Part shown: positions 1 to 64,000 of the stretch, in pieces
How the letters are laid out: each line of letters begins with the position of its first letter
Position numbering within the stretch: the first letter of the stretch is position 1
From: Solimonas sp. K1W22B-7
Lineage (GTDB): Bacteria > Pseudomonadota > Gammaproteobacteria > Nevskiales > Nevskiaceae
Length of the DNA stretch: 64,000 nucleotides
Direction: 5' to 3'
NCBI RefSeq assembly: GCF_003428335.1
Contig: NZ_CP031704.1
Coordinates: 1 to 64,000, forward strand
The notes under the pieces: model-generated
Database searches by the model: none
What the model was told of the DNA's origin: nothing
The model's input: the letters and a program-made list of their open reading frames with translations, nothing else
Position numbers and translations under genes: made by a program

Positions 1-1362
1 ATGCATTCTTCGGAAGAACTGTGGACGCAGTGCGTGCGCTGGCTTGAGGCCGAACTGCCCGACAAGGATATCGCGACCTGGATCCGGCCGCTGCACCCCA
101 TCGCCTCGCGCGAGCGGTTGCTGCTGCTGGCGCCCAACCGCATCGTCCTGGATCGCGTGCGCCAGGATTTCCTGGGCACCATCCGCCGCGCCGTGCGCGC
201 CAGTTCCGGCGAAACCCTGCCCGAGGTCGAGCTGGCGGTGGGCAGCGCCGAGGTTCGCGCCCCGGCCGCCCCGCCCAGCACCCCCGCCGCCGGCCCCGAG
301 CCGGTGCTGTCGGCTGCCCCGGACGATTCGCCGGTGGCCAACGCGCCGAAGCTGGACTCGCGCTTCACCTTCTCCAATTTCATCGAAGGCAAGTCCAACT
401 CGCAGGCCCGGGCCGCGGCCCAGTACGTCGGCGAGTCGCCGGGCGGGGCCTACAACCCGCTGCTGATCTACGGACCGACCGGGCTGGGCAAGACCCACCT
501 GATGCATTCGATCGGCAACGAGATCCAGCGGCGCAACCCGCAGGCACGCGTCGCCTACCTGTTCGCCGAGCAGTGGATGAGCCAGTACGTCACCGGCGTG
601 CGCCACGGCCGCTGGGACGACATCAAGTCCTACTACCGCTCGGTCGACGCGCTGCTGATCGACGACATCCAGTTCTTCGCCTACAAGGAGAAGACGCAGG
701 AAGAGTTCTTCCATGCCTTCAACTCCCTGATCGACAGCCGCAAGCAGATCGTGCTGACCTGCGACCGCTATCCCAAGGACGTCGACGGCATCGACGAGCG
801 CCTCAAGTCGCGCTTCACCTGGGGCCTGTCGGTGGCGGTGGAAACGCCCGACCTGGAAACCCGCATCGCGATCCTGCAGAGCAAGGCCGAAGCCAGCCAC
901 GACATGAAGCTGCCGGACGACGTGGCGATGTTCGTCGCCCAGCGCGTGCGCTCCAGCGTGCGCGACCTGGAAGGCGCGCTGCACCGCCTGGCCGCCAGCG
1001 CCCGCTTCCGCGGCGAGCCGCTGACCATCGAGTTTGCCCGCACCACGCTCAAGGACATGCTGGCCGCCTACGAGCGCCAGGTGACCATCGAGAACATCAA
1101 GCGCAAGGTGGCGGACTACTACAACATCCGCGTCTCCGACCTGTCCTCGCCGCGCCGCACGCGCACGCTGGCAAGGCCGCGCCAGATCGCGATGGCCCTG
1201 GCCAAGGAACTGACCCAGCACAGCCTGCCGGAGATCGGCGAGTCCTTCGGCAAGGACCACACCACCGTGCTGCACGCCTGCCGCAAGGTGGCCGAGCTGC
1301 GCGAACAAGACCTGAAGATCCGCGAGGATTACGAAAACCTGCAGCGCCAGCTGGGCTTCTGA
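1..1362 (+). CDS. dnaA: Chromosomal replication initiator DnaA
   Basis: Initiator ATPase that binds DnaA boxes and melts the origin. The 453-residue protein has the family's usual length and order: N-terminal DnaB-interaction domain (about 1-80), a Pro/Ala-rich linker (about 85-115), AAA+ domain with Walker A GPTGLGKT at 158-165 and Walker B LLIDD ending at 222, and a C-terminal helix-turn-helix with the DnaA signature around GKDHTTVLHACRK (417-429). The ATG is the first base of the window, so the promoter is not visible. The next gene is dnaN across a 267-bp gap that looks like oriC. Identification is firm. Confidence 0.98.
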   Translation: MHSSEELWTQCVRWLEAELPDKDIATWIRPLHPIASRERLLLLAPNRIVLDRVRQDFLGTIRRAVRASSGETLPEVELAVGSAEVRAPAAPPSTPAAGPEPVLSAAPDDSPVANAPKLDSRFTFSNFIEGKSNSQARAAAQYVGESPGGAYNPLLIYGPTGLGKTHLMHSIGNEIQRRNPQARVAYLFAEQWMSQYVTGVRHGRWDDIKSYYRSVDALLIDDIQFFAYKEKTQEEFFHAFNSLIDSRKQIVLTCDRYPKDVDGIDERLKSRFTWGLSVAVETPDLETRIAILQSKAEASHDMKLPDDVAMFVAQRVRSSVRDLEGALHRLAASARFRGEPLTIEFARTTLKDMLAAYERQVTIENIKRKVADYYNIRVSDLSSPRRTRTLARPRQIAMALAKELTQHSLPEIGESFGKDHTTVLHACRKVAELREQDLKIREDYENLQRQLGF

Positions 1363-1437
1363 AGCCCGCCGGAGCGCCGCGCTAACAAGCTGTGGATCGA
1401 GTGCATAGCAAGCTTATGGACAAGGCTTGCAAGAAGC

Positions 1438-1446
1438 TGTGGATAA
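1438..1446 (-). promoter_or_regulatory. DnaA box (exact)
   Basis: Minus-strand TTATCCACA, a perfect match to the consensus TTATNCACA. It lies 14 bases before a second perfect box in opposite orientation. Confidence 0.85.
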
Positions 1447-1460
1447 ATTAAGCTCAATGT

Positions 1461-1469
1461 TTATCCACA
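1461..1469 (+). promoter_or_regulatory. DnaA box (exact)
   Basis: Plus-strand TTATCCACA, perfect consensus, facing the minus-strand box at 1438-1446 and followed by the AT-rich tract. Confidence 0.85.
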
Positions 1470-1629
1470 GTTGTCCAGGGGTTGGGCCAGTAGGGTTGCC
1501 CAAGGCTGAAAGTACTATTCAAACGATTGATGTGTAAGCATTAATCGAAAGTTATCACCAGCAGCACGCGGTCCTTGTTGTTGTTATTTTTACATCATTA
1601 ATCAATCTACATATTAATAAGGTGATGTC

Positions 1630-2730
1630 ATGAAACTCCAAGTGGGGAGAAACGAGCTGCTCGCAGCGCTCTCTGCGGTGATCGGTGTGGTCGAACGTCG
1701 GCAGACGCTCCCGGTGCTCTCCAACTTCCTGATGGAGACCCGGGAAGACGAGCTGATCGTCACCGGTACCGACCTGGAGATCGAGCTCGAAGCCCGCGCC
1801 CGCGTGCAGAACCTCGCCCCCGGCCGCGCCACGCTGCCGGCCCGCAAGCTGTTCGACATCTGCCGCGGCCTGCCCGAGGGCGCGGAGATCTCGCTGGACG
1901 TCGCCGGCGACAAGGCCACGCTCAAGTCCGGCCGCAGCCGCTACTCGCTGTCCTGCCTCAAGGCCGACGAGTTCCCGGCCATGGGCCGACTGGCCGAAGG
2001 CCGTGAGCTGACGATCTCGCGCCGCGCCATGCGCACGCTGATCGAGCGCACCCAGTTCGCCATGGCGCAGCAGGACGTCCGCTACTACCTCAACGGCCTG
2101 CTGCTGGAAGTCACCCCCAAGCGCGTGCGCTGCGTGGCCACCGACGGCCACCGCCTGGCGATGAGCGAGGCGACCCTGGACACCGGCTTCAAGGAAAACC
2201 TGCAGGTCATCGTGCCGCGCAAGGCCGTGATGGAGCTGACCCGCCTGCTGGACCCCAGCGAGGAGAACGTCACGCTCAAGATCGCCGCCGGCCAGATCCA
2301 GGTCGACGTCGACGTGGTGCGCATGACCTCCAAGCTGATCGATGGCCGCTTCCCGGACTACGAGCGTGTGATCCCGGATTCCGGCGACAAGAAGCTGCAG
2401 GCCGACCGCGAGCTGGTGAAGCGCGCCCTGGCCCGCACCGCGATCCTGTCCAACGAGAAGTTCCGCGGCGTGCGCCTCAACCTGGACGGCAGCAAGCTGG
2501 TCCTGAACACGCACAACCCGGAGCACGAAGAGGCCGAAGAGGACCTGGAAGTCAGCTACCAGGGTTCGGCCCTGGAGATCGGCTTCAACGTCAACTACCT
2601 GCTCGACGCCCTGGGCGCCCTGAGCGGCGAGCAGTTCGTGATGGAGCTGAAGAACTCGGATTCCAGCGGCCTGATCCACGCGGCGGACGATGCCTCCAGC
2701 AAGTACGTCGTGATGCCGATGCGCCTGTAA
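1630..2730 (+). CDS. dnaN: DNA polymerase III sliding clamp (beta subunit)
   Basis: Ring-shaped processivity clamp that tethers Pol III and other repair factors to DNA. The 366 residues match the family length and the start MKLQVGRNELLAALSAVIGV, with conserved blocks such as RQTLPVLSNFL, ATDGHRLAMSE and the C-terminal YVVMPMRL. AAGGTG lies just upstream of the ATG. It ends 5 bp before recF, so the two are very probably co-transcribed. Confidence 0.98.
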   Translation: MKLQVGRNELLAALSAVIGVVERRQTLPVLSNFLMETREDELIVTGTDLEIELEARARVQNLAPGRATLPARKLFDICRGLPEGAEISLDVAGDKATLKSGRSRYSLSCLKADEFPAMGRLAEGRELTISRRAMRTLIERTQFAMAQQDVRYYLNGLLLEVTPKRVRCVATDGHRLAMSEATLDTGFKENLQVIVPRKAVMELTRLLDPSEENVTLKIAAGQIQVDVDVVRMTSKLIDGRFPDYERVIPDSGDKKLQADRELVKRALARTAILSNEKFRGVRLNLDGSKLVLNTHNPEHEEAEEDLEVSYQGSALEIGFNVNYLLDALGALSGEQFVMELKNSDSSGLIHAADDASSKYVVMPMRL

Positions 2731-2735
2731 GCGGC

Positions 2736-3818
2736 ATGCTTCACCTCGCCCGGATCGGGGCGGAAAACTTCAGGGTGTTCGAGAAACTGAGCCTGCGGCC
2801 CCACCGCAGGCTCAATTTCGTTTATGGGGACAACGCCGAGGGCAAGACCACGCTGCTGGAGCTGGTCTATGTGCTGGCCCGGGGCAAGTCCTTCCGCGGC
2901 AGCAGCCTGCAGGACTGCGCCGGGGCTGCCGGCAAGCACTGGCGCCTGCGGGGGCGCTACCAGCAGCAGGACGACGGCCCCCTGGAAGTGGTCGATGCCG
3001 GCTGGACCCAGGGCGAGCTGGCGCAGAAGCGGGAAGGGCAGGCGGCCACCCGGCTTGAATTACTCCGTGAATATCCTGTGCAAATCCTTGAACCAGGCTT
3101 GCATAAGTTATTGCAGGACGGCCCCAGCTATCGGCGCGGATTCCTGGACTGGGGTGTGTTCCACGTGGAACAGGGCTTTCATGTCACCTGGCGGCGCTTC
3201 AGCCGGGCCCTGAGGCAGCGCAACCTGGCCCTGAGGCAGCGGGCACCCGACCGCGAGCTGGAACCCTGGACCCTGGAACTGGCCACGGCCGGCGAGGAGA
3301 TCCAGCGCTACCGCAAGGCGCAGCTCGAGGCGATCCGTCCTTATATGGACTCCCGGGTGAAGCAGTTGCTGGGCACGGACCAGTGGTCCATGGACCTGCA
3401 GGCCGGCTGGGCCGCCGGGCAGGGGCTGAAGGAGTCCCTGGACGCCCACCTGGCGCGGGACCGCCAGCAGGGCATGACCCAGGGCGGACCGCAGCGGGCC
3501 GAGCTGCGCCTGCACCTGCACGACCGCCAGACCAAGACCCTGGTCAGCCGCGGGCAGCAAAAACAGCTGATCGCGGCCCTGCTGCTGAGCCAGTGCGAGC
3601 TGATCTACCGGACCACCGGAACCGCCCCGATCCTGCTTGTGGATGATTTTGCGTCCGAGCTGGGCGAGGAGTACCAGCAGCGCCTGCTGGGCAGCCTGCT
3701 GGAGTACCCCGGGCAGCTCTTCATCACCAGCTTTGCCCCCAGCGGGGTTCTCGAAAAACTGCCCGATGCGGCGGTGTTCCACGTGGAACAGGGCCGCCTC
3801 CATCCCGTTTCAGGGTGA
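2736..3818 (+). CDS. recF: DNA replication and repair protein RecF
   Basis: SMC-like ATPase that helps load RecA at gaps. The 360-residue protein has Walker A GDNAEGKT at 31-38, the ABC-type signature around LVSRGQQKQLIAALLLSQ and Walker B ILLVDDFASEL near the C-terminus. It starts 5 bp after dnaN. Its oddity is the heptapeptide VFHVEQG, which occurs twice (about residues 140-147 and near the C-terminus). Each copy is encoded by a perfect 16-bp parS-type palindrome, so protein and centromere signals overlap. Confidence 0.97.
   Translation: MLHLARIGAENFRVFEKLSLRPHRRLNFVYGDNAEGKTTLLELVYVLARGKSFRGSSLQDCAGAAGKHWRLRGRYQQQDDGPLEVVDAGWTQGELAQKREGQAATRLELLREYPVQILEPGLHKLLQDGPSYRRGFLDWGVFHVEQGFHVTWRRFSRALRQRNLALRQRAPDRELEPWTLELATAGEEIQRYRKAQLEAIRPYMDSRVKQLLGTDQWSMDLQAGWAAGQGLKESLDAHLARDRQQGMTQGGPQRAELRLHLHDRQTKTLVSRGQQKQLIAALLLSQCELIYRTTGTAPILLVDDFASELGEEYQQRLLGSLLEYPGQLFITSFAPSGVLEKLPDAAVFHVEQGRLHPVSG
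3157..3172. promoter_or_regulatory. parS: parS site inside recF
   Basis: Perfect palindrome TGTTCCACGTGGAACA, identical in form to the Pseudomonas-type ParB (Spo0J) binding site. It is about 3.2 kb from the start of dnaA, the normal zone for chromosomal parS. It lies inside recF and encodes VFHVEQ there. ParB itself is not in the window. Confidence 0.88.
3775..3790. promoter_or_regulatory. parS: Second parS site, 3' end of recF
   Basis: A second perfect TGTTCCACGTGGAACA, 618 bp from the first and 28 bp before the recF stop, again read as VFHVEQ. Two exact 16-mers so close to the origin are very unlikely by chance and support a ParB loading cluster. Confidence 0.88.
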
Positions 3819-3852
3819 TGCTCCAAAGGGCCGAACCCCCTGAAAATGCTAA

Positions 3853-6357
<2,505 letters not shown>

Positions 6358-6369
6358 GGCCGAGACTGC

Positions 6370-7464
6370 ATGAAGTCGCTGAACGTCGAGCTGGCGGATC
6401 GCAGCTACCCGATCCGCATCGGTGCCGGCCTGCTCGCCGACGCCCGGCAGTACGCCGAGGTCGAGGGTCGCCGGCTCAAGCTGGTGACCGACGGCAACGT
6501 CGCGCCGCTGTACCTGGCGCATGTGCTTAAGGCATTGAATTTAAAGGAAGAAGACGCTCTGATCCTGCCTGCGGGCGAGGAGCACAAGAGCTGGGCCACG
6601 GCCGAGAAGATCCTCGACTGGATGCTGGCCTCGCGCCTCAACCGCGACGGTCTGCTGCTGGCCCTGGGCGGCGGCGTGATCGGCGACATGGCCGGCTTTG
6701 CCGCCGCGATCTACCAGCGCGGCATCGACTTCATCCAGCTCCCGACGACGCTGCTGGCGCAGGTGGATTCCTCGGTCGGCGGCAAGACCGGCGTCAACCA
6801 CCCGCGCGGCAAGAACATGATCGGCGCCTTCCACCAGCCGCGCCTGGTGCTGGCCGACACCGCCGCGCTGCGCTCGCTGCCGCAGCGTGAACTGCTGGCC
6901 GGCGTCGCCGAGATCATCAAGTACGGCATGCTCGCCGACAGCGACTTCTTCAAGTGGCTGGAACAGCGCCTCGACGACCTGCTGCTGCTGGATACCGACG
7001 CGCTGACCAAGGCGATCTACCGCAGCTGCGAGCTCAAGGCGCGCATCGTCGCGCAGGACGAGCGCGAATCGCTGGCCGGCGGCGCCGGCCCGCGCGCGCT
7101 GCTGAACCTGGGCCATACCTTCGGCCACGCCATCGAGACCTACACCGGCTACACGCAGTGGCTGCACGGTGAAGCGGTGGCGACCGGCCTGGTGATGGCC
7201 GCCGATCTCTCCGCGCGCCTGGGCTGGATGAGCGCCAAGGACGCCGAGCGCTGCAGCAAGCTGGTGGCACGCGCCGGCCTGCCGGTGAAGCCGCCCGCCG
7301 GCATGACGCCGGACCAGTTCCTGGAACTGATGGGCCACGACAAGAAAGTCGCCGCCGGCAAGCTGCGCCTGGTGCTGATGCGCGGCCTCGGCCTGGCCGT
7401 GGTCAGCGGCGACTTCGATCCCGCCGCGCTGCGCGCGACGCTGGAGCATTTCACGGCAGCGTGA
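6370..7464 (+). CDS. aroB: 3-dehydroquinate synthase
   Basis: Second step of the shikimate pathway: converts DAHP to 3-dehydroquinate with NAD and a divalent metal. The 364 residues show the NAD-binding GGGVIGD at 100-106, the [25 protein letters not shown] block split over the active site, and the metal-ligand region [11 protein letters not shown]. It begins 12 bp after gyrB, so it is likely co-transcribed with it. The usual partner aroK is not adjacent. aroE, another step of the pathway, lies at the far end of this window. Confidence 0.97.
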
Positions 7465-7512
7465 TGTTCCACGTTGGCGCGAATCCGCCGCGCTTCGTGT
7501 CGCGCCCGCCCT

Positions 7513-7836
7513 TTAGCCTAGCAATCGACGCTGCAGCAGAGTCTGCATGTCGCGGCGCCCATCGATCACGGCCAGAATGACGACGCTGTGCTCGCGCACG
7601 ACATAGATCATCCGGTAGGGCTTGAAATGGGCTTGGCGAAAATCCCGGATTCCAAGAGCCGCTAATTCTGGCGGGTACTCGCCGCGATTCGGAAGATCCC
7701 TGAGCTTTGCTAGCGCTGCGTGGACGCCATCCAGGACCTTGTCCGCGCGAGCCAGGCCATCCTGCCCGGCGATGTACGCATGGAGCTCGTCGAGGTCACG
7801 CAAGGCATCCTGCGTGACAGCGACACTGAATTTCAC
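7513..7836 (-). CDS. ParE/RelE-family toxin
   Basis: Small (107 aa) toxin of the ParE/RelE superfamily; members poison gyrase or cleave translated mRNA. The N-terminal TQDALRDLDELHAYIA helix and the C-terminal FKPYRMIYVVREHSVVILAVIDGRRDMQTLL strand-helix are characteristic. The start is GTG at 7836 and overlaps the stop of the upstream antitoxin by 4 bp (GTGA), so translation is coupled. The last residues (LLQRRLLG) fit the ParE pattern better than RelE. The exact target cannot be told from sequence. Confidence 0.85.
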   Translation of the reverse strand: MKFSVAVTQDALRDLDELHAYIAGQDGLARADKVLDGVHAALAKLRDLPNRGEYPPELAALGIRDFRQAHFKPYRMIYVVREHSVVILAVIDGRRDMQTLLQRRLLG

Positions 7837-8111
7837 TTGCTGCCTCGGCGTGAGGCCTTGATGCGATCAATGGCTTCATCGAGCGGAACAACTTTGCCCT
7901 CTGCGATTTGCTGCTGCCCCAGTGCAAGAATCTTCAACAGCGCCAGCGTCTCCTGCGTCTGCTCGTAGCTATGGATGTCCTGGAGGACAGCTTTCGCCTC
8001 GCCGTTCTGTGTGATCACCATCGCAGGGCCACTCCTCCCAAGATCGCGCACGATCTCCGAGGCGTGGGCCTTTAGATAGCTGATGGGTTTGATGCTGGTG
8101 GATAGCTTCAT
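7833..8111 (-). CDS. Phd/YefM-family antitoxin
   Basis: Antitoxin that neutralises the neighbouring toxin and represses the operon. MKLSTSIKPISYLKAHASEI is the typical N-terminal DNA-binding start of YefM/Phd proteins, and PAMVITQNGEAKAVLQDI follows. I chose the ATG at 8111 (92 aa) because GGAG lies just upstream of it; an in-frame ATG at 8129 would add six residues. The C-terminal part (EGKVVPLDEAIDRIKAS) is the usual toxin-binding tail. The promoter with a probable operator is immediately upstream. Confidence 0.87.
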   Translation of the reverse strand: MKLSTSIKPISYLKAHASEIVRDLGRSGPAMVITQNGEAKAVLQDIHSYEQTQETLALLKILALGQQQIAEGKVVPLDEAIDRIKASRRGSK

Positions 8112-8127
8112 GACGGTCTCCGCGGGC

Positions 8128-8176
8128 ATGACCTGAATTCGGTCCGATTATAGGTCATGTTCTTGAGCCATGTCGG
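8128..8176 (-). promoter_or_regulatory. Toxin-antitoxin promoter with inverted repeat
   Basis: Minus-strand -10 TATAAT at 8147-8152 and a weak -35 CCGACA at 8171-8176 (18-bp spacer). The -10 is bracketed by the inverted repeat ATGACCT (8128-8134) / AGGTCAT (8152-8158), a plausible site for autorepression by the antitoxin complex. Confidence 0.55.
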
Positions 8177-8228
8177 AACCCCGAGGCTCCACCCCGGGGA
8201 GCGTAAAGTCATTACACTTTGCGGACCT

Positions 8229-9371
8229 ATGAGCGACCTCGCCCCCTACGCTGCCAGTGAAGCGCACTCGCGCGGACGCCTCCATGGTGAACCGCCGCCG
8301 GGCAATCGCGGCGAGTTCCAGCGCGATCGCGATCGCATCATCCACTCCGCTGCGTTCCGCCGGCTCGAGTACAAGACGCAGGTCTTCATCAACCATGAAG
8401 GCGATCACTTCCGCACGCGGCTGACGCACTCGCTGGAAGTGGCGCAGCTGGCGCGCACGATCGCGCGCAACCTGCAGCTCAACGTTGATCTCTCCGAAGC
8501 GATCTCGCTGGCGCACGACCTCGGCCACACGCCCTTCGGTCATGCCGGCCAGGATGCGCTCAACGGCTGCATGCAGCCTTACGGTGGCTTCGAGCACAAC
8601 CTGCAGTCGCTGCGCGTGGTCGATCACCTGGAAGACAAGTACGCGAGCTTCCGCGGACTCAACCTCTGCTACGAAACACGCGAGGGCATCCTCAAGCATT
8701 GCTCGGTGAAGAACGCGCGCAAGCTCGGCGAGATCGGCGAGCGCTTCATCAAGCGCCAGCAGCCGGGACTGGAAGCGCAACTGGCGAATCTCGCCGACGA
8801 GATCGCGTACAACAACCACGACATCGACGACGGCCTGCGCGCCGAACTGCTCAGCGTGGACCAGATGCGCGAGGTGCCTTTGTTCCGACGGCATCACGAC
8901 GCTGCGCTGAGCGCGCACGGTGCGCTCAGCATCAAGCAGGCACGGCACGAAACCATCCGCCGCATCATCAACACGCTGGTGGTGGACCTCACCGAAACCT
9001 CGCGCGCCAATCTTGCCGCGGCGAAGTTGAAGCACATCGACGAAGTGCGCGCCGCGCCGAAGCCGCTGATGGCTTACAGCGAAGACGTGGCGGAAGAATC
9101 GCGCGCGCTGAAGAAGTTCCTGTTCGAGAACCTGTACCGCCATCATCGCGTCTACCGCATGACGGTGAAGGCGCAACGCGTGGTGCGCGAGCTGTTCGAG
9201 ACGCTGCACGGCGATGTCCGTTTGCTGCCGCCGGATTTCTACGACGAGGCCAAGCTCGCCGAAGACGAAGCCGGCCGCGCGCGCGTGGTGGCGGATTACA
9301 TCGCGGGCATGACGGATCGCTATGCGCTGGATGAGCACGAGCGGCTGTTCGATCCGCGGCGGTTGAGGTAG
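8229..9371 (+). CDS. dgt: Deoxyguanosinetriphosphate triphosphohydrolase-like protein
   Basis: HD-domain dNTPase that removes triphosphate from dGTP or other dNTPs and tunes nucleotide pools. The start at 8229 gives MSDLAPYAASEAHSRGR and 380 residues, the family length; an upstream in-frame start at 8157 would add 24 atypical residues. Visible motifs are FRRLEYKTQVF, THSLEV (H67) and the HD pair AHDLGHTPFGHAG (H96-D97), followed by GGFEHNLQSLR. It is divergent from the toxin-antitoxin pair. The subfamily is the shorter dGTPase-like type rather than the 505-residue E. coli Dgt. Confidence 0.93.
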   Translation: MSDLAPYAASEAHSRGRLHGEPPPGNRGEFQRDRDRIIHSAAFRRLEYKTQVFINHEGDHFRTRLTHSLEVAQLARTIARNLQLNVDLSEAISLAHDLGHTPFGHAGQDALNGCMQPYGGFEHNLQSLRVVDHLEDKYASFRGLNLCYETREGILKHCSVKNARKLGEIGERFIKRQQPGLEAQLANLADEIAYNNHDIDDGLRAELLSVDQMREVPLFRRHHDAALSAHGALSIKQARHETIRRIINTLVVDLTETSRANLAAAKLKHIDEVRAAPKPLMAYSEDVAEESRALKKFLFENLYRHHRVYRMTVKAQRVVRELFETLHGDVRLLPPDFYDEAKLAEDEAGRARVVADYIAGMTDRYALDEHERLFDPRRLR

Positions 9372-9389
9372 CGATCTTTCCGTAGATGT

Positions 9390-9453
9390 GGTGAGCGCAG
9401 CGAACCGCATCAATGTGCAAGCAACGCGACCGATGCGGTTCGCTACGCTCACC
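9390..9453. repeat. REP-like hairpin after dgt
   Basis: Two 22-base arms, 9390-9411 and 9432-9453, are reverse complements with a single mismatch and a 20-base loop. The arms contain GTGAGCGCAGCGAACCGCAT, a low-complexity motif that looks like a dispersed repeat. It could also act as a weak terminator for dgt, but no T-run follows. Confidence 0.7.
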
Positions 9454-9571
9454 AGCATCCTACGCATCCACCGATCCGTTCCTCCCGAGTGCCGCGTCCC
9501 TCGATACAACCCGCCAGGGCGGGTCACTCGGGATGACCGGGCGACGGTGTATCGAGGGGCGCGCCGCCCGC

Positions 9572-9587
9572 TGTTCCACGTGGATTG
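9572..9587. promoter_or_regulatory. Degenerate parS-like site
   Basis: TGTTCCACGTGGATTG matches the parS palindrome at 13 of 16 positions, with all mismatches at the right end. It lies in a gene-free repeat-rich gap about 9.6 kb from dnaA. It could be a weak ParB site or a decayed one. Confidence 0.5.
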
Positions 9588-9604
9588 ATCGCCGCCCTTG
9601 CCAG

Positions 9605-9677
9605 GTAGGAGCGAGCTTGCTCGCGACCTGTCCGGGCGGGCGACCCCCCAGCGGGTCGCGAGCAAGCTCGCTCCTAC
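9605..9677. repeat. Pseudomonas-type REP pair (REPIN-like)
   Basis: Perfect inverted repeat: 24-base arms at 9605-9628 and 9654-9677 with a 25-base centre. The arms carry GTAGGAGCGAGCTTGCTCGC, which closely resembles the classic Pseudomonas REP sequence. The gene-free stretch 9372-9846 otherwise holds only the neighbouring hairpin, the parS-like site and the surE-like promoter region. Confidence 0.85.
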
Positions 9678-9727
9678 ATCGGCCAAACGTTCGCAAAATT
9701 CCAAGCCTATGAATTTGCGCGATAATT

Positions 9728-9752
9728 AACTGACCGCCCGGTCAGGTATAGT
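9728..9752 (+). promoter_or_regulatory. Palindromic operator-like site upstream of the SurE-like gene
   Basis: CTGACCGCCCGGTCAG (9730-9745) is a perfect 6-4-6 palindrome immediately before TATAGT at 9747-9752. Such TGACCG..CGGTCA sites are typical of TetR-family operators. As a 20-mer (9728-9747) it also matches the lux-box-like site at 18953 at 15 of 20 positions, but it lacks the downstream TAGnCT hexamer at the same spacing. The regulator is unknown. Confidence 0.45.
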
Positions 9753-9846
9753 CCGTTTGCAGTTATCCGTTTGGGGTTGTCGGCCGCCGCCACCCCCTCC
9801 CTACGCTCCCAGGGCGCAAATCGCGCATGCGAGGGAGAGAGACAAA

Positions 9847-10854
9847 ATGAAAGCGGCACACCTGCTGTTGATGCTGGGACTGACGGCGCTGGCAGCGCCG
9901 GCGCAGGCCCTGAACATCGTGTTGTCCAACGATGACGGCTTTGAAACGGCCAATGTCCGTGCGCTGTACCAGCGGCTGAAGGCGGCGGGGCATGACGTGA
10001 TCCTGTCGGCGCCCACGCAGAACAACAGCGGCAAGGGCGGGTCGATGAACTTCCTGGTGCCGGTGACGCCGATGGCCAAGGCCAGCCGCCATGGCAGCGT
10101 CGCGGCGGGCTCGCCCGGCGTGGGCAAGGATCCGGGCGACGCGGACGTGTTCTACGTCGACGGCACGCCGGTGATGTCGATGCTCTATGGCCTCGACGTG
10201 CAGGCGGTGAAGCGCTGGAATGCGCAGCCCGACCTGGTGGTGTCCGGTTTCAACGAGGGCAACAACACCGGGCTGATCAACAACTCTTCCGGCACGGTCA
10301 ACAACCTGCTCTACGCGATCAACCGCGGCGTACCCGCGATCGCGGCCAGCTACGAGGGCACCGAGGCGCGGGCGCACACGGCGCTGGCCGCCGGCGCGCT
10401 GGAGTACGAGATCGCCGACGTGATCGTGAAACTGATCGGCAAGCTGGAAGAGAACCGCGTGGCGGGCCAGAAGCTGCTGCCGCCGGGCGTGGGCATCAAC
10501 ATCAACATTCCCAAGGTGACCGCCGGCCAGGCCGCGGCCCTGCCCTTCCGCTTCGCGCGCATGGGCCTGGCCACCGAGTACCAGCCGGTGTTCTTCGAGA
10601 AGCTGTCGGACAGCCCGCTGGCCGTGGGCTTCGGCGCCGGCGTGCCGTTGCCGGGCATCTCGTTTGCCAATGCCAGCATCGCGCCGCCGGCCGGCGTCAC
10701 CATCGCCACCGACAACGACGCGCTGTCCGAGTACAACGTGATGGAAACGCATGCGATCCCGGTGACCGTGGTCGAGGGCGTGCCGCAGGGCCGCCGCAGC
10801 AATGAAGAGCGCGTGAAGATCCAGCTGCGTGGCCTGCTGGGCGCGGCGCCATGA
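9847..10854 (+). CDS. Secreted SurE-like phosphatase/nucleotidase
   Basis: SurE-fold acid phosphatase, predicted to remove phosphate from nucleotides in the periplasm. The ATG at 9847 follows AGGGAGAGA and begins a signal peptide (MKAAHLLLMLGLTALAAPAQA) leading straight into the SurE core LNIVLSNDDGFETANVRAL with the metal-binding DD pair. Later blocks are SGKGGS, DGTPVMSMLYGL and SGFNEGNNTG. At 335 aa it is longer than the roughly 250-aa cytoplasmic SurE, and the export signal sets it apart from the stress-survival enzyme next to pcm. It overlaps the next gene by 4 bp. Confidence 0.85.
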   Translation: MKAAHLLLMLGLTALAAPAQALNIVLSNDDGFETANVRALYQRLKAAGHDVILSAPTQNNSGKGGSMNFLVPVTPMAKASRHGSVAAGSPGVGKDPGDADVFYVDGTPVMSMLYGLDVQAVKRWNAQPDLVVSGFNEGNNTGLINNSSGTVNNLLYAINRGVPAIAASYEGTEARAHTALAAGALEYEIADVIVKLIGKLEENRVAGQKLLPPGVGININIPKVTAGQAAALPFRFARMGLATEYQPVFFEKLSDSPLAVGFGAGVPLPGISFANASIAPPAGVTIATDNDALSEYNVMETHAIPVTVVEGVPQGRRSNEERVKIQLRGLLGAAP

Positions 10855-11489
10855 GGCGGCGCCTGGCCTTGGGCCTGCTGGCGGCGCTGGCGCTGGCGGG
10901 CTGTGACGACGACAAGGGCCCGGCCGACAACGGCCCCAAAGTGGAACTGCCGGCGATGAGTCCAGGGGCGCATGCCCTGCGCCTGACCGGCGATGCGGCC
11001 GGCGTGTCCGGCTGGGGCTTCATGGCCGACGACGGCCGCGGCTTCGTGCAGCTGGCGCCGCAGTCCGATGCGCCCAGCACGGTGGTGTTCACCCGCGCCG
11101 GCCGCGGCAAGGCCTGGCGTCGGGTGCCGGCGGCCACCGCGCCCCAGACCCTGGCGGCGGCCCTGGACGAGCCGCAGGCGGCCGCCGCGGCACCGGTGCT
11201 GGCCGGCAGTTACGACGCCCTGCTCGGCGGCGCCCCTGCCCGCTTCACCGTGGCGGCCGATGGTGCCCTCTCGGCCGCCAGCGGCGAGTGCACCTTGTCC
11301 GGGCGGCTGGACCCGGGCAAGGCCTACGCCGGTGCATTTCCTGTACAGGCAAGTGTCGCTGGCTGCGCGGCCCTGGCGGGAAGTTATCGGGGACTGGCCT
11401 TCGCCGATCCGGACGCCAAAAACGCCCGATTTCGGGTCGTTTTACATGACGCCGGCAAAATCATCGATTTCTACGCTTTCGCGCGTTAA
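10851..11489 (+). CDS. Hypothetical lipoprotein, coupled to the SurE-like gene
   Basis: Not recognised. The 212-residue product starts with a lipoprotein signal (MRRRLALGLLAALALAGCDDD), so it is probably anchored by Cys18. The mature part is Ala/Gly-rich with four further Cys-containing segments (GECTLSG, VAGCAALAG) that may be disulphide-linked. Its ATG overlaps the SurE-like stop (ATGA), implying translational coupling and a joint envelope role. A strong terminator follows. Confidence 0.75.
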   Translation: MRRRLALGLLAALALAGCDDDKGPADNGPKVELPAMSPGAHALRLTGDAAGVSGWGFMADDGRGFVQLAPQSDAPSTVVFTRAGRGKAWRRVPAATAPQTLAAALDEPQAAAAAPVLAGSYDALLGGAPARFTVAADGALSAASGECTLSGRLDPGKAYAGAFPVQASVAGCAALAGSYRGLAFADPDAKNARFRVVLHDAGKIIDFYAFAR

Positions 11490-11511
11490 AACCCGCTGAT
11501 TTTGCTTCTTG

Positions 11512-11536
11512 AGCCCGGCTTCGCCGGGCTTTTTTA
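11512..11536 (+). terminator. Rho-independent terminator
   Basis: AGCCCGGCTTCGCCGGGCT hairpin followed by a run of T, placed 22 bp after the lipoprotein stop. Confidence 0.9.
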
Positions 11537-11587
11537 ATGAACCGGCAAGCTCTTTGCTGTAATAAGGAGGGGCCAAATCGGTTTTGA

Positions 11588-11615
11588 TTGACGCTCTGCG
11601 CTGCATTCTTATAAT
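11588..11615 (+). promoter_or_regulatory. Sigma-70 promoter of gltBD
   Basis: -35 TTGACG at 11588-11593 and a perfect -10 TATAAT at 11610-11615, separated by 16 bp. The leader to gltB is about 117 bases, long enough for leader-level control, although I see no clear riboswitch. Confidence 0.75.
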
Positions 11616-11739
11616 GGAATGTTGCACCGCAGCGATTCGCCCCCCGACTGGCACCCGAACGTGTCCGCAGGCCGCGCCAAAAACCGCAGGCCAGAGGGGA
11701 GTGTCGCCGCTGTAAATCTGAAAGCAAGGTAAAACGGTC

Positions 11740-17630
<5,891 letters not shown>

Positions 17631-17658
17631 TCCCGCAGCGACAAGGCTGAAAGAGCCA

Positions 17659-17694
17659 ATCCGGGGTCAGCGCAAGCGACCCCGGATTTTTTTT
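17659..17694 (+). terminator. Rho-independent terminator of gltBD
   Basis: ATCCGGGGTC (17659-17668) pairs with GACCCCGGAT (17679-17688), followed by eight T. Confidence 0.92.
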
Positions 17695-17721
17695 GCCTGA
17701 AGATTATTCAGCCGCAGTAGC

Positions 17722-17870
17722 TGTCCCCTCTCCCGCTTGCGGGAGAGGGTGGCTCGAAGGGCCGGGAGAGGGTTTCTGTAAATGGTGGTCTGGCTATCCA
17801 TTCCCCGAGTTCCAGAAACCCTCTCCCGCCCCTGACGGGGCACCCTCTCCCACAAGTGTGAGAGGGGACA
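17722..17870. repeat. GGGAGAGGGTTTCTG inverted-repeat element, copy 1
   Basis: Intergenic composite repeat between gltD and the EamA gene. Outer hairpins are CCCTCTCCCGCTTGCGGGAG and a diverged CCCTCTCCCACAAGTGTGAG. The inner inverted repeat has GGGAGAGGGTTTCTGTAA on the left and a complementary CCAGAAACCCTCTCCC on the right around a roughly 35-base centre. Related copies occur at 40645, 44701 and 50940. The gene-free stretch 17631-18003 holds this, the terminator and the start region of the next gene. Confidence 0.85.
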
Positions 17871-18003
17871 GAAAGTAGAGAACCAGGCGTTGCATTAGTT
17901 GCAAGCAAGACGCACCTCCAACCCGTTCACCCCGAGTAGCGCCGCGAAGCGCCGCGTATCGAGGGGCCCAACCCAGCTCGGGCGTATAACAGTTACACAG
18001 CAC

Positions 18004-18912
18004 ATGAACACCACAACAACAGCACCCGAAAACCTCCGCCGCGGCTACCTCTTCGCCGCCCTCACCGTCGCCATCTGGACCGGCTTCGTCCTGGTCTCGC
18101 GCATGGCCGGCAAGGGCGCGCTCACCGCCTTCGACGTCACCGCCCTGCGCTTCGGCGTGGCCGCCGTCATCCTGCTGCCGTTGCTGCTGATCAAGGGTCT
18201 CGGCTCCCTGCGCAACCCGCGCCGCCTCGCCGCCTGCGTCCTCACCGGCGGCCTCGGCTACGCGCTGCTCTGCTACAGCGGCTTCTACTTCGCCCCCGCC
18301 GCGCACGGCTCCATCCTGCTCAGCGGCACCATGCCCTTCCTCACCGCCGTCCTCGCCTGGCTGTTCCTGGGCGAGCGCCCCGGCACGCAGAAGCAGATCG
18401 CCCTGCTCGTCACCGCCGCCGGCATCGCCTGCATGGCGCTGCAGACCTTCGGTCACGGGGTCGAGGGACGCAGCTGGATCGGTGACCTGCTATTCGTGAG
18501 CGCAAGCACCAGCTGGTGCGTCTTCACCATCCTGGTCCGCCGCTGGCAGATCAGGCCCTGGGACGCGGCTGCGGGCGTGTCGGTGACATCGGCGGCGCTG
18601 TTCCTGCCGGTGTATTTCCTGGCCCTGCCCAAGCACATCGATGTAGCACCCTGGCAGGAGATCGCCCTGCAGGCCGGCTACCAGGGCGTGCTGGTGGTGA
18701 TCATCGCGATGGTGCTGTACACGCGGGCGGTGGCGGAGCTGGGGCCGACGAGGCTCGCTGCAGTCATGGCGACGGTGCCGGCGATATCGGCATTACTGGC
18801 GTGGCCAGTGCTGGGGGAGGCGTTGACGCCGTTGTTGGGCGTTGGCATCACGCTGGTGACGGCGGGCGCGCTGATCGGCGCGGTGACGCGGACTTCGGCG
18901 TGGGCGAAGTAG
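18004..18912 (+). CDS. EamA/DMT-family transporter
   Basis: Inner-membrane drug/metabolite transporter, typically an exporter of amino acids or small metabolites. The 302-residue product starting at ATG 18004 (MNTTTTAPENLRRGYLFAAL) has two EamA repeats and about ten hydrophobic segments, with the usual SRMAGKGALTAFDVTALRF in repeat 1 and GPTRLAAVMATVPAISALLAWPVLGE in repeat 2. An in-frame start at 17899 is rejected because it runs through non-coding repeat DNA. The substrate cannot be inferred. Confidence 0.88.
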   Translation: MNTTTTAPENLRRGYLFAALTVAIWTGFVLVSRMAGKGALTAFDVTALRFGVAAVILLPLLLIKGLGSLRNPRRLAACVLTGGLGYALLCYSGFYFAPAAHGSILLSGTMPFLTAVLAWLFLGERPGTQKQIALLVTAAGIACMALQTFGHGVEGRSWIGDLLFVSASTSWCVFTILVRRWQIRPWDAAAGVSVTSAALFLPVYFLALPKHIDVAPWQEIALQAGYQGVLVVIIAMVLYTRAVAELGPTRLAAVMATVPAISALLAWPVLGEALTPLLGVGITLVTAGALIGAVTRTSAWAK

Positions 18913-18952
18913 GCCTGAGGATGACGAGCGCCTCGCGACGCCATATCTCACT

Positions 18953-19001
18953 ACCTGACACCCGGTTCAGGTAGACGATATGCGAGTGAAGTCTCTAGTC
19001 T
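18953..19001 (+). promoter_or_regulatory. lux-box-like promoter 1
   Basis: 20-bp palindrome ACCTGACACCCGGTTCAGGT at 18953-18972, fitting the CT-N12-AG lux-box rule with ACCTG/CAGGT ends, then 23 bases, then TAGTCT at 18996-19001. The same layout recurs at 29901 and 34189. The downstream gene is the frameshifted hypothetical starting near 19037. LuxR-type control is inference; no luxI or luxR homologue lies in the window. Confidence 0.6.
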
Positions 19002-19036
19002 AAAAGACACGAGGCGCAAAACACGGGAGAAGAGTG

Positions 19037-19153
19037 GTGTCCGTCCAGCTGATCGTCATCGCCGTAAAGGCAAATGTAAGCGCCCCCTTTCAGAACGGAT
19101 ACGGCTGGGTAGGCGATGACAACCTTGCCATCAAGCACCGCCATGGCGAGACT
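19037..19153 (+). pseudogene. 5' part of a frameshifted hypothetical gene
   Basis: From GTG 19037 (after GGGAGA) a reading frame encodes MSVQLIVIAVKANVSAPFQN followed by GYGWVGDDNLAIKHRHGE, then continues with noise to a stop near 19197. The adjacent frame takes over at about 19150 with DWDADSYSFGWLYDGLTAVG and runs into the hypothetical CDS at 19204. One missing base around 19148-19152 would join them into one protein of about 206 residues. It could be a true inactivation or a sequencing error. Confidence 0.5.
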
Positions 19154-19203
19154 GGGATGCCGACAGCTACTCCTTCGGCTGGCTCTACGACGGACTGACA
19201 GCC

Positions 19204-19656
19204 GTGGGCCTGCGCACCCTTGCGCTTGAACAGATGCGGGAGTTCCTGGAGACCTACAAGGGCGACCGCATTGCCATGTTCACGGATCACGATGATGCAG
19301 AACGGATCGACTCCTTCGGCTTGTCGAAGAAGCCCGGCAAGAAATTCGTCTCGCAACTCAAGAAGAAGGATTTTCTCCATGGGCGCTTCAGGATCGAAAA
19401 CAGCGCCCTTGGAAAGAGCTACACCACGCAGTCCGCGGATTGGTTCGTGCCGCTCAAGAGCGGGAAGGTCAGCAGCGTCGGCATCAAGCGATTCATCAAG
19501 CGGCTGGTCTCGCCGTCGATGGCGCCCGATTCGCTGGTCAACACCTTCGGGGTTCTGGCGTGGTACGAAGACCTTGGACCCATTGCGGAACTGGTCAAGG
19601 AAGCGAACTCCGGTGGGCACGACCTGACGATTTCGGTCATTCCGGAGAAGGCGTGA
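19204..19656 (+). CDS. Hypothetical protein (probably the main part of a frameshifted gene)
   Basis: Family not recognised. As a stand-alone frame it would start at GTG 19204 (150 aa, VGLRTLALEQMREFLETYKG). Coding character continues upstream in the same frame to a stop at 19117, and no good ribosome-binding site precedes 19204, so I infer that it is the remainder of the gene starting at 19037. The sequence is charged and soluble-looking (FTDHDDAERIDSFGLSKK), with no membrane segment. It is the only gene behind lux-box-like promoter 1. Confidence 0.55.
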   Translation: MGLRTLALEQMREFLETYKGDRIAMFTDHDDAERIDSFGLSKKPGKKFVSQLKKKDFLHGRFRIENSALGKSYTTQSADWFVPLKSGKVSSVGIKRFIKRLVSPSMAPDSLVNTFGVLAWYEDLGPIAELVKEANSGGHDLTISVIPEKA

Positions 19657-19693
19657 AGCGAGAAGCTGGATACATTTGTTTTACGCTGCGCCG

Positions 19694-19710
19694 AAAATCT
19701 GTCCCCTTTG
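19694..19710 (-). repeat. GGGGACA motif, left edge of the AT-richer cassette
   Basis: Minus-strand CAAAGGGGACAGATTTT. A similar AAGGGGACA motif in opposite orientation lies at 22812-22830 beyond the cassette, and another at about 26936. Such sequences resemble remnants of REP/transposase-associated repeats. Confidence 0.45.
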
Positions 19711-19769
19711 TTTTGTTTCGTCCCTCTTGCTTGCGTTGTTTCGTTGTTTGGAAAATCTAGGGAGCTATC

Positions 19770-20582
19770 GTGTCTACCCCATGCTACGAAGAACCAGCAG
19801 CCGGGAGTGCCCTTCAGCAGGGCGACATACTGCATTGGCCCAAGGCGGCGAACTGCTTTGAAGCCGCCGGTGTTGTAGTGACGGCCGACTGCGATTTGGC
19901 ACGAGGAAAACACTGGGGCAAGGTATCAGTGGTCCCTCTTATTTCAATGCAAAACTGCGTTGAAGAGCTCATGGCGCCAAAGTTACTTGAACGCTGTACG
20001 GATAAGCTTTTCGAAAAGCTTAAGAAGCAACTCAGAAAGAAATTTGGCGGGGAGGAAATTTCAAAGGACATTCTTGAGATTCACCTCTCCTCCGAGAAAA
20101 TTCCGGATGAATGGAGAGATGACGCAGAAATAGACACGCTTGCTAAGTTGGTTCGACAGGCGCGGCGGCATGAATCTACGATACCCCCCCTCGAGTGTTT
20201 GGCTATGGCATATAAACAACTCGAGGCAAAGCCGAATAGTGTGTTACTCAACAAGATTCAAACTGCGCTTCAACAGCCGCCGGGGGATGTACTAGTCCTA
20301 CCTCTGATTTCACTTCTACCGTTTGAAGCAAGGGTGGCTTGGCTTCGTGTGTTACGAGAGGTTGAAGATATTCAAGTCGCGCTTAAAGCGAGTGAGTACA
20401 CGGACGGGATGGCACAAAGAGTAGCCAGACTGGGGCCAATCTGGAGGTACAAGCTGACCCAGAAGTTGGCTCAAGTATTTTCCGACATAGGCCTGCCAGA
20501 CGAAGATGAAGCCACAGTGAAGACAGACATAGTCTCCTATGGACAGCAGTTATCACATCAATACACTCCGGAAGGCGTGTAG
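19770..20582 (+). CDS. Unknown protein, partner of the helicase gene
   Basis: Not recognised. The GTG start at 19770 is preceded by AGGGAG at a good distance and gives 270 residues. The N-terminal part reads AAGVVVTADCDLARGKHWGK with a conserved-looking TADCDLA segment. A charged, Lys-rich helical stretch (KLFEKLKKQLRKKFGGEE) and a DVLVLPLISLLPFEARVAWL block follow. No signal peptide or membrane span. Codon use is clearly AT-richer than in neighbouring genes, as in the next gene 24 bp downstream, so the pair probably entered together. A role as sensor or effector of a helicase system is speculation from context. Confidence 0.75.
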   Translation: MSTPCYEEPAAGSALQQGDILHWPKAANCFEAAGVVVTADCDLARGKHWGKVSVVPLISMQNCVEELMAPKLLERCTDKLFEKLKKQLRKKFGGEEISKDILEIHLSSEKIPDEWRDDAEIDTLAKLVRQARRHESTIPPLECLAMAYKQLEAKPNSVLLNKIQTALQQPPGDVLVLPLISLLPFEARVAWLRVLREVEDIQVALKASEYTDGMAQRVARLGPIWRYKLTQKLAQVFSDIGLPDEDEATVKTDIVSYGQQLSHQYTPEGV

Positions 20583-20606
20583 CGCCTGCAGTTACCGAGA
20601 CTTCAT

Positions 20607-22769
20607 ATGACAAAATTCTTAGTGATAACGGAAGGAGCCGCTGAAGCGGCCCTGTCACAGGGCGAGGTGCAACTTCGCGAACCATTCTTGTCCGAGGGCG
20701 GCGACTACGGCATTACGCGAATGGATGATGCGGCGCATGATGCGGTGGCTTTTGCTACGGCTCGGGATTCGCGCGAGCCAAGATATGCAGTTATCAGCGT
20801 AGATGAACTAAACCGCCTGCCGGCTAAGGCAGCTCGAGATGTATTTGCCCGAATACACAGGGTGTTGAAGGCATCTTACAAGTTCCCTATACGCCTCCCG
20901 ACCTCTTGGTCGGAGTATCACCATCAAAATCGCTTTGCATTCTTTGCTGTGCCGAAAGAATGGGGCAGCTACAGGTGGATTGCTGATTACGATGATCACA
21001 GGAAGTGCGTAAATTTTTCGCAGCTGAGTAGTGCAGCTGGGCCAATAGTGCTTGAGACTCTTCGTCCCGGTACGTCGCCTGATCTCGCGGAGGCATTGGA
21101 AACTGCACTGATAGCGGCGAGAAACGCACGGCGCACGGATACCACTCTGGAATCGTTGGTTAGTCGCGTGGACTTTGATGCAATTGGCGGCGGCGCCATA
21201 TCGAAGTCCTACATGTATGAAGAATGGACCAATAGACTTTCCGCTAGTCAGCAAAAGGTTCTCGAAATACCGCCGCTATCTAGCATACGGATCGTCGGTC
21301 ATGCCGGTACTGGAAAAACTCTAGCACTTTGTCTCAGAACCATTTTCGAATGCCGAAGTGCAGAGAAAGAGAAAAAGCCGATTCGAATTTTATTCACAAC
21401 GCATAGTTGGGCGATGGCAGAGCGCGTTGATGAGACGCTCACCACGTTAAACGGGGGTACGCCCCGCGTTGAGATTACGGTATTTCCTCTTCTACAAATA
21501 CTGATTGACGCGTTGGGAGGTTCTGCGGCCTCCTCACTGAGCATTCTTGGCGATGACTCAACCGATGGTAGAAAGCGGCAAATCGAGATCATAGGAGAGC
21601 TAGTTCAATCTTTTTCTAGCTCAGACCGAAAATCTTTTACGGCAGCGGGGCTTTCAAAGCACATCGCGGAGGCTCTCGACTCAGCCGGTACGTCCATCGA
21701 GCGGGCGGAGCTTGTTGAGGACATATATCAGGAGATTAACGGCGTTCTTTCGGCCGATGCGGTGTCGCTTGGCGATCAGCGCAAGGTTGATGAGTATCTA
21801 AAGCAAGATCGAGCCGACGACATGCCACCCTTCCGGCGAAGAGGCGATAGGCTCCTTGCACTGGCCACATATGGCCGATTTATACACAGGCTGCGAGACG
21901 GTGGTTACGTCACCACAGATCAGCTCGTAAGCGACGTGGTACGGATACTTGAAACCTTCTCGTGGGCCGTTAGGCGAGAAGCGGAGGGATATGACGTAAT
22001 TGTTGTCGATGAGCTACAGCTTTTTGATGCGCAGGAAAGGTTTGCGCTTACGTTGCTAACGCGTTCGCCCCAACAAGCGGCATTCGTAAGCGCGGAAGAT
22101 CCCAGCCAGGGAATCTTCTCCGCCATTTCTCCCGCATGGCGAAAAGGGTTGCCCGAAAAGAAATTGGCGGCACCCATCGAATTTCGCGAGGCGCATCGAT
22201 TCGATGCGGGAGTGCTCCGCTTTGTTACGCATCTTTATCGATGTTTCCCTTTAAACACGCAGGCTATCGCCATAGGAGATACTTCGATAAATTCGGGGGC
22301 AACTCCAGAATTATTCCAAGAGACTACATTGGAAGGTATTGCACAACGCGTTTCTGCAATAGCGATGGAGGAGCAAGCTACACAAGCGGCAGAGGACCGC
22401 CTGGCTATTATTGATCTGGACGGTGCGGCTGAGCCCGTTGCGCGGGCCCTCAACTACAGGGGGTTGAAAGTCACAATACTCCATAGTCTCGATGACGTTG
22501 AAAAGCTTAGCTATTCACGCCGCTCCATTGTGGTTGGGCCGTGGCAGTTTCTTGGAGGCACGCAGTTCACATCTGTTGTTGTTATTAGTCAAAGCGGTAC
22601 CACGTCTAGCAGCACTTTCGGAAGATTGCGAGAGCTGACAGGTGTGTATGTTGCTTCCAGTAGGGCGGCAAAGAGATTGAGCTTAGTCGTCGCCGGGAAA
22701 CTACATCCAGCAATCGAATCTGCCCTCAGTCAAGGGTTAATAAAAAAGGGAGACGTTAAAAAGCATTAA
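20607..22769 (+). CDS. SF1/UvrD-like helicase-domain protein
   Basis: 720-residue ATPase with superfamily-1 helicase features: a Q-like motif LSASQQKVLEIPPLS, Walker A GHAGTGKT at 231-238, Walker B DVIVVDELQ at 463-471 (D468, E469, Q471), and a motif VI-like GVYVASSRAAKRL at 679-691. The first 200 residues (MTKFLVITEGAAEAALSQGE onward) match no helicase domain that I recognise and may be a specific effector or sensor region. Base composition is AT-richer than the chromosome. With the preceding gene it forms a two-gene operon. UvrD-like proteins occur in defence systems such as Gabija, but no GajA-like OLD nuclease is present here. Confidence 0.82.
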   Translation: MTKFLVITEGAAEAALSQGEVQLREPFLSEGGDYGITRMDDAAHDAVAFATARDSREPRYAVISVDELNRLPAKAARDVFARIHRVLKASYKFPIRLPTSWSEYHHQNRFAFFAVPKEWGSYRWIADYDDHRKCVNFSQLSSAAGPIVLETLRPGTSPDLAEALETALIAARNARRTDTTLESLVSRVDFDAIGGGAISKSYMYEEWTNRLSASQQKVLEIPPLSSIRIVGHAGTGKTLALCLRTIFECRSAEKEKKPIRILFTTHSWAMAERVDETLTTLNGGTPRVEITVFPLLQILIDALGGSAASSLSILGDDSTDGRKRQIEIIGELVQSFSSSDRKSFTAAGLSKHIAEALDSAGTSIERAELVEDIYQEINGVLSADAVSLGDQRKVDEYLKQDRADDMPPFRRRGDRLLALATYGRFIHRLRDGGYVTTDQLVSDVVRILETFSWAVRREAEGYDVIVVDELQLFDAQERFALTLLTRSPQQAAFVSAEDPSQGIFSAISPAWRKGLPEKKLAAPIEFREAHRFDAGVLRFVTHLYRCFPLNTQAIAIGDTSINSGATPELFQETTLEGIAQRVSAIAMEEQATQAAEDRLAIIDLDGAAEPVARALNYRGLKVTILHSLDDVEKLSYSRRSIVVGPWQFLGGTQFTSVVVISQSGTTSSSTFGRLRELTGVYVASSRAAKRLSLVVAGKLHPAIESALSQGLIKKGDVKKH

Positions 22770-22811
22770 AAAGTAGTAAGAGCGGAGGGGCGACCGGGAA
22801 CGGCTTAGGCT

Positions 22812-22830
22812 ATAAGGGGACACCATTTAC
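22812..22830 (+). repeat. GGGGACA motif, right edge of the AT-richer cassette
   Basis: ATAAGGGGACACCATTTAC, an imperfect inverted counterpart of the motif at 19694-19710. Nearby AGCGGAGGG (22781-22789) and CCCTCCGCT (22830-22838) form a separate 9-bp inverted repeat. Confidence 0.4.
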
Positions 22831-22873
22831 CCTCCGCTCCGCATGAGCAACATGCAGGGCCAGCTGCAACCGC

Positions 22874-23644
22874 CTACGTCCCCCGCCCCCCGATACACTC
22901 CGCCAGCGCCGCCGGATCCAGCAGCGTGAAGATGCTGTTGTGCACACTGATCCAGCCCAGCCGGCGGAACTCCGCCACTTGCTGGTGGATGCTCTGCCGG
23001 GTCGCGCCCAGCAGCATGCCCAGCTCTTCCTGCGGCAGCTTCACGGGAATGACGATGCGGCCTTCTTCCAGGGTGCCGTAGAGGTAGGCCAGTTGCAGCA
23101 GCCGCTTGGCCAGGCGCGCCCGCACGCTCAGCACGGCCTGGTCCTCGATCAGGCCCAGCAGGCCTCTTACCCAGCGCAGCAGCAGCTCGGTGAACTGCCG
23201 GTAGTAGTGTGGGTGCTCGCCAAGAATGGCGACCAGGTCGGCCCGCCGCAGCAGGCGCGTCTGCGAGTTACAGAAGGCCCGGCAGGTGGAGGAACTCGGT
23301 GCTCCGTCCAGTGCCGAACTGAGCCCCACGCAGCTGCCGGGCTCGAACAGGTAGAGGATGAATTCGTGGCCGTCGGTGGTGACCGTGCTGGAGCGGATCT
23401 CGCCGCTCTCGACAAAGTAGAGGCCGTCGGCCCGCTCGCCCTTGTGGAACAGCACTTCACCCGCGCGGAACGGGCGCGGAACGGTGGCCGCGGCGAAGCG
23501 CTGCAGGAGGTCCGGCGGCAGGTCGCGCATCCATTCCGCCAGGGCGACCGCATCCATGCCCAGCGCGGGCAGCAGATGCCGCGGGTCGCCGGGACGCAGG
23601 GTCTTTGACAAATGTAAAGTTTTTGACAGCGGACCTTGAGTCAC
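22874..23644 (-). CDS. Crp/Fnr-family transcriptional regulator
   Basis: Cyclic-nucleotide-binding-fold regulator with an N-terminal effector domain (FRAGEVLFHKGERADGLYFVE through LFEPGSCVGLSSALDG) and a C-terminal helix-turn-helix (LPQEELGMLLGATRQSIHQQ, then VAEFRRLGWI). It lacks the N-terminal Cys cluster of Fnr, so it is not an oxygen sensor of that type. The annotated start is GTG 23644 (256 aa), with GGGGAGG almost touching it. A later start is possible and would leave an FNR-like box (23605-23618) in the promoter. Divergent from the secreted esterase gene, which it may control. Confidence 0.85.
   Translation of the reverse strand: MTQGPLSKTLHLSKTLRPGDPRHLLPALGMDAVALAEWMRDLPPDLLQRFAAATVPRPFRAGEVLFHKGERADGLYFVESGEIRSSTVTTDGHEFILYLFEPGSCVGLSSALDGAPSSSTCRAFCNSQTRLLRRADLVAILGEHPHYYRQFTELLLRWVRGLLGLIEDQAVLSVRARLAKRLLQLAYLYGTLEEGRIVIPVKLPQEELGMLLGATRQSIHQQVAEFRRLGWISVHNSIFTLLDPAALAECIGGRGT
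23605..23618. promoter_or_regulatory. FNR/DNR-like box
   Basis: TTGACAAATGTAAA differs from the TTGAC-N4-GTCAA form by one base. It lies between (or just inside) the crp/fnr-like gene and the divergent esterase gene, so autoregulation or control of the esterase is possible. Confidence 0.35.
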
Positions 23645-23725
23645 CTCCCCACTATAGACCCCGTCGTCGTGCGGCGACCAGTTCCGGCGGGGTCTTCCCC
23701 CGGCTGACCAAAATGGGGAGAGATC

Positions 23726-24538
23726 ATGAACAAGTTGTTGAAAGTGCTCGGCATGCTGGGCGTGGCCTGGGGTGTTTTGTCGACCGCGCCGGCGATGGCG
23801 CAGCAGGCCTGCAGCCTGGAGCCCACCGCCGGTACGGTGACCCGGACCATCGGCTCGCGCAGCTACACCCTCAACGTGCCGGCCGGCCTGGTGGGCGGCT
23901 CAGTGCCCCTGCTGATCGCCCTGCACGGCGGCGGCTCCAATCCCTCGTTCCACGAGAACGAGACCGGCTGGACGCCCTATGCCGCTTCGCACAACTTCAT
24001 CGTCGCCTACCCGAAGGCACTGAACGCCTGGTGGGATCTCACGGACAACTCGGTCGACACCCCCTTCCTCAAGCAGGTGGCCGCGGACATCTCCAGCCAG
24101 TGGTGCGTGGATCCCAAGCGCATTCACGTGGCCGGCTTCTCGCGCGGCGGCATGATGTCGCATCGCGTCGCCTGCGATGACGACGGCACCTTCGCCTCGG
24201 TGGCGCCGTACGCCGGCTACCTGCCGACCGCGGAGTTCGCCAGCTGCTCTCCCCAGCGCAAGGTGCCGGTGGCAATCTTCCACAGCACCTTCGACCCCAT
24301 CGTGCCTTACTTCCGTGCGACCGCGGCGCGTGATTTCTGGAAGACCAACAACGGTTGCACCGGCTCGGTGACCACCACCGTCAACGGCTCCGCCTTCGAG
24401 CGTTACACCGGCTGCGCCGGCGGCACGGAAGTCTGGCTGCGCCAGTACTTCCAGTCGCACAACTGGCCGTTCGGCAGCGACGCCGACGACATCCGCAACC
24501 GCATGTGGGCGTTCTTCCAGGCTCATCCGCTTCCCTGA
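23726..24538 (+). CDS. Secreted esterase of the PHB depolymerase/LpqC family
   Basis: Predicted exported serine esterase. The 270 residues start with a signal peptide ending near AMA-QQ (residues 1-25), followed by the oxyanion block LLIALHGGGSNP, the nucleophile elbow GFSRGG (S139) and the likely Asp/His region HSTFDPIVPY. The family covers poly-hydroxybutyrate depolymerases, feruloyl and acetylxylan esterases, so the substrate is not certain. GGGGAGAG precedes the ATG. A strong terminator follows. Confidence 0.82.
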   Translation: MNKLLKVLGMLGVAWGVLSTAPAMAQQACSLEPTAGTVTRTIGSRSYTLNVPAGLVGGSVPLLIALHGGGSNPSFHENETGWTPYAASHNFIVAYPKALNAWWDLTDNSVDTPFLKQVAADISSQWCVDPKRIHVAGFSRGGMMSHRVACDDDGTFASVAPYAGYLPTAEFASCSPQRKVPVAIFHSTFDPIVPYFRATAARDFWKTNNGCTGSVTTTVNGSAFERYTGCAGGTEVWLRQYFQSHNWPFGSDADDIRNRMWAFFQAHPLP

Positions 24539-24551
24539 AGGGCCTTGTGAA

Positions 24552-24600
24552 GAGTCCGCTCGTGCCGGGGCTGTCCGGTACGAGCGGACTTTTCTTTTTT
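24552..24600 (+). terminator. Rho-independent terminator
   Basis: AGTCCGCTCGTGCCGG and CCGGTACGAGCGGACT form a long stem (one internal mismatch) followed by TTTTCTTTTTT, 13 bp after the esterase stop. Confidence 0.9.
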
Positions 24601-24785
24601 CACCAACCCGTTCCGCTCCAGGCCCCGGGGCGCCGCATTGAGGCCTCCCCAATGGCGGGCGCATACTCGCTGGCCTCGAATATGCGCCGGGGGAGCGGTG
24701 CCCGCCGGTGTTGCCTGCATCGCCGATCCGCTGACGGGCCCTGCAGTGCTGCGACAGTCAGCGACATCCTGACGGGGAGCATCCG

Positions 24786-25478
24786 ATGAACAAGAACATC
24801 ACGATCGTGCTGGTGCATGGTTTCTGGGGCGGCGCGGCGCACTGGAGCAAGGTGATCGTCGAACTGACGCGCCGCGGCTATGAGTCGATCCGCGCGGTGG
24901 AACTGCCGCTGACCTCGCTGGCCGACGACGCCGAGCGCACCCGCAAGATGCTGGCGCAGGTGCAGGGGCCGGTGCTGCTGGTCGGGCATTCCTACGGCGG
25001 CGCCGTGATCACGCAGGCCGGCGACCTGCCCAATGTCGCGGGCCTGGTGTACATCGCGGCCTTCGCGCCGGATGCGGGCGAGAGCCCGGGCGCCATTACC
25101 CAGCAGCATCCGCCGGTGGCCGTTCCCAATCTTGCACCGGACAGCGACGGCTATCTCTGGGTCAGGCCCGACAAGTTCCATGAAAGCTTCTGCCAGGACC
25201 TGACGCGCGACGAGGCGCTGGTGATGGCGGTGACGCAGAAGGCGCCGCTGGCCAGCACCTTCGGCGATGCCGTGACCGCCCCGGCCTGGAAGAAGAAGCC
25301 CAGCTGGTACCAGATCTCCAGCGAGGACCGCATGATTGCCCCGGCCAACCAGGAGCGCATGTCGGCGCGGCTGGCGGCACGCAAGGTCATCACCCTGGCG
25401 GCGAGCCATGCCTCGCTGGCGTCGATGCCGGCAGAAGTCTCCGCCTTTATCGCCGAGGCCGCCGCCGCGGTGTCGTAA
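24786..25478 (+). CDS. Alpha/beta hydrolase (cytoplasmic)
   Basis: 230-residue alpha/beta hydrolase with the oxyanion motif LVHGFWGGAAHW and nucleophile GHSYGG (S69). The C-terminal half has the DRMIAPANQERM block and a late His (SHASL). It has no signal peptide. It is closely similar in layout to the exported hydrolase at 27056-27829 (shared GLVYIAAFAPDAGES versus GLVYIAAFAPDKGES and PAW..KPSWY), so the two are paralogues. Such proteins often act on small esters or as non-haem peroxidases; the substrate is unknown. Confidence 0.85.
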   Translation: MNKNITIVLVHGFWGGAAHWSKVIVELTRRGYESIRAVELPLTSLADDAERTRKMLAQVQGPVLLVGHSYGGAVITQAGDLPNVAGLVYIAAFAPDAGESPGAITQQHPPVAVPNLAPDSDGYLWVRPDKFHESFCQDLTRDEALVMAVTQKAPLASTFGDAVTAPAWKKKPSWYQISSEDRMIAPANQERMSARLAARKVITLAASHASLASMPAEVSAFIAEAAAAVS

Positions 25479-25597
25479 AGCGGGACCGCAGAGGGGACGG
25501 TCTTACTTGCCGGACAGCCCTGCAAGCTGCTCCGCTGCGTTGCGCGCGCGCCGGGTTGAAAGTGATACTGGATTCGAGGCCGTACCAGGAGAGGCGG

Positions 25598-26323
25598 ATG
25601 GCGATCACGAACACGCAGTCCGGGACCACGGTTCACGAGGTTGCCGACGGGATCTACCGCATCAGCACGCCCGTGGTCATTCCGGGAGGCGGCTTCTCCT
25701 TCAACCAGTACCTCATCGACGACGACGAGCCGCTGCTCTTCCACACCGGGCCGCGCAAGCTGTTTCCGCTGGTACGGGAAGCGGTGGCCAACATCCTGCC
25801 GCTGGAGCGCCTGCGTCACATCGCCTTTTCGCACGTCGAGGCCGACGAGTGCGGCTCGCTCAACGAATGGCTGGCGGCGGCGCCACAGTCTGCGCCCCTG
25901 TGCGGCACGGTCGCGGCGATGGTGTCGATCGGCGACCTGGCGGACCGGCCGCCGCGCGCGCTTGCCGATGGCGAGCTGCTGTCACTGGGCAAGCATTCCG
26001 TCCGGTGGTTCGACGCCCCTCATCTGCCGCACGCCTGGGAATGCGGTTTCCTGATGGACGAGCGGACCGGCACGTTGTTCTGCGGTGACCTGTTCACGCA
26101 GGGCGGCTCCGGGAATCCACCGCTGACCGAGTCGGACATCCTCGGGCCGAGCGAGGCGTTTCGTCACCAGATGGATTACTTCTCTCATACGAAGAACGCC
26201 CGCCCCATGCTGGAGCGCCTGGCCGCCGCCAAGCCGACAACGCTTGCCTGCATGCACGGCAGCGCATGGCGCGGCGATGGCGCGAAGCTCCTGCGCGCGC
26301 TTGCCGATGCGATCTGTGCCTGA
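25598..26323 (+). CDS. MBL-fold protein of ODP (oxygen-binding diiron) type
   Basis: 241-residue metallo-beta-lactamase fold protein. GGAG precedes ATG 25598; an upstream start at 25556 is less likely. The metal motif reads FSHVEADECG (H79, E81, D83), the HxExD form of flavodiiron and ODP proteins rather than the HxHxDH of classic hydrolases. Further ligands are probably in APHLPHAWE, FCGDLFTQGG and ACMHGSAW. There is no flavodoxin domain, so it may be a stand-alone O2- or NO-responsive protein. Neighbours give no pathway. Confidence 0.8.
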   Translation: MAITNTQSGTTVHEVADGIYRISTPVVIPGGGFSFNQYLIDDDEPLLFHTGPRKLFPLVREAVANILPLERLRHIAFSHVEADECGSLNEWLAAAPQSAPLCGTVAAMVSIGDLADRPPRALADGELLSLGKHSVRWFDAPHLPHAWECGFLMDERTGTLFCGDLFTQGGSGNPPLTESDILGPSEAFRHQMDYFSHTKNARPMLERLAAAKPTTLACMHGSAWRGDGAKLLRALADAICA

Positions 26324-26359
26324 TGATTCCCGTTCTTCCATCCGATCCAGGAGCCTGAC

Positions 26360-26923
26360 GTGCTGGCAAGGATTTTCGGCCTGACCCGATCGGTACCTGA
26401 TCTGCGAGCGGCAATCGTGGAGGTGCTGTCGGATATCGCGGGAGAGACGTTGGGGCGCAAGGCGGCCGAGTGCTTCGATGACCCCGAGAGATTTGAACAA
26501 CTCTGCGCTGAGAGTCATACGGAGCCGCCCTGGATGTCGGATGACCGTGACCCGACGCCGGGAGAAAGAGCCGCCGGCATTTTTTTCCAGTTGCTGCAGG
26601 ATGAGGGGCGCTCAGATGTCATCGACTGGGCGTACGGCGGTACGGAGGTGGTCCACGTGATACAGGAGCTCCTGCGGAAAGCCGGTGCGGAATGCTTCGG
26701 CAAGGAAGAGCTCGAGCAGTTCACGGCGCTGGCTGGCAATGCCGGGCGAGGAAAGGCCTTTGCGAAGCTCGATGGGCCGCTGAAGACGGCGGTGCAGAAA
26801 AGAGGGCTGGTACTCGCCTATCTGGACCGGGATGCCGATGCCTACTTCCCGATCCTGGTCTCACCGGAAGTTCATGCGAAGTGGAGCAAGCTTCGCTTCG
26901 ATGCCGATCATCGGATTCTCTGA
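26360..26923 (+). CDS. Hypothetical protein, possibly DUF6630-like
   Basis: 187 residues from GTG 26360, 36 bp after the MBL gene and probably co-transcribed. The protein is soluble and acidic. A loose resemblance to DUF6630-type proteins (GLVLAYLDRDADAYFPILVSP near the C-terminus) is the only hint, and I cannot confirm it. No catalytic motif is evident. Confidence 0.6.
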   Translation: MLARIFGLTRSVPDLRAAIVEVLSDIAGETLGRKAAECFDDPERFEQLCAESHTEPPWMSDDRDPTPGERAAGIFFQLLQDEGRSDVIDWAYGGTEVVHVIQELLRKAGAECFGKEELEQFTALAGNAGRGKAFAKLDGPLKTAVQKRGLVLAYLDRDADAYFPILVSPEVHAKWSKLRFDADHRIL

Positions 26924-26935
26924 GCGGCCGGCGAC

Positions 26936-26970
26936 CCAAAGGGGACCGGACTCGAAGGCGACAGATTTAT
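26936..26970 (+). repeat. GGGGAC/ACAGATTTATT repeat remnant
   Basis: AAAGGGGACCGGACTCGAAG followed by GCGACAGATTTATT. It resembles the motifs at the cassette edges (19694, 22812) and a shorter GAGGGGACGGTCTTACTT near 25491, and looks like a decayed dispersed repeat. Confidence 0.45.
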
Positions 26971-27006
26971 TGACTCCCCCAAGTGCCGCCGCTTGCGATC
27001 CCAACA

Positions 27007-27038
27007 GCAAAACCGGAGCGCCACACGGCGCTCCGGTT
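27007..27038 (-). terminator. Terminator of the exported hydrolase gene
   Basis: AACCGGAGCGCC (27011-27022) and GGCGCTCCGGTT (27027-27038) form a perfect 12-bp stem with loop ACAC. On the minus strand it is followed by TTTTGCTGTT, 18 bp after the stop. Confidence 0.85.
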
Positions 27039-27055
27039 CGATCCGCTTCCTCTTC

Positions 27056-27829
27056 CTACTTTACAGCCCGCGCCGCCTGCTCGATCAGCGCGGCGACCAC
27101 CGCCGGCCTCGACACGTAGACCGCGTGGCTGCCGGCGGTCTCGACCACCTTCGAGCCTGCACGCTGCGCCATGCCCCGCTGCGCCTGCGGCGGGATCATG
27201 CGGTCGTCCTTGGCCACCAGGTACCAGCTCGGCTTGGCGGCCCAGGCGGGCTGGGTGACGGCACCGGTCAGCGCGGCCACGCCCCAGGGCACCTGCGAGT
27301 CCGCCATGAAGGCTGCAGCCGCCGGGTCCACGTCCGCCGCGAAGGAGGCCGCGAACTTGCTGCGATCCAGCAGCAGGAAGCCGTCCTTGGGCGGCAGGAT
27401 CGGCGGCACCGGCGCGCCCGGCACGGGGTTGGCGATCAGCGTGTTCACCGACTCGCCCTTGTCCGGCGCGAAGGCTGCGATGTAGACCAGGCCCTTCACC
27501 TTGGCGTTGTTGCCGGCTTCCGACACCACGACGCCGCCGTAGGAGTGACCGACCAGGATCACGGGGCCGTCGGCCTGGTCGATCGCGCGCTGGGTGACGG
27601 CGACGTCGTCGGCCAGCGACAGGGTCGGGTTCTGGACGATGCTGACGTTGTAGCCGTCCTTCTTCAGGATGTTGTAGACGCCTTGCCAGCCGGCGCCGTC
27701 GACGAAGCCGCCGTGGACCAGCACGACGTTCTTGATGCCCTGGGGGGCGGGAGCGGCCTGGGCAGGGGCCAAACCGGCGGAAGCCAGCAGGGCGGCGGCG
27801 GAGACCAGCAGGGTGCGGAACTTGTTCAT
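27056..27829 (-). CDS. Exported alpha/beta hydrolase
   Basis: 257-residue hydrolase with a signal peptide (MNKFRTLLVSAAALLASAGL, cleavage near AQA-AP). The core has LVHGGFVDGAGW and the nucleophile GHSYGG (S96), with DDRMIPP and a late His (GSHAVYV). AAGGAG precedes the ATG. It is divergent from an OhrR-like regulator and shares with it a region of TTATCGCGATAA operators, so it is probably that regulator's target. The usual partner of OhrR would be the peroxidase Ohr, which is absent here. Confidence 0.86.
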   Translation of the reverse strand: MNKFRTLLVSAAALLASAGLAPAQAAPAPQGIKNVVLVHGGFVDGAGWQGVYNILKKDGYNVSIVQNPTLSLADDVAVTQRAIDQADGPVILVGHSYGGVVVSEAGNNAKVKGLVYIAAFAPDKGESVNTLIANPVPGAPVPPILPPKDGFLLLDRSKFAASFAADVDPAAAAFMADSQVPWGVAALTGAVTQPAWAAKPSWYLVAKDDRMIPPQAQRGMAQRAGSKVVETAGSHAVYVSRPAVVAALIEQAARAVK

Positions 27830-27850
27830 GTCACTTACTCCTTGGTTGTT

Positions 27851-27942
27851 CGCGATAATGTTTATCGCGATAAGTGAATCCTAGAGAGGCGACGGACGCT
27901 TGTCAAGAACAAATTTGCCGCGATAACTAATTTCGCGGTAAT
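27851..27942. promoter_or_regulatory. Operator region between the exported hydrolase and the MarR/OhrR-like gene
   Basis: Perfect palindrome TTATCGCGATAA at 27862-27873, a half-copy CGCGATAATG at 27851, and a second cluster TTGCCGCGATAA (27915-27926) with TTTCGCGGTAA beyond it. Spread over both promoters, they are likely binding sites of the adjacent regulator. Confidence 0.65.
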
Positions 27943-27969
27943 ATGTTGATGTGCTTCGAAATTTGGTGA

Positions 27970-28437
27970 ATGACCATGGCCAAGCCTGCCCCCCGCCCCG
28001 AACCCATCCCCCTGGACGGCCAGCTCTGCTTCTCCCTCTACGGGGCCAGCATTGCCATCAACCGCACCTACAAGCCGATGCTCGACGGCCTGGGGATCAC
28101 CTATCCGCAATACCTGGTGCTGAGCGCGCTCTGGGAGGGCGACGGTCAGACCATCACGGACATCGCCAACCGGCTGGCGCTGGAGCCCAGCACGATCACC
28201 CCGCTGGTGAAGCGGCTGGAGCAGGCGGGGTTCCTGTCGCGCCAGCGCAACCCGAAGGACGAGCGCCAGGTCACCGTGCGGCTGACGGACAAGGGCAAGG
28301 AGCTGCAGCGGGAAACCGGCTGCCTGACCGACGCGCTGCTGCGCAAGTCCGGCATGACGGTGAAGGAAATCATTGCCCTCAACGAGCAGGTGCGGACGCT
28401 GCGCGACGCCTTGGCCAGTGCCATCGCTGCGCAGTGA
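27970..28437 (+). CDS. MarR-family regulator, OhrR-like
   Basis: 155-residue winged-helix regulator. LDGQLCFSLYGASIAINRTY places a Cys at residue 20 in the context that is the peroxide-sensing Cys of OhrR, and a second Cys at 118 (ETGCLTDAL) fits the two-Cys OhrR type. The helix-turn-helix is ITDIANRLALEPSTITPLVK and the wing KDERQVTVRLTDKG. Oxidation of the Cys would release the repressor. Divergent from the exported hydrolase. The ligand, whether organic hydroperoxide or other, is inferred. Confidence 0.85.
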   Translation: MTMAKPAPRPEPIPLDGQLCFSLYGASIAINRTYKPMLDGLGITYPQYLVLSALWEGDGQTITDIANRLALEPSTITPLVKRLEQAGFLSRQRNPKDERQVTVRLTDKGKELQRETGCLTDALLRKSGMTVKEIIALNEQVRTLRDALASAIAAQ

Positions 28438-28554
28438 TGGCGCGGCGCCCAAGGCCCTTCGGAAGCGCGCGGCGCAGGCCCACCGCGCACATGGCGCCGT
28501 AACGCCAGGGCGCTAGGCTTGTCGGTATTCTCCGTGCGCAGAACCCGAAACCCC

Positions 28555-29406
28555 ATGCTCAAGCCCCTGCTCGCCACCGCCCTGCTGACCTTGCTCGCCG
28601 CTTGCTCTTCCAGCGCGCCGCCCGACAGCGACGTGCCCGGCGCCAGCGCCGGGGTGGACCAGGCGATGCGCCAGCACGCGCATGCCCACAACGACTACCT
28701 GCACGAAACGCCGCTGATCGATGCGCTGCAGCGCGGCTTCGGCAGTGTGGAGGCGGACGTGTACCGCACGCTGGGCGGCGACCTCGCGGTGGCGCACAGC
28801 CTCGCGGAGATCCGCCCGGGGCGGACGCTGCGGGCGCTGTACCTGGAGCCGCTGGCGACGCGGGCGAGTTCGGGCGATCTGGTTGCGCAGGGACAGAGGC
28901 TGCAGCTGCTGGTGGACCTGAAGAGCGCCGGGCCGGCAACCTGGCAAATCCTGGAGAGCCAGCTGGCGGAGCATGGCGAGCTGTTCACGCGCTACGACGC
29001 CAGCGGCATGCACCCCGGCGCGGTGGACGTGGTGGTTTCGGGCAACCGGCCGCGCGCGGACATGGAGGCCGCGGCCGTGCGGCGTTCGGCCTACGACGGC
29101 CGGCTCTCGGACCTGGATGATCCGGCGCCGGCGGCGTTCATGCCGCTGATCAGCGCGGACTGGGCGGGGGAGTTCGGCTGGGACGGCAGCGGCGAGTTTC
29201 CGCAGGCCCAGCGGCTCAAGTTGCAGGATGCGGTGCGGCGCACGCATGCGGCCGGCCGCAAGCTGCGGCTGTACGGCACGCCCGACGCCCCTGGCGAGGC
29301 GCGCGACCGCCTGTGGTGCACGCTGCTGGCGGAAGGCGTGGACTGGCTCAACACCGACGACCTGGACGGGCTGCGCGAGTTCTTCCAGCGTGCACCCTGC
29401 GACTGA
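28555..29406 (+). CDS. PI-PLC/GDPD-like phosphodiesterase lipoprotein
   Basis: 283-residue lipoprotein from ATG 28555 (MLKPLLATALLTLLAACSSS; lipid anchor at the Cys). The mature part shows HAHNDYLHETPLIDALQRGF, SVEADVYRTLGGDLAVAH and LLVDLKS, the catalytic layout of the TIM-barrel phosphatidylinositol phospholipase C/glycerophosphodiesterase superfamily (His, Glu-x-Asp, His). Probably hydrolyses a phosphodiester in the envelope. The next gene starts 21 bp downstream. Confidence 0.82.
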   Translation: MLKPLLATALLTLLAACSSSAPPDSDVPGASAGVDQAMRQHAHAHNDYLHETPLIDALQRGFGSVEADVYRTLGGDLAVAHSLAEIRPGRTLRALYLEPLATRASSGDLVAQGQRLQLLVDLKSAGPATWQILESQLAEHGELFTRYDASGMHPGAVDVVVSGNRPRADMEAAAVRRSAYDGRLSDLDDPAPAAFMPLISADWAGEFGWDGSGEFPQAQRLKLQDAVRRTHAAGRKLRLYGTPDAPGEARDRLWCTLLAEGVDWLNTDDLDGLREFFQRAPCD

Positions 29407-29427
29407 TCCCGCCCGGTACTCACCCGC

Positions 29428-29853
29428 ATGAAGCCCTTCGCGAATCCCGCGGTGAAAGAAGCCTTCCAGGCCTTTCCGCCCGATATGCGCAGGAAGCTCC
29501 TGGCCTTGCGTGAGCGGGTCTTCCGCACCGCGGCGGCCACGCCGGGCGTCGGCGAGCTGGAGGAAACGCTCAAGTGGGGTGAGCCGGCCTACGTCACGCG
29601 CTCCGGCAGCGGCAGCACGATCCGCCTGGGCTGGAAGAAGGCCCGTCCCGGCGAGTACGCGCTGTACTTCAACTGCAGGACCACCCTCGTCAGCAGCTTC
29701 AGGGCCTTGTACCCGCGGGACTTCCGTTTCGAGGGAAACCGGGCGCTGGTATTCATGCCGGATGAGGAGCTGCCGCAGGAGGCGCTGGCGTCCTGCATCA
29801 CCATGGCGCTGAGCTATCGGCTGCAGCGCAAGGCCGCACGCGCAAGAGGCTGA
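29428..29853 (+). CDS. DUF1801 domain protein
   Basis: 141-residue protein of the YdhG/DUF1801 type: MRRKLLALRERVFRTAAATP, ELEETLKWGEPAYVTRSGSG and the YALYFNCRTTLVSSFRALYP block are typical. The fold resembles frataxin and some members are linked to iron or DNA, but the family function is unknown. It is translated after the GDPD-like gene on the same transcript, most likely. Confidence 0.8.
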   Translation: MKPFANPAVKEAFQAFPPDMRRKLLALRERVFRTAAATPGVGELEETLKWGEPAYVTRSGSGSTIRLGWKKARPGEYALYFNCRTTLVSSFRALYPRDFRFEGNRALVFMPDEELPQEALASCITMALSYRLQRKAARARG

Positions 29854-29900
29854 TTGCGCCAGGCTCGCCGCGAAACGCGCCGAGGCGCATGCGAAACAGG

Positions 29901-29949
29901 ACCTGACACTCCGTTCAGGTAGACGCTCCTCGCCCGGTAGCTCTAGGCT
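29901..29949 (+). promoter_or_regulatory. lux-box-like promoter 2
   Basis: ACCTGACACTCCGTTCAGGT at 29901-29920, then 23 bases, then TAGGCT at 29944-29949. The box, the AGACG right after it, and the spacing match promoter 1. It heads the RDD-lipoprotein-RDD-DUF4019 gene string. Confidence 0.62.
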
Positions 29950-29977
29950 TGCTGCAATCCCTGCGTTGGTAAAGAGC

Positions 29978-30505
29978 ATGTCGATCGGTGCAAGCGAGCT
30001 GCGCAAGACCTATGACCGCAAGGCGACGGCCGAGCTGGTCGAGTTGAGCGCCAGGGGCGTGCTTACCGAACCCGCGCTGGAGGTCGTCGACCAGGTGCTG
30101 CGCGACCGCGGCGTGTCACCCGCGACGCGCGGCCGGGCCGAGGCTGCGGTGAGGGAGCAGCTGCAGAGGGAGGAGCAGGCACAGCGCATGATCCCGTCTG
30201 CGGGCGAGAAGATCGTCGCCCTGGTCGCCGACAGGGCTATCGCGGTCGGCCTCATCGGGATGGGGCTCATTGCGGCCAGCGCGGGGCTGGAATACGGCGA
30301 CGTGATCGGCGGCCTGTGGGGCACGGCGTACTTCCTGTTGGCCGACGGACTTCCGAACGGGCAGAGCCTGGGCAAGAAGTGGATCAGGCTCGCCGTGGTC
30401 GACGAGCGCAGCGGCAAGCCCTGCACCTACCTGCAAGCCATCGTCCGGACCCTGGTGAATGACGGACTGGCGGGGACGGTTACCATCAGGATCGACCAAA
30501 CCTAG
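29978..30505 (+). CDS. RDD-family membrane protein, C-terminally shortened
   Basis: 175 residues from ATG 29978. An N-terminal soluble helical part (about 1-75: KTYDRKATAELVELSARGVL) precedes an RDD domain with VALVADRAIAVGLIGMGLIA and ADGLPNGQSLGKKWIRLAVV. RDD domains normally continue with about 40-60 more residues holding a last membrane helix; here the frame ends in LVNDGLAGTVTIRIDQT. Either a truncation or a short variant. First gene after lux-box-like promoter 2. Confidence 0.78.
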   Translation: MSIGASELRKTYDRKATAELVELSARGVLTEPALEVVDQVLRDRGVSPATRGRAEAAVREQLQREEQAQRMIPSAGEKIVALVADRAIAVGLIGMGLIAASAGLEYGDVIGGLWGTAYFLLADGLPNGQSLGKKWIRLAVVDERSGKPCTYLQAIVRTLVNDGLAGTVTIRIDQT

Positions 30506-30516
30506 ACTGATGGAAA

Positions 30517-31098
30517 ATGGGTAAAACGACGATGAGTGTCCTGAGAGCGGCCTGCTGTGCCGCGGTATTCCTGCTCGCCGGTTGCGAAACCTACTACCGC
30601 GTCCCAGACCGGGAGCCGACCGCCAGGGTCCGGTTCAAGGCCACGGCACCGGAGCAACCGGTGTTGGTGACAGCCTACAGCTCGCCGCAATGCGACAAGG
30701 ATCCGCCTTCGGGACTGATGGGTGTGCTGGGAGGCATCAACAACGACCCCTTGGGCCGTGTGCCGCCGCAAGTCCGTGAAAGCGGCAACACCCTGGGCAT
30801 GGTCGGTTATGAGGCTGGGCCGGCGACACAGCCGATCGAGCGATTGATTCCTGCAGACCGCAAGTTCGTGTTCGCGATCTTCCGGGTTCAGGTGATGTCT
30901 GCAGCGGTGAAGAGTTGCTGGCTGAGCATGATGTTCGATCCACAGCCTGGCGCACAGTACGAAGTGGAGTACGCGGAGACGGACCAGGCTTGCGGCATAG
31001 GCATCTACCGCCTGCAGCGCGGGCCGGGACAGATCGTCAGCCGGTCGCCGGAGCCTTCTGCGCAGCGAACGCCGGAAGCATGCCCTGGAACCTTCTGA
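30517..31098 (+). CDS. Hypothetical lipoprotein
   Basis: 193 residues with a lipoprotein signal (LRAACCAAVFLLAGCETYYR). It starts 11 bp after the RDD gene. The mature part has several Cys (SPQCDKDPP, VKSCWLSMM, TDQACGIGIY) and is otherwise unlike known families to my reading. Probably an envelope protein acting with its RDD neighbours. Confidence 0.75.
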   Translation: MGKTTMSVLRAACCAAVFLLAGCETYYRVPDREPTARVRFKATAPEQPVLVTAYSSPQCDKDPPSGLMGVLGGINNDPLGRVPPQVRESGNTLGMVGYEAGPATQPIERLIPADRKFVFAIFRVQVMSAAVKSCWLSMMFDPQPGAQYEVEYAETDQACGIGIYRLQRGPGQIVSRSPEPSAQRTPEACPGTF

Positions 31099-31198
31099 CC
31101 AAAGCAGCCAGATCAATTCCCGGGGAAACAGATCTGCCCGCTGCAGAATAAGGAGGAGTTGGCTCTCTTCCTCGCCCAGAACCAGAAAGGAAACAGGC

Positions 31199-32149
31199 AT
31201 GACAGCAGACCCTTCAAGCGAGGCACCACGGATTGCGGGCTTCTGGCGCCGGGTCGGCGCGTTCTTCGTGGATGGCTTGCTGCTCGGTGCCGTTGGCCTG
31301 GTGCTGGGGCTCGGCCTGGCGCCGCAGTTGGCGGAGCTGGGCCCCTGGGGGCGGCTGCTGGGCTTCAGCATCGCCATGCTGTACTTCGTTCCGCTGGACA
31401 GCCGCCTGAGCGGAGGCCAGACACCCGGCAAGCGGCTGCTGAAGATCAGGGTGGTGACGCGCGATGGCAGTCCGCTGTCGCTGTCGCTCTCTCTCCTGCG
31501 CTTCCTGCCCCTGGGCGTACCCTGGTTCCTCAACAACCTGCAGCTGCCGCAGGAGATCATGTTCTCCGGGTGGGGATACCTGCTGACGATCATCATCTTC
31601 GGCGTCGGTCTTTCAAGCGGCTACCTGCTGGTGTTCAACCGCCGTACGCGGCAGGGCCTGCACGATCTGCTGGCGGGGTCGTACGTGGTCATGGCGGGCC
31701 CGTCGGCACCGTTGGAGGTGGCGCGGCCCTGGGCCCTGCACCTGGTGGTTTGCGCGGTGCTGATCGTGGCTTCGGGAGTCCTGCCGTACTTCACGATGCG
31801 GCTGGCCAACGACGAGCCGTTCGTGGGCATTCTCAAGGTGCAGCAGGCCGTGCTGGCGCAAGCGGGCGTGAGGCACGCGCAGGTGACCAAGGGCAAGAGC
31901 TGGTTCTCCAACGGAAGCAGCCAGCAGGAGACCCGCTTCATGGACATGGTCGTCTATGTCCGCGACAGCGATGTGGAGAATCCGGAGCGCGCGAAGCGGC
32001 TGGCCGTGCTCGGTCTTGCCACGGACCCCTCGGCGGCGGCACTGGACAGCATCCGGGTGACCATTGTCCATGGCTACGATATCGGCATTGCCGCGTCCTG
32101 GAAGTCGCAGGCGTACGCACATTCGCCGGCGGAATGGCGCGCACCGTGA
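31199..32149 (+). CDS. RDD-family membrane protein with extracytoplasmic tail
   Basis: 316 residues. The RDD domain occupies about 10-165 (GFWRRVGAFFVDGLLLGAVG, then GGQTPGKRLLKIRVVTRDG, TRQGLHDLLAGSYVV). A further membrane helix (ALHLVVCAVLIVASGVLPYF) is followed by a soluble C-terminal domain of about 115 residues (from QQAVLAQAGVRHAQVTKGKS) that I do not recognise. GAAAGGAAAC precedes the ATG. Confidence 0.8.
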   Translation: MTADPSSEAPRIAGFWRRVGAFFVDGLLLGAVGLVLGLGLAPQLAELGPWGRLLGFSIAMLYFVPLDSRLSGGQTPGKRLLKIRVVTRDGSPLSLSLSLLRFLPLGVPWFLNNLQLPQEIMFSGWGYLLTIIIFGVGLSSGYLLVFNRRTRQGLHDLLAGSYVVMAGPSAPLEVARPWALHLVVCAVLIVASGVLPYFTMRLANDEPFVGILKVQQAVLAQAGVRHAQVTKGKSWFSNGSSQQETRFMDMVVYVRDSDVENPERAKRLAVLGLATDPSAAALDSIRVTIVHGYDIGIAASWKSQAYAHSPAEWRAP

Positions 32150-32174
32150 TGCTGACCCTGTTTCGGAGAGATCG

Positions 32175-33038
32175 ATGAGCAAGGCCGTCAATGCGGTACG
32201 GAGGCGCCGGGATGTGCGCGGCGCATTCATCGCCGCGATGGTTGCGCTGGCCTGGTCCGTCGCCAGTGTCGCCCAGCCGATGCAGGACCGTGTCGCCGAT
32301 CCGCGCGAGCCGGAAGCCATCGCAACGGCTACGGCGTGGCTGGACCTGCTTGCGGCCGGAAAGGCGCAGGAGTCCTACGCCCAGTTCACCGACCTCTTCA
32401 AGCAGCAGGTGACACCGGACGCCTGGCGGACCGACCTCGAGACTTCCACGAAAGCCCTGGGCAAGCTCAGGAGCCGCAAGTTGCGCCGCGTCGTGGTCTA
32501 CAAGGATCCGCCGAATGCCCCGCTGCCCGGGACCTACATGGCAGTGGAGTACGACAGCGTCTACGAGCGCGCCCCCGCGCACTTCCAGTTCGTGGTTCTG
32601 CATTCGGCGCAGGGCGAACCGTTCCGCGTCATGCGCCACGAGTCGACGATGCAGCTCGGCACCGCCGCCAAGAAGCCGGAGCCGGTCGCAGAGACACAGG
32701 GTTCCAGCATTGGCTACAAGACCGTCCAGGAGGCGCTGGCGGCACTCAAGGCCAAAGCCGGGGCGAAGGTCAGCGAGCAGCAGGGCTGGACGATCGTCCA
32801 GGACCAGGATGCCGGGAACATCGCGCTATGGTCCTTCACGCCGCAAGGCCACCCGGCGTATCCCTCTGCAGTGAAGCGATCGGTCGTCGAGCGGGACGGT
32901 GCCCTGCACATCGACATGAAGGTCCAGTGTCAGGCCGGGAAGGAGCCCTGCGATCAGCTCGTCCGTGACTTCATGGCCTTGAACGAGCGCATGAAGGAAG
33001 ACCTGGAGAAGAGGCGGGGGCAGTCGAAGGCGCAGTAG
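32175..33038 (+). CDS. DUF4019 protein, exported
   Basis: 287 residues from ATG 32175 with GGAGAG upstream. A signal sequence (FIAAMVALAWSVASVAQ) precedes a DUF4019 domain: ATAWLDLLAAGKAQESYAQF, QQVTPDAWRTDLETSTKALG, GTYMAVEYDSVYE and FQFVVLHSAQGEPFRV. Function of the domain is unknown. The C-terminal part from about 170 to the end carries an unassigned region with a CQAGKEPCDQ pair. It ends the string that begins at lux-box-like promoter 2. Confidence 0.8.
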   Translation: MSKAVNAVRRRRDVRGAFIAAMVALAWSVASVAQPMQDRVADPREPEAIATATAWLDLLAAGKAQESYAQFTDLFKQQVTPDAWRTDLETSTKALGKLRSRKLRRVVVYKDPPNAPLPGTYMAVEYDSVYERAPAHFQFVVLHSAQGEPFRVMRHESTMQLGTAAKKPEPVAETQGSSIGYKTVQEALAALKAKAGAKVSEQQGWTIVQDQDAGNIALWSFTPQGHPAYPSAVKRSVVERDGALHIDMKVQCQAGKEPCDQLVRDFMALNERMKEDLEKRRGQSKAQ

Positions 33039-33080
33039 CGCAGGGCGCCGCGGCACGATCCCGAATCCTGGGAACGCCCC

Positions 33081-34127
33081 TCAGAACGCCCCCTTCTCCG
33101 GCTCGCCCTGCCACGAGGCGGGATCCGGCTCCCACTCCGCCGAGTAGTCCTGTTCCAGCAGGGCGCAGACGATGGCGCCGAGAGTGGTCCCCAGGCACAG
33201 CATCGCAGCCGCCTGCCCGGCGTCGCGCAGATGGGCCTGGGTCGCAAAGGCCTGGAACGACGCCCAGTCACGCCCCAGCTGCTCGACCATGACGCGCCCG
33301 AGCGTGTAGGAGAGTTCGCAGCCCGCGTCGGCCTGGAGGTAGGCACTGCCGGTCCAGAAGGCCTGGATGCGCTCGGGGTTCCAGTAGGCCTGCATCCTGC
33401 GGTGCATCTGCTGCGGGTAGCCATAGGTGGCCGAGGTCTGCACCAGGCGGGACTCGGTGTTGACGGCGATGCCTTCATTGAGCCACGCGGGGATGGGCAG
33501 GTGCGCGAGGCAGCTGTGCGTCAGCTCGTGTGCGATGGTGGACTCGATGACGGAAAGGTCGTCGAGCAGGGTCAGGAAGTGTCCGCCGCCGACGTTGATG
33601 AACATGCCGCCACTGACGGCGAACTCTCCGTCCCCCGGGTAGTAGTGCGAGACGTACTCGTAGTACTCCTCCTGGGTGTTCAGCACCATGAGCACGGACT
33701 TGCCGCGCTGGGGTGGCGCGGCGATGCCCTTGAGGATGCCGTTGACGAGGCGGCCGCGGGTCGTCTCCAGGTACTTGAGCGAGGCCCGCGCGACGTTGGC
33801 CTCCAGAGAGGACAGCACCAGCGCGTGATCGGAGACGGCCACGTGGTAGTAGGGGCCGAGCATGTGGGCCAGGTGCTCCAGCCAGGCCTGCTGGAAGGCG
33901 GCCCAGCCCGCGCTGCGGGTCTGCGGCGTGGGCAGCGGCGCGAGCGTGGCCTCTATCGCGTCCCAGTCAGCGAACAGGAAGTTGCCGGAGCGCATCAGGT
34001 GCGGGATCAGGTCCACCGCGCCAAGGCCTTCGATCATGACGGTCGGCAGCAGGGGTGGACGCTTGGGGAGCGGCAGGGGCGGCGGAGGCTTTTGCCTGGG
34101 CGCGAAGCGACGGAGGAAATCGAGCAT
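33081..34127 (-). CDS. Putative zinc metallopeptidase (gluzincin-like)
   Basis: 348 residues from ATG 34127. The zinc motif is HELTH (H200-H204), with PAWLNEGIAV placing a likely third ligand Glu about 14 residues later, as in gluzincin peptidases and DUF1570-like proteins. Preceded by VSGGMFINVGGGHFLTLLDD. The Pro-rich N-terminus (PRQKPPPPLPLPKRPPLLP) is not a signal peptide, so the location is uncertain. Its promoter region shares the palindrome at 34189 with the divergent lipoprotein gene. Confidence 0.72.
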   Translation of the reverse strand: MLDFLRRFAPRQKPPPPLPLPKRPPLLPTVMIEGLGAVDLIPHLMRSGNFLFADWDAIEATLAPLPTPQTRSAGWAAFQQAWLEHLAHMLGPYYHVAVSDHALVLSSLEANVARASLKYLETTRGRLVNGILKGIAAPPQRGKSVLMVLNTQEEYYEYVSHYYPGDGEFAVSGGMFINVGGGHFLTLLDDLSVIESTIAHELTHSCLAHLPIPAWLNEGIAVNTESRLVQTSATYGYPQQMHRRMQAYWNPERIQAFWTGSAYLQADAGCELSYTLGRVMVEQLGRDWASFQAFATQAHLRDAGQAAAMLCLGTTLGAIVCALLEQDYSAEWEPDPASWQGEPEKGAF

Positions 34128-34188
34128 GGCCAGAACTCTAGACAAAGCGCTGCGCCGCGCGCAATCGCGGCCGCATTCCGTCACATGG

Positions 34189-34236
34189 ACCTGACGACCA
34201 CGTCAGGTGGACTGCGGAAAAGGCTGGAATTAGCCT
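34189..34236 (+). promoter_or_regulatory. lux-box-like promoter 3
   Basis: ACCTGACGACCACGTCAGGT at 34189-34208 (near-perfect palindrome), then 22 bases, then TAGCCT at 34231-34236. It drives the CC0125-like lipoprotein gene and, being symmetric, could also affect the divergent peptidase. Confidence 0.62.
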
Positions 34237-34300
34237 AGGCGGATATCGCTTTCCAAGCACCAGAACGAACACGATTTCGTCATAGGGAGTCTTTGTGCAC

Positions 34301-34903
34301 ATGAAACGCCTGGCCCTGCTGGCCTGCCTGCTCCTGAGCGGCTGTGCGACCACGTATGGCCCCAACTTCATGACGGGCGGATACAAGGAACGGATGCTGG
34401 CGGAGAACCGCTACATCGTTTCCTTCTTTGGCAACGGCTATGCCCAGGAACAGCGGGTATGGAATTTCTGGATCTATCGCTGCGCCCAGCTGACGGTCGA
34501 GAAGGGATACGATCTGTTCATGCTGGAGCCCTCCAGCGAGCATGCGCTGCTGCAGAACCCGCAGGGCGAGCGGCCCGTCGAGTTCACGATGCTGGATGCG
34601 AGTGCCGGAGAAACCGGCACGCGCGTGCTGCCTGTCCAGTACTACAGCTACTCCGTCACCACCTACTCCTCGAAGGCCGTGGTGAACATGTACAGGCTGC
34701 CGGTGCCGGCGGACATCAATGTCCGTGCGTTGCTGGATGCCAGAAGCATCATGGAGCAGCTGCAGCCGTACATCGACGCCGATGCCAAGATCGAGCCGCC
34801 CGCGCGCAAGGACCTGTTCGTGCGCGCGGCCGTGGAGGCGACGATCAAGGCCAGGGCGCTGGATGCGGAGCAGGCGGACAAGCTGCGCGGGATGGCGATG
34901 TAG
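34301..34903 (+). CDS. CC0125/CC1285-type lipoprotein
   Basis: 200 residues from ATG 34301 with lipobox LLLSGCATTYG. The mature protein matches the CC0125/CC1285 family pattern: GGYKERMLAENRYIVSFFGN, then CAQLTVEKGYDLFMLEPSS. Members are outer-membrane or periplasmic proteins of unknown role. First gene behind lux-box-like promoter 3. Confidence 0.82.
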   Translation: MKRLALLACLLLSGCATTYGPNFMTGGYKERMLAENRYIVSFFGNGYAQEQRVWNFWIYRCAQLTVEKGYDLFMLEPSSEHALLQNPQGERPVEFTMLDASAGETGTRVLPVQYYSYSVTTYSSKAVVNMYRLPVPADINVRALLDARSIMEQLQPYIDADAKIEPPARKDLFVRAAVEATIKARALDAEQADKLRGMAM

Positions 34904-34938
34904 GGAATGGAGGGAACGACGTGGGCCGTGGAGAGGAT

Positions 34939-35541
34939 ATGAGGTTCAAGAACCGCGCTCCCCGGCAGCAGGGGATGTCGCTGCTGTCCGCGCTTCTCCT
35001 GGGAGTAGTGCTCCTGGTGGGCTTTTTCGCCGTGATGCAGTGGCACGACGCAAGCAAGAAGCGGGAGCAGGCGATGCGCGTCGCCGTGGAAGAAGCCAAG
35101 CAGCTGGGGCTTCAGATGGCCGAAGCGCAGGAGAAGCAGCGCCAGCAGCAGGCCGACGAGCAGAGGGTGGCCGCCGACAAGCAACTGCAGCGGCAACGGA
35201 AGAAGGAGGAATTCGACAAGTCCATGTCGGCGCTGTCCTCGCTCCATGCCCGCTGGACGGATGCGGAGAGGCTGGCAGGCAGCGCCGCGCGAATGGACCT
35301 GGTGGCGGCAGTGGAGGGCCTGCAGGCCATCAAGCGGGAGGCCGCCGCGCAAGCGGTATCGGCGTGTCTGGCCCCGGCCAGGGACCTGCTCGTGTCGGGC
35401 ATGGAGAAGGTCATAGAAGGATTCATGGCCATCATGCAGGACGCCGAAGCCGGCAAGGTGCTGGCGCAGGCCAAGGCTGCGGAGGGGCGTACGCTGCTGG
35501 AACGGTACGAACGCGAGGCGGGTGCCTGCCCCTCTCCCTGA
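34939..35541 (+). CDS. Single-span coiled-coil protein
   Basis: 200 residues. One N-terminal membrane helix (MSLLSALLLGVVLLVGFFAV) is followed by a long Gln/Lys/Arg/Glu-rich coiled coil (KQRQQQADEQRVAADKQLQR). GGAGAGG precedes the ATG and the gene follows the lipoprotein gene after 35 bp. Function unknown. Confidence 0.75.
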   Translation: MRFKNRAPRQQGMSLLSALLLGVVLLVGFFAVMQWHDASKKREQAMRVAVEEAKQLGLQMAEAQEKQRQQQADEQRVAADKQLQRQRKKEEFDKSMSALSSLHARWTDAERLAGSAARMDLVAAVEGLQAIKREAAAQAVSACLAPARDLLVSGMEKVIEGFMAIMQDAEAGKVLAQAKAAEGRTLLERYEREAGACPSP

Positions 35542-35556
35542 TCCCGGGCAGGGCGC

Positions 35557-36048
35557 TCAGGTCCGTGCCGTGACCCAGGCAAAGGTTTCCTTGTACAGCG
35601 CCGGCGGGATATCCGCCGCCAGCGTCTCGCCCAGGTCCGCCAGCGTGGTGTCGCGCAGCGACGCGCGCCAGGCCTGGTCGGCCTTCCACATGACGCGGGC
35701 CACCGCGCAGGACTTGCCTTCGCGGGTCCCGGTCTTGCGGCAGGGATTGTTCTTGCGGATCTCGGTGCAGACGAAAGTGGACTGGTTGCCCTCGATGGCT
35801 TCGACGATATCCAGGAACGTGATGTCCTTCGCCGCCCTGGCCAGGCGGTAGCCGCCGCTGGGGCCGAGCGTGCTGGTCACGATCTGCGCCTGCGACAGGC
35901 CCTGCAGGGCCTTGGACAGGTACTCCTTCGGCAGGCCGTGCAGCTCCGCCAGGTCCCTGGTCGCCAGGAATTTGCCGGCGGGCAGTCCCGAGAGGATGGC
36001 GCAGCAGTGCAGGGCCCATTCCACCTGGCTCTTGAGTACCATCTCCAA
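35557..36048 (-). CDS. Rrf2-family regulator with three-Cys cluster site
   Basis: 163-residue Rrf2 regulator: an N-terminal winged helix (ATRDLAELHGLPKEYLSKAL, GPSGGYRLARAAKDITFLDI) and three Cys at 94, 103 and 114 that would bind an iron-sulphur cluster as in NsrR/IscR. Downstream of, and on the same strand as, the SDR gene. The 121-bp gap between them has a 14-bp stem hairpin. Likely binds the tandem TTAAGGAT operators in front of the SDR gene. Confidence 0.85.
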   Translation of the reverse strand: MEMVLKSQVEWALHCCAILSGLPAGKFLATRDLAELHGLPKEYLSKALQGLSQAQIVTSTLGPSGGYRLARAAKDITFLDIVEAIEGNQSTFVCTEIRKNNPCRKTGTREGKSCAVARVMWKADQAWRASLRDTTLADLGETLAADIPPALYKETFAWVTART

Positions 36049-36125
36049 TTCCTTGATTTGAAGCTCGTTTGCCTAAGGGTACTGGCGGGCGCCCCTGCGG
36101 GGAAATCCGTACGGGGAATTCACCT

Positions 36126-36156
36126 CGGCAGGAGCGGCCGGTGGCCGCTCCTGCCG
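36126..36156. repeat. Hairpin between SDR and Rrf2 genes
   Basis: CGGCAGGAGCGGCC and GGCCGCTCCTGCCG form a perfect 14-bp stem with a 3-base loop. No T-run, so it may only attenuate or protect the transcript. Confidence 0.7.
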
Positions 36157-36169
36157 GGGCGCGGTTCCA

Positions 36170-36922
36170 TCAAGCCGCCGCCGTCTTGGCCAGCCAGGCC
36201 TCGAAGCGTGTCGCACCGAGGATCGGGTTGGCGCCCGGCGTCAGCGATTCGTCGGTGAGCGGCGCGCCGAAGTAAGGCGCGTCCGGGGCGCTGATCACGG
36301 CGCGGGCATCGCCGCTGCTCTGCATGAAGCGGCGCACGAACTGGTCCAGCGGCAGCTTCTCGGGGCCGGCGACTTCCCGCGTGCCGTTGCGCGGCGCCTC
36401 CACGGCCAGCTTGGCCAGGGCGGCGGAGACATCGATCGCGGCGATGGGCTGCAGGGCGGCGGAGCTGAGGTGAACGGTATCGCCCACCGCGCCCGTGTAG
36501 GCAATGGCACCCATGAATTCGTAGAACTGTGTGGCGCGCAGGAGGGTGTAGGGGACGCTGCCGGCCTTGATCAGTTCTTCCTGCGCCAACTTGGCCCGGA
36601 AGTAGCCGCTGGACTGCATGCGCTCGGTGCCGACCACGGACAGGGCCAGCAGATGCTTCACGCCCGCGGCGGCGGCGGCGGCCAGCAGGTTGCGGGTGGA
36701 GTCCTGGAAGAAGCTCAGTACCTCGCCGTCTTCGAAGGAGGGCGAGTTGGAGACATCCACCACCACCTGCGCGCCCGCCAGGGCCGCCGCCAGGCCTTCG
36801 CCGGTGACGGCGTTGACGCCGGTCCGGGGGGACGCGGCGAGGACTTCGTGGCCGGCGTCGCGGAGCTGGCGGGTGAGGGCCGAGCCGATCAGGCCGGTGC
36901 CGCCGATGATCACGATCTTCAT
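36170..36922 (-). CDS. NAD(P)-binding SDR/NmrA-like oxidoreductase
   Basis: 250 residues with an N-terminal Rossmann motif (MKIVIIGGTGLIGSALTRQL) and later ALSVVGTERM...YFRAKLAQEE, the atypical-SDR NmrA/TMR layout, often lacking full dehydrogenase activity and serving as redox sensors. It is preceded by two overlapping operators at 36967-37008 and followed by the Rrf2 gene, a common pairing. Substrate unknown. Confidence 0.85.
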   Translation of the reverse strand: MKIVIIGGTGLIGSALTRQLRDAGHEVLAASPRTGVNAVTGEGLAAALAGAQVVVDVSNSPSFEDGEVLSFFQDSTRNLLAAAAAAGVKHLLALSVVGTERMQSSGYFRAKLAQEELIKAGSVPYTLLRATQFYEFMGAIAYTGAVGDTVHLSSAALQPIAAIDVSAALAKLAVEAPRNGTREVAGPEKLPLDQFVRRFMQSSGDARAVISAPDAPYFGAPLTDESLTPGANPILGATRFEAWLAKTAAA

Positions 36923-36966
36923 GGGTGCATCTCCTCGAGGAACCCGATACCGGGCTTGTGGGTCAA

Positions 36967-37008
36967 TTAAGGATTCGCTTCATCCTTAAGGATATATATT
37001 ATCCTTAA
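36967..37008. promoter_or_regulatory. Two overlapping TTAAGGAT-N7-ATCCTTAA operators
   Basis: First copy 36967-36989 and second 36986-37008, each a perfect 8-7-8 inverted repeat, sharing the central TTAA. They lie 45-86 bases upstream of the SDR start and most likely bind the Rrf2 regulator encoded downstream. The rest of 36923-37212 shows no gene. Confidence 0.8.
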
Positions 37009-37212
37009 TAAAGGCCAAGTCAAGCCCCGGCCGCGTTGGCGGCGGGTCGGCCAACGGAGGGCCGCCACAGGCCCTATTGCCACCCGTCGCGTCGTTGACG
37101 CTGATGGTCGGCGCCCGCTTGCCCGAGGGATGACGTCATCCCAGCATGGCCGGCTGACTCACGGTCTGCGCCGAGCCTCCTGCCGGCGGACGCGAGTCGC
37201 GGGACGAGATCG

Positions 37213-37737
37213 ATGGACAAGGACGCTGCGCTGTTCGACCGGCATCTCAGGGTGATTCATGCCTGCGAAAAGGGCGCGACGGGCGTGTACTGGGGACATC
37301 GGCTGATCGCCTTCGCCTTCTATCGCGACCTGATTCCCCAGCTGACGCTGATGCATGCCCACGAAACGGAGCACTACGCCCTGTTCGGAGAACTGATCCG
37401 GCAGAAGCGGACGCGGCGGGTTCCCTTCCCCGTGCTCTGGTGCGGCGGCGGAATTCTCTACGGGGTCTTCACCGCGCTGTTCGGGCGACGTGCCATCTGG
37501 AAGAGCACCGCCATCATCGAGGGCATCGTGGAAAAGGAGCTGACCGAGGCCGCCGATTTCTTCCAGCACAGGGATGCCACGGTTCACGCCACGATCCTGC
37601 GCATCCTCGAGGATGAAAGGCAGCACAAGCTCGAGGCGCAGGCGCATTGCCCGGAAGCCGCGGCGGTGGACGCGCTGATCGAGCCGACCGCCAAGGGCGG
37701 CGCTGCGCTTTCGAAGACGCTGGCGCAAAGGTGCTGA
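37213..37737 (+). CDS. Coq7-like diiron hydroxylase family protein
   Basis: 174 residues. The ligand pattern fits demethoxyubiquinone hydroxylase: E19 in HACEKGATGVYWGH, E51-x-x-H54 in MHAHETEHYALF, a Glu in VEKELTEAADFF, and EDERQH near the C-terminus. A hydrophobic stretch (LWCGGGILYGVFTALFG) could touch the membrane. It could do the C6 step of ubiquinone synthesis or be a divergent relative. No other ubi gene is adjacent. Confidence 0.8.
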   Translation: MDKDAALFDRHLRVIHACEKGATGVYWGHRLIAFAFYRDLIPQLTLMHAHETEHYALFGELIRQKRTRRVPFPVLWCGGGILYGVFTALFGRRAIWKSTAIIEGIVEKELTEAADFFQHRDATVHATILRILEDERQHKLEAQAHCPEAAAVDALIEPTAKGGAALSKTLAQRC

Positions 37738-37927
37738 GATGGCCAACCCGCTGACAAGTTAGCTGGCACGGGCTTCGCATCTCATATTCGGATGCTGCCG
37801 GCAGGGAACCAAACCCCGCGCCCGCGATCATTGGTACCGATCCACACCGTTTCATACCGCCCGACACCTCGGGCCATGGAAGACTCCGGGCAACCGGAAC
37901 ATACAAGGGCCAGGGAGGCTCCACCCG

Positions 37928-38983
37928 ATGACTTCTGTCCAGACGTTTGCCCGCAGCCTTTCGATGCTGGCGGTGGTCGCGCTTGCGGCCTGCAGCCTGC
38001 AGGGTTCTGACGAGCCGTCGCCTGCCCATGACTGGGCCGCGCTGTCCGAGGCACTGGACAACTCGGTGGGGACCGGCGACGCGCAGGTGACGGGCTACAG
38101 CTTTGCGCTGAACGTCGATGGCCGCACCGTCTTCGAGCGTGCCGGCGGCGACATGACGCAGGCCGCGGTGATCCCCATCGCCTCCGCCAGCAAGGCGCCC
38201 GCCGCGGCGGCGCTGATGACGCTGGAGCGCGAAGGCCTGGTCAACCTCGATGTGCCGGTGAGCAGCTACCTGGGCGAGGCCGTCACCTGGCCGGCGGCGA
38301 AGTCGGGCATCACGCTGCGCATGCTGCTGAACCACACCTCCGGCCTGCCCATGAGTTCGCCCTGCCTCGATGACACGGCGACGATCACATTGCAGGAATG
38401 CGTCACCGAGATTGCAGGCGCGCAGCTGGATTTCCTGCCCGGCACGCGGTTTGGCTACAGCGCGGCGGGCTACCAGGTGGCGGGGTACATCGCCGAGCGC
38501 GTCACCGGAAAAACCTGGGCGACGCTGTTCCGCGAGCGCATTACCGGCCCGCTGCACATGGACAGCTTCAGCTACGGCGACATGGAGAACCCCCGCATCG
38601 CCGGTGGCGCCGTATCCAATGCGGCGGACTACCTGCGCTTCAGCCAGATGGTGCTCGGCGGCGGCAAGCCCGTACTGACCCCCGCCCAGGTCCAGGCCCT
38701 GCAGCACAGCCAGGTGGATGGCCTGCCGGTGTTCTTCACTCCCGCGCCGGCGGGCGCGAACCTGGTGGGCTACAGCCTGGGCTGGTGGATCTCCGCGCCG
38801 GGCAACCATCCGGGCAGCAACGGTCCCGAGATCAGCGACCCCGGCCTGCTGGGCACTACGCCGTGGATCGACTTCGGCGAGCGCTACACCGCCGTGCTGC
38901 TGATCAACGGCACGCCCGAGAAGGGCCTGGCGATCTGGAATGCGGCGCGGGCGGCGATTCTCGCGGAGCTGTTGCCTCAGTAG
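37928..38983 (+). CDS. Class-C beta-lactamase-like serine hydrolase lipoprotein
   Basis: 351 residues with a lipobox (VVALAACSLQG). The penicillin-binding-like core has SxxK as S86-A-S-K89 (IASASKAPAAAA), the Tyr motif YSAAG and a LNHTSGLP segment. This is the family of esterases, DD-peptidases and beta-lactamase-like proteins, so I do not claim antibiotic resistance. Gap 38984-39180 downstream has only a hairpin. Confidence 0.85.
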   Translation: MTSVQTFARSLSMLAVVALAACSLQGSDEPSPAHDWAALSEALDNSVGTGDAQVTGYSFALNVDGRTVFERAGGDMTQAAVIPIASASKAPAAAALMTLEREGLVNLDVPVSSYLGEAVTWPAAKSGITLRMLLNHTSGLPMSSPCLDDTATITLQECVTEIAGAQLDFLPGTRFGYSAAGYQVAGYIAERVTGKTWATLFRERITGPLHMDSFSYGDMENPRIAGGAVSNAADYLRFSQMVLGGGKPVLTPAQVQALQHSQVDGLPVFFTPAPAGANLVGYSLGWWISAPGNHPGSNGPEISDPGLLGTTPWIDFGERYTAVLLINGTPEKGLAIWNAARAAILAELLPQ

Positions 38984-39027
38984 ACAGCGTGGGTCGGCGT
39001 GAACGATGGATTGAATGCGCTTTTGCT

Positions 39028-39053
39028 CCCTCTCCCCGCGTGCGGGGAGAGGG
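39028..39053. repeat. CCCTCTCCCCGC hairpin
   Basis: CCCTCTCCCCGC and GCGGGGAGAGGG form a perfect 12-bp stem with a 2-base loop, a common dispersed repeat and possibly a bidirectional terminator between two convergent genes. The rest of 38984-39180 shows nothing. Confidence 0.7.
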
Positions 39054-39180
39054 TTGGGGTGAGGGGTGGCTTGTCGATGGAAGTACGGACGATCTCTTCC
39101 TCTTAACCGCACCATGTAGTCGAACAATCGGATGTCGAAGCGGATCGCAGGATTTCGCGGGATGAGGGTTATGCCTGCAA

Positions 39181-40611
39181 TCAATACCGCGCCAGCATCG
39201 CCTCGACATCCGCACGCATGTACTTCAGCGTCTCGCGCGAGCTCAGCACCTGCCCCGGCGCGCCATTGGCCAGCGCGGCGATGGCGATCCAGCCGCCGTC
39301 CTGCTTGCGGGCATAGCCGGCGATGCCGAACACGGCGTGCGGCTCGCTCATGGTGCCGGTCTTGAAGGCGGTGCGGTTGAGCCAGGCCTGGCTGCCTTCG
39401 CGCATGCGCGTGCCGGCGGAGTCGGCGGGCACGACCAGGCCGGCGTAGAAGGCGGGGAAGCTGCGCGGGCTGCGGTACTGGTCCTGCAGCACGGCGACGA
39501 GGTCGCGCGCGGACAAGGCGTTCTCCGGGGTCAGGCCGCTGCCGCTGTACAGCGGCGGCGCTTCCACGGCGCCGTCGCCCATGGCCGCACGCGCACGCAC
39601 GACGCGGGCGGAGAGTTGGGTGGCGGACTGCGCCAGCGTCGGCGCCGGGCCGGGTCGCGCTTCCTGTGCCAGCTTCAGGGTCATGACGTCGGCGATGTAG
39701 TTGTTGGAATAGCGCAGCATGCGCGCGAGCTGCTCGCGCAAGGTCAGGCCCTGCACGCTGGCCAGGCGCCAGGCCTTGGCGGGCAGCGCTTCCTCGCTCA
39801 GGAGCAGGTTGCCGCTCACGCGGACGCCGAGCTCCGCCAGCATCTGCCACAGCAGCTGGCCGGTGCCGCCGGCGGGTTCGGCCATCGAGCGGTAGACGCG
39901 CTGCGTGCTGCCCGTGTCGAGCGTGCCGGAGATCTGTATGCGCTCGCCCTCCGCGGTGAGGATGCGGCCGATGGCCAGCGGCGAATCGTTGCGGGCATTG
40001 CGCGCCTCGACGCGGCCGTCCACCGGGATCGGCAGCGCCACGCCGGAACAATGGCGCGGCTGCAGGCTGGGCGAGAAGTCCACGCACCAGCTGCCGTAGT
40101 CCACGCCGATGCCGGACAGTGGCGCGGCATAGGAGGAGTCGCTGCGCGGCAGGAACTTGCAGCGGTCCGCCGTCTCGCAGGCGGGGCGGCCCAGCGGCGC
40201 GGTGCTGATCAGCAGGTCGCCCTTCACCTCGCGCACGCCGGCCTGGCGCAGTTGCGCGGCCAGCAGCCAGAGGTCGCGGTGCTCCAGGGTGGGGTCGCTC
40301 TGGCCCTGCAGGATCAGCGATCCCTCGAGCACGCCCTTGGTGAGATTGCCGGTGCCGTAGAGCTCGGTGGCGAGCGTGCGTTCCGGGTCCCAGGCTTCCA
40401 GCGCGGCGGCGGCGAGCACGATCTTGGTCAGCGAGGCGGCGTTGAGCCGTTGCTGCGGGTTGAAGGAGGCCAGTGCGCGGCCGGTCTGCAGGTCGACGGC
40501 GACGGCGGTGACGCGGGCGCCGGTCTTTTCGAGCTGGTGCAGGGCGGGCCAGTCCTCGGCGGCGGCGGCGAGGGGCAGGCAGGCGAGGAGGAGTGTGGGG
40601 AGGAGGCGCAT
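39181..40611 (-). CDS. dacB: D-alanyl-D-alanine carboxypeptidase/endopeptidase (PBP4)
   Basis: 476 residues from ATG 40611 with a signal peptide (MRLLPTLLLACLPLAAAAED). The three active-site motifs are S60-L-T-K63 (AASLTKIV), SNN (RYSNNYIAD) and KTG (FKTGTMSEPHA). Length and the central inserted domain fit periplasmic PBP4, which trims peptidoglycan. An upstream in-frame extension to 40707 runs through the repeat and is rejected. Confidence 0.92.
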   Translation of the reverse strand: MRLLPTLLLACLPLAAAAEDWPALHQLEKTGARVTAVAVDLQTGRALASFNPQQRLNAASLTKIVLAAAALEAWDPERTLATELYGTGNLTKGVLEGSLILQGQSDPTLEHRDLWLLAAQLRQAGVREVKGDLLISTAPLGRPACETADRCKFLPRSDSSYAAPLSGIGVDYGSWCVDFSPSLQPRHCSGVALPIPVDGRVEARNARNDSPLAIGRILTAEGERIQISGTLDTGSTQRVYRSMAEPAGGTGQLLWQMLAELGVRVSGNLLLSEEALPAKAWRLASVQGLTLREQLARMLRYSNNYIADVMTLKLAQEARPGPAPTLAQSATQLSARVVRARAAMGDGAVEAPPLYSGSGLTPENALSARDLVAVLQDQYRSPRSFPAFYAGLVVPADSAGTRMREGSQAWLNRTAFKTGTMSEPHAVFGIAGYARKQDGGWIAIAALANGAPGQVLSSRETLKYMRADVEAMLARY

Positions 40612-40644
40612 GGGGATTTTTACCATGCCGCTGCTAGCGAAACA

Positions 40645-40815
40645 TGTCCCCTCTCCCGCTTGCGGGAGAGGGGGTGGGCGAGGGGATGGATCCCCGAGGT
40701 AGGGCAACGCATGGAGCAGTTGCCGGGGAGAGGGGGAGCCTTCAAACGGCGAACAAGTGCGTTATCGCCAACGTTCCCCCTCTCCCTCGGTCCCTCTCCC
40801 GCGAGGGGAGAGGGA
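40645..40815. repeat. GGGAGAGGG-family repeat, copy 2 (variant)
   Basis: Intergenic repeat between dacB and the SnoaL gene. CCCTCTCCCGCTTGCGGGAG starts it, and CCCTCTCCCGCGAGGGGAGA ends it. A segment at about 40680-40727 (GATGGATCCCCGAGGTAGGG, then CAACGCATGGAGCAGTTGCC) is nearly identical to one in copy 3. It lacks the TTTCTGTAA core. Confidence 0.8.
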
Positions 40816-40822
40816 AGAAAAG

Positions 40823-41230
40823 CTAGCCCTTCTTCTGCTGCAGGAAATAAGGATCCAGCTGCTGGCCATCCGGCGGGTTGAAGTAGGTGCGGATGTAGGC
40901 GACCTTGCCGTCGTCGTCGATGGTGTAGATCTCGATGGAGTCCAGCTCGACCGGCTTGCCGTCGACCTTGCCGTAGTTCTTCACGTGCAAGGCAGCCTGG
41001 TCGGCGCAGATCTGCAGCAGCACCGGTTCGATTTTCCAGTCGTGGCCGTCCTTGAAGGAATTGCTCCAGCTCTTCTCCAGGCCGTCCTTGCCGATCTTGG
41101 GCAGGCCGCCGACCGGGTCTTCCAGGCGGATGCCCTCGGCGAAGTTGGCCATCCAGCGCGCCTTGTCCTTGGCGTTCCAGGCTTCGAAGTGGGTGCGGAT
41201 CGCGAGTTCGATCTGGGCTTTGCTGGGCAT
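40823..41230 (-). CDS. SnoaL-like/NTF2-fold protein
   Basis: 135 residues from ATG 41230 with AAGGAG upstream. The NTF2-like pattern is RTHFEAWNAKDKARWMANFA, RLEDPVGGLP and DSIEIYTIDDDGKVAYIRTY. The fold is used by polyketide cyclases and steroid delta-isomerases; this member may bind a small ligand. Substrate unknown. Confidence 0.8.
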   Translation of the reverse strand: MPSKAQIELAIRTHFEAWNAKDKARWMANFAEGIRLEDPVGGLPKIGKDGLEKSWSNSFKDGHDWKIEPVLLQICADQAALHVKNYGKVDGKPVELDSIEIYTIDDDGKVAYIRTYFNPPDGQQLDPYFLQQKKG

Positions 41231-41374
41231 TGGGCGCTCCTTGGAGGTGTGGCCCTATCCTCGGCAAGCCGTCGCGGGGCGGCCTCACCCGTTGAGACGG
41301 GGCAGCACCCGCGCCGTGGCGGTGCGTCTGCCGCCGGGCTATGGTCGGGGTCCCCGTGAACGCGGAGACGGCAG

Positions 41375-42496
41375 ATGCGCGGCGCAAACCTGTTGCTGGC
41401 CCTGGGCCTGGTGCTTGTCGGCGGCTGCTCGCGCGGCGGTGGCAGCGCCGTGGCGGCACCGCTCAGCGAGATCGAGGTGGAAACCGTCGCCAGCGGGCTC
41501 GCCCACCCCTGGGCCATGGCCTTCCTGCCCGATGGCCGCATCCTGGTAACCGAGAAGCCCGGGCGCATGCGCCTGGTGAATGCGCAGGGCGGGCTGTCGG
41601 CGCCGCTGGCGGGCGTGCCTGCGGTGGCTTATGGCGGGCAGGGCGGCCTGCTCGACGTGGTGCTGGATCCGCAGTTCGCGCAGACGCAGCGCATCTACTT
41701 CAGCTACAGCGAGCCGCGCAAGGACGGCAACGGCACGGCGGTGGCGCACGCGCGCCTGGGCGAGCAGGGCCTGCAGGACCTGCGCGTGATCTTCCGCCAG
41801 CAGCCGGCGATGAACAGCGGCAATCATTTCGGCTCGCGCCTGGCCTTTGCGCCCGACGGCAAGCTGTTCGTGACGCTGGGCGAACGCTACAAGGGCATGG
41901 AGCAGGCGCAGGCCCTGGACAACGATCTGGGCAAGGTGATCCGCATCGATCGCGAGGGCGGCATCCCGCCAGACAATCCCTTCGCCGGGCGCAAGGACGC
42001 GCGGCCGGAGCTGTGGTCCTACGGGCACCGCAACCCGCAGGGCGCGGCGATCCACCCGCAGACCGGCCGGCTGTGGACGCACGAGCACGGCCCCCAGGGT
42101 GGCGACGAGATCAACCTGCCGCTGCCGGGCCGCAACTACGGCTGGCCGGTGATCACCTGGGGCATCGACTACTCCGGGGCGAAGATCGGCAAGGGGGAGA
42201 CCCTGCGCATGGGCATGGAGCAGCCGCTGCACTACTGGGTGCCGTCGATCGCCCCCAGCGGCATGGCCTTCTACACCGCCGACCGCTTCCCGGCCTGGCG
42301 CGGGCAGCTGTTCGTGGGCTCGCTGAAGTTCGGCCAGCTGGTGCGCCTGGAGCTGGACGGCGAGCGCGTGAAGCACGAGGCGCGCTACGACCTGAAGATG
42401 CGCATCCGCGACGTGCGCCAGGGGCCGGACGGCTACCTGTACCTGCTGACCGACGATGAGGGCGGGCGGCTGCTGAAGCTGGGCCTGAAGGGCTGA
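41375..42496 (+). CDS. PQQ-dependent sugar dehydrogenase (lipoprotein)
   Basis: 373 residues with a lipobox (LVLVGGCSRGG). The six-bladed beta-propeller family Asd/YliI: GLAHPWAMAFLPDGRILVTE, then GLLDVVLDPQF, FGSRLAFAPDG, GHRNPQG and EHGPQGGDEIN. It oxidises sugars in the periplasm when PQQ is available. GGAGACGG precedes the ATG. The next gene begins 51 bp downstream. Confidence 0.9.
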   Translation: MRGANLLLALGLVLVGGCSRGGGSAVAAPLSEIEVETVASGLAHPWAMAFLPDGRILVTEKPGRMRLVNAQGGLSAPLAGVPAVAYGGQGGLLDVVLDPQFAQTQRIYFSYSEPRKDGNGTAVAHARLGEQGLQDLRVIFRQQPAMNSGNHFGSRLAFAPDGKLFVTLGERYKGMEQAQALDNDLGKVIRIDREGGIPPDNPFAGRKDARPELWSYGHRNPQGAAIHPQTGRLWTHEHGPQGGDEINLPLPGRNYGWPVITWGIDYSGAKIGKGETLRMGMEQPLHYWVPSIAPSGMAFYTADRFPAWRGQLFVGSLKFGQLVRLELDGERVKHEARYDLKMRIRDVRQGPDGYLYLLTDDEGGRLLKLGLKG

Positions 42497-42547
42497 ACCG
42501 GCGGCAGGGTCGTTGGTCCGCCGCCGCGGCCGATCTACACTGTCGGC

Positions 42548-43438
42548 ATGTCCTCTTTCCGATTGCCGGCTCGCGCCCTGCTCCTGCGACTGTGGCCGGC
42601 CCTGCTGCTGTGCCTGGCCGGCTGCGAGCGCAAGACGCCGGAATACCGCAGCATCGAGAAGTACGACGGGGTGATCCGGCCGGTAAAGATCGGTACCGAG
42701 CAGAACCTGGACCGCATCCATTTCTCGCTCGATACGCCCGACGAGTTCCCGGTGACGGTGACCGTGCGCGCCCAGCTGGAAAACATGCGCGGCGACCGCC
42801 CGCTGCCCTATACGCGCAGTTCCAGGGGCGCCCGGGGCAAGCCGCTGTTCCAGCTGTTTCGCATCGACGGAAGCCGCAGCGGCAGCTACCAGTGGCAATG
42901 GGGCTGGCGCTGCGGCGAAGCCAAGGCCCGGCACGACGACGACGTGGTCTACCGCCTGCCCTGGGCGTCGGGCGATTCGCATGAAATGACGCAGGGCTAC
43001 AACGGCAGCCATACCCACCAGGGCGACAGCCGCTACGCCTACGACTTCGACATGCGCGAGGGGACCGAGGTGCTGGCGGCACGCGCGGGCGTGGTGTGCC
43101 GCGTGGAGTATCACTCCACCGCGGGCGGCTACGACCCCAAGTTCGAGAACGAGGCGAACTACATCGCCGTGGTGCACGACGACGGCACGGTGGCGATGTA
43201 CGGCCACCTGCGCGAGTACGGGGCCATCGTCACCCCCGGCATCCGGGTGCGGACTGGCCAGGTGATCGGCTATTCGGGCAACACGGGCTTTTCCAATGGC
43301 GCGCACCTGCATTTCCACGTCGCCCGGGCGCTGGACGGCTTCACCCAGGAAACCCTGCCGATCCGCATGGCCACCGACGCGGGCATCCTGCCGGCGCTGG
43401 AGGAGGGTGAGGACTATGAGGCGGTGGATACGCCCTAG
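42548..43438 (+). CDS. M23-family zinc peptidase (lipoprotein)
   Basis: 296 residues with LLLCLAGCERK as lipobox. The LytM domain is C-terminal: HTHQGDSRYAYDFDM holds the His...Asp pair, and AHLHFHVAR holds the HxH. The N-terminal half (about 25-140) is unassigned. Probably cleaves peptidoglycan cross-links or a surface peptide. Confidence 0.87.
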   Translation: MSSFRLPARALLLRLWPALLLCLAGCERKTPEYRSIEKYDGVIRPVKIGTEQNLDRIHFSLDTPDEFPVTVTVRAQLENMRGDRPLPYTRSSRGARGKPLFQLFRIDGSRSGSYQWQWGWRCGEAKARHDDDVVYRLPWASGDSHEMTQGYNGSHTHQGDSRYAYDFDMREGTEVLAARAGVVCRVEYHSTAGGYDPKFENEANYIAVVHDDGTVAMYGHLREYGAIVTPGIRVRTGQVIGYSGNTGFSNGAHLHFHVARALDGFTQETLPIRMATDAGILPALEEGEDYEAVDTP

Positions 43439-43544
43439 CACAGGGAACAACCGTTTCTGACGGGGCCGTCAGCGCTGCGGCCAATTGCGTTCCCCCGCGC
43501 GGACCGTACACTGCCGCGCTTTCGTCCCTCGTCCGCCTGTACCG

Positions 43545-44693
43545 ATGCCCCTGCACCAGCGACTGATCCGCCGTAGCCGCCGCCTCGCGCGTACCGCCAC
43601 CCACAGCACCGTCAACCTGCGCGATCGCCTGCTGCGCAGCGACGAGCTGGTCCGGGCCGAGCGCACGCCCTACGAGGTGATCCACCGCGAAGGCATCGCG
43701 CAGCTGCGCTACTACCCGCCGCTGGCGCAGGACGAGATCGAGCTGCTCGACGAGCGTGTGCCGGTGCAGCGCGAGGTGCATGCCGTGCCGCTGGTGCTGG
43801 TGTCGCCGCTGGCCGTGAACATGCTGATCTACGACCTGTTCGAGCAGCGCAGCCTGGTGCGCTACCTGCGCGCGCGCGGCTTCGAGCTGTACCTGGTGGA
43901 CTGGGGCCGCCCGGATTCACGGCACGACGAGTTTCGCCTGGCGACCTATGTCGCGGAGCTGATGCCGAAGATGCTGGCGCAGGTGCGCGCGCACAGCGGC
44001 AGCCAGCGCCTGTCGCTGCATGGCTGGAGCTTCGGCGGGCTGTTCTCCTATGCCTACACCGCGCTGAGCCGCGACCCGGACATCGTCAACCTGGCCCTGG
44101 TCGGCGCGCCCTGCGACTACCACAACAACGGCATGCTGGGCCTGCAGTACCAGCGCCTGTCCAAGCAGCTGCGCTGGCTGCGCGAGCGCACCGGCTTTCG
44201 CCCGCACAACACCTCGCCGCGCTGGTGGCGTTCGCCGGGCTGGGCCAACAGCCTGGCCTTCAAGCTGACCAACCCGGTGGCGAGCCTGCAGGGTTACTTC
44301 GAGCTGCTGCGCAACCTGCACGACCGCGAGTTCGTCAGCGACCACGCCACCAACGGCGCCTTCCTCGACGGCATGGTGGCCTACCCGGGCGGCGTGATGC
44401 AGGACATCGTGCAGTACCTCTGGGCCGACAACGTGCTGGCCAAGGGCCGCCTGCCGATCAAGCGCTGCGATGCCGAGTTGCGCAACATCGACGCCAACCT
44501 GCTGCTGGTGGCGGGCAAGGAAGACGTGATCGTGACCACCGGCTGCACGCACCCGATCCTGGAACACGCCCGCAGTCCGGACAAGACGCTGCTGGAAGTG
44601 CCGGGCGGCCACATGGGCATCCTCGGCGGCAGCAAGGCGCCGCGGCACATCTGGCCGCAGGTGGCGGACTGGCTGGCGGCGCGGTCGACTTGA
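43545..44693 (+). CDS. PhaC-like alpha/beta hydrolase with Ser nucleophile
   Basis: 382 residues from ATG 43545. Overall pattern matches class III PHA synthase: RERTPYEVIHREG-like start, VPLVLVSPLAVNMLIYDLFE, FELYLVDWGRP, then LLLVAGKEDVIV and GGHMGILGG. The nucleophile elbow is GWSFGG (S162), not the GxCxGG of polymerases. It may be an esterase or a divergent non-polymerising relative. Not obviously linked to other PHA genes except the secreted esterase at 23726. Confidence 0.82.
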   Translation: MPLHQRLIRRSRRLARTATHSTVNLRDRLLRSDELVRAERTPYEVIHREGIAQLRYYPPLAQDEIELLDERVPVQREVHAVPLVLVSPLAVNMLIYDLFEQRSLVRYLRARGFELYLVDWGRPDSRHDEFRLATYVAELMPKMLAQVRAHSGSQRLSLHGWSFGGLFSYAYTALSRDPDIVNLALVGAPCDYHNNGMLGLQYQRLSKQLRWLRERTGFRPHNTSPRWWRSPGWANSLAFKLTNPVASLQGYFELLRNLHDREFVSDHATNGAFLDGMVAYPGGVMQDIVQYLWADNVLAKGRLPIKRCDAELRNIDANLLLVAGKEDVIVTTGCTHPILEHARSPDKTLLEVPGGHMGILGGSKAPRHIWPQVADWLAARST

Positions 44694-44700
44694 CGACTCC

Positions 44701-44885
44701 GTCCCCTCTCCCATTTCATGGGAGAGGGTGCCCGGAGGGCGGCGAGGGGATGGACCCCCGAGGTAGGGCAACGCATGGAGCAGTTGCCGGGAGAGGGTTT
44801 CTGTAAAACGTAGCTGGGTTAGCCCTTCCACGACTTACAGAAACCCTCTCCCTTGATCCCTCTCCCGCAAGCGGGAGAGGGGACA
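44701..44885. repeat. GGGAGAGGGTTTCTG repeat, copy 3
   Basis: Between the convergent PhaC-like and PhoD genes. It has the outer CCCTCTCCC... hairpins, the shared segment at about 44744-44791 also seen in copy 2, and the inner inverted repeat GGGAGAGGGTTTCTGTAA / TTACAGAAACCCTCTCCC. It fills the whole 44694-44894 gap. Confidence 0.85.
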
Positions 44886-44894
44886 GACACAAGC

Positions 44895-46838
44895 TCAACT
44901 CTCCAGCAACATCCCCTCCGGCGCCGCCGCGCTCACGCGCTCGCCCACCGTCGCCGCCACGCTCATGCCGTGCGCGCTCACGCTGTCGATCTGGTCCTGG
45001 AACCTCGGCGGCAGCGCCGTCGCGTTCTCCTGCGTGAACGTCACCATCTGGTAGCCCAGCACGTCCGGCGCGTCCGGCGTGAGCTTGTCCTGCCACCACC
45101 ATTCGAAGATCGCGCGCTCGGCGTTCAGGCTGACGATGCCGTAGCCGTGGTCGACCCATTCGACGAAGCGGCAGTTGTTGTTGCCCACCAGCAGCGCCAG
45201 CTCCACCGCGCGCGCGCCGGCGACGTTGAGCAAGGGTGCTGCGCCGCTGCCGAGCGCATTGGCGATCAGCTCGTCGGCACCGCCGCGGCCCATCGAGCTG
45301 GGCGCGAACTCCACGCCCACCGAGGCCCCGCGCAGGTTGACGCCCGGCAGGTTGCCGGTGAGTGCGCGGCCCCAGCCGGCGAGCAGGTTTTCCGGCGTGG
45401 AACCGGGGCGGGTGTTGGGCAGCGCCAGGCCCAGGCCCGGCGGCAGCACGGTGCTGGTCTCGACCAGGTCGGAGGCCCAGTTGCCGTGCACGTCGCCGGA
45501 GACGAAGACGTTGTTGCGTACGCGCGTTTCCGCGGGGTTGGCGCCGCGCAGGTACTGGAACAGCGCGGCGCGCTCGGCGCTGTAGTCGGTCCAGCGCGAG
45601 ATGCCGAGCTTGGGCAGCGGCACGCCCTCGATCAGGTCGGGAGTGTCGGCGGGGCCGATCCAGGTCTGGTTGTTGAGCAGGCGCCAGGTCACGCCGCGTT
45701 GCGCGGAGTCCAGCATGTCGGCGGTGAGCCATTCGAACTGCCGGCGCCCGAACAGGCTGGGCGCGCCCTCGGGCAGGTGCGAGGCATCGGCCTCCAGGCC
45801 ATGGCCTGGCAGGTAGATCTGCGTGTCCACGCCGTAGAGGTCCAGCAGCGGGCCATAGGGCAGCTTGCGGTAGACCAGCAGCGGCGCCGGCGGCTCGGGA
45901 TAGCGGCCGTCTTCCACCCGCAGGAAGCGGCCGCTGCCGTCGGCCAGCACCGGGCGCGAGGGGGTCCATTCCCAGAAGGCGCGCGTGGTGTCGGCCAGCG
46001 TGGCGGTGGACGTGCTGCCGTCGATGCCGGTGGGCAGTTCGTTGCCGAAGCCCTCGTCGATGTCGTGGTTGTCCCAGACGATGAACCAGGGGTGCTGCTG
46101 GTGCGCGCGCAGCAGGTTCGGGTCGCTGCGCCACAGGGCATAGCGACGGCGGATTTCGGCCAGGTTGAGCCAGTCGCGGTAGTCGACGTCGGCGGTGTCG
46201 GCGCGGCCGCGGCGCGCGCGCACGGTCTCGTCCTCGTCGACGAAGTCGTAGATGTAGTCGCCGCAGTGGATCACCAGGTCCAGGTCGTCGCGCGCGGCCA
46301 GGTGCCCCAGGCCGCTCCAGTAGCTCGACCAGTAGCTGGAGCAGGCCAGCACCGCCACGCGCAGCTCGCTGACCGCCGCGGCCGGTGCGGTGCGCGTGCG
46401 GCCGGTGATGGAGTAGGCGCCCAGGGCTTCGAAGCGGTAGTAGTAGGTGGTGGCGGGTGCCAGGCCGGTGACGTCCACCTTCACGGTCCAGTCGCGGGCG
46501 GCAATGGCCTGCTGCGTGCCGCTGCGCAGGACGTTGCGCATCAGCGGGTCGCTGGCGATGCGCCAGGTGACGGGCACGCCGCCGCTGCGCGGCGCCAGCT
46601 CGGTAACGCGGGTCCACAGGATCACGCGGTCGGCCAGCGGGTCGCCGCTGGCCACGCCATGGGCGAAGGGCAGCAGGCTGCCGGTGGGAAAGTCGAAATT
46701 CGCCGGCGGGACCTGGCCTGGCGTCAGCTCGCCGCTGCCGCCCCGGCTGTCGCTGTCACCGCAGCCGGCCAGCCCGGCCGCACCCAGGCCCAGGCCGGCG
46801 CCGCCGGCCTGCTTCAGGAATTCCCTGCGAGTCCCCAT
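44895..46838 (-). CDS. PhoD-like alkaline phosphatase/phosphodiesterase
   Basis: 647 residues with a Tat signal (RREFLK at 4-9) and lipobox-like AAGLAGCGDSD. The fibronectin-like N-terminal domain (FAHGVASGDPLADRVILWTR) precedes the metallophosphoesterase core (IHCGDYIYDF, WDNHDIDEG, VFVSGDVHGNWA). Such enzymes release phosphate from nucleotides or phospholipids outside the cytoplasm under phosphate limitation. No Pho box is evident. Confidence 0.9.
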   Translation of the reverse strand: MGTRREFLKQAGGAGLGLGAAGLAGCGDSDSRGGSGELTPGQVPPANFDFPTGSLLPFAHGVASGDPLADRVILWTRVTELAPRSGGVPVTWRIASDPLMRNVLRSGTQQAIAARDWTVKVDVTGLAPATTYYYRFEALGAYSITGRTRTAPAAAVSELRVAVLACSSYWSSYWSGLGHLAARDDLDLVIHCGDYIYDFVDEDETVRARRGRADTADVDYRDWLNLAEIRRRYALWRSDPNLLRAHQQHPWFIVWDNHDIDEGFGNELPTGIDGSTSTATLADTTRAFWEWTPSRPVLADGSGRFLRVEDGRYPEPPAPLLVYRKLPYGPLLDLYGVDTQIYLPGHGLEADASHLPEGAPSLFGRRQFEWLTADMLDSAQRGVTWRLLNNQTWIGPADTPDLIEGVPLPKLGISRWTDYSAERAALFQYLRGANPAETRVRNNVFVSGDVHGNWASDLVETSTVLPPGLGLALPNTRPGSTPENLLAGWGRALTGNLPGVNLRGASVGVEFAPSSMGRGGADELIANALGSGAAPLLNVAGARAVELALLVGNNNCRFVEWVDHGYGIVSLNAERAIFEWWWQDKLTPDAPDVLGYQMVTFTQENATALPPRFQDQIDSVSAHGMSVAATVGERVSAAAPEGMLLES

Positions 46839-46920
46839 CTTTTTCCCCGTTTGCTGCGGTCTGCATATACCAGACGCCGGCTACCGACGTGTAACATCGC
46901 CGGCCTAACGAGATCGCCCC

Positions 46921-47547
46921 ATGTCCCAACTGCTGCTGTCTCCCGCCGAAGCGCGCGTGCTGGCCTCCCTGGTGGAGAAGTCCATCACCACGCCGCAGTA
47001 CTACCCGATGACGGTCAACGCCATCATGCTGGCCGGCAACCAGAAGACCTCGCGCAGCCCGGTGCTGAGCCTGACCGAGGGCGATGTCGGCAACGCCCTG
47101 AATCGCCTGGAGGAACTTCATCTGGTGGGGCGCGACAGCTTCAGCGCCCGTGCCCAGAAGTACCGACACCAGTTCAGCCCGCAGCTGCTGCTCAAGCCGC
47201 AGACCGCGGGAATCCTGGCGACGCTGATGCTGCGCGGTCCTCAGACCCTGGCGGAGCTGCGTGCCAACGGCGCGAGCCTGGGCGGCCCGACCGAGGGCGA
47301 GGCCCTGGCCGCCGCGCTCAACGACCTGGCCGACCGCGCCCAGCCCCTGGTGGTGCTGCTGCCCCGGGCGGCGGGCCAGAAAGAGGCGCGCTATGCACAC
47401 ACCTTGTGCGGCGACGCCGGTGGTGGCGAGTGGGCGGAGCCGGAAATCGTGGCCTCCCGGCCCGAACCCGGCGCCCTGGCCGCGCTGGAAGCCCGCATCC
47501 AGGCCCTGGAGGCGCGGGTGCTGCTGCTGGAAGACCTTCTTAAATAA
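46921..47547 (+). CDS. YceH/DUF480 family protein
   Basis: 208 residues. LSPAEARVLASLVEKSITTP, MTVNAIMLAGNQKTSRSPVL and LLKPQTAGILATLMLRGPQT identify the DUF480 winged-helix pair. The C-terminal ALEARIQALEARVLLLEDLL is a short coiled coil. Function is unknown; the fold suggests a regulatory or DNA-associated role. Divergent from phoD. Confidence 0.92.
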   Translation: MSQLLLSPAEARVLASLVEKSITTPQYYPMTVNAIMLAGNQKTSRSPVLSLTEGDVGNALNRLEELHLVGRDSFSARAQKYRHQFSPQLLLKPQTAGILATLMLRGPQTLAELRANGASLGGPTEGEALAAALNDLADRAQPLVVLLPRAAGQKEARYAHTLCGDAGGGEWAEPEIVASRPEPGALAALEARIQALEARVLLLEDLLK

Positions 47548-47678
47548 GGGCTTGCAGCTGCAGGAGATCGCTGCTGGCGTTTCGCGAAACCGGGAATCGG
47601 ACGATCGTCCTATTTGTGCATGGTTTTTGCGAAGTACGTCACAAGGGCCAACCCGGCCCCTGTTATAGGACACAAGTC

Positions 47679-47999
47679 ATGAACCCCGAAACGATCTACG
47701 TGAAGACGGAGAAAGGACGGGAGGAGATCCGTAGCCGTGCCGCCGGACTGTCACAGGCGCTGCGCATCCTGCTGATTGCGACCGACGGCGAAAAGCCGAT
47801 CGCCAAGCTGGCCCGGCTGCATCCGGCGGGCGCCGGAGTGATCGAGCTGATCGCTGAACTGCAGGCCTTCGGCTTCGTCGAACCGCTCACGGCGGGTTCG
47901 GCCCGGCCGGCTGCGGTCACCCGCCCGACGGCGGCTCCGTCGCGGGCTTCGGCTTTTGGGGCGCCGGAGACGCAGAAGTACGTGATGTCGCTGCGCTGA
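47679..47999 (+). CDS. Hypothetical small protein
   Basis: 106 residues from ATG 47679, with AGGA eight bases upstream. It reads MNPETIYVKTEKGREEIRSR and contains a helix-turn-helix-like LRILLIATDGEKPIAKLARL. The Ala/Pro-rich end overlaps the 3' end of the NYN gene antisense by 83 bp. Not recognised; could be a small regulator. Confidence 0.65.
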   Translation: MNPETIYVKTEKGREEIRSRAAGLSQALRILLIATDGEKPIAKLARLHPAGAGVIELIAELQAFGFVEPLTAGSARPAAVTRPTAAPSRASAFGAPETQKYVMSLR

Positions 48000-48771
48000 C
48001 GGCGGCTTTCCCGGTCCTGGCCGCGCGCTTGTCGCGGACCAGGACCTGGGTGCCCTCGCGCCGCGTTTCGAACAGGCCGCTGGCCTCGACCAGGTCGCCG
48101 AGTTTCTTGTAGCCGTAGTTGCGCGAGTCGAAGGACGCCTGGTTGCCGATCTGGTTGCCCAGTGCTCCGAGCAGCGTCCAGCCGTTCTCGTCCGCCGCGC
48201 TCTCCGCGGCATTGCGCAGCAAAGCCACCAGCTTCGTATCCCCTTTGAGCTCCGCCGTGCTGGCGCGCTTGGACGGCGCCGGCTTGGGCGCGTCCACGTC
48301 CGCCGCTTCGCTCTCGGTCGCGGCGGCCACCAGCTGTTCCAGGAACAGGAACTTGGAGCAGGCGTTCTGGAACGGCTCCGGCGTCTTCTTCTCGCCGAAG
48401 CCATACACGTCCAGCCCGCGCTCGCGGATGCGCGTCACCAGCGGCGTGAAGTCGCAGTCGGACGACACCAGGGCAAAGGCCTGCACGTTGGTGGTGTAGA
48501 GCAGGTCCATCGCGTCGATCACGATCGACACGTCGGTGGCGTTCTTGCCCTTGGTGAGGTCGAACTGCTGGACCGGGCGGATCGCGTGCCCATGCAGCTG
48601 GTCGGTCCACTTCTTCAGGCCCGGCTTGGTCCAGTTGCCATAGGCGCGGCGGATGTTGGCCACGCCGTACTTGGACAGCTCGGCGAGGATCACCTCGATC
48701 TTGGCGGCCGGCGAATTGTCGGCGTCGATCAGCAGGGCGATGTGGGTCTTGATGTCTTGCTTGCTGGACAT
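47917..48771 (-). CDS. NYN-domain RNase-like protein with OST-HTH region
   Basis: 284 residues. LLIDADN (D16, D18), DVSIVIDAMDLL and VSSDCDFTPLVTRI supply the acidic residues of the PIN-like NYN/LabA nuclease domain (about 10-150). After an Ala-rich linker, LVALLRNAAESAADENGWTL and GYKKLGDLVEASGLFETRRE fit an OST-HTH/LOTUS RNA-binding domain. Probable RNA-processing enzyme. Its last 28 codons overlap the convergent small gene. Confidence 0.87.
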   Translation of the reverse strand: MSSKQDIKTHIALLIDADNSPAAKIEVILAELSKYGVANIRRAYGNWTKPGLKKWTDQLHGHAIRPVQQFDLTKGKNATDVSIVIDAMDLLYTTNVQAFALVSSDCDFTPLVTRIRERGLDVYGFGEKKTPEPFQNACSKFLFLEQLVAAATESEAADVDAPKPAPSKRASTAELKGDTKLVALLRNAAESAADENGWTLLGALGNQIGNQASFDSRNYGYKKLGDLVEASGLFETRREGTQVLVRDKRAARTGKAAVSAATSRTSASPAPQKPKPATEPPSGG

Positions 48772-48835
48772 GGGAAGGCCTCCTGGCGGCCTTCATGATC
48801 GCACGGCTTGGCAAGGGCTATGCTTCAGAAACGCC

Positions 48836-50212
48836 ATGCCGAGCTTCCGCACCACGCTGAACGGCCGTACCCGGGTCTTCGAGGATCTGCGCATGCTGCT
48901 GGCCTGCGCCTCGCCGCGGCGTTCCGGCGACGAGCTGGCGGGCCTGGCCGCCGAGTCCGACGAGCAGCGCGTCGCCGCGCGTCACGTGCTGGCCGATCTG
49001 CCGCTGCGGGTCTTCCTGGAACAGCCGCTGGTGCCCTACGAGGCCGACGAAGTCACGCGCCTGATCCTCGACACGCATGACGCCGCGGCTTTCGCGCCGG
49101 TGGCGGATCTGAGCGTCGGCCAGTTCCGCGACTGGCTGCTGTCCTATGCCGCCACGCCGGAGGCCCTGGCTGCATTGGCACCCGGCCTGACGCCGGAGAT
49201 GGTGGCGGCGGTGTCCAAGCTGATGCGCAACCAGGACCTGATCGCGGTGGCCGCGAAATGCCGCGTTGTCACGGCCTTGCGCAGCACGATCGGCCTGCCC
49301 GGGCGCCTGGCCTGTCGCCTGCAGCCCAATCACCCCACCGACGATCCGCTGGGCATCGCCGCCTCGATCCTCGACGGCCTGCTGTTCGGCATGGGTGACG
49401 CCGTGATCGGCATCAACCCCGCGAGCGACTCGGTGCCCGACACCATCCGCCTGCTGCAGATGCTCGACGAGTTGCGCCAGCGCTACGACATCCCCATGCA
49501 GTCCTGCGTGCTGGCGCACGTCACCACCAGCCTGCGCGCGATCGAACGCGGCGCGCCGCTGGACCTGGTGTTCCAGTCCGTCGCCGGCAGCGAGGCGGCG
49601 AACCAGGGTTTCGGCGTGGACCTGGCCCTGCTGCGCGAGGGCATGGACGCGGCGCTGTCGCTGAAGCGCGGCACGGTCGGCAACAACGTCATGTACTTCG
49701 AGACCGGGCAGGGCAGCGCGCTGTCGGCCAACGCCCATCACGGCGTGGACCAGCAGACCATGGAGGTGCGCGCCTACGCCGTGGCGCGTGCGTTCTCGCC
49801 GCTGCTGGTCAATACCGTGGTCGGCTTCATCGGGCCGGAATATCTCTACGACAGCAAGCAGATCATCCGCGCCGGCCTGGAGGATCATTGCTGCGGCAAG
49901 CTGCTGGGCCTGCCGATGGGCGTGGACGTCTGCTACACCAACCATGCCGAGGCCGACCAGGACGACATGGACACGCTGATGACGCTGCTGGCCACGGCCG
50001 GCGTGAACTTCGTCATCGCCGTGCCGGGCGCGGACGACGTGATGCTGGGCTACCAGAGCCTGTCCTGGCATGACGTGCTGGGCCTGCGGCATCTGCTCAA
50101 GCTCAGGCCCGCGCCGGAGTTCGAGGCCTGGCTGCAGCGCATGGAGCTGCTGGACGCACAGGGCCGGCTGGCGCCGCCGGGCGAGGGTGTGATGCGGCGG
50201 ATGCTGGCATGA
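48836..50212 (+). CDS. eutB: Ethanolamine ammonia-lyase large subunit
   Basis: 458 residues from ATG 48836, matching EutB length; a longer upstream reading frame is rejected. Blocks VFQSVAGSEAANQGFGVDLA, MYFETGQGSALSANAHHG and DGLLFGMGDAVIGINPASDS are typical. With EutC and adenosylcobalamin it converts ethanolamine to acetaldehyde and ammonia. Overlaps eutC by 4 bp. No microcompartment or reactivase (eutA) gene is adjacent. Confidence 0.96.
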   Translation: MPSFRTTLNGRTRVFEDLRMLLACASPRRSGDELAGLAAESDEQRVAARHVLADLPLRVFLEQPLVPYEADEVTRLILDTHDAAAFAPVADLSVGQFRDWLLSYAATPEALAALAPGLTPEMVAAVSKLMRNQDLIAVAAKCRVVTALRSTIGLPGRLACRLQPNHPTDDPLGIAASILDGLLFGMGDAVIGINPASDSVPDTIRLLQMLDELRQRYDIPMQSCVLAHVTTSLRAIERGAPLDLVFQSVAGSEAANQGFGVDLALLREGMDAALSLKRGTVGNNVMYFETGQGSALSANAHHGVDQQTMEVRAYAVARAFSPLLVNTVVGFIGPEYLYDSKQIIRAGLEDHCCGKLLGLPMGVDVCYTNHAEADQDDMDTLMTLLATAGVNFVIAVPGADDVMLGYQSLSWHDVLGLRHLLKLRPAPEFEAWLQRMELLDAQGRLAPPGEGVMRRMLA

Positions 50213-50970
50213 GCGAGCCCGTCCCCGATCCCTACGCGCGCCTGCGCGCCGCCACCCCGGCGCGCATCGGCCTGGGCCGCGCCGGCGATGCGCTGCCGAC
50301 GCGCGCGGTGCTGGAATTCCAGGCGGCGCACAGCCGCGCGCGCGATGCGGTGCATGGGCAGGCGGATTTCGACGCGCTGGCCGCTGCTTTGGCGCCGCTG
50401 CCTTCCTTGCGGGTACGCAGCCGTGTGAATGATCGCGCGGAGTATCTGCGCCGGCCCGACCTGGGTCGGCGCCTGCGGCAAGACGACCTGCCTTTGCTGC
50501 AGCATGGTGAATGGGACCTCGCCTTCGTGATCGCCGACGGTCTGTCCGCCGAAGCGGTGAACCGACATGCCGCGGCATTGGTGCACGAAACCCTGCACCG
50601 CCTGCCGGGCTGGCGCGCGGCACCGGTGGTGCTGGCCGAGCAGGCGCGGGTGGCGCTGGGCGACGAGGTCGGCGAGCGGCTGGGGGCCAGGATCGTCGCG
50701 GTGCTGGTCGGTGAGCGGCCGGGGCTGTCGGTGGCGGACTCGCTGGGGGTCTACCTGACCTGGGAACCGCGAGTGGGCCGCGCGGACTCGGAGCGCAACT
50801 GCATTTCCAACATCCATGCGAACGGGCTGTCGCTGCAGCGGGCGGCGGATACGCTGGCGTGGTTGCTGGATGAGGCAAGGAGCAGGCGGGTGACGGGAGT
50901 GGGGTTGAAGCTGGAAGCGCTGGGCACAAGTGCCGTGCCGTCCCCTCTCCCGCTTGCGGGAGAGGGATAA
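50209..50970 (+). CDS. eutC: Ethanolamine ammonia-lyase small subunit
   Basis: 253 residues; ARIGLGRAGDALPTRAVLEF and VADSLGVYLTWEPRVGRADS, then ERNCISNIHANG, identify EutC. The ATG overlaps the eutB stop (ATGA). The last residues (about SAVPSPLPLAGEG) and the stop codon are encoded by the intergenic repeat that starts at 50940, so the natural end was probably near GVGLKLEA and the repeat replaced it. The extension is on the tail and may be harmless. Confidence 0.94.
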   Translation: MSEPVPDPYARLRAATPARIGLGRAGDALPTRAVLEFQAAHSRARDAVHGQADFDALAAALAPLPSLRVRSRVNDRAEYLRRPDLGRRLRQDDLPLLQHGEWDLAFVIADGLSAEAVNRHAAALVHETLHRLPGWRAAPVVLAEQARVALGDEVGERLGARIVAVLVGERPGLSVADSLGVYLTWEPRVGRADSERNCISNIHANGLSLQRAADTLAWLLDEARSRRVTGVGLKLEALGTSAVPSPLPLAGEG

Positions 50971-51073
50971 AGGGAGAGGGTTTCTGTAAATGGTGGAAGG
51001 GCTCTCCCTGCGAGAGTTACAGAAACCCTCTCCCGGCCTTCGGCCACCCTCTCCCGCAAGCGGGCGAGGGGAC
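50940..51073. repeat. GGGAGAGGGTTTCTG repeat, copy 4
   Basis: Overlaps the 3' end of eutC and fills the gap to hrpA. Outer CCCTCTCCCGCTTGCGGGAG hairpin, inner GGGAGAGGGTTTCTGTAA / TTACAGAAACCCTCTCCC inverted repeat, and a final CCCTCTCCCGCAAGCGGG. Very similar to copies 1 and 3. Confidence 0.88.
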
Positions 51074-51111
51074 AGCAATACGGCAGGCCGATCAGGGATA
51101 ATGCCGCCCCC

Positions 51112-54100
51112 ATGGCCCGCCCCTACGACCTCGTCGCCACCGCCCTCGCCGAACAGCGCGACCAGCTGCTGGCGCGCGATTACGTGCGTTTCGCCAAGCT
51201 GGTCGAGCGCGCGCAGCGCGGCGGCAAGATGGATGTGGCGCGCCTGCAGCAGGACGTGGAGAAGGCCAAGGAGCGGGTGGAGCAGCGCAAGGCGCTGGTG
51301 CCCACCGAGCTGCATTACCCCGAGGAACTGCCGGTGGTGCAGGCCAAGGCCGAGCTGCTGGAGGCGATCCGCGATCACCAGGTGGTGGTGGTCTGCGGCG
51401 AGACCGGCTCGGGCAAGACCACGCAGCTGCCCAAGCTCTGCCTGGAGTTGGGGCGCGGCACGCGCGGGCTGATCGGGCATACGCAGCCACGCCGGCTCGC
51501 GGCCCGCAGCGTCGCCAACCGCATCGCGGCGGAGCTGCGCGGCAACCTCGGCGACACGGTCGGCTACGAAACGCGCTTCGACCGCCGCGTGTCGGAGCGC
51601 TCGCTGGTCAAGCTGATGACCGACGGCATCCTGCTCGCCGAGCTGGGGCGCGATCACCTGCTGACCAGCTACGACACCATCATCATCGACGAGGCCCACG
51701 AGCGCAGTCTCAACATCGACTTCCTGCTCGGCTGGCTCAAGCGCATCCTGGTGCAGCGTCCGGACCTGAAGGTGATCATCACCTCGGCGACGCTGGACCC
51801 GGAGCGGCTGTCGCGGCATTTCGACGGCGCGCCGATCAAGCTGGTCTCCGGCCGCACCTACCCGGTGGAGCAGCGTTACCGCGCGTTGCCGGACGACGGC
51901 GATCTCGAAGGCGGCATCGCCAATGCCATCGAGGAACTGTGGCGGCCGACGCCGAAGGGCGACGTGCTGGTGTTCCTGCCCGGCGAGCGCGAGATCCGCG
52001 ACGCCGACCGCGTGCTCAGCGGCCGCTTCCCGCGTGCCGAGGTGCTGCCGCTGTATTCGCGCCTCGCGGCGCAGGCGCAGGACAAGGTGTTTTCGCCCGG
52101 CAAGCAGCCGCGCATCGTGCTGGCCACCAACGTCGCCGAAACCTCGGTCACCGTGCCAGGCATCCGCTACGTGGTGGACACCGGCACGGCTCGTCTCAAC
52201 CGCTTCTCGCCGCGCAGCGGCGTGCAGCAATTGCAGATCGAGCCGGTGTCGCAGGCCGCCGCCAACCAGCGCGCCGGCCGCTGTGGGCGACTGGGCCCGG
52301 GTATCTGCATCCGCCTCTATGCCGAGGACGACTTCGCCGCACGCCCGGCCTTCACCGATCCCGAGATCAAGCGCGCCAACCTGGCCGGCGTGATCCTGTC
52401 GATGATCGCGCTGGGCCTGGGCGAGGTAGAGGACTTTCCCTGGGTGGAAGCGCCGGACTCGCGCAACGTCAGCGACGCCTATCGCCTGCTGCAGACCCTC
52501 GGCGCGCTCGACGACTGGCGCAAGCTCACGCCCCTGGGCGAAGAGCTGGCTCGCCTGCCGCTGGACCCGCGCGTGGCGCGCATCGCCCTGGCCGGGCGCG
52601 GCAAGCCGCAGGCCGACGCGATCTGCGTACTGGCGGCGGCGATGTCGGTGCAGGACCCGCACGAGGTGCCGCCCGACGTGCAGGACGCCGCGCGTTCCGC
52701 GCACAAGAGCTGGCAGCATCCGCGTTCCGATTTCCTGACGCTGCTGAACCTGTGGCAGCGCTGGAAGACCTGGAGCGCCGAGTCCTCCAACCGCCAGCTG
52801 CGCCGCGTCTGCCGCGAACACTACGTCAACTTCCTGCGCATGGAGGAATGGGAGCAGGTCTACCGCCAGCTGCGCGACATGCTCGGCGTGAAGGGCGAGC
52901 CGGCGGTGCTGAAGCCGCAGGATCTCGACGGGCTCTACCCGGCGCTGCACGAAGCCCTGCTCACGGGCCTGATCGATCACATCGGCCTGAAGCTGCCGGA
53001 CAAGGGCGAGTACCAGGGCCCGCGCAATCGCCGCTTCCGTATCCACCCGGGCTCGGTGCTGGGCAAGAAGGGCCCGCAATGGCTGATGAGCGCGCAGCTG
53101 GCCCAGACCAGCCAGCTGTTCGCACGGACCAACGCGGCGGTGGAGCCGGAGTGGCTGGAGCGCATCGGCGCGCACCTGGTGAAGCGCAACGTGCTGCACC
53201 CGGAGTGGAGCTCCGAGCGCGGCGAGGTCACCGCCACCGAGCACGTCAGCCTGCTGGGCCTGCCGCTGCTGACGCGCCAGCGCAACTACGGCGCCACCAA
53301 CCCGGTGGAGGCGCGCGCGATCTTCATCCGCGAGGCCCTGCTGCACGGCGAGATGTCGCGCAAGCCCTCGTTCCTGGAACAGAACCTCGCCTTGATCGAA
53401 GAGGTGCAGGACAAGGAAGCGCGCCTGCGCCGCCCCGACCTGCTGGCCAACGACGAGCAGCTGGAACGCTTTTACCTGGAGCGCCTGCCGGACAACGTCT
53501 GCACCACGCGTGAGCTCAAGGACTGGCTGCGCCGCGACGCACAGGCCCAGTCGCGCATGCGCATGCAGGAGTCCGACGTGCTGCGCCCCGGCGCCGACGC
53601 CAACGTCGAGTCGCAGTTTCCGGATCACCTGGACATCGGCGGCGCGCGCATCGCCTTGAGCTACTCGCACGAGCCGGGCGAGGAGCATGACGGCGTCACC
53701 TTCCATATCCCGCTGGCGGCGGTGCACACGCTGCCGGAAGAAGTCTTCGACTGGCTGGTGCCGGGCCTGCGCACGGCCAAGCTCGAAGGCCTGATCCGCA
53801 CCCTGCCCAACGCGCTGCGGCGCTACTGCACGCCGGCCGCGGAGTTCGCCCGCGCCCTGGCCGAGCGCTTCGAGCCGCTGCCGCCGCAGCCGATCGTCGA
53901 GGCCATGACCGAGGCGCTGCGCTCCATGACCGGCGCCGCGATCACCGCCGAGTCCTTCCAGCCCGACAAGCTGGAGCCGCACCTGGTGCCACGCCTGCAG
54001 CTGGAAGACGCGCAGGGCAAGCTGCTGGGCACCGCCAACTCGCTGGCTTCGCTGCAGGGCCGCTTCGCCGGCCAGGCGCGGCAGGCGCTGAATACCGCGG

Positions 54101-54927
54101 CGACGCGCGATGACAGCCTCAAGCAGTGGAAGCGCGACGATCTCGCCGACTGGGATTTCGAGAAGCTGCCGGAGACCGTGCCGATGGCCGGCGCCAGGGC
54201 CTGGCCGGCGCTGCAGGCCGAGGGCGGCAAGTCGCACCTGCGCCTGTTCGAATCGCCGGAGGCTGCGGCCGACGCGCACCGTGCCGGTACCCGCAGCCTG
54301 CTGCTGGCCCGCATGCCGGAGCGCACGCGCGACCTGCTCAAGGCGGTGAAGAGCAAGCTCGGCCTGCAGCTGATGAGCCTGAAGATCACGCCGGAGTCCG
54401 TGGCGGACGCCCTGGCGCGCCGCGCCGCCGACCATGTGCTGCTGGACACGCCGATCCGCGACAAGGCCGGCTTCCAGCAGGCGCTGGAGAAACGCGGCGC
54501 CTTCAGCATCGAGGCCTACAAGCGGCTGGACGAGGTCGCGGCCTGGCTGGGCACGGCGGCGGAGCTGCGCAAGAGACTGGACGCCGCGGGCAATCGCTGG
54601 CCGGCGCCGCTGCAGGACCTGCGCCAGCAACTGGCCAGCCTGTTCGCGGAGGGTTTCCTGGACGCCATCCCCGAGCCGCAATGGCTGCGCGTCGCGGTCT
54701 ACCTGCGCGCCATGACCGTGCGCCTGGACCGGCTGCAGAACAAGCCGGCCCGCGACGAGGAACTGACCCGCCAGGTGGTACCGCTGGCGTCGAAGCTGCC
54801 CGGCCCCTTCCACCCGGCGCGCTGGGTGCTGGAGGAGTGGCGCATCACCCTGTTCGCGCAGGAACTGAAGGCGCAGGGATCGCCCAGTGCGGCGCGGATC
54901 GTGACATTGGTCGCTGATACGCCCTAG
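51112..54927 (+). CDS. hrpA: ATP-dependent RNA helicase HrpA
   Basis: 1271-residue DEAH-box helicase. N-terminal helicase core with GETGSGKTTQLPKL (Walker A), IIIDEAHERSLNIDF (DEAH), SATLDPERLSRHF and QRAGRCGRLGPG (motif VI), then helicase-associated and OB-fold domains and the long C-terminal DUF3418 region. E. coli HrpA, which acts on ribosome-stalled mRNA, has the same size and architecture. Confidence 0.96.
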   Translation: MARPYDLVATALAEQRDQLLARDYVRFAKLVERAQRGGKMDVARLQQDVEKAKERVEQRKALVPTELHYPEELPVVQAKAELLEAIRDHQVVVVCGETGSGKTTQLPKLCLELGRGTRGLIGHTQPRRLAARSVANRIAAELRGNLGDTVGYETRFDRRVSERSLVKLMTDGILLAELGRDHLLTSYDTIIIDEAHERSLNIDFLLGWLKRILVQRPDLKVIITSATLDPERLSRHFDGAPIKLVSGRTYPVEQRYRALPDDGDLEGGIANAIEELWRPTPKGDVLVFLPGEREIRDADRVLSGRFPRAEVLPLYSRLAAQAQDKVFSPGKQPRIVLATNVAETSVTVPGIRYVVDTGTARLNRFSPRSGVQQLQIEPVSQAAANQRAGRCGRLGPGICIRLYAEDDFAARPAFTDPEIKRANLAGVILSMIALGLGEVEDFPWVEAPDSRNVSDAYRLLQTLGALDDWRKLTPLGEELARLPLDPRVARIALAGRGKPQADAICVLAAAMSVQDPHEVPPDVQDAARSAHKSWQHPRSDFLTLLNLWQRWKTWSAESSNRQLRRVCREHYVNFLRMEEWEQVYRQLRDMLGVKGEPAVLKPQDLDGLYPALHEALLTGLIDHIGLKLPDKGEYQGPRNRRFRIHPGSVLGKKGPQWLMSAQLAQTSQLFARTNAAVEPEWLERIGAHLVKRNVLHPEWSSERGEVTATEHVSLLGLPLLTRQRNYGATNPVEARAIFIREALLHGEMSRKPSFLEQNLALIEEVQDKEARLRRPDLLANDEQLERFYLERLPDNVCTTRELKDWLRRDAQAQSRMRMQESDVLRPGADANVESQFPDHLDIGGARIALSYSHEPGEEHDGVTFHIPLAAVHTLPEEVFDWLVPGLRTAKLEGLIRTLPNALRRYCTPAAEFARALAERFEPLPPQPIVEAMTEALRSMTGAAITAESFQPDKLEPHLVPRLQLEDAQGKLLGTANSLASLQGRFAGQARQALNTAATRDDSLKQWKRDDLADWDFEKLPETVPMAGARAWPALQAEGGKSHLRLFESPEAAADAHRAGTRSLLLARMPERTRDLLKAVKSKLGLQLMSLKITPESVADALARRAADHVLLDTPIRDKAGFQQALEKRGAFSIEAYKRLDEVAAWLGTAAELRKRLDAAGNRWPAPLQDLRQQLASLFAEGFLDAIPEPQWLRVAVYLRAMTVRLDRLQNKPARDEELTRQVVPLASKLPGPFHPARWVLEEWRITLFAQELKAQGSPSAARIVTLVADTP

Positions 54928-55095
54928 CACGAATTGGACCAGAAGTCGTCCCTTTGTGCTATTTATCTGACAGGCTGTCGGTATAAAATGACAGACGGGG
55001 CCAGTCCGCAGAAGGACCGGGGTCGAGCGATACGGGGCACGACCTAAAGTTATGGAAGACAGGGCCGCTACCGGAATACCCGTTCCTTTCAGGCC

Positions 55096-55833
55096 ATGCG
55101 CATAAACCATCCCAACGCCGCGTTGCACCCCGCTGCCAGCAATCTGGCGCCCGGGCTGCGGTTGCCCGCGTTCGCGCTGGCGATGGACATGCCGCTGTCC
55201 CGGCCGGGCGTTCCGGGCCTGAACCTGACGCTGGCCAGCCTGCCGCAGCAGCCGCCGATGGCGGTGGTGCTGATGCAGATGCTGGGACAGCCGCCGCCGG
55301 CCCACTGGCGCCTGCGCGAACTGGACCCTGCGGCCACCTACACGCCGACCCAGACCGACCCGGAAATGCCGCAGACCCTGTCGCTGGAGCTGCGGCTGGT
55401 GAGCGCAGACGGCCATGCCCTGTCGGCGCGGCTGGTGCTGTCGATCTTCGCCGCCGCCCGCGAGCAGGCTCCCGGCCTGGTCGAGGCGCTGCGCAAGCAC
55501 GACATGTCGCAGATGCCGGGGCCGATCCTGGACCGCAGCGCGGCCGAACTGGTGGGTAGCCGCCACGGCTTCGAATGGCTGCCCGACAGCCGTGCGCAGT
55601 GGCAGGCACAGGCCCTGGCGATGCGCGGCTGGCTGCAGATCCGCCCGCGCGAACTGCCGCGCAAGCCCAGCGCCTACATGCCGCCGGCGCAGGACCGGCC
55701 GGGCGAATTCGACCCCGAGCCGCTGCCGGCGCCACCGCCGGCCAACGACGATGGCGCACCGACGTTGGGCGTGGGCCAGTGGCTGTGGCTCAGTGCGAAG
55801 AGCTTCGGCAGCTGGCTGAAAGCCTACTGGTAA
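55096..55833 (+). CDS. Hypothetical protein
   Basis: 245 residues, not recognised. No signal peptide. A globular N-terminal part (LASLPQQPPMAVVLMQMLGQ) precedes a Pro-rich stretch (EPLPAPPPANDDGAP) and a Trp-rich end (GQWLWLSAKSFGSWLKAYW). The region 54928-55095 before it holds no gene; a GGTATAAAAT at about 54980 could be a -10, but no good -35 is visible. Confidence 0.65.
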   Translation: MRINHPNAALHPAASNLAPGLRLPAFALAMDMPLSRPGVPGLNLTLASLPQQPPMAVVLMQMLGQPPPAHWRLRELDPAATYTPTQTDPEMPQTLSLELRLVSADGHALSARLVLSIFAAAREQAPGLVEALRKHDMSQMPGPILDRSAAELVGSRHGFEWLPDSRAQWQAQALAMRGWLQIRPRELPRKPSAYMPPAQDRPGEFDPEPLPAPPPANDDGAPTLGVGQWLWLSAKSFGSWLKAYW

Positions 55834-55901
55834 GCCGCTTCCGCAGGGACAATGCGCATGGAAAGGCGCATAATCAGGGCGTACTCCATGGAGTGGGTTT
55901 C

Positions 55902-56144
55902 ATGTCCTCCTACACCCGTCCCGACCCCCGTCGCCGCGTCAATCTCACGGTTCGCGAGAGCCTGCTGCGCGATGCCCGCGCGGCCAAACTGAACCTGTCG
56001 CGCTTCGTCGAGGAAAAGCTCGAACAGGCGCTGAAAGAAGAGCGGGGGCGCCGTTGGCAGGAAGAGAATGCCGAGGCGATCGAGCACCATCGCCGGCGCA
56101 TCGAGCGCGACGGCATGTGGAACAAAGACCTCATTTCGTTCTAG
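55902..56144 (+). CDS. ccdA: CcdA-type antitoxin
   Basis: 80 residues from ATG 55902. An N-terminal ribbon-helix-helix (RRVNLTVRESLLRDARAAKL) is followed by a toxin-binding tail ending in RRRIERDGMWNKDLISF, very like CcdA. The antitoxin neutralises the gyrase poison encoded next. Antitoxin and toxin lie directly upstream of pyrF. Confidence 0.85.
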   Translation: MSSYTRPDPRRRVNLTVRESLLRDARAAKLNLSRFVEEKLEQALKEERGRRWQEENAEAIEHHRRRIERDGMWNKDLISF

Positions 56145-56157
56145 CGGATCGCGAGCC

Positions 56158-56466
56158 TTGGCCCAGTTTCAGGCATACCGCAACTCGCGCGGCAGCCGGG
56201 AGGAAGTCCCCTTCCTGCTGGATGTCCAGTCCAACCTGATCCAGACCGGCTCGCGGCTGGTGGTTCCGCTGGTGCTGGCCACGCGCTATGGCTTGCTTTA
56301 TACGCGCCTGAACCCGGGGTTCACTGTCGATGGCATCAAGGTCATCGCGGCGGTGTCAGACCTCGCTGCGATCGACGAGCGCGAACTGCGCATGGTGGTC
56401 GCGGACCTGTCGGCTCATCGCGATACCTTGATGCAGGCCATCGACTTTCTCATTACCGGATACTGA
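56158..56466 (+). CDS. ccdB: CcdB-type gyrase toxin
   Basis: 102 residues if translation begins at TTG 56158 (MAQFQAYRNSRGSREEVPFL), exactly the CcdB start and length. LLDVQSNLIQTGSRLVVPL and MQAIDFLITGY are conserved. It starts 13 bp after ccdA. CcdB blocks DNA gyrase, whose subunit gyrB is in this window. No strong ribosome-binding site precedes the TTG, so expression may depend on coupling. Confidence 0.83.
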   Translation: MAQFQAYRNSRGSREEVPFLLDVQSNLIQTGSRLVVPLVLATRYGLLYTRLNPGFTVDGIKVIAAVSDLAAIDERELRMVVADLSAHRDTLMQAIDFLITGY

Positions 56467-56470
56467 ATAC

Positions 56471-57184
56471 TTGAACCAGATTCCCCCCAACGAGCGCCTG
56501 ATCATCGCGCTCGATGTTCCCGCCGCACCCGAAGCCCGTGCCCTGGTCGTCCGCCTGGGCGACGCCGGGCGCTTCTACAAGATCGGCATGGAACTGCTGA
56601 TGGCGCCGGGCTTCTTCGAGCTGCTGGACTGGCTCAAGGCCGAGGACAAGAAGGTCTTCGTCGACCTCAAGTTCTTCGACATTCCCGAAACCGTGGCGCG
56701 CGCGGTGAAGAACCTCAGCGAGCGCGGCGCAGACTTCTGCACCATCCACGGCAACCAGTCGATCATGGAAGCGGCGGCCAGGGCCAAGTCCGGCAATACC
56801 AAGGTGCTGGCGGTGACCGCGCTGACCAGCCTCGACCAGGGCGACCTCGATGACCTGGGCTTCCAGGTGGACGTGGCCGAGCTGGTGCTATCGCGCGCAC
56901 GCCGCGCGCTGCAGGCCGGCTGCGACGGCGTGGTGTCCTCGGGCCTGGAAGTGGAGCGCCTGCGCCGCGAGGCGCCGCGCGAGCTGATCTGCGTGACCCC
57001 TGGCATCCGCCCGGTGGAGAATCGCCTGGAAGCCGACCAGAAACGCATCATGACGCCGTCGGCCGCAATCCGCGCGGGCGCCGATTACCTCGTCGTGGGT
57101 CGTCCGATCCGCGATGCAGCCGACCCGCGCGCGATGGCGCAGGCGATCCAGAACGAAATTGCGGAGGCCGTCCGTGCAGCTTGA
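56471..57184 (+). CDS. pyrF: Orotidine 5'-phosphate decarboxylase
   Basis: 237 residues. The final step of UMP synthesis. The core [12 protein letters not shown] (D65-K67 region), [10 protein letters not shown] and the phosphate-binding [12 protein letters not shown] are present. Translation starts at TTG 56471 ([20 protein letters not shown]), the usual N-terminus. It begins 4 bp after ccdB, so it may be read from the toxin-antitoxin transcript, and overlaps hemE by 11 bp. Confidence 0.95.
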
Positions 57185-58229
57185 GAATGACCGATTCCTG
57201 CGTGCGCTGAAGCGCCAGCCCGTTGATCGCACGCCGGTCTGGATGATGCGCCAGGCCGGGCGCTACCTGCCGGAGTACCGCGAGTCGCGCAAGAAGGCCA
57301 AGGACTTCATGGCGCTGTGCCGCAATGCGGAACTGTGCTGCGAGGTGACGCTGCAGCCGCTGGCGCGCTACCCGCTGGACGCGGCGATCCTGTTCTCCGA
57401 CATCCTCACCATTCCCGATGCGATGGGCCTGGGCCTGCGCTTCGTCGAGGGCGAGGGCCCGGTGTTCGACCGCCCGGTGCGCGACGCGCATGCGATCGAG
57501 TCCATCGGCGTGCCCGATCCCGAGGGCGAGCTGCGCTACGTGATGGACGCGGTGCGCACCATCCGCGGGGCGCTGGGCCGCAAGCTGCCGCTGATCGGCT
57601 TCGCCGGCAGCCCCTGGACCCTGGCCACCTACATGGTGGAAGGCGCCGGCGGTTCGGATTACGCGCGCATCAAGGCCATGGCCTTCGACGCGCCGGAAAT
57701 GCTCGACAGCCTGCTGTCGAAACTTTCTGCCAGCGTCAGTCTCTACCTGGAAGCGCAGATCGCCGCCGGCGTCGATACCGTCATGGTGTTCGACACCTGG
57801 GGTGGCGTGCTGAGCCCGGCGCTGTACGAGCGTTTCTCGCTGCAGCCGATGCAGCGCATCGTGGCGCACCTGAAGGCGGTGGCGCCGCATATCCCGGTGA
57901 TCCTGTTCACCAAGAACGGCGGACAGCACCTGGAGCGCATGGCGGCGACAGGTTGCGACGCATTGGGCGTGGACTGGACCACCGACCTGTCGGTGGCGCG
58001 TGCACGCGTCGGCAGCCAGGTGGCACTGCAGGGCAACCTCGATCCGATCAGTCTTTTTGCACGGCCGGAGCGGATCGAGGCCGAAGTTGCACGGGTCTTG
58101 CAGGACTTTGGTCACGGCCCGGGGCACGTGTTCAACCTCGGCCACGGGATCCTGCCGCAGACGCCACCGGAACATGCCGGGGTGATGATCGAAGCGGTGC
58201 GGCAGCTGAGCCCGGCTTACCACCGCTAG
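57174..58229 (+). CDS. hemE: Uroporphyrinogen decarboxylase
   Basis: 351 residues from GTG 57174, with GGAG ten bases before it. Removes the four acetate carboxyls of uroporphyrinogen III in haem synthesis. [34 protein letters not shown] and FVEGEGPVF are typical, as is the C-terminal [15 protein letters not shown]. The stop TAG is part of the CTAG edge of a MITE-like element. Confidence 0.96.
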
Positions 58230-58362
58230 GGCCTGTTGACGCTACCGCAGTCGTAAGGCTTTTGTGGGAGCGGCTTTAGCCGCGATGGCGGACCATCGCG
58301 GCTAAAGCCGCTCCCACGGGGACAACAACGGCAGCGATCAGGGAAGGGATGACAGGCCCTAG
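58226..58362. mobile_element. MITE-like element, copy A (degenerate, CTAG ends)
   Basis: 137 bp between hemE and the convergent cupin gene. It begins CTAGGGCCTGT and ends ACAGGCCCTAG, and its right part (GCAGCGATCAGGGAAGGGAT) is the same as in copy B. The TA in the CTAG ends could be the target duplication of an IS5/IS427-type element. It contains a REP hairpin. Both flanking genes use the element's TAG as stop. Confidence 0.75.
58264..58317. repeat. REP pair (GTGGGAGCGGCTTTAGCCGC)
   Basis: Perfect inverted repeat with 25-base arms (58264-58288 and 58293-58317) and a CGGA loop. Resembles widely dispersed REP hairpins and sits inside the MITE-like element. Confidence 0.88.
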
Positions 58363-58850
58363 TAAGGCCGCCCGTCCTTGTGTGCGAACTGCCAGCCGCC
58401 ATCGGGGCCGATCACCGCGGCGAGGTCGTCGTCGGGATAGTTCACCGAGTCGCCGCGCGTGCGGTCGCCCACTTCGAGGTAGACCACCACCTCGTCGCCG
58501 CGGTTGACCAGATGGTGGGCATTGCCGTTGCCGGCGCGGAAACCCGCGCACATGCCCGGCGCCAGCGGCGTCTCGCCCTGGTCGGTGACCAGTACCGGGT
58601 GGCCTTCCAGCACGTAGATGAATTCGTCCTGGCGCGAGTGCGTGTGGCGCAGCGCCGAGATCGCACCGGGCTGCAGGCGCGTCAGGTTGACGCCGAAATT
58701 GCGCAGGGCGAAGACCTCGCCCAGGGCGCGCTTTTCCCGGCCCGAGACGCGCGAGGCGTAGGGCTCCGGGTAGTTGCTGGGCTTGGCCCGTGGTGCCACT
58801 TCCGTGGCGACGACGGCGGACGGGTCCTGCGGATGCTGCTCTGCGCTCAT
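58359..58850 (-). CDS. Cupin-domain protein
   Basis: 163 residues from ATG 58850 (MSAEQHPQDPSAVVATEVAP) with GGGGGA upstream. The cupin core is LQPGAISALRHTHSRQDEFI, VLEGHPVLVTDQGETPLAPG and GNAHHLVNRGDEVVVYLEVG, with His and Glu/Gln metal ligands. Function unknown, possibly sugar or quorum metabolism. The stop codon comes from the MITE-like element. Confidence 0.82.
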   Translation of the reverse strand: MSAEQHPQDPSAVVATEVAPRAKPSNYPEPYASRVSGREKRALGEVFALRNFGVNLTRLQPGAISALRHTHSRQDEFIYVLEGHPVLVTDQGETPLAPGMCAGFRAGNGNAHHLVNRGDEVVVYLEVGDRTRGDSVNYPDDDLAAVIGPDGGWQFAHKDGRPY

Positions 58851-58919
58851 GGTGATTCCCCCTGGCGGCGATTTTAATCGCGTCAGGGTTCCTGTGGAGC
58901 CACCCATTCCAGGGGCGTA

Positions 58920-59231
58920 CTAGCTGCGACGGCACTCCACGGTACGCGCCACGCGCGAGCGGAAGAACACCGCGATCAGCTCGAATACCCCCAGCGGCGC
59001 CAGGGCCACCAGCAGGGTGTCGGTCAGGTACTCGCCGCGCGGATCTCGCGCGCGCGTGACGCGGCGCAGCTGGTGGTGCGCCCGCAGGTGCAGCTTCGGG
59101 CAGTCGGTGACCAGGTCGTGCGCCTCGGTGTAGAGGCGGTAGGCCTGCTCGGCCTGGCCGGCAGCCAGGGCGTCGTCGCCCTGTTGCCAGAGCCTCGCGG
59201 CATCACTGCTGCGTGTTGCGATGTCCTGCAT
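58920..59231 (-). CDS. Hypothetical protein with C-terminal hydrophobic segment
   Basis: 103 residues from ATG 59231, chosen because GGGGAGG stands just upstream; an earlier ATG at 59246 has none. Helical repeat-like N-terminal half (LWQQGDDALAAGQAEQAYRL) suggests one TPR-like unit. A hydrophobic stretch (LLVALAPLGVFELIAVFF) near the end may anchor it in the membrane. Not recognised. Confidence 0.65.
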   Translation of the reverse strand: MQDIATRSSDAARLWQQGDDALAAGQAEQAYRLYTEAHDLVTDCPKLHLRAHHQLRRVTRARDPRGEYLTDTLLVALAPLGVFELIAVFFRSRVARTVECRRS

Positions 59232-59246
59232 GTCGCCCTCCCCCAT

Positions 59247-59288
59247 GAAAAAGCCCCGCCTGCCCGGAGTTCCGGCGCAGGCAGGGCT
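59247..59288 (-). terminator. Terminator of the small lipoprotein gene
   Basis: Minus-strand hairpin AGCCCTGCCTGC / GCAGGCGGGGCT (one mismatch) followed by TTTTT, 17 bp after the stop at 59305. Confidence 0.8.
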
Positions 59289-59304
59289 GATGACGGCTGC
59301 CGCC

Positions 59305-59664
59305 TTACTCCTGGGTCTTGTTGACCAGGTCGTAGGTGATGCTCGGATTGAAGCCAACGGGCCAGTAGATCGCGGCGAGCGGCGGCCAGAAGATCGAAAC
59401 CACGCGGAAGTTCGCGCGCAGTTTGCCTTGATCGACGGTCTGTCCGTCCTTCTCGAGGCGATACGGGATGCCGCCGGTGGGGGGGATGCCCATTGCGGTC
59501 CAGAAGAACGGCGAGGTGGTGACCGTGCCCTCGCTGCTGACCTCGACCGGCTCCGGACGTTCGTAAACGTAGAGCTTGGAGCCTTCAGGGACGCGGAAAT
59601 GGCCTGTCGTGCTGCAGCCGGAGAGTACGGCGACCAGCGCCGCCAGGGTTACCATTTTTTTCAT
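59305..59664 (-). CDS. Small lipoprotein
   Basis: 119 residues with lipobox LVAVLSGCSTTG. The mature part has YVYERPEPVEVSSEGTVTTS and FRVVSIFWPPLAAIYWPVGF, the latter hydrophobic and possibly membrane-associated. Unknown function; probably an envelope protein. Confidence 0.75.
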   Translation of the reverse strand: MKKMVTLAALVAVLSGCSTTGHFRVPEGSKLYVYERPEPVEVSSEGTVTTSPFFWTAMGIPPTGGIPYRLEKDGQTVDQGKLRANFRVVSIFWPPLAAIYWPVGFNPSITYDLVNKTQE

Positions 59665-59787
59665 TTTTGCTTCCTGGGTGAGACATCGAAATGAAGTGCG
59701 CAGGGCCGCTGCGGCCGATAGGTTATCTGCATCCGTGCCGACAATCCGAGAACCTGTCGACTTTTTCCGGCGCGTCTCCGCGCGGCA

Positions 59788-60333
59788 TCAGCGGCCGCTC
59801 AGGCAGGCGTTGAGGTCGCCATTGAGCAGGTCGACCTTGGCGCGGTCCTCGATGCTGCTGCGCTGGTACTTGTCGCGGTCGGCACGGGTCGTGGCCAGTT
59901 CCTTGGCCAGGTTGCGTGCGTCGGCCGAGGAGTTGTCGCGGGCGATGCCGGCAGCGGCCAGATCCTGGCGCAGCCTGGCCAGCTCGGCGTCCTTGGCGGC
60001 GGTGGCCGGGGCTTCCTCGCTGACCTGGGCGTGGCGCTGCAGGCTGGTGATGCGTGCCTGCAGGGCGTCGCGCTGCTGGCGCAGCACTTCCACTTCCTTC
60101 TTCGCGGCATCGCGCTCGGCATTGGCGGCATCGGCGCCGGCCTGCGTGGTGTCGATCTGGTCGCGCATGCCGTTGGACAGTTCCACCGCGTCGGCCAGCT
60201 GCTGCTTGAGCTTGGCCGGGTCGTCCGTGGCCTCGAACACCGGGCCGCGCGGCGGTGCGTCCATCGGCTCCTCGGCGAAGGCCGGGCCAGCGGCGAGGAC
60301 GAGGGCGGCAAGCAGCAGGCGGGACGGGGTCAT
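59788..60333 (-). CDS. Exported coiled-coil protein
   Basis: 181 residues with a signal peptide (MTPSRLLLAALVLAAGPAFA) and a long coiled coil (NAERDAAKKEVEVLRQQRDA onward). A Cys near the end (LNACLSGR). No domain recognised. Envelope scaffolding is a guess from structure only. Confidence 0.72.
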   Translation of the reverse strand: MTPSRLLLAALVLAAGPAFAEEPMDAPPRGPVFEATDDPAKLKQQLADAVELSNGMRDQIDTTQAGADAANAERDAAKKEVEVLRQQRDALQARITSLQRHAQVSEEAPATAAKDAELARLRQDLAAAGIARDNSSADARNLAKELATTRADRDKYQRSSIEDRAKVDLLNGDLNACLSGR

Positions 60334-60399
60334 GGGAAATCCTGGGACGAATGCGGGCCGCGGAAGCGTAGCGGATGGGCGCGGGGGGCGCGACTGGGG

Positions 60400-60669
60400 C
60401 TAGGGCCTGTCATCCCTTCCCTGGTCGCTGCGACGGAGGCCGCCTGGGTGCAGGGCTATGCCCCGAAGCGCGCCGTGTACTTAATGTACATCAGCGACTC
60501 GGGGCGCCGCCCTGCGCCCAGGCGGCCCCGCCCTTCGGGTGCCCCCGTATTTGCCGCCATGCTGTGTTGCTCGTCAGTTACTTGGAACCACCAAGCGCCT
60601 TCCTCGCGTCGTGCCTGGCGGCAAATACGGGGGCATCGCAGCGACCAGGGAAAGGATGACAGGCCCTAG
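60400..60669. mobile_element. MITE-like element, copy B (270 bp, 34-bp terminal inverted repeats)
   Basis: 34-base terminal repeats, 60400-60433 and 60636-60669, match as reverse complements with one mismatch. It starts CTAGGGCCTGTCATCCC and ends GGATGACAGGCCCTAG. Inside are further inverted segments (GCCTGGGTGCAGGGC / GCCCTGCGCCCAGGC and CCCCCGTATTTGCCGCCA / TGGCGGCAAATACGGGGG). CTAG ends suggest TA target duplication and an IS5/IS427-like origin. No transposase gene is inside. Confidence 0.82.
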
Positions 60670-61403
60670 CCGCGCGACTCGCGCTGCGCCAGCTGCACCC
60701 ATTCCTTGTTCAGGCTGTTGTAGTGCTTGCCGGCGACGCGGCTCTCGTCGACCACGCGCTTGAACAGCGCGGCGGCGCGCGCCTGCTCGCCGCGGGCCTT
60801 GAGCATCAGCCCCAGGCGGCAGACCGGCTCCGGCCCCGGGTAGTAGGCGGACAGGGTCTCGTACTCGTGGATCGCTTCGTCGCGGCGCTGCAGCCCCTCC
60901 AGCGCCCGGGCGTAGAGCAGGTGGCCCTCGGCGGAACGGTGCGTGGGGTTCTTCTCCTTGAGCCGGTCCAGCGCGTCCAGGACCTGTTGCAACTCACCCA
61001 GGCCGAAGCAGGCGCGCGCCAGGCCCAGCAACAGCACCGGATCATCGGCATGGATGCCCTTGAGGCTGCGCTCGTAGAGTTCCTTGGCCTCGGCAAAGCG
61101 GCCCTTGGCCAGGCACTGGTCGGCCAGGACCATGGCGTTCTGCACCGTGTCGGCCACCGCCAGGTTCTGCGTTGCCGCCTGCAGGTGGCGGTGCGGATTG
61201 ACCGTGTCGGCCATGCGCCGGCGCGCGCTGTGCGCCGCGCGGCTGTTCTGCAGCCCGGGCAGCAGTTCCACGATGAAGTAGGCCAGCCCGCCGATCATCG
61301 GCGCGAACAGCAGGATGAACACCCAGGTGGTGTTCCGCCCGGTCTTCAGCACGTGCACGATCAGCCCGAGCTGGATGAGATAGGTGAGGATGAGGATCGG
61401 CAT
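60666..61403 (-). CDS. TPR protein with N-terminal membrane anchor
   Basis: 245 residues from ATG 61403. Two N-terminal helices (ILTYLIQLGLIVHVLKTGRN, then WVFILLFAPMIGGLAYFIVE) resemble the PLDc_N membrane module, followed by tetratricopeptide repeats (CLAKGRFAEAKELYERSLKG, LLYARALEGLQRRDEAIHEY, LMLKARGEQARAAALFKRV). Likely a membrane-tethered assembly factor. The stop is formed by the adjacent MITE end. Confidence 0.82.
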   Translation of the reverse strand: MPILILTYLIQLGLIVHVLKTGRNTTWVFILLFAPMIGGLAYFIVELLPGLQNSRAAHSARRRMADTVNPHRHLQAATQNLAVADTVQNAMVLADQCLAKGRFAEAKELYERSLKGIHADDPVLLLGLARACFGLGELQQVLDALDRLKEKNPTHRSAEGHLLYARALEGLQRRDEAIHEYETLSAYYPGPEPVCRLGLMLKARGEQARAAALFKRVVDESRVAGKHYNSLNKEWVQLAQRESRG

Positions 61404-61469
61404 GCAGGGCTCCGTCGCCAAGTCTGCTTATAGGCCGTGGCAGTTTCGCGACGCAAGCGGCCGCCGGCG

Positions 61470-62279
61470 TCAGCTGCGGCGCAGCTCTTCCACAACGCCG
61501 GCGGTCTGCGGGCGGACACCGCGCCACAGCTCGAAGCTCACCGCCGCCTGCTCCACCAGCATGCCGAGGCCGTCGGCGACCAGGGCCGCGCCCTGCGAAC
61601 GGGCCCAGGCGGCGAAAGGCGCATGCGCCGGACCGTAGCTGAGGTCGTAGCAGGCGCCGCCCGGCGCCAGCAGCTGGCCCGGCAGGCGCGGCGCGGCACC
61701 CTGGTGACCCACCGACGTGGCGTTGATCACCAGGTCGTAGAGGTCGCCCTTCAGCGAGGCGTGCGTGCGCGGCACGATGCGGCCATGAGGCTTGAACTGC
61801 TCGGCGATCTCCTCCGGCTTCCAGGGGTTGCGGCCGGACAGCACCAGCTCAGCCGGCTTTTCGTCCAGCAGCGGCTTGAGGATGCCGCGTGCGGCGCCGC
61901 CGGTGCCCAGCAGCAGCACGCGGCGGCCGGCCACGGCGAGGCCCAGGTTGCGCAGGTCCGCGATGAAACCCTCGCCGTCGCTGTTGTCGCCGCGCCAGCC
62001 GCTGTCGGTGCGCAGCAGCGTATTGACCGCGCCGGCCAGCTGCGCCCGCTCGCTGACCTGTTCGCAGAGTTTGGCCACCACCAGCTTGTGCGGCAGCGTG
62101 GCGTTGCAGCCGCGATAGCCCTCGGCATGCATCTGCGCCAGGCGTTCGGCCAGCGCCGCGGGCGCGATCTCGATGGCCTCGTAGCCCAGTTCCTGCCCGG
62201 TCTGCCGGGCGAAGCGGGCGTGGATGAGCGGCGACTTGCTGTGGCTGACGGGGAAGCCGATGACGGCGTAACGGTCCAT
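61470..62279 (-). CDS. aroE: Shikimate dehydrogenase (NADP)
   Basis: 269 residues. Reduces 3-dehydroshikimate with NADPH. The substrate motif SHSKSP (13-18), NATLPHK, NTLLRTDSGWRGDNSDGEGF and the NADP site GTGGAARGIL are all present. Together with aroB elsewhere in the window it belongs to aromatic amino acid synthesis. Confidence 0.95.
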   Translation of the reverse strand: MDRYAVIGFPVSHSKSPLIHARFARQTGQELGYEAIEIAPAALAERLAQMHAEGYRGCNATLPHKLVVAKLCEQVSERAQLAGAVNTLLRTDSGWRGDNSDGEGFIADLRNLGLAVAGRRVLLLGTGGAARGILKPLLDEKPAELVLSGRNPWKPEEIAEQFKPHGRIVPRTHASLKGDLYDLVINATSVGHQGAAPRLPGQLLAPGGACYDLSYGPAHAPFAAWARSQGAALVADGLGMLVEQAAVSFELWRGVRPQTAGVVEELRRS

Positions 62280-62473
62280 TGGGAAAAAAGCGGTACGGGC
62301 AGCGGCCAGGTGGCCGGGGGCGGCAGTTTGCCCGAACGGGCGGCACTACGGAACCATGAGGCGCGGTACGGTCGGCGGCCGCGCCGTAGGATAGGATCGC
62401 AACCAGGCGATTGGCACAACCCTCCATCAACAAGACCTTTCCGGCGGCTACCGCCACCGGTGACGCAAGCCGC

Positions 62474-64000
62474 ATGAGCGATCCATCCCGAACCGCTGTC
62501 GAACCGAGCAGTCCCGGCCCAGGCAAGGCCGGTGTGCTGCCGGAAGGCACGCGCCTGATGGAATACGAGATCCGCCGCGTGCTGGGCAAGCCCGGTGGCT
62601 TCGGCGTGACCTACCTGGCGCTGGACACCAACCTCGACCACGAGGTGGCGATCAAGGAATACCTGCCGCTGGAGTTCGCGCTGCGCATGTTCGACGGCAG
62701 CATCGCGGTGCGCTCCGAGGAGGACGCCGCGGCCTTCGAATGGGGGCGCCGCTGCTTCCTCAACGAGGCGCGGCTGCTGGCGCGCTTCAACCACCCCAAC
62801 GTGGTGCAGGTGCACCGGCTGTTCGAGGCCCACGGCACCGCCTACATCGTCATGGACTATGTCCGCGGCCGCTCCCTGGCCGAGGAGCTGCACGGCACGG
62901 CCATCGCCGGGCAGGCGCGCCTCGAGGCCCTGCTGCTGCCGCTGCTGGACGGCCTGGAAACCGTGCACGCCGCCGGCGTGCTGCACCGCGACCTCAAGCC
63001 CCAGAACATCGTGCTGCGCCAGGACGGCACGCCGGTGCTGATCGACTTCGGCGCCGCGCGCGGCGAGCTGGGCAGCCACAGCCGCTCGCTGCTCAATGTG
63101 CTGACCGCCGGCTACGCGCCCATCGAGCAATACTCGCAGCAGGGCAACCAGGGTCCCTGGAGCGACATCTACGCCATGGGCGCCGTGCTCCATCGCGCGC
63201 TCACCGGGCGCAAGCCGCCGGACGCGGTCGACCGCCTCGGCGAAGACCCGCTGCAGCCGCTGGAGAGCCAGGTCGGCGGCGACTTCGACGCCAACTTCCT
63301 GCGTGCGATCGACTGGTCGCTGCGCGTGCCGATCGCCGCGCGCCCGCAGAACATCGCCGACTGGCGCCGTGCGCTGACCGGCCAGACCCTGGTCGCGCCA
63401 CCGCCTGCGGCCTCGCCCAACCAGGCTTCGTCGTCGCTGGACCTGGACGTGAGCCTGGACCCGACCTCGGCGCTGGAGGATCCGGACGCTGCCGAACGCA
63501 CGCAGCCGCTGGCGCCGGAGAAGCCTGTGCGGGTGCCGGCGCAGGCGCTGCTGCCGCAGGAGCCGCGGAGCTGGCTGCCGCGCGCGGCGATCGCCGCCGG
63601 AGCGGTGATCGTGCTGCTGCTGGCGGGCTGGTACTTCGGATCGACCGCCACGCCGCCGTCACCGGAGCCCGCCGTGGAAGAGGCCGCCGCGACAGGCACG
63701 CAGCCGGAGCAGGCCTCCCCGCAGAGCGCTGAAACGGTACTGCTGCCGGAGCCGGAGCCTCCCCCTGTCGCCCTGCCGGACGAACCGGCCCCGGGTTTCG
63801 CCCCGGCCAGGGCCCGCGCCGCGCCGCCGACCCCGGTTACGGTCACGGCGAAGTCCAGAACGCCCGCGGCTGCGCCGCTCGCCAGCCACCCGCCGCCGTC
63901 CCCGGAACTCACCGACATGCTGCCGCCGCTGAACTACGTGCGGCAGCAGGCCGGCGTGTCGGCACTGAACTGGGCGCAGCCGAATGTGCGCCAGGCGCAG
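62474..64000 (+). CDS. Membrane Ser/Thr protein kinase with extracytoplasmic region (runs off window)
   Basis: At least 509 residues from ATG 62474; no stop before the window end. An N-terminal bacterial Hanks-type kinase domain has LGKPGGFGVTY (Gly loop), K61 in VAIKEYLP, H171-RDLKPQN and D191-FG. The activation segment GYAPIEQYSQQGNQGPWSDI and YAMGAVLHRALTG are typical of proteobacterial members. A single membrane helix (AAIAAGAVIVLLLAGWYFG, about 372-390) is followed by a Pro-rich stretch. The last visible part, ELTDMLPPLNYVRQQAGVSA followed by LNWAQPNVRQAQ, resembles the start of a CAP/SCP domain; that assignment is tentative because the gene is cut. Confidence 0.85.
   Translation, partial: MSDPSRTAVEPSSPGPGKAGVLPEGTRLMEYEIRRVLGKPGGFGVTYLALDTNLDHEVAIKEYLPLEFALRMFDGSIAVRSEEDAAAFEWGRRCFLNEARLLARFNHPNVVQVHRLFEAHGTAYIVMDYVRGRSLAEELHGTAIAGQARLEALLLPLLDGLETVHAAGVLHRDLKPQNIVLRQDGTPVLIDFGAARGELGSHSRSLLNVLTAGYAPIEQYSQQGNQGPWSDIYAMGAVLHRALTGRKPPDAVDRLGEDPLQPLESQVGGDFDANFLRAIDWSLRVPIAARPQNIADWRRALTGQTLVAPPPAASPNQASSSLDLDVSLDPTSALEDPDAAERTQPLAPEKPVRVPAQALLPQEPRSWLPRAAIAAGAVIVLLLAGWYFGSTATPPSPEPAVEEAAATGTQPEQASPQSAETVLLPEPEPPPVALPDEPAPGFAPARARAAPPTPVTVTAKSRTPAAAPLASHPPPSPELTDMLPPLNYVRQQAGVSALNWAQPNVRQAQ

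Follow-up and report, generated by a model that had tools for sequence, protein, structure and literature searches.

In Pseudomonas aeruginosa, parS1 and parS2 are located within recF (PMC5521831). In vitro, the affinity of ParB is highest for parS1-4, and it binds them less well after synonymous changes (PMC4368675). ChIP-seq places ParB on the same four sites, loss of all of which results in about 25% anucleate cells (PMC5098823), any one of them being enough for segregation (PMC4368675, PMC5098823). The E. coli family is devoid of chromosomal ParABS (PMC4368675). In Bacillus subtilis and Caulobacter crescentus, parS belongs to the same family of CACGTG-centred palindromes as the recF sites described below, lies near the origin and is read by a Spo0J-type ParB, but differs from them in T/C and A/G arm positions. 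Both species have several chromosomal parS sites and, to our knowledge, none of these are paired inside recF. The main survey of parS is reportedly that of Livny et al. 2007. Our search of the open-access literature, to which its scope was restricted, found no description of a class-wide recF-parS pattern.

The DNA analysed here (the window) comprises the first 64,000 nucleotides of contig NZ_CP031704.1 of Solimonas sp. K1W22B-7. It opens at the ATG of dnaA (1-1362), followed by dnaN (1630-2730), directly after it recF (2736-3818, plus strand), and gyrB (3880-6357). The recF ORF encodes 360 amino acids, matches RecF of known structure (E 1.5e-28) and has its nearest named relative in Solimonas sp. 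(79% identity). The perfect palindrome TGTTCCACGTGGAACA occurs in it twice, as parS site A (hereafter site 1; 3157-3172, codons 141-146) and as parS site B (site 2; 3775-3790, codons 347-352). Both are strandless, lie 618 bp apart and share one reading frame, xTG TTC CAC GTG GAA CAx. VFHVEQ is encoded at each of them and is followed by G, so RecF carries VFHVEQG twice; coordinates, frame and residues are all as a preceding sequence-only reading of the window had given them. That reading overstated the case in having the palindromes force the entire heptapeptide. Four whole codons (F-H-V-E) are indeed fixed by the 16-mer, and the flanking codons are fixed in part (xTG permits V, L or M, and CAx permits Q or H), while the seventh residue G, the exact V and the exact Q are left free. 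For this reason the identity of the two heptapeptides is partly a coincidence; relatives from the same genus read VFHVEH/MFHVEH or VFHVEQ/VFHVEH at the two sites.

Four matches to the 16-mer with at most three mismatches are present in the window, against 0.07 expected from shuffles. The complete genome (one contig, 5,373,342 bases) contains two exact 16-mers and, over its whole 5.37 Mb, no copy with one or two mismatches; copies with three mismatches number 29 versus 24 in the reversed control. The genome-wide parS scan that the sequence-only reading had proposed thus returned the recF pair only, and none of the 16-mers scattered far from the origin that it had named as evidence against itself. 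Chance occurrence of two 16-mers is ruled out by the window shuffles together with the genome-wide count. Both sites, two perfect copies of the 16-bp chromosomal parS palindrome TGTTYCACGTGRAACA, are located in the origin region, 3.2 and 3.8 kb from the dnaA start, and good copies are rare elsewhere.

Sites 1 and 2 are orthologous to parS1 and parS2 of P. aeruginosa, respectively. The two species share the same two recF positions and the same operon beside oriC (PMC4368675, PMC5521831); parS2 is the identical 16-mer and parS1 deviates by one base (PMC4368675), and strain PA7 (L311) has TGTTCCACGTGGAACC at the recF place of site 1. Further downstream, P. aeruginosa possesses parS3 and parS4, and it has six weak sites besides, whereas the good sites of Solimonas sp. 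K1W22B-7 are the recF pair only. Since the P. aeruginosa orthologs are known to reside in recF, to be bound by ParB and to be active in segregation, the recF parS element itself is not new; what we add is its class-wide pattern and a measured constraint on codons and residues.

A cognate ParA and a Spo0J-type ParB are encoded in the genome, in an rsmG-parA-parB cluster at about 456-458 kb. The ParB (P0001, 285 aa) finds its best match to solved chromosomal ParBs at E 1.8e-54 and contains the GERRWR nucleotide motif and an aligned helix-turn-helix. The parA-parB pair (L041, genome 456-459 kb) lies ~457 kb from oriC, unlike in P. aeruginosa; in Pseudomonas the distance is about 7 kb. Judging from sequence and from the P. 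aeruginosa system, the two recF palindromes are very probably the chromosomal centromere (parS) of Solimonas sp. K1W22B-7, ParB recognition having kept their codons as well as His-Val-Glu. By the same analogy we infer ParB binding and a function in segregation in this strain. ParB would bind both palindromes, load as CTP-dependent clamps and spread over the dnaA-dnaN-recF-gyrB region, and ParA would move newly copied origins apart.

A second ParB-family gene, P0002 (266 aa; L042 1009-1806, minus strand; genome about 4.937 Mb, near folE), stands alone, with no parA seen adjoining, and a second copy is found also in family relatives. Its product could bind parS too. The presence of the gene here and in several relatives would fit with another DNA-binding protein, such as this lone second ParB, being the main ligand of the palindromes, but in most class genomes a single ParB gene accompanies the recF sites, and the 16-mer is identical to the site of P. 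aeruginosa ParB (PMC4368675). We regard this alternative as very improbable.

The recF sites are widespread among relatives. In the order sample, each of the 61 genomes contains one to four sites with at most one mismatch, most of them exactly two, and nearly all of these sites are inside recF (69 of 75 in the family). A class sample of gammaproteobacterial genomes, one or two per family, yielded such a site in 182 of 274 genomes, compared with about 8 for the control. These collections together gave 240 RecF genes, 50 for the order and 190 for the class. When class sites are called by the strict core NGTTYCACGTGRAACN, 134 of the 190 class RecFs have both sites, 172 have at least one and 18 have neither; site 1 is present in 155 and site 2 in 151, and the two RecF positions are the same throughout. 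Among named organisms, the sites occur for example in P. aeruginosa PA7, Azotobacter vinelandii, Idiomarina, Halomonas, Salinisphaera and Dokdonella; these names were taken from a scan with a peptide pattern that overlaps site 1, which is biased to carriers and served for names only. The two Vibrio RecFs examined are without recF parS sites.

Most carriers retain the two sites as a pair separated by about 620 bp, as would be expected if exact spacing were required, for example to let two ParB dimers form a helically phased loop. The distance varies in 3-bp steps between 597 and 651 bp, following indels in RecF, and 31 class-sample genomes retain only one of the two sites. Given this spread of spacings, we reject fixed spacing or phasing and consider a role for it extremely improbable.

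Conservation of the sites could in principle be that of the protein, the FHVE peptide being preserved because RecF needs it, with the palindrome as a by-product. Phe142 and Phe348 are near-invariant even where parS is absent, and E. coli, which has the same gene order dnaA-dnaN-recF-gyrB in a region without parS, retains FH-EP and F-VE as scaffolds at sites 1 and 2, respectively (its RecF reads CFHNEP and MFTVEK). Yet the codons of the motif are frozen far beyond every other conserved RecF column. Six of them (143-145 and 349-351; His CAC, Val GTG, Glu GAA) are 95-98% fixed in the class set; the next most codon-pure of 102 conserved columns, defined as positions where 60% or more of the class RecFs share a residue, reaches 72%. 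On a RecF tree built without the site columns, parsimony gives 2-8 codon changes for the six columns versus 27-42 for those ranking next-lowest in changes per taxon. By both measures the sites are conserved as DNA and not only as protein. Since codon usage of Solimonas sp. K1W22B-7 alone, given the peptide, yields one site with a probability of about 0.12, the proof lies in comparison across genomes, not in the single gene.

Loss of the sites is equally telling. Among 27 RecFs without site 1, Phe142 is kept in 26, His in 10 and Glu in 4; Val144 is replaced in nearly all, and Val144 and Glu145 vary widely. Loss of site 2 leaves a similar pattern, yet Val350 is kept in 8 of 24. As Phe persists and His-Val-Glu is lost along with parS, Phe belongs to RecF, while His-Val-Glu is for the most part a cost of carrying parS. 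Codon purity, parsimony counts and loss pattern together reject protein-driven conservation for His-Val-Glu; the idea of a peptide kept for its own function stands for Phe only, and as an explanation of the whole motif it deserves hardly any credence.

A further trace of selection on DNA is seen in the palindrome arms, where Phe codons 142 and 348 are the counterparts of codons 145 and 351. Replacement of Glu by Lys (GAA to AAA) at codon 145 occurs in 20 of 71 RecFs with TTT at codon 142 and in 1 of 85 with TTC (Fisher p 4e-7); at codon 351 it occurs in 24 of 69 with TTT at codon 348 and in 9 of 85 with TTC (Fisher p 3e-4). Base composition accounts for part of this coupling, third-position GC being 0.57 for C/G sites versus 0.45 for T/A sites. 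Because the codons are frozen, the residues are lost without parS and the Glu/Lys choice is linked to the opposite arm, the sequences indicate that parS dictates RecF codons and several residues. The alignment of RecF across relatives, suggested in the earlier reading as a check, thus shows sites kept at the same two positions with frozen codons, and the constraint on codon and residue choice that it had claimed is borne out by about 190 genomes. This is a clear instance of dual coding, in which one stretch of DNA serves as both centromere and part of an enzyme, across at least one bacterial class. Conserved residues need not reflect the function of the protein that contains them, which is a trap for mutational studies of RecF and for inference from conservation.

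Under the centromere reading, the sites would have been fixed in recF early in Gammaproteobacteria, at two places tolerating F-H-V-E: a loop before a helix (site 1) and a C-terminal strand (site 2). The loop position is tentative, since the RecF structure model has low confidence at residues 124-145. ParB recognition would since then have kept the DNA, and hence the codons and His-Val-Glu, RecF itself needing mainly Phe.

Location of the sites in this operon might alternatively mean that ParB bound in recF regulates dnaA-dnaN-recF-gyrB or RecF-dependent repair. In P. aeruginosa, ParB excess does lower expression of genes around parS1-4, but loss of ParB or parS did not raise expression of genes near the intragenic parS1 and parS2 (PMC5521831), and relocating parS2 to a place downstream of gyrB restores segregation almost fully (PMC5098823). 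Moreover, genomes with parS outside recF still keep recF. We consider this explanation very improbable. The functional tie between ParB loading and repair by RecF that had been proposed from the window is not supported, nor is ParB regulation of recF; recF looks like a host gene for the centromere, not its partner.

Parsimony indicates that presence of site 1 changed at least 19 times and that of site 2 at least 16 times. Most genomes missing both recF sites have parS-like sites elsewhere, often on the same contig. In G231 (L183; 1.0 Mb, one contig, 99% complete) ParB was not found and the recF sites are eroded, with 3 mismatches, while G086 from the same genus has ParB and intact recF sites; G231 represents a natural experiment on parS decay. 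Neither ParB nor sites were found in G310. Exceptions are the draft genomes G190 and G273, which carry the sites with ParB not detected, perhaps due to incomplete assembly.

When the palindrome core changes, it tends to change at both sites. Departure from CACGTG (positions 6-11) was observed in class genomes at both sites in 6 cases, at site 1 alone in 1, at site 2 alone in 3 and at neither in 136 (Fisher p 5e-8). CATATG occurs twice in G156 (L217), CACATG twice in G084 (L136) and CATGTG twice in G238 (L126), and G063 (L235) has the mirror pair CACATG/CATGTG; under a relaxed pattern, each of these four genomes contains just those two sites. Such joint shifts possibly reflect coevolution of ParB and parS, for which these lineages offer a natural test. 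ParB helix-turn-helix regions differ among shifted-core genomes (e.g. VSRSR in G156, VGLSR in G084), and because the ParB alignment contains no recognition-helix change consistent among them, coevolution stays a lead. A broader proposal, which we hold with slightly less than even confidence, is that across the class the centromere overwrote part of RecF: ParB binding would set codons 143-145 and 349-351, palindrome symmetry would drive the replacement of Glu by Lys, and joint core shifts would be recF following the specificity of ParB.

Two weaker matches, a 13/16 site and a half-site, had also been pointed out downstream of recF. Both are present, and as parS sites they are weak candidates only. 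The imperfect parS-like site TGTTCCACGTGGATTG (9572-9587, plus strand) lies in the gap between dgt and surE. Its degree of match is at chance level genome-wide, by the three-mismatch counts given above, and in P. aeruginosa no binding in vivo was seen at sites with two mismatches (PMC5098823). All four genus members (4/4) nevertheless have a 13/16 or 14/16 site in their dgt-surE gap, and block-shuffled versions of each gap score as high as the original in 0 to 0.3% of trials. These gaps are repeat-rich mosaics and the parS-like sites are not at one aligned place. Position 9572 is a possible third site, weak or decaying. In the same gap (9605-9680), a REP-like inverted repeat, GTAGGAGCGAGCTTGCTCGCGACC ... 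GGTCGCGAGCAAGCTCGCTCCTAC, was noticed, and the mosaic varies among genus members.

The half-site TGTTCCACGT (7465-7474, plus strand; 10 bases) directly follows aroB. Outside the two parS sites the genome has sixteen copies of it, of which two lie no more than 6.5 kb from parS. It is possibly a weak or decaying site or a remnant. Among the other genera listed in a family AroB search, aroB does not adjoin recF, and the history of the half-site is therefore a question at genus level only. Between aroB and dgt (7513-8129, minus strand), two small ORFs of 98 and 107 aa have the look of a RelB/RelE-type antitoxin-toxin pair.

Follow-up and report, generated by a model that had tools for sequence, protein, structure and literature searches.

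Computational analysis of the genome of Solimonas sp. K1W22B-7, including a window of 64,000 nucleotides at the beginning of its contig NZ_CP031704.1, reveals a family of palindromic 20-bp boxes that is restricted to one genus, lies between genes and occupies a fixed place in promoters. It is proposed that these boxes are probably the operators of one dimeric factor particular to the genus, which would most likely activate transcription from the -35 region. The genome (labelled G000 here) is a single contig of 5,373,342 bases (5.37 Mb), with dnaA, named by eye, at the start of the window. Within the window, the pattern ACCTGA-N8-TCAGGT is present exactly at 18953, 29901 and 34189 and with one mismatch at 9728. 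In the whole genome, 65 sites with at most one mismatch were found versus 2 for the reversed control, and the exact sites number 23 versus 0. The two lux-box-like palindromes to which the first-pass annotation pointed (exact at 29901-29920 and 34189-34208) are thus real and not a product of chance. The main counts below use 50 placed sites of the 65, namely all 23 exact sites and 27 of the 42 with one mismatch; their consensus is roughly CAACCTGAC-N6-GTCAGGTTG. Three further sites of the 65 surfaced with a search by a 48-base pattern, and one of these later-seen sites (4469819) falls within a long open reading frame of uncertain reality.

The four genomes of the genus (G000 to G003) carry 23, 9, 11 and 14 exact sites, respectively. 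Among 57 other genomes of the family or order, six have one exact site each and 51 have none. A 22-base form, searched for in 369 genomes of the class, was found nine times in G000, once in each of six others and not at all in 362. At least three of the four species share the boxes before the PilZ gene, the iron-containing alcohol dehydrogenase (Fe-ADH) gene, metH/DUF1631 and a lipoprotein gene. When orthologous sites were aligned, a set that also includes a box behind a DMT-type gene in two species, the identity was 98.7% for the half-sites, a value inflated by the choice of these sites by box match, 75% for the spacers and 64.8% for the flanks. Among the titles listed by the literature searches, none describes the box.

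The exact boxes of the window show how the promoters are arranged. Box 1 (ACCTGACACTCCGTTCAGGT, 29901-29920, + strand) stands ahead of an operon of four genes; its last T is also the first base of a -35-like TAGACG (29920-29925, +), and a -10-like TAGGCT (29944-29949, +) follows after a spacer of 18 nt. Box 2 (ACCTGACGACCACGTCAGGT, 34189-34208, +), ahead of an operon of two genes, shares its last T with a -35-like TGGACT (34208-34213, +), from which a -10-like TAGCCT (34231-34236, +) is separated by 17 nt; this promoter has 0 mismatches to the 48-base box-promoter pattern. Box 3 (18953-18972, +) is followed by TAGACG as the -35-like element, a spacer of 18 and TAGTCT as the -10-like element (18996-19001), and behind it lies a low-GC accessory block, an operon with a UvrD-type helicase (19204-22769, +). 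The one-mismatch box (AACTGACCGCCCGGTCAGGT, 9728-9747, +) is located upstream of a surE-like gene. A general promoter scan did not return the box promoters of the window, as expected, because their elements are weak.

The same arrangement recurs across the genome. All 50 placed sites are intergenic, 13 of them between divergent genes, 27 in tandem, 1 between convergent genes and 9 with a neighbour missing; the call tolerates up to 10 nt of overlap at gene ends, and two sites extend 6 nt into one. Genes were called with our own codon-usage caller and not taken from an annotation, and with the same caller random positions fall in genes in 79.5% of cases and between genes in 20.5%, with 1.9% in divergent and 5.9% in convergent settings. 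The -35 hexamer was taken to begin on the last T of the box, and the -10 core was defined as A at position 2 and T at position 6. The 62 sides that face a gene include up to 12 set manually, at genes, many of low GC, that the caller had overlooked. On these 62 sides, the core occurs at spacer 17 in 18 cases and at spacer 18 in 11, the background being 2.5 per offset. Together, 29 of the 62 sides have the core at 17-18, with about 5 expected. The other 33 do not have it there, and some of their sites may be inactive or work otherwise. The 38 sides that face no gene give no peak (3 at spacer 17 and 1 at 18, background 1.1). In the three congeners, the core was found at spacer 17 on 14 of 68 sides over a background of 3.0. 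Permutation gave p=0.0003 for the -10 match, and the 48-base pattern, which joins the box to the -10 core, has 37 matches in the genome at no more than one mismatch versus 0 in the control. The intergenic setting and the fixed spacing to the -10 element therefore argue that the box acts as an operator at a set position in the promoter, and most likely for an activator.

A Pfam scan of 40 proteins encoded behind boxes left 16 without a match at E<=0.01. Among the rest are a PilZ protein, Fe-ADH, DUF1631, tannase, SseB_C and a regulator of the CRP family that has a histidine kinase divergent from it. Boxes also adjoin genes for a ClpB-like protein, a metH-like protein (the latter named by eye) and another RDD protein. 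Close to a box with a CRP-family gene and a hybrid histidine kinase, one frame of 2043 aa (L081:8269-14400) appears by eye to combine a GMC-type oxidoreductase with a hydrolase region and, at the C-terminus, one more domain. At another locus (L022, G000:C1:749617-753352), two homologous proteins of 160 aa, 51% identical, are encoded in tandem, and each gene has its own box with one mismatch some 115 nt upstream. Strong PADLOC matches were obtained behind four boxes, PtuA (2.5e-127), UzuA (1.2e-59), PDC-S06 (3.2e-65) and HEC-04 (8.6e-61), that is, Septu, Uzume and two PADLOC candidate systems. PtuB (5.3e-72) lies behind PtuA, and on its other side the PtuA box has a GajA/OLD-like ATPase (2.1e-24), so that a complete-looking Septu pair in a low-GC stretch (L158:6098-8114) is divergent from the OLD/GajA-like gene across an exact box. 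The enrichment of anti-phage genes is not significant, with 4 of 62 first genes versus 1 of 77 control proteins (p=0.12), where 62 is the number of gene-facing sides and not of proteins scanned, the control consists of proteins near GerE genes, and PtuB and a few second genes, having been chosen for adjoining defence genes, are excluded from the count. The single strong PADLOC match in the control is an RtcR-type regulator. A lipobox is present in 5 of 59 box-downstream proteins versus 2 of 77 in the control (p=0.13). A hydrophobic N-terminus was found in 26 of 59 versus 18 of 77 (p=0.009), the control being lowered here by proteins cut at locus ends.

Seven genes lie between 29901 and 35541, and they form two operons on the + strand and one gene on the - strand. 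The first operon begins with a partial RDD-family membrane protein (29978-30505, +, with an alternative TTG start at 29966; Pfam RDD, E=3.9e-06, profile positions 41-101 of 137) and continues with a lipoprotein of no known family (30517-31098, +; lipobox LLAGC by eye), a second RDD-family membrane protein (31199-32149, +; E=6.3e-22) and a DUF4019 protein with a signal-like stretch at its N-terminus (32175-33038, +; E=1e-19). The second consists of a CC0125/CC1285-family lipoprotein (34301-34903, +; E=4.7e-22) and a coiled-coil protein with a single N-terminal membrane span, seen by eye (34939-35541, +), for which the profile search gave nothing above the family cut-off. The RDD, lipoprotein and DUF4019 genes named in the first-pass annotation are thus present. 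Its zinc peptidase (33081-34127, -), convergent to the first operon, is borne out in part: it has a HELTH motif, but Peptidase_MA_2 reaches just E=0.012, below the cut-off, and a signal sequence is not apparent by eye. The syntenic region was compared over 60 kb in G001 and over 40 kb in G002. At E<=1e-8, all seven genes went unmatched there, while matches were obtained for surE, gltB, gltD, the DMT-type gene, gdpd, bla, nmrA and rrf2; the synteny comparison is limited to these two genomes by the G003 contig, which stops near the rrf2 border. For the lipoprotein at 34301 and the DUF4019 protein, a genome-wide search of the congeners found no orthologue, the other five genes being compared in the syntenic stretches only. 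Family members of the lipoprotein are present in 38 of 60 other genomes, with a best identity of 33-35% over most of the length, and the DUF4019 protein has matches in 7 of 60, all partial or weak. The DMT-type gene and rrf2 lie 16.6 kb apart in G000; in G001 the interval is about 3 kb and in G002 it is 2.3 kb. The corresponding part of the window (18909-35553), not far from dnaA, varies between the genomes, and gdpd and a lactamase-fold gene have changed place. In G001, a box at the equivalent spot behind the DMT-type gene is followed by a CAP12-type TIR-domain gene and a GmrSD_N gene. In G002, part of the DMT-type gene occurs a second time, with a box of two mismatches behind it (reversed stretch, 26141-26517), which looks as if the gene end and the box had been duplicated together.

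These data bear on the view that the seven genes make up one undescribed envelope system under density-dependent control, for which their co-location, the two shared boxes and the exported or membrane nature of the products speak. As far as tested, the cluster appears not to be a conserved unit. Two operons and an antisense peptidase, genes that two congeners lack in the corresponding region and two members without orthologues leave this explanation with very little probability. Scattering or loss of the genes in relatives was named in the first-pass annotation as what would refute it, and to the extent tested this is the case. Shared control is borne out and reinforced, both boxes belonging to a promoter module found throughout the genus; they do not bracket one unit. 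Density-dependent lux control is not borne out. In that reading the boxes would be true lux boxes, answering to a LuxR-type quorum-sensing receptor for acyl-homoserine lactones (AHL). Lux boxes have the half-site ACCTG, as here, and are centred at -42.5. Both kinds of site are two-fold symmetric, 20 bp long and placed at -35 in the promoter region, and the CT(N12)AG core of the palindrome described for known lux boxes (PMC4338825) is present in both. They differ in the position of the centre, which is at about -44.5 to -45.5 here, and in that the genus is without the AHL-binding domain of LuxR, PF03472 being found in 0 of its 4 genomes. Among 61 genomes searched, 16 have this domain and none of the 16 carries more than one exact box. 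A LuxI-type synthase is dispensable for LuxR solos; the sole PF00765 match in G000, which would be such a synthase (1.9e-07), fits the GNAT family Acetyltransf_5 far better (6.5e-31) and adjoins an acyltransferase. Quorum sensing by AHL was rejected on the absence of PF03472 and the nature of this match, and we regard lux boxes proper as extremely improbable.

We give equally little credit to the explanation that the boxes mark accessory insertions, as mobile sites or sites of recombination (REP-like or for cassette attachment). The boxes do cluster near variable loci, and what lies between the DMT-type gene and rrf2 is wholly different in G000 and G001 while the box behind the DMT-type gene is present in both; however, the -10 peak is specific to orientation, divergent settings are in excess and convergent ones lacking, and boxes are kept across species ahead of core genes (PilZ, Fe-ADH, metH/DUF1631). 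A more serious alternative, which we still consider unlikely, is that a repressor of the TetR, GntR or CapW-like kind binds the boxes and obstructs RNA polymerase. It would account for a symmetric operator over the -35 region, and a fixed overlap with -35 is conceivable for a repressor, too. As described in the account of their sites, CapW repressors bind palindromes of about 20 bp in anti-phage promoters, but those sites overlap the -10 element (PMC9122588). The very fixed spacing to -10, together with weak -35 and -10 elements, suggests instead a contact with the polymerase.

We therefore favour the operators of a genus-particular dimeric activator. Its dimeric nature follows from the two-fold symmetry of the box, and a fixed -10 distance over many promoters with poor hexamers argues for an activator bound at -35 and in contact with RNA polymerase. 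In the mechanism proposed, the factor would bind ACCTGAC-N6-GTCAGGT ending on the first -35 base, with the box centre at the position given above, and once bound would compensate for the weak -35 and -10 elements. It would command at least 50 promoters, mostly of accessory genes, among them exported or membrane proteins of no known family, some anti-phage genes and some core genes; the two operons between 29901 and 35541 would be regulated accessory operons brought side by side by chance. Activation over repression, a single regulator, its class and its signal are what we infer on this basis, and our leading guesses for the class are a GerE-type protein without an AHL domain or a WYL-type one. 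GerE-type proteins are plausible from the geometry of the box. G000 encodes 33 of them, several very short, and six loci (L058, L065, L067, L072, L073 and L076) have frames of about 80-155 aa with little beyond the GerE domain, which are possible regulator candidates. A WYL activator such as DriD is plausible as well, its consensus and weak promoters resembling those of the box; a motif scan over stretches totalling 810,908 bases found no WYL gene. DriD is presented in a preprint as a WYL-domain activator of Caulobacter with several poor -35/-10 promoters, the consensus ATACGAC-N7-GTCGTAT and a site centred on -35 at a fixed distance from -10 (PMC12340889). Compared with that description, GAC...GTC, the poor elements and the fixed distance are common to both, whereas the box has N6 instead of N7 and the half-site ACCTGAC instead of ATACGAC, and its last base is the first of -35, which places it roughly a helical turn further upstream.

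Several genes near boxes were considered as the regulator and set aside. The orthologue of a NarL-type response regulator near the box at 5229696 is missing in G001, which has boxes (best match 39%), and a 64% relative is present in G014, a genome without boxes. CRP sites have the geometry TGTGA-N6-TCACA, which does not fit, and the CRP-family gene at the box at 2392759 was rejected. A TetR gene adjoins a one-mismatch site in G001 and G003, and the whole intergenic stretch is conserved there, so the site is little informative. LexA is absent among the genes at placed sites.

A broader reading is more tentative, and we rate it as possible though not probable. A genus-specific global activator that does not respond to AHL may have captured a lux-box-like operator and may recruit newly acquired genes through a box 17-18 nt from a weak -10 element, anti-phage systems and envelope proteins being co-induced by one signal. 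The slot behind the DMT-type gene, where box and promoter are kept and the cargo is swapped (the helicase operon in G000, the CAP12-type TIR and GmrSD_N genes in G001), would then be a plug-in site. Regulator sites at the promoters of defence genes were reported for CapW (PMC9122588), RptR (PMC12255303) and BrxR (PMC9122589), and those of CapW and RptR are palindromic (PMC9122588, PMC12255303). Each of those regulators serves one system or island, as described there, whereas the box is common to more than 50 dispersed promoters and limited to one genus.

For the genus, the finding defines a regulon of genes without known function that have exact predicted promoters, and the box can be used to fish out the regulator. 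It also teaches that quorum sensing cannot be deduced from a lux-box-like sequence: in this genus a strong family of such sites exists and the receptor is absent. If the link to defence is true, it would be a rare case in which one chromosomal operator is common to unrelated, horizontally acquired anti-phage systems and to envelope proteins.
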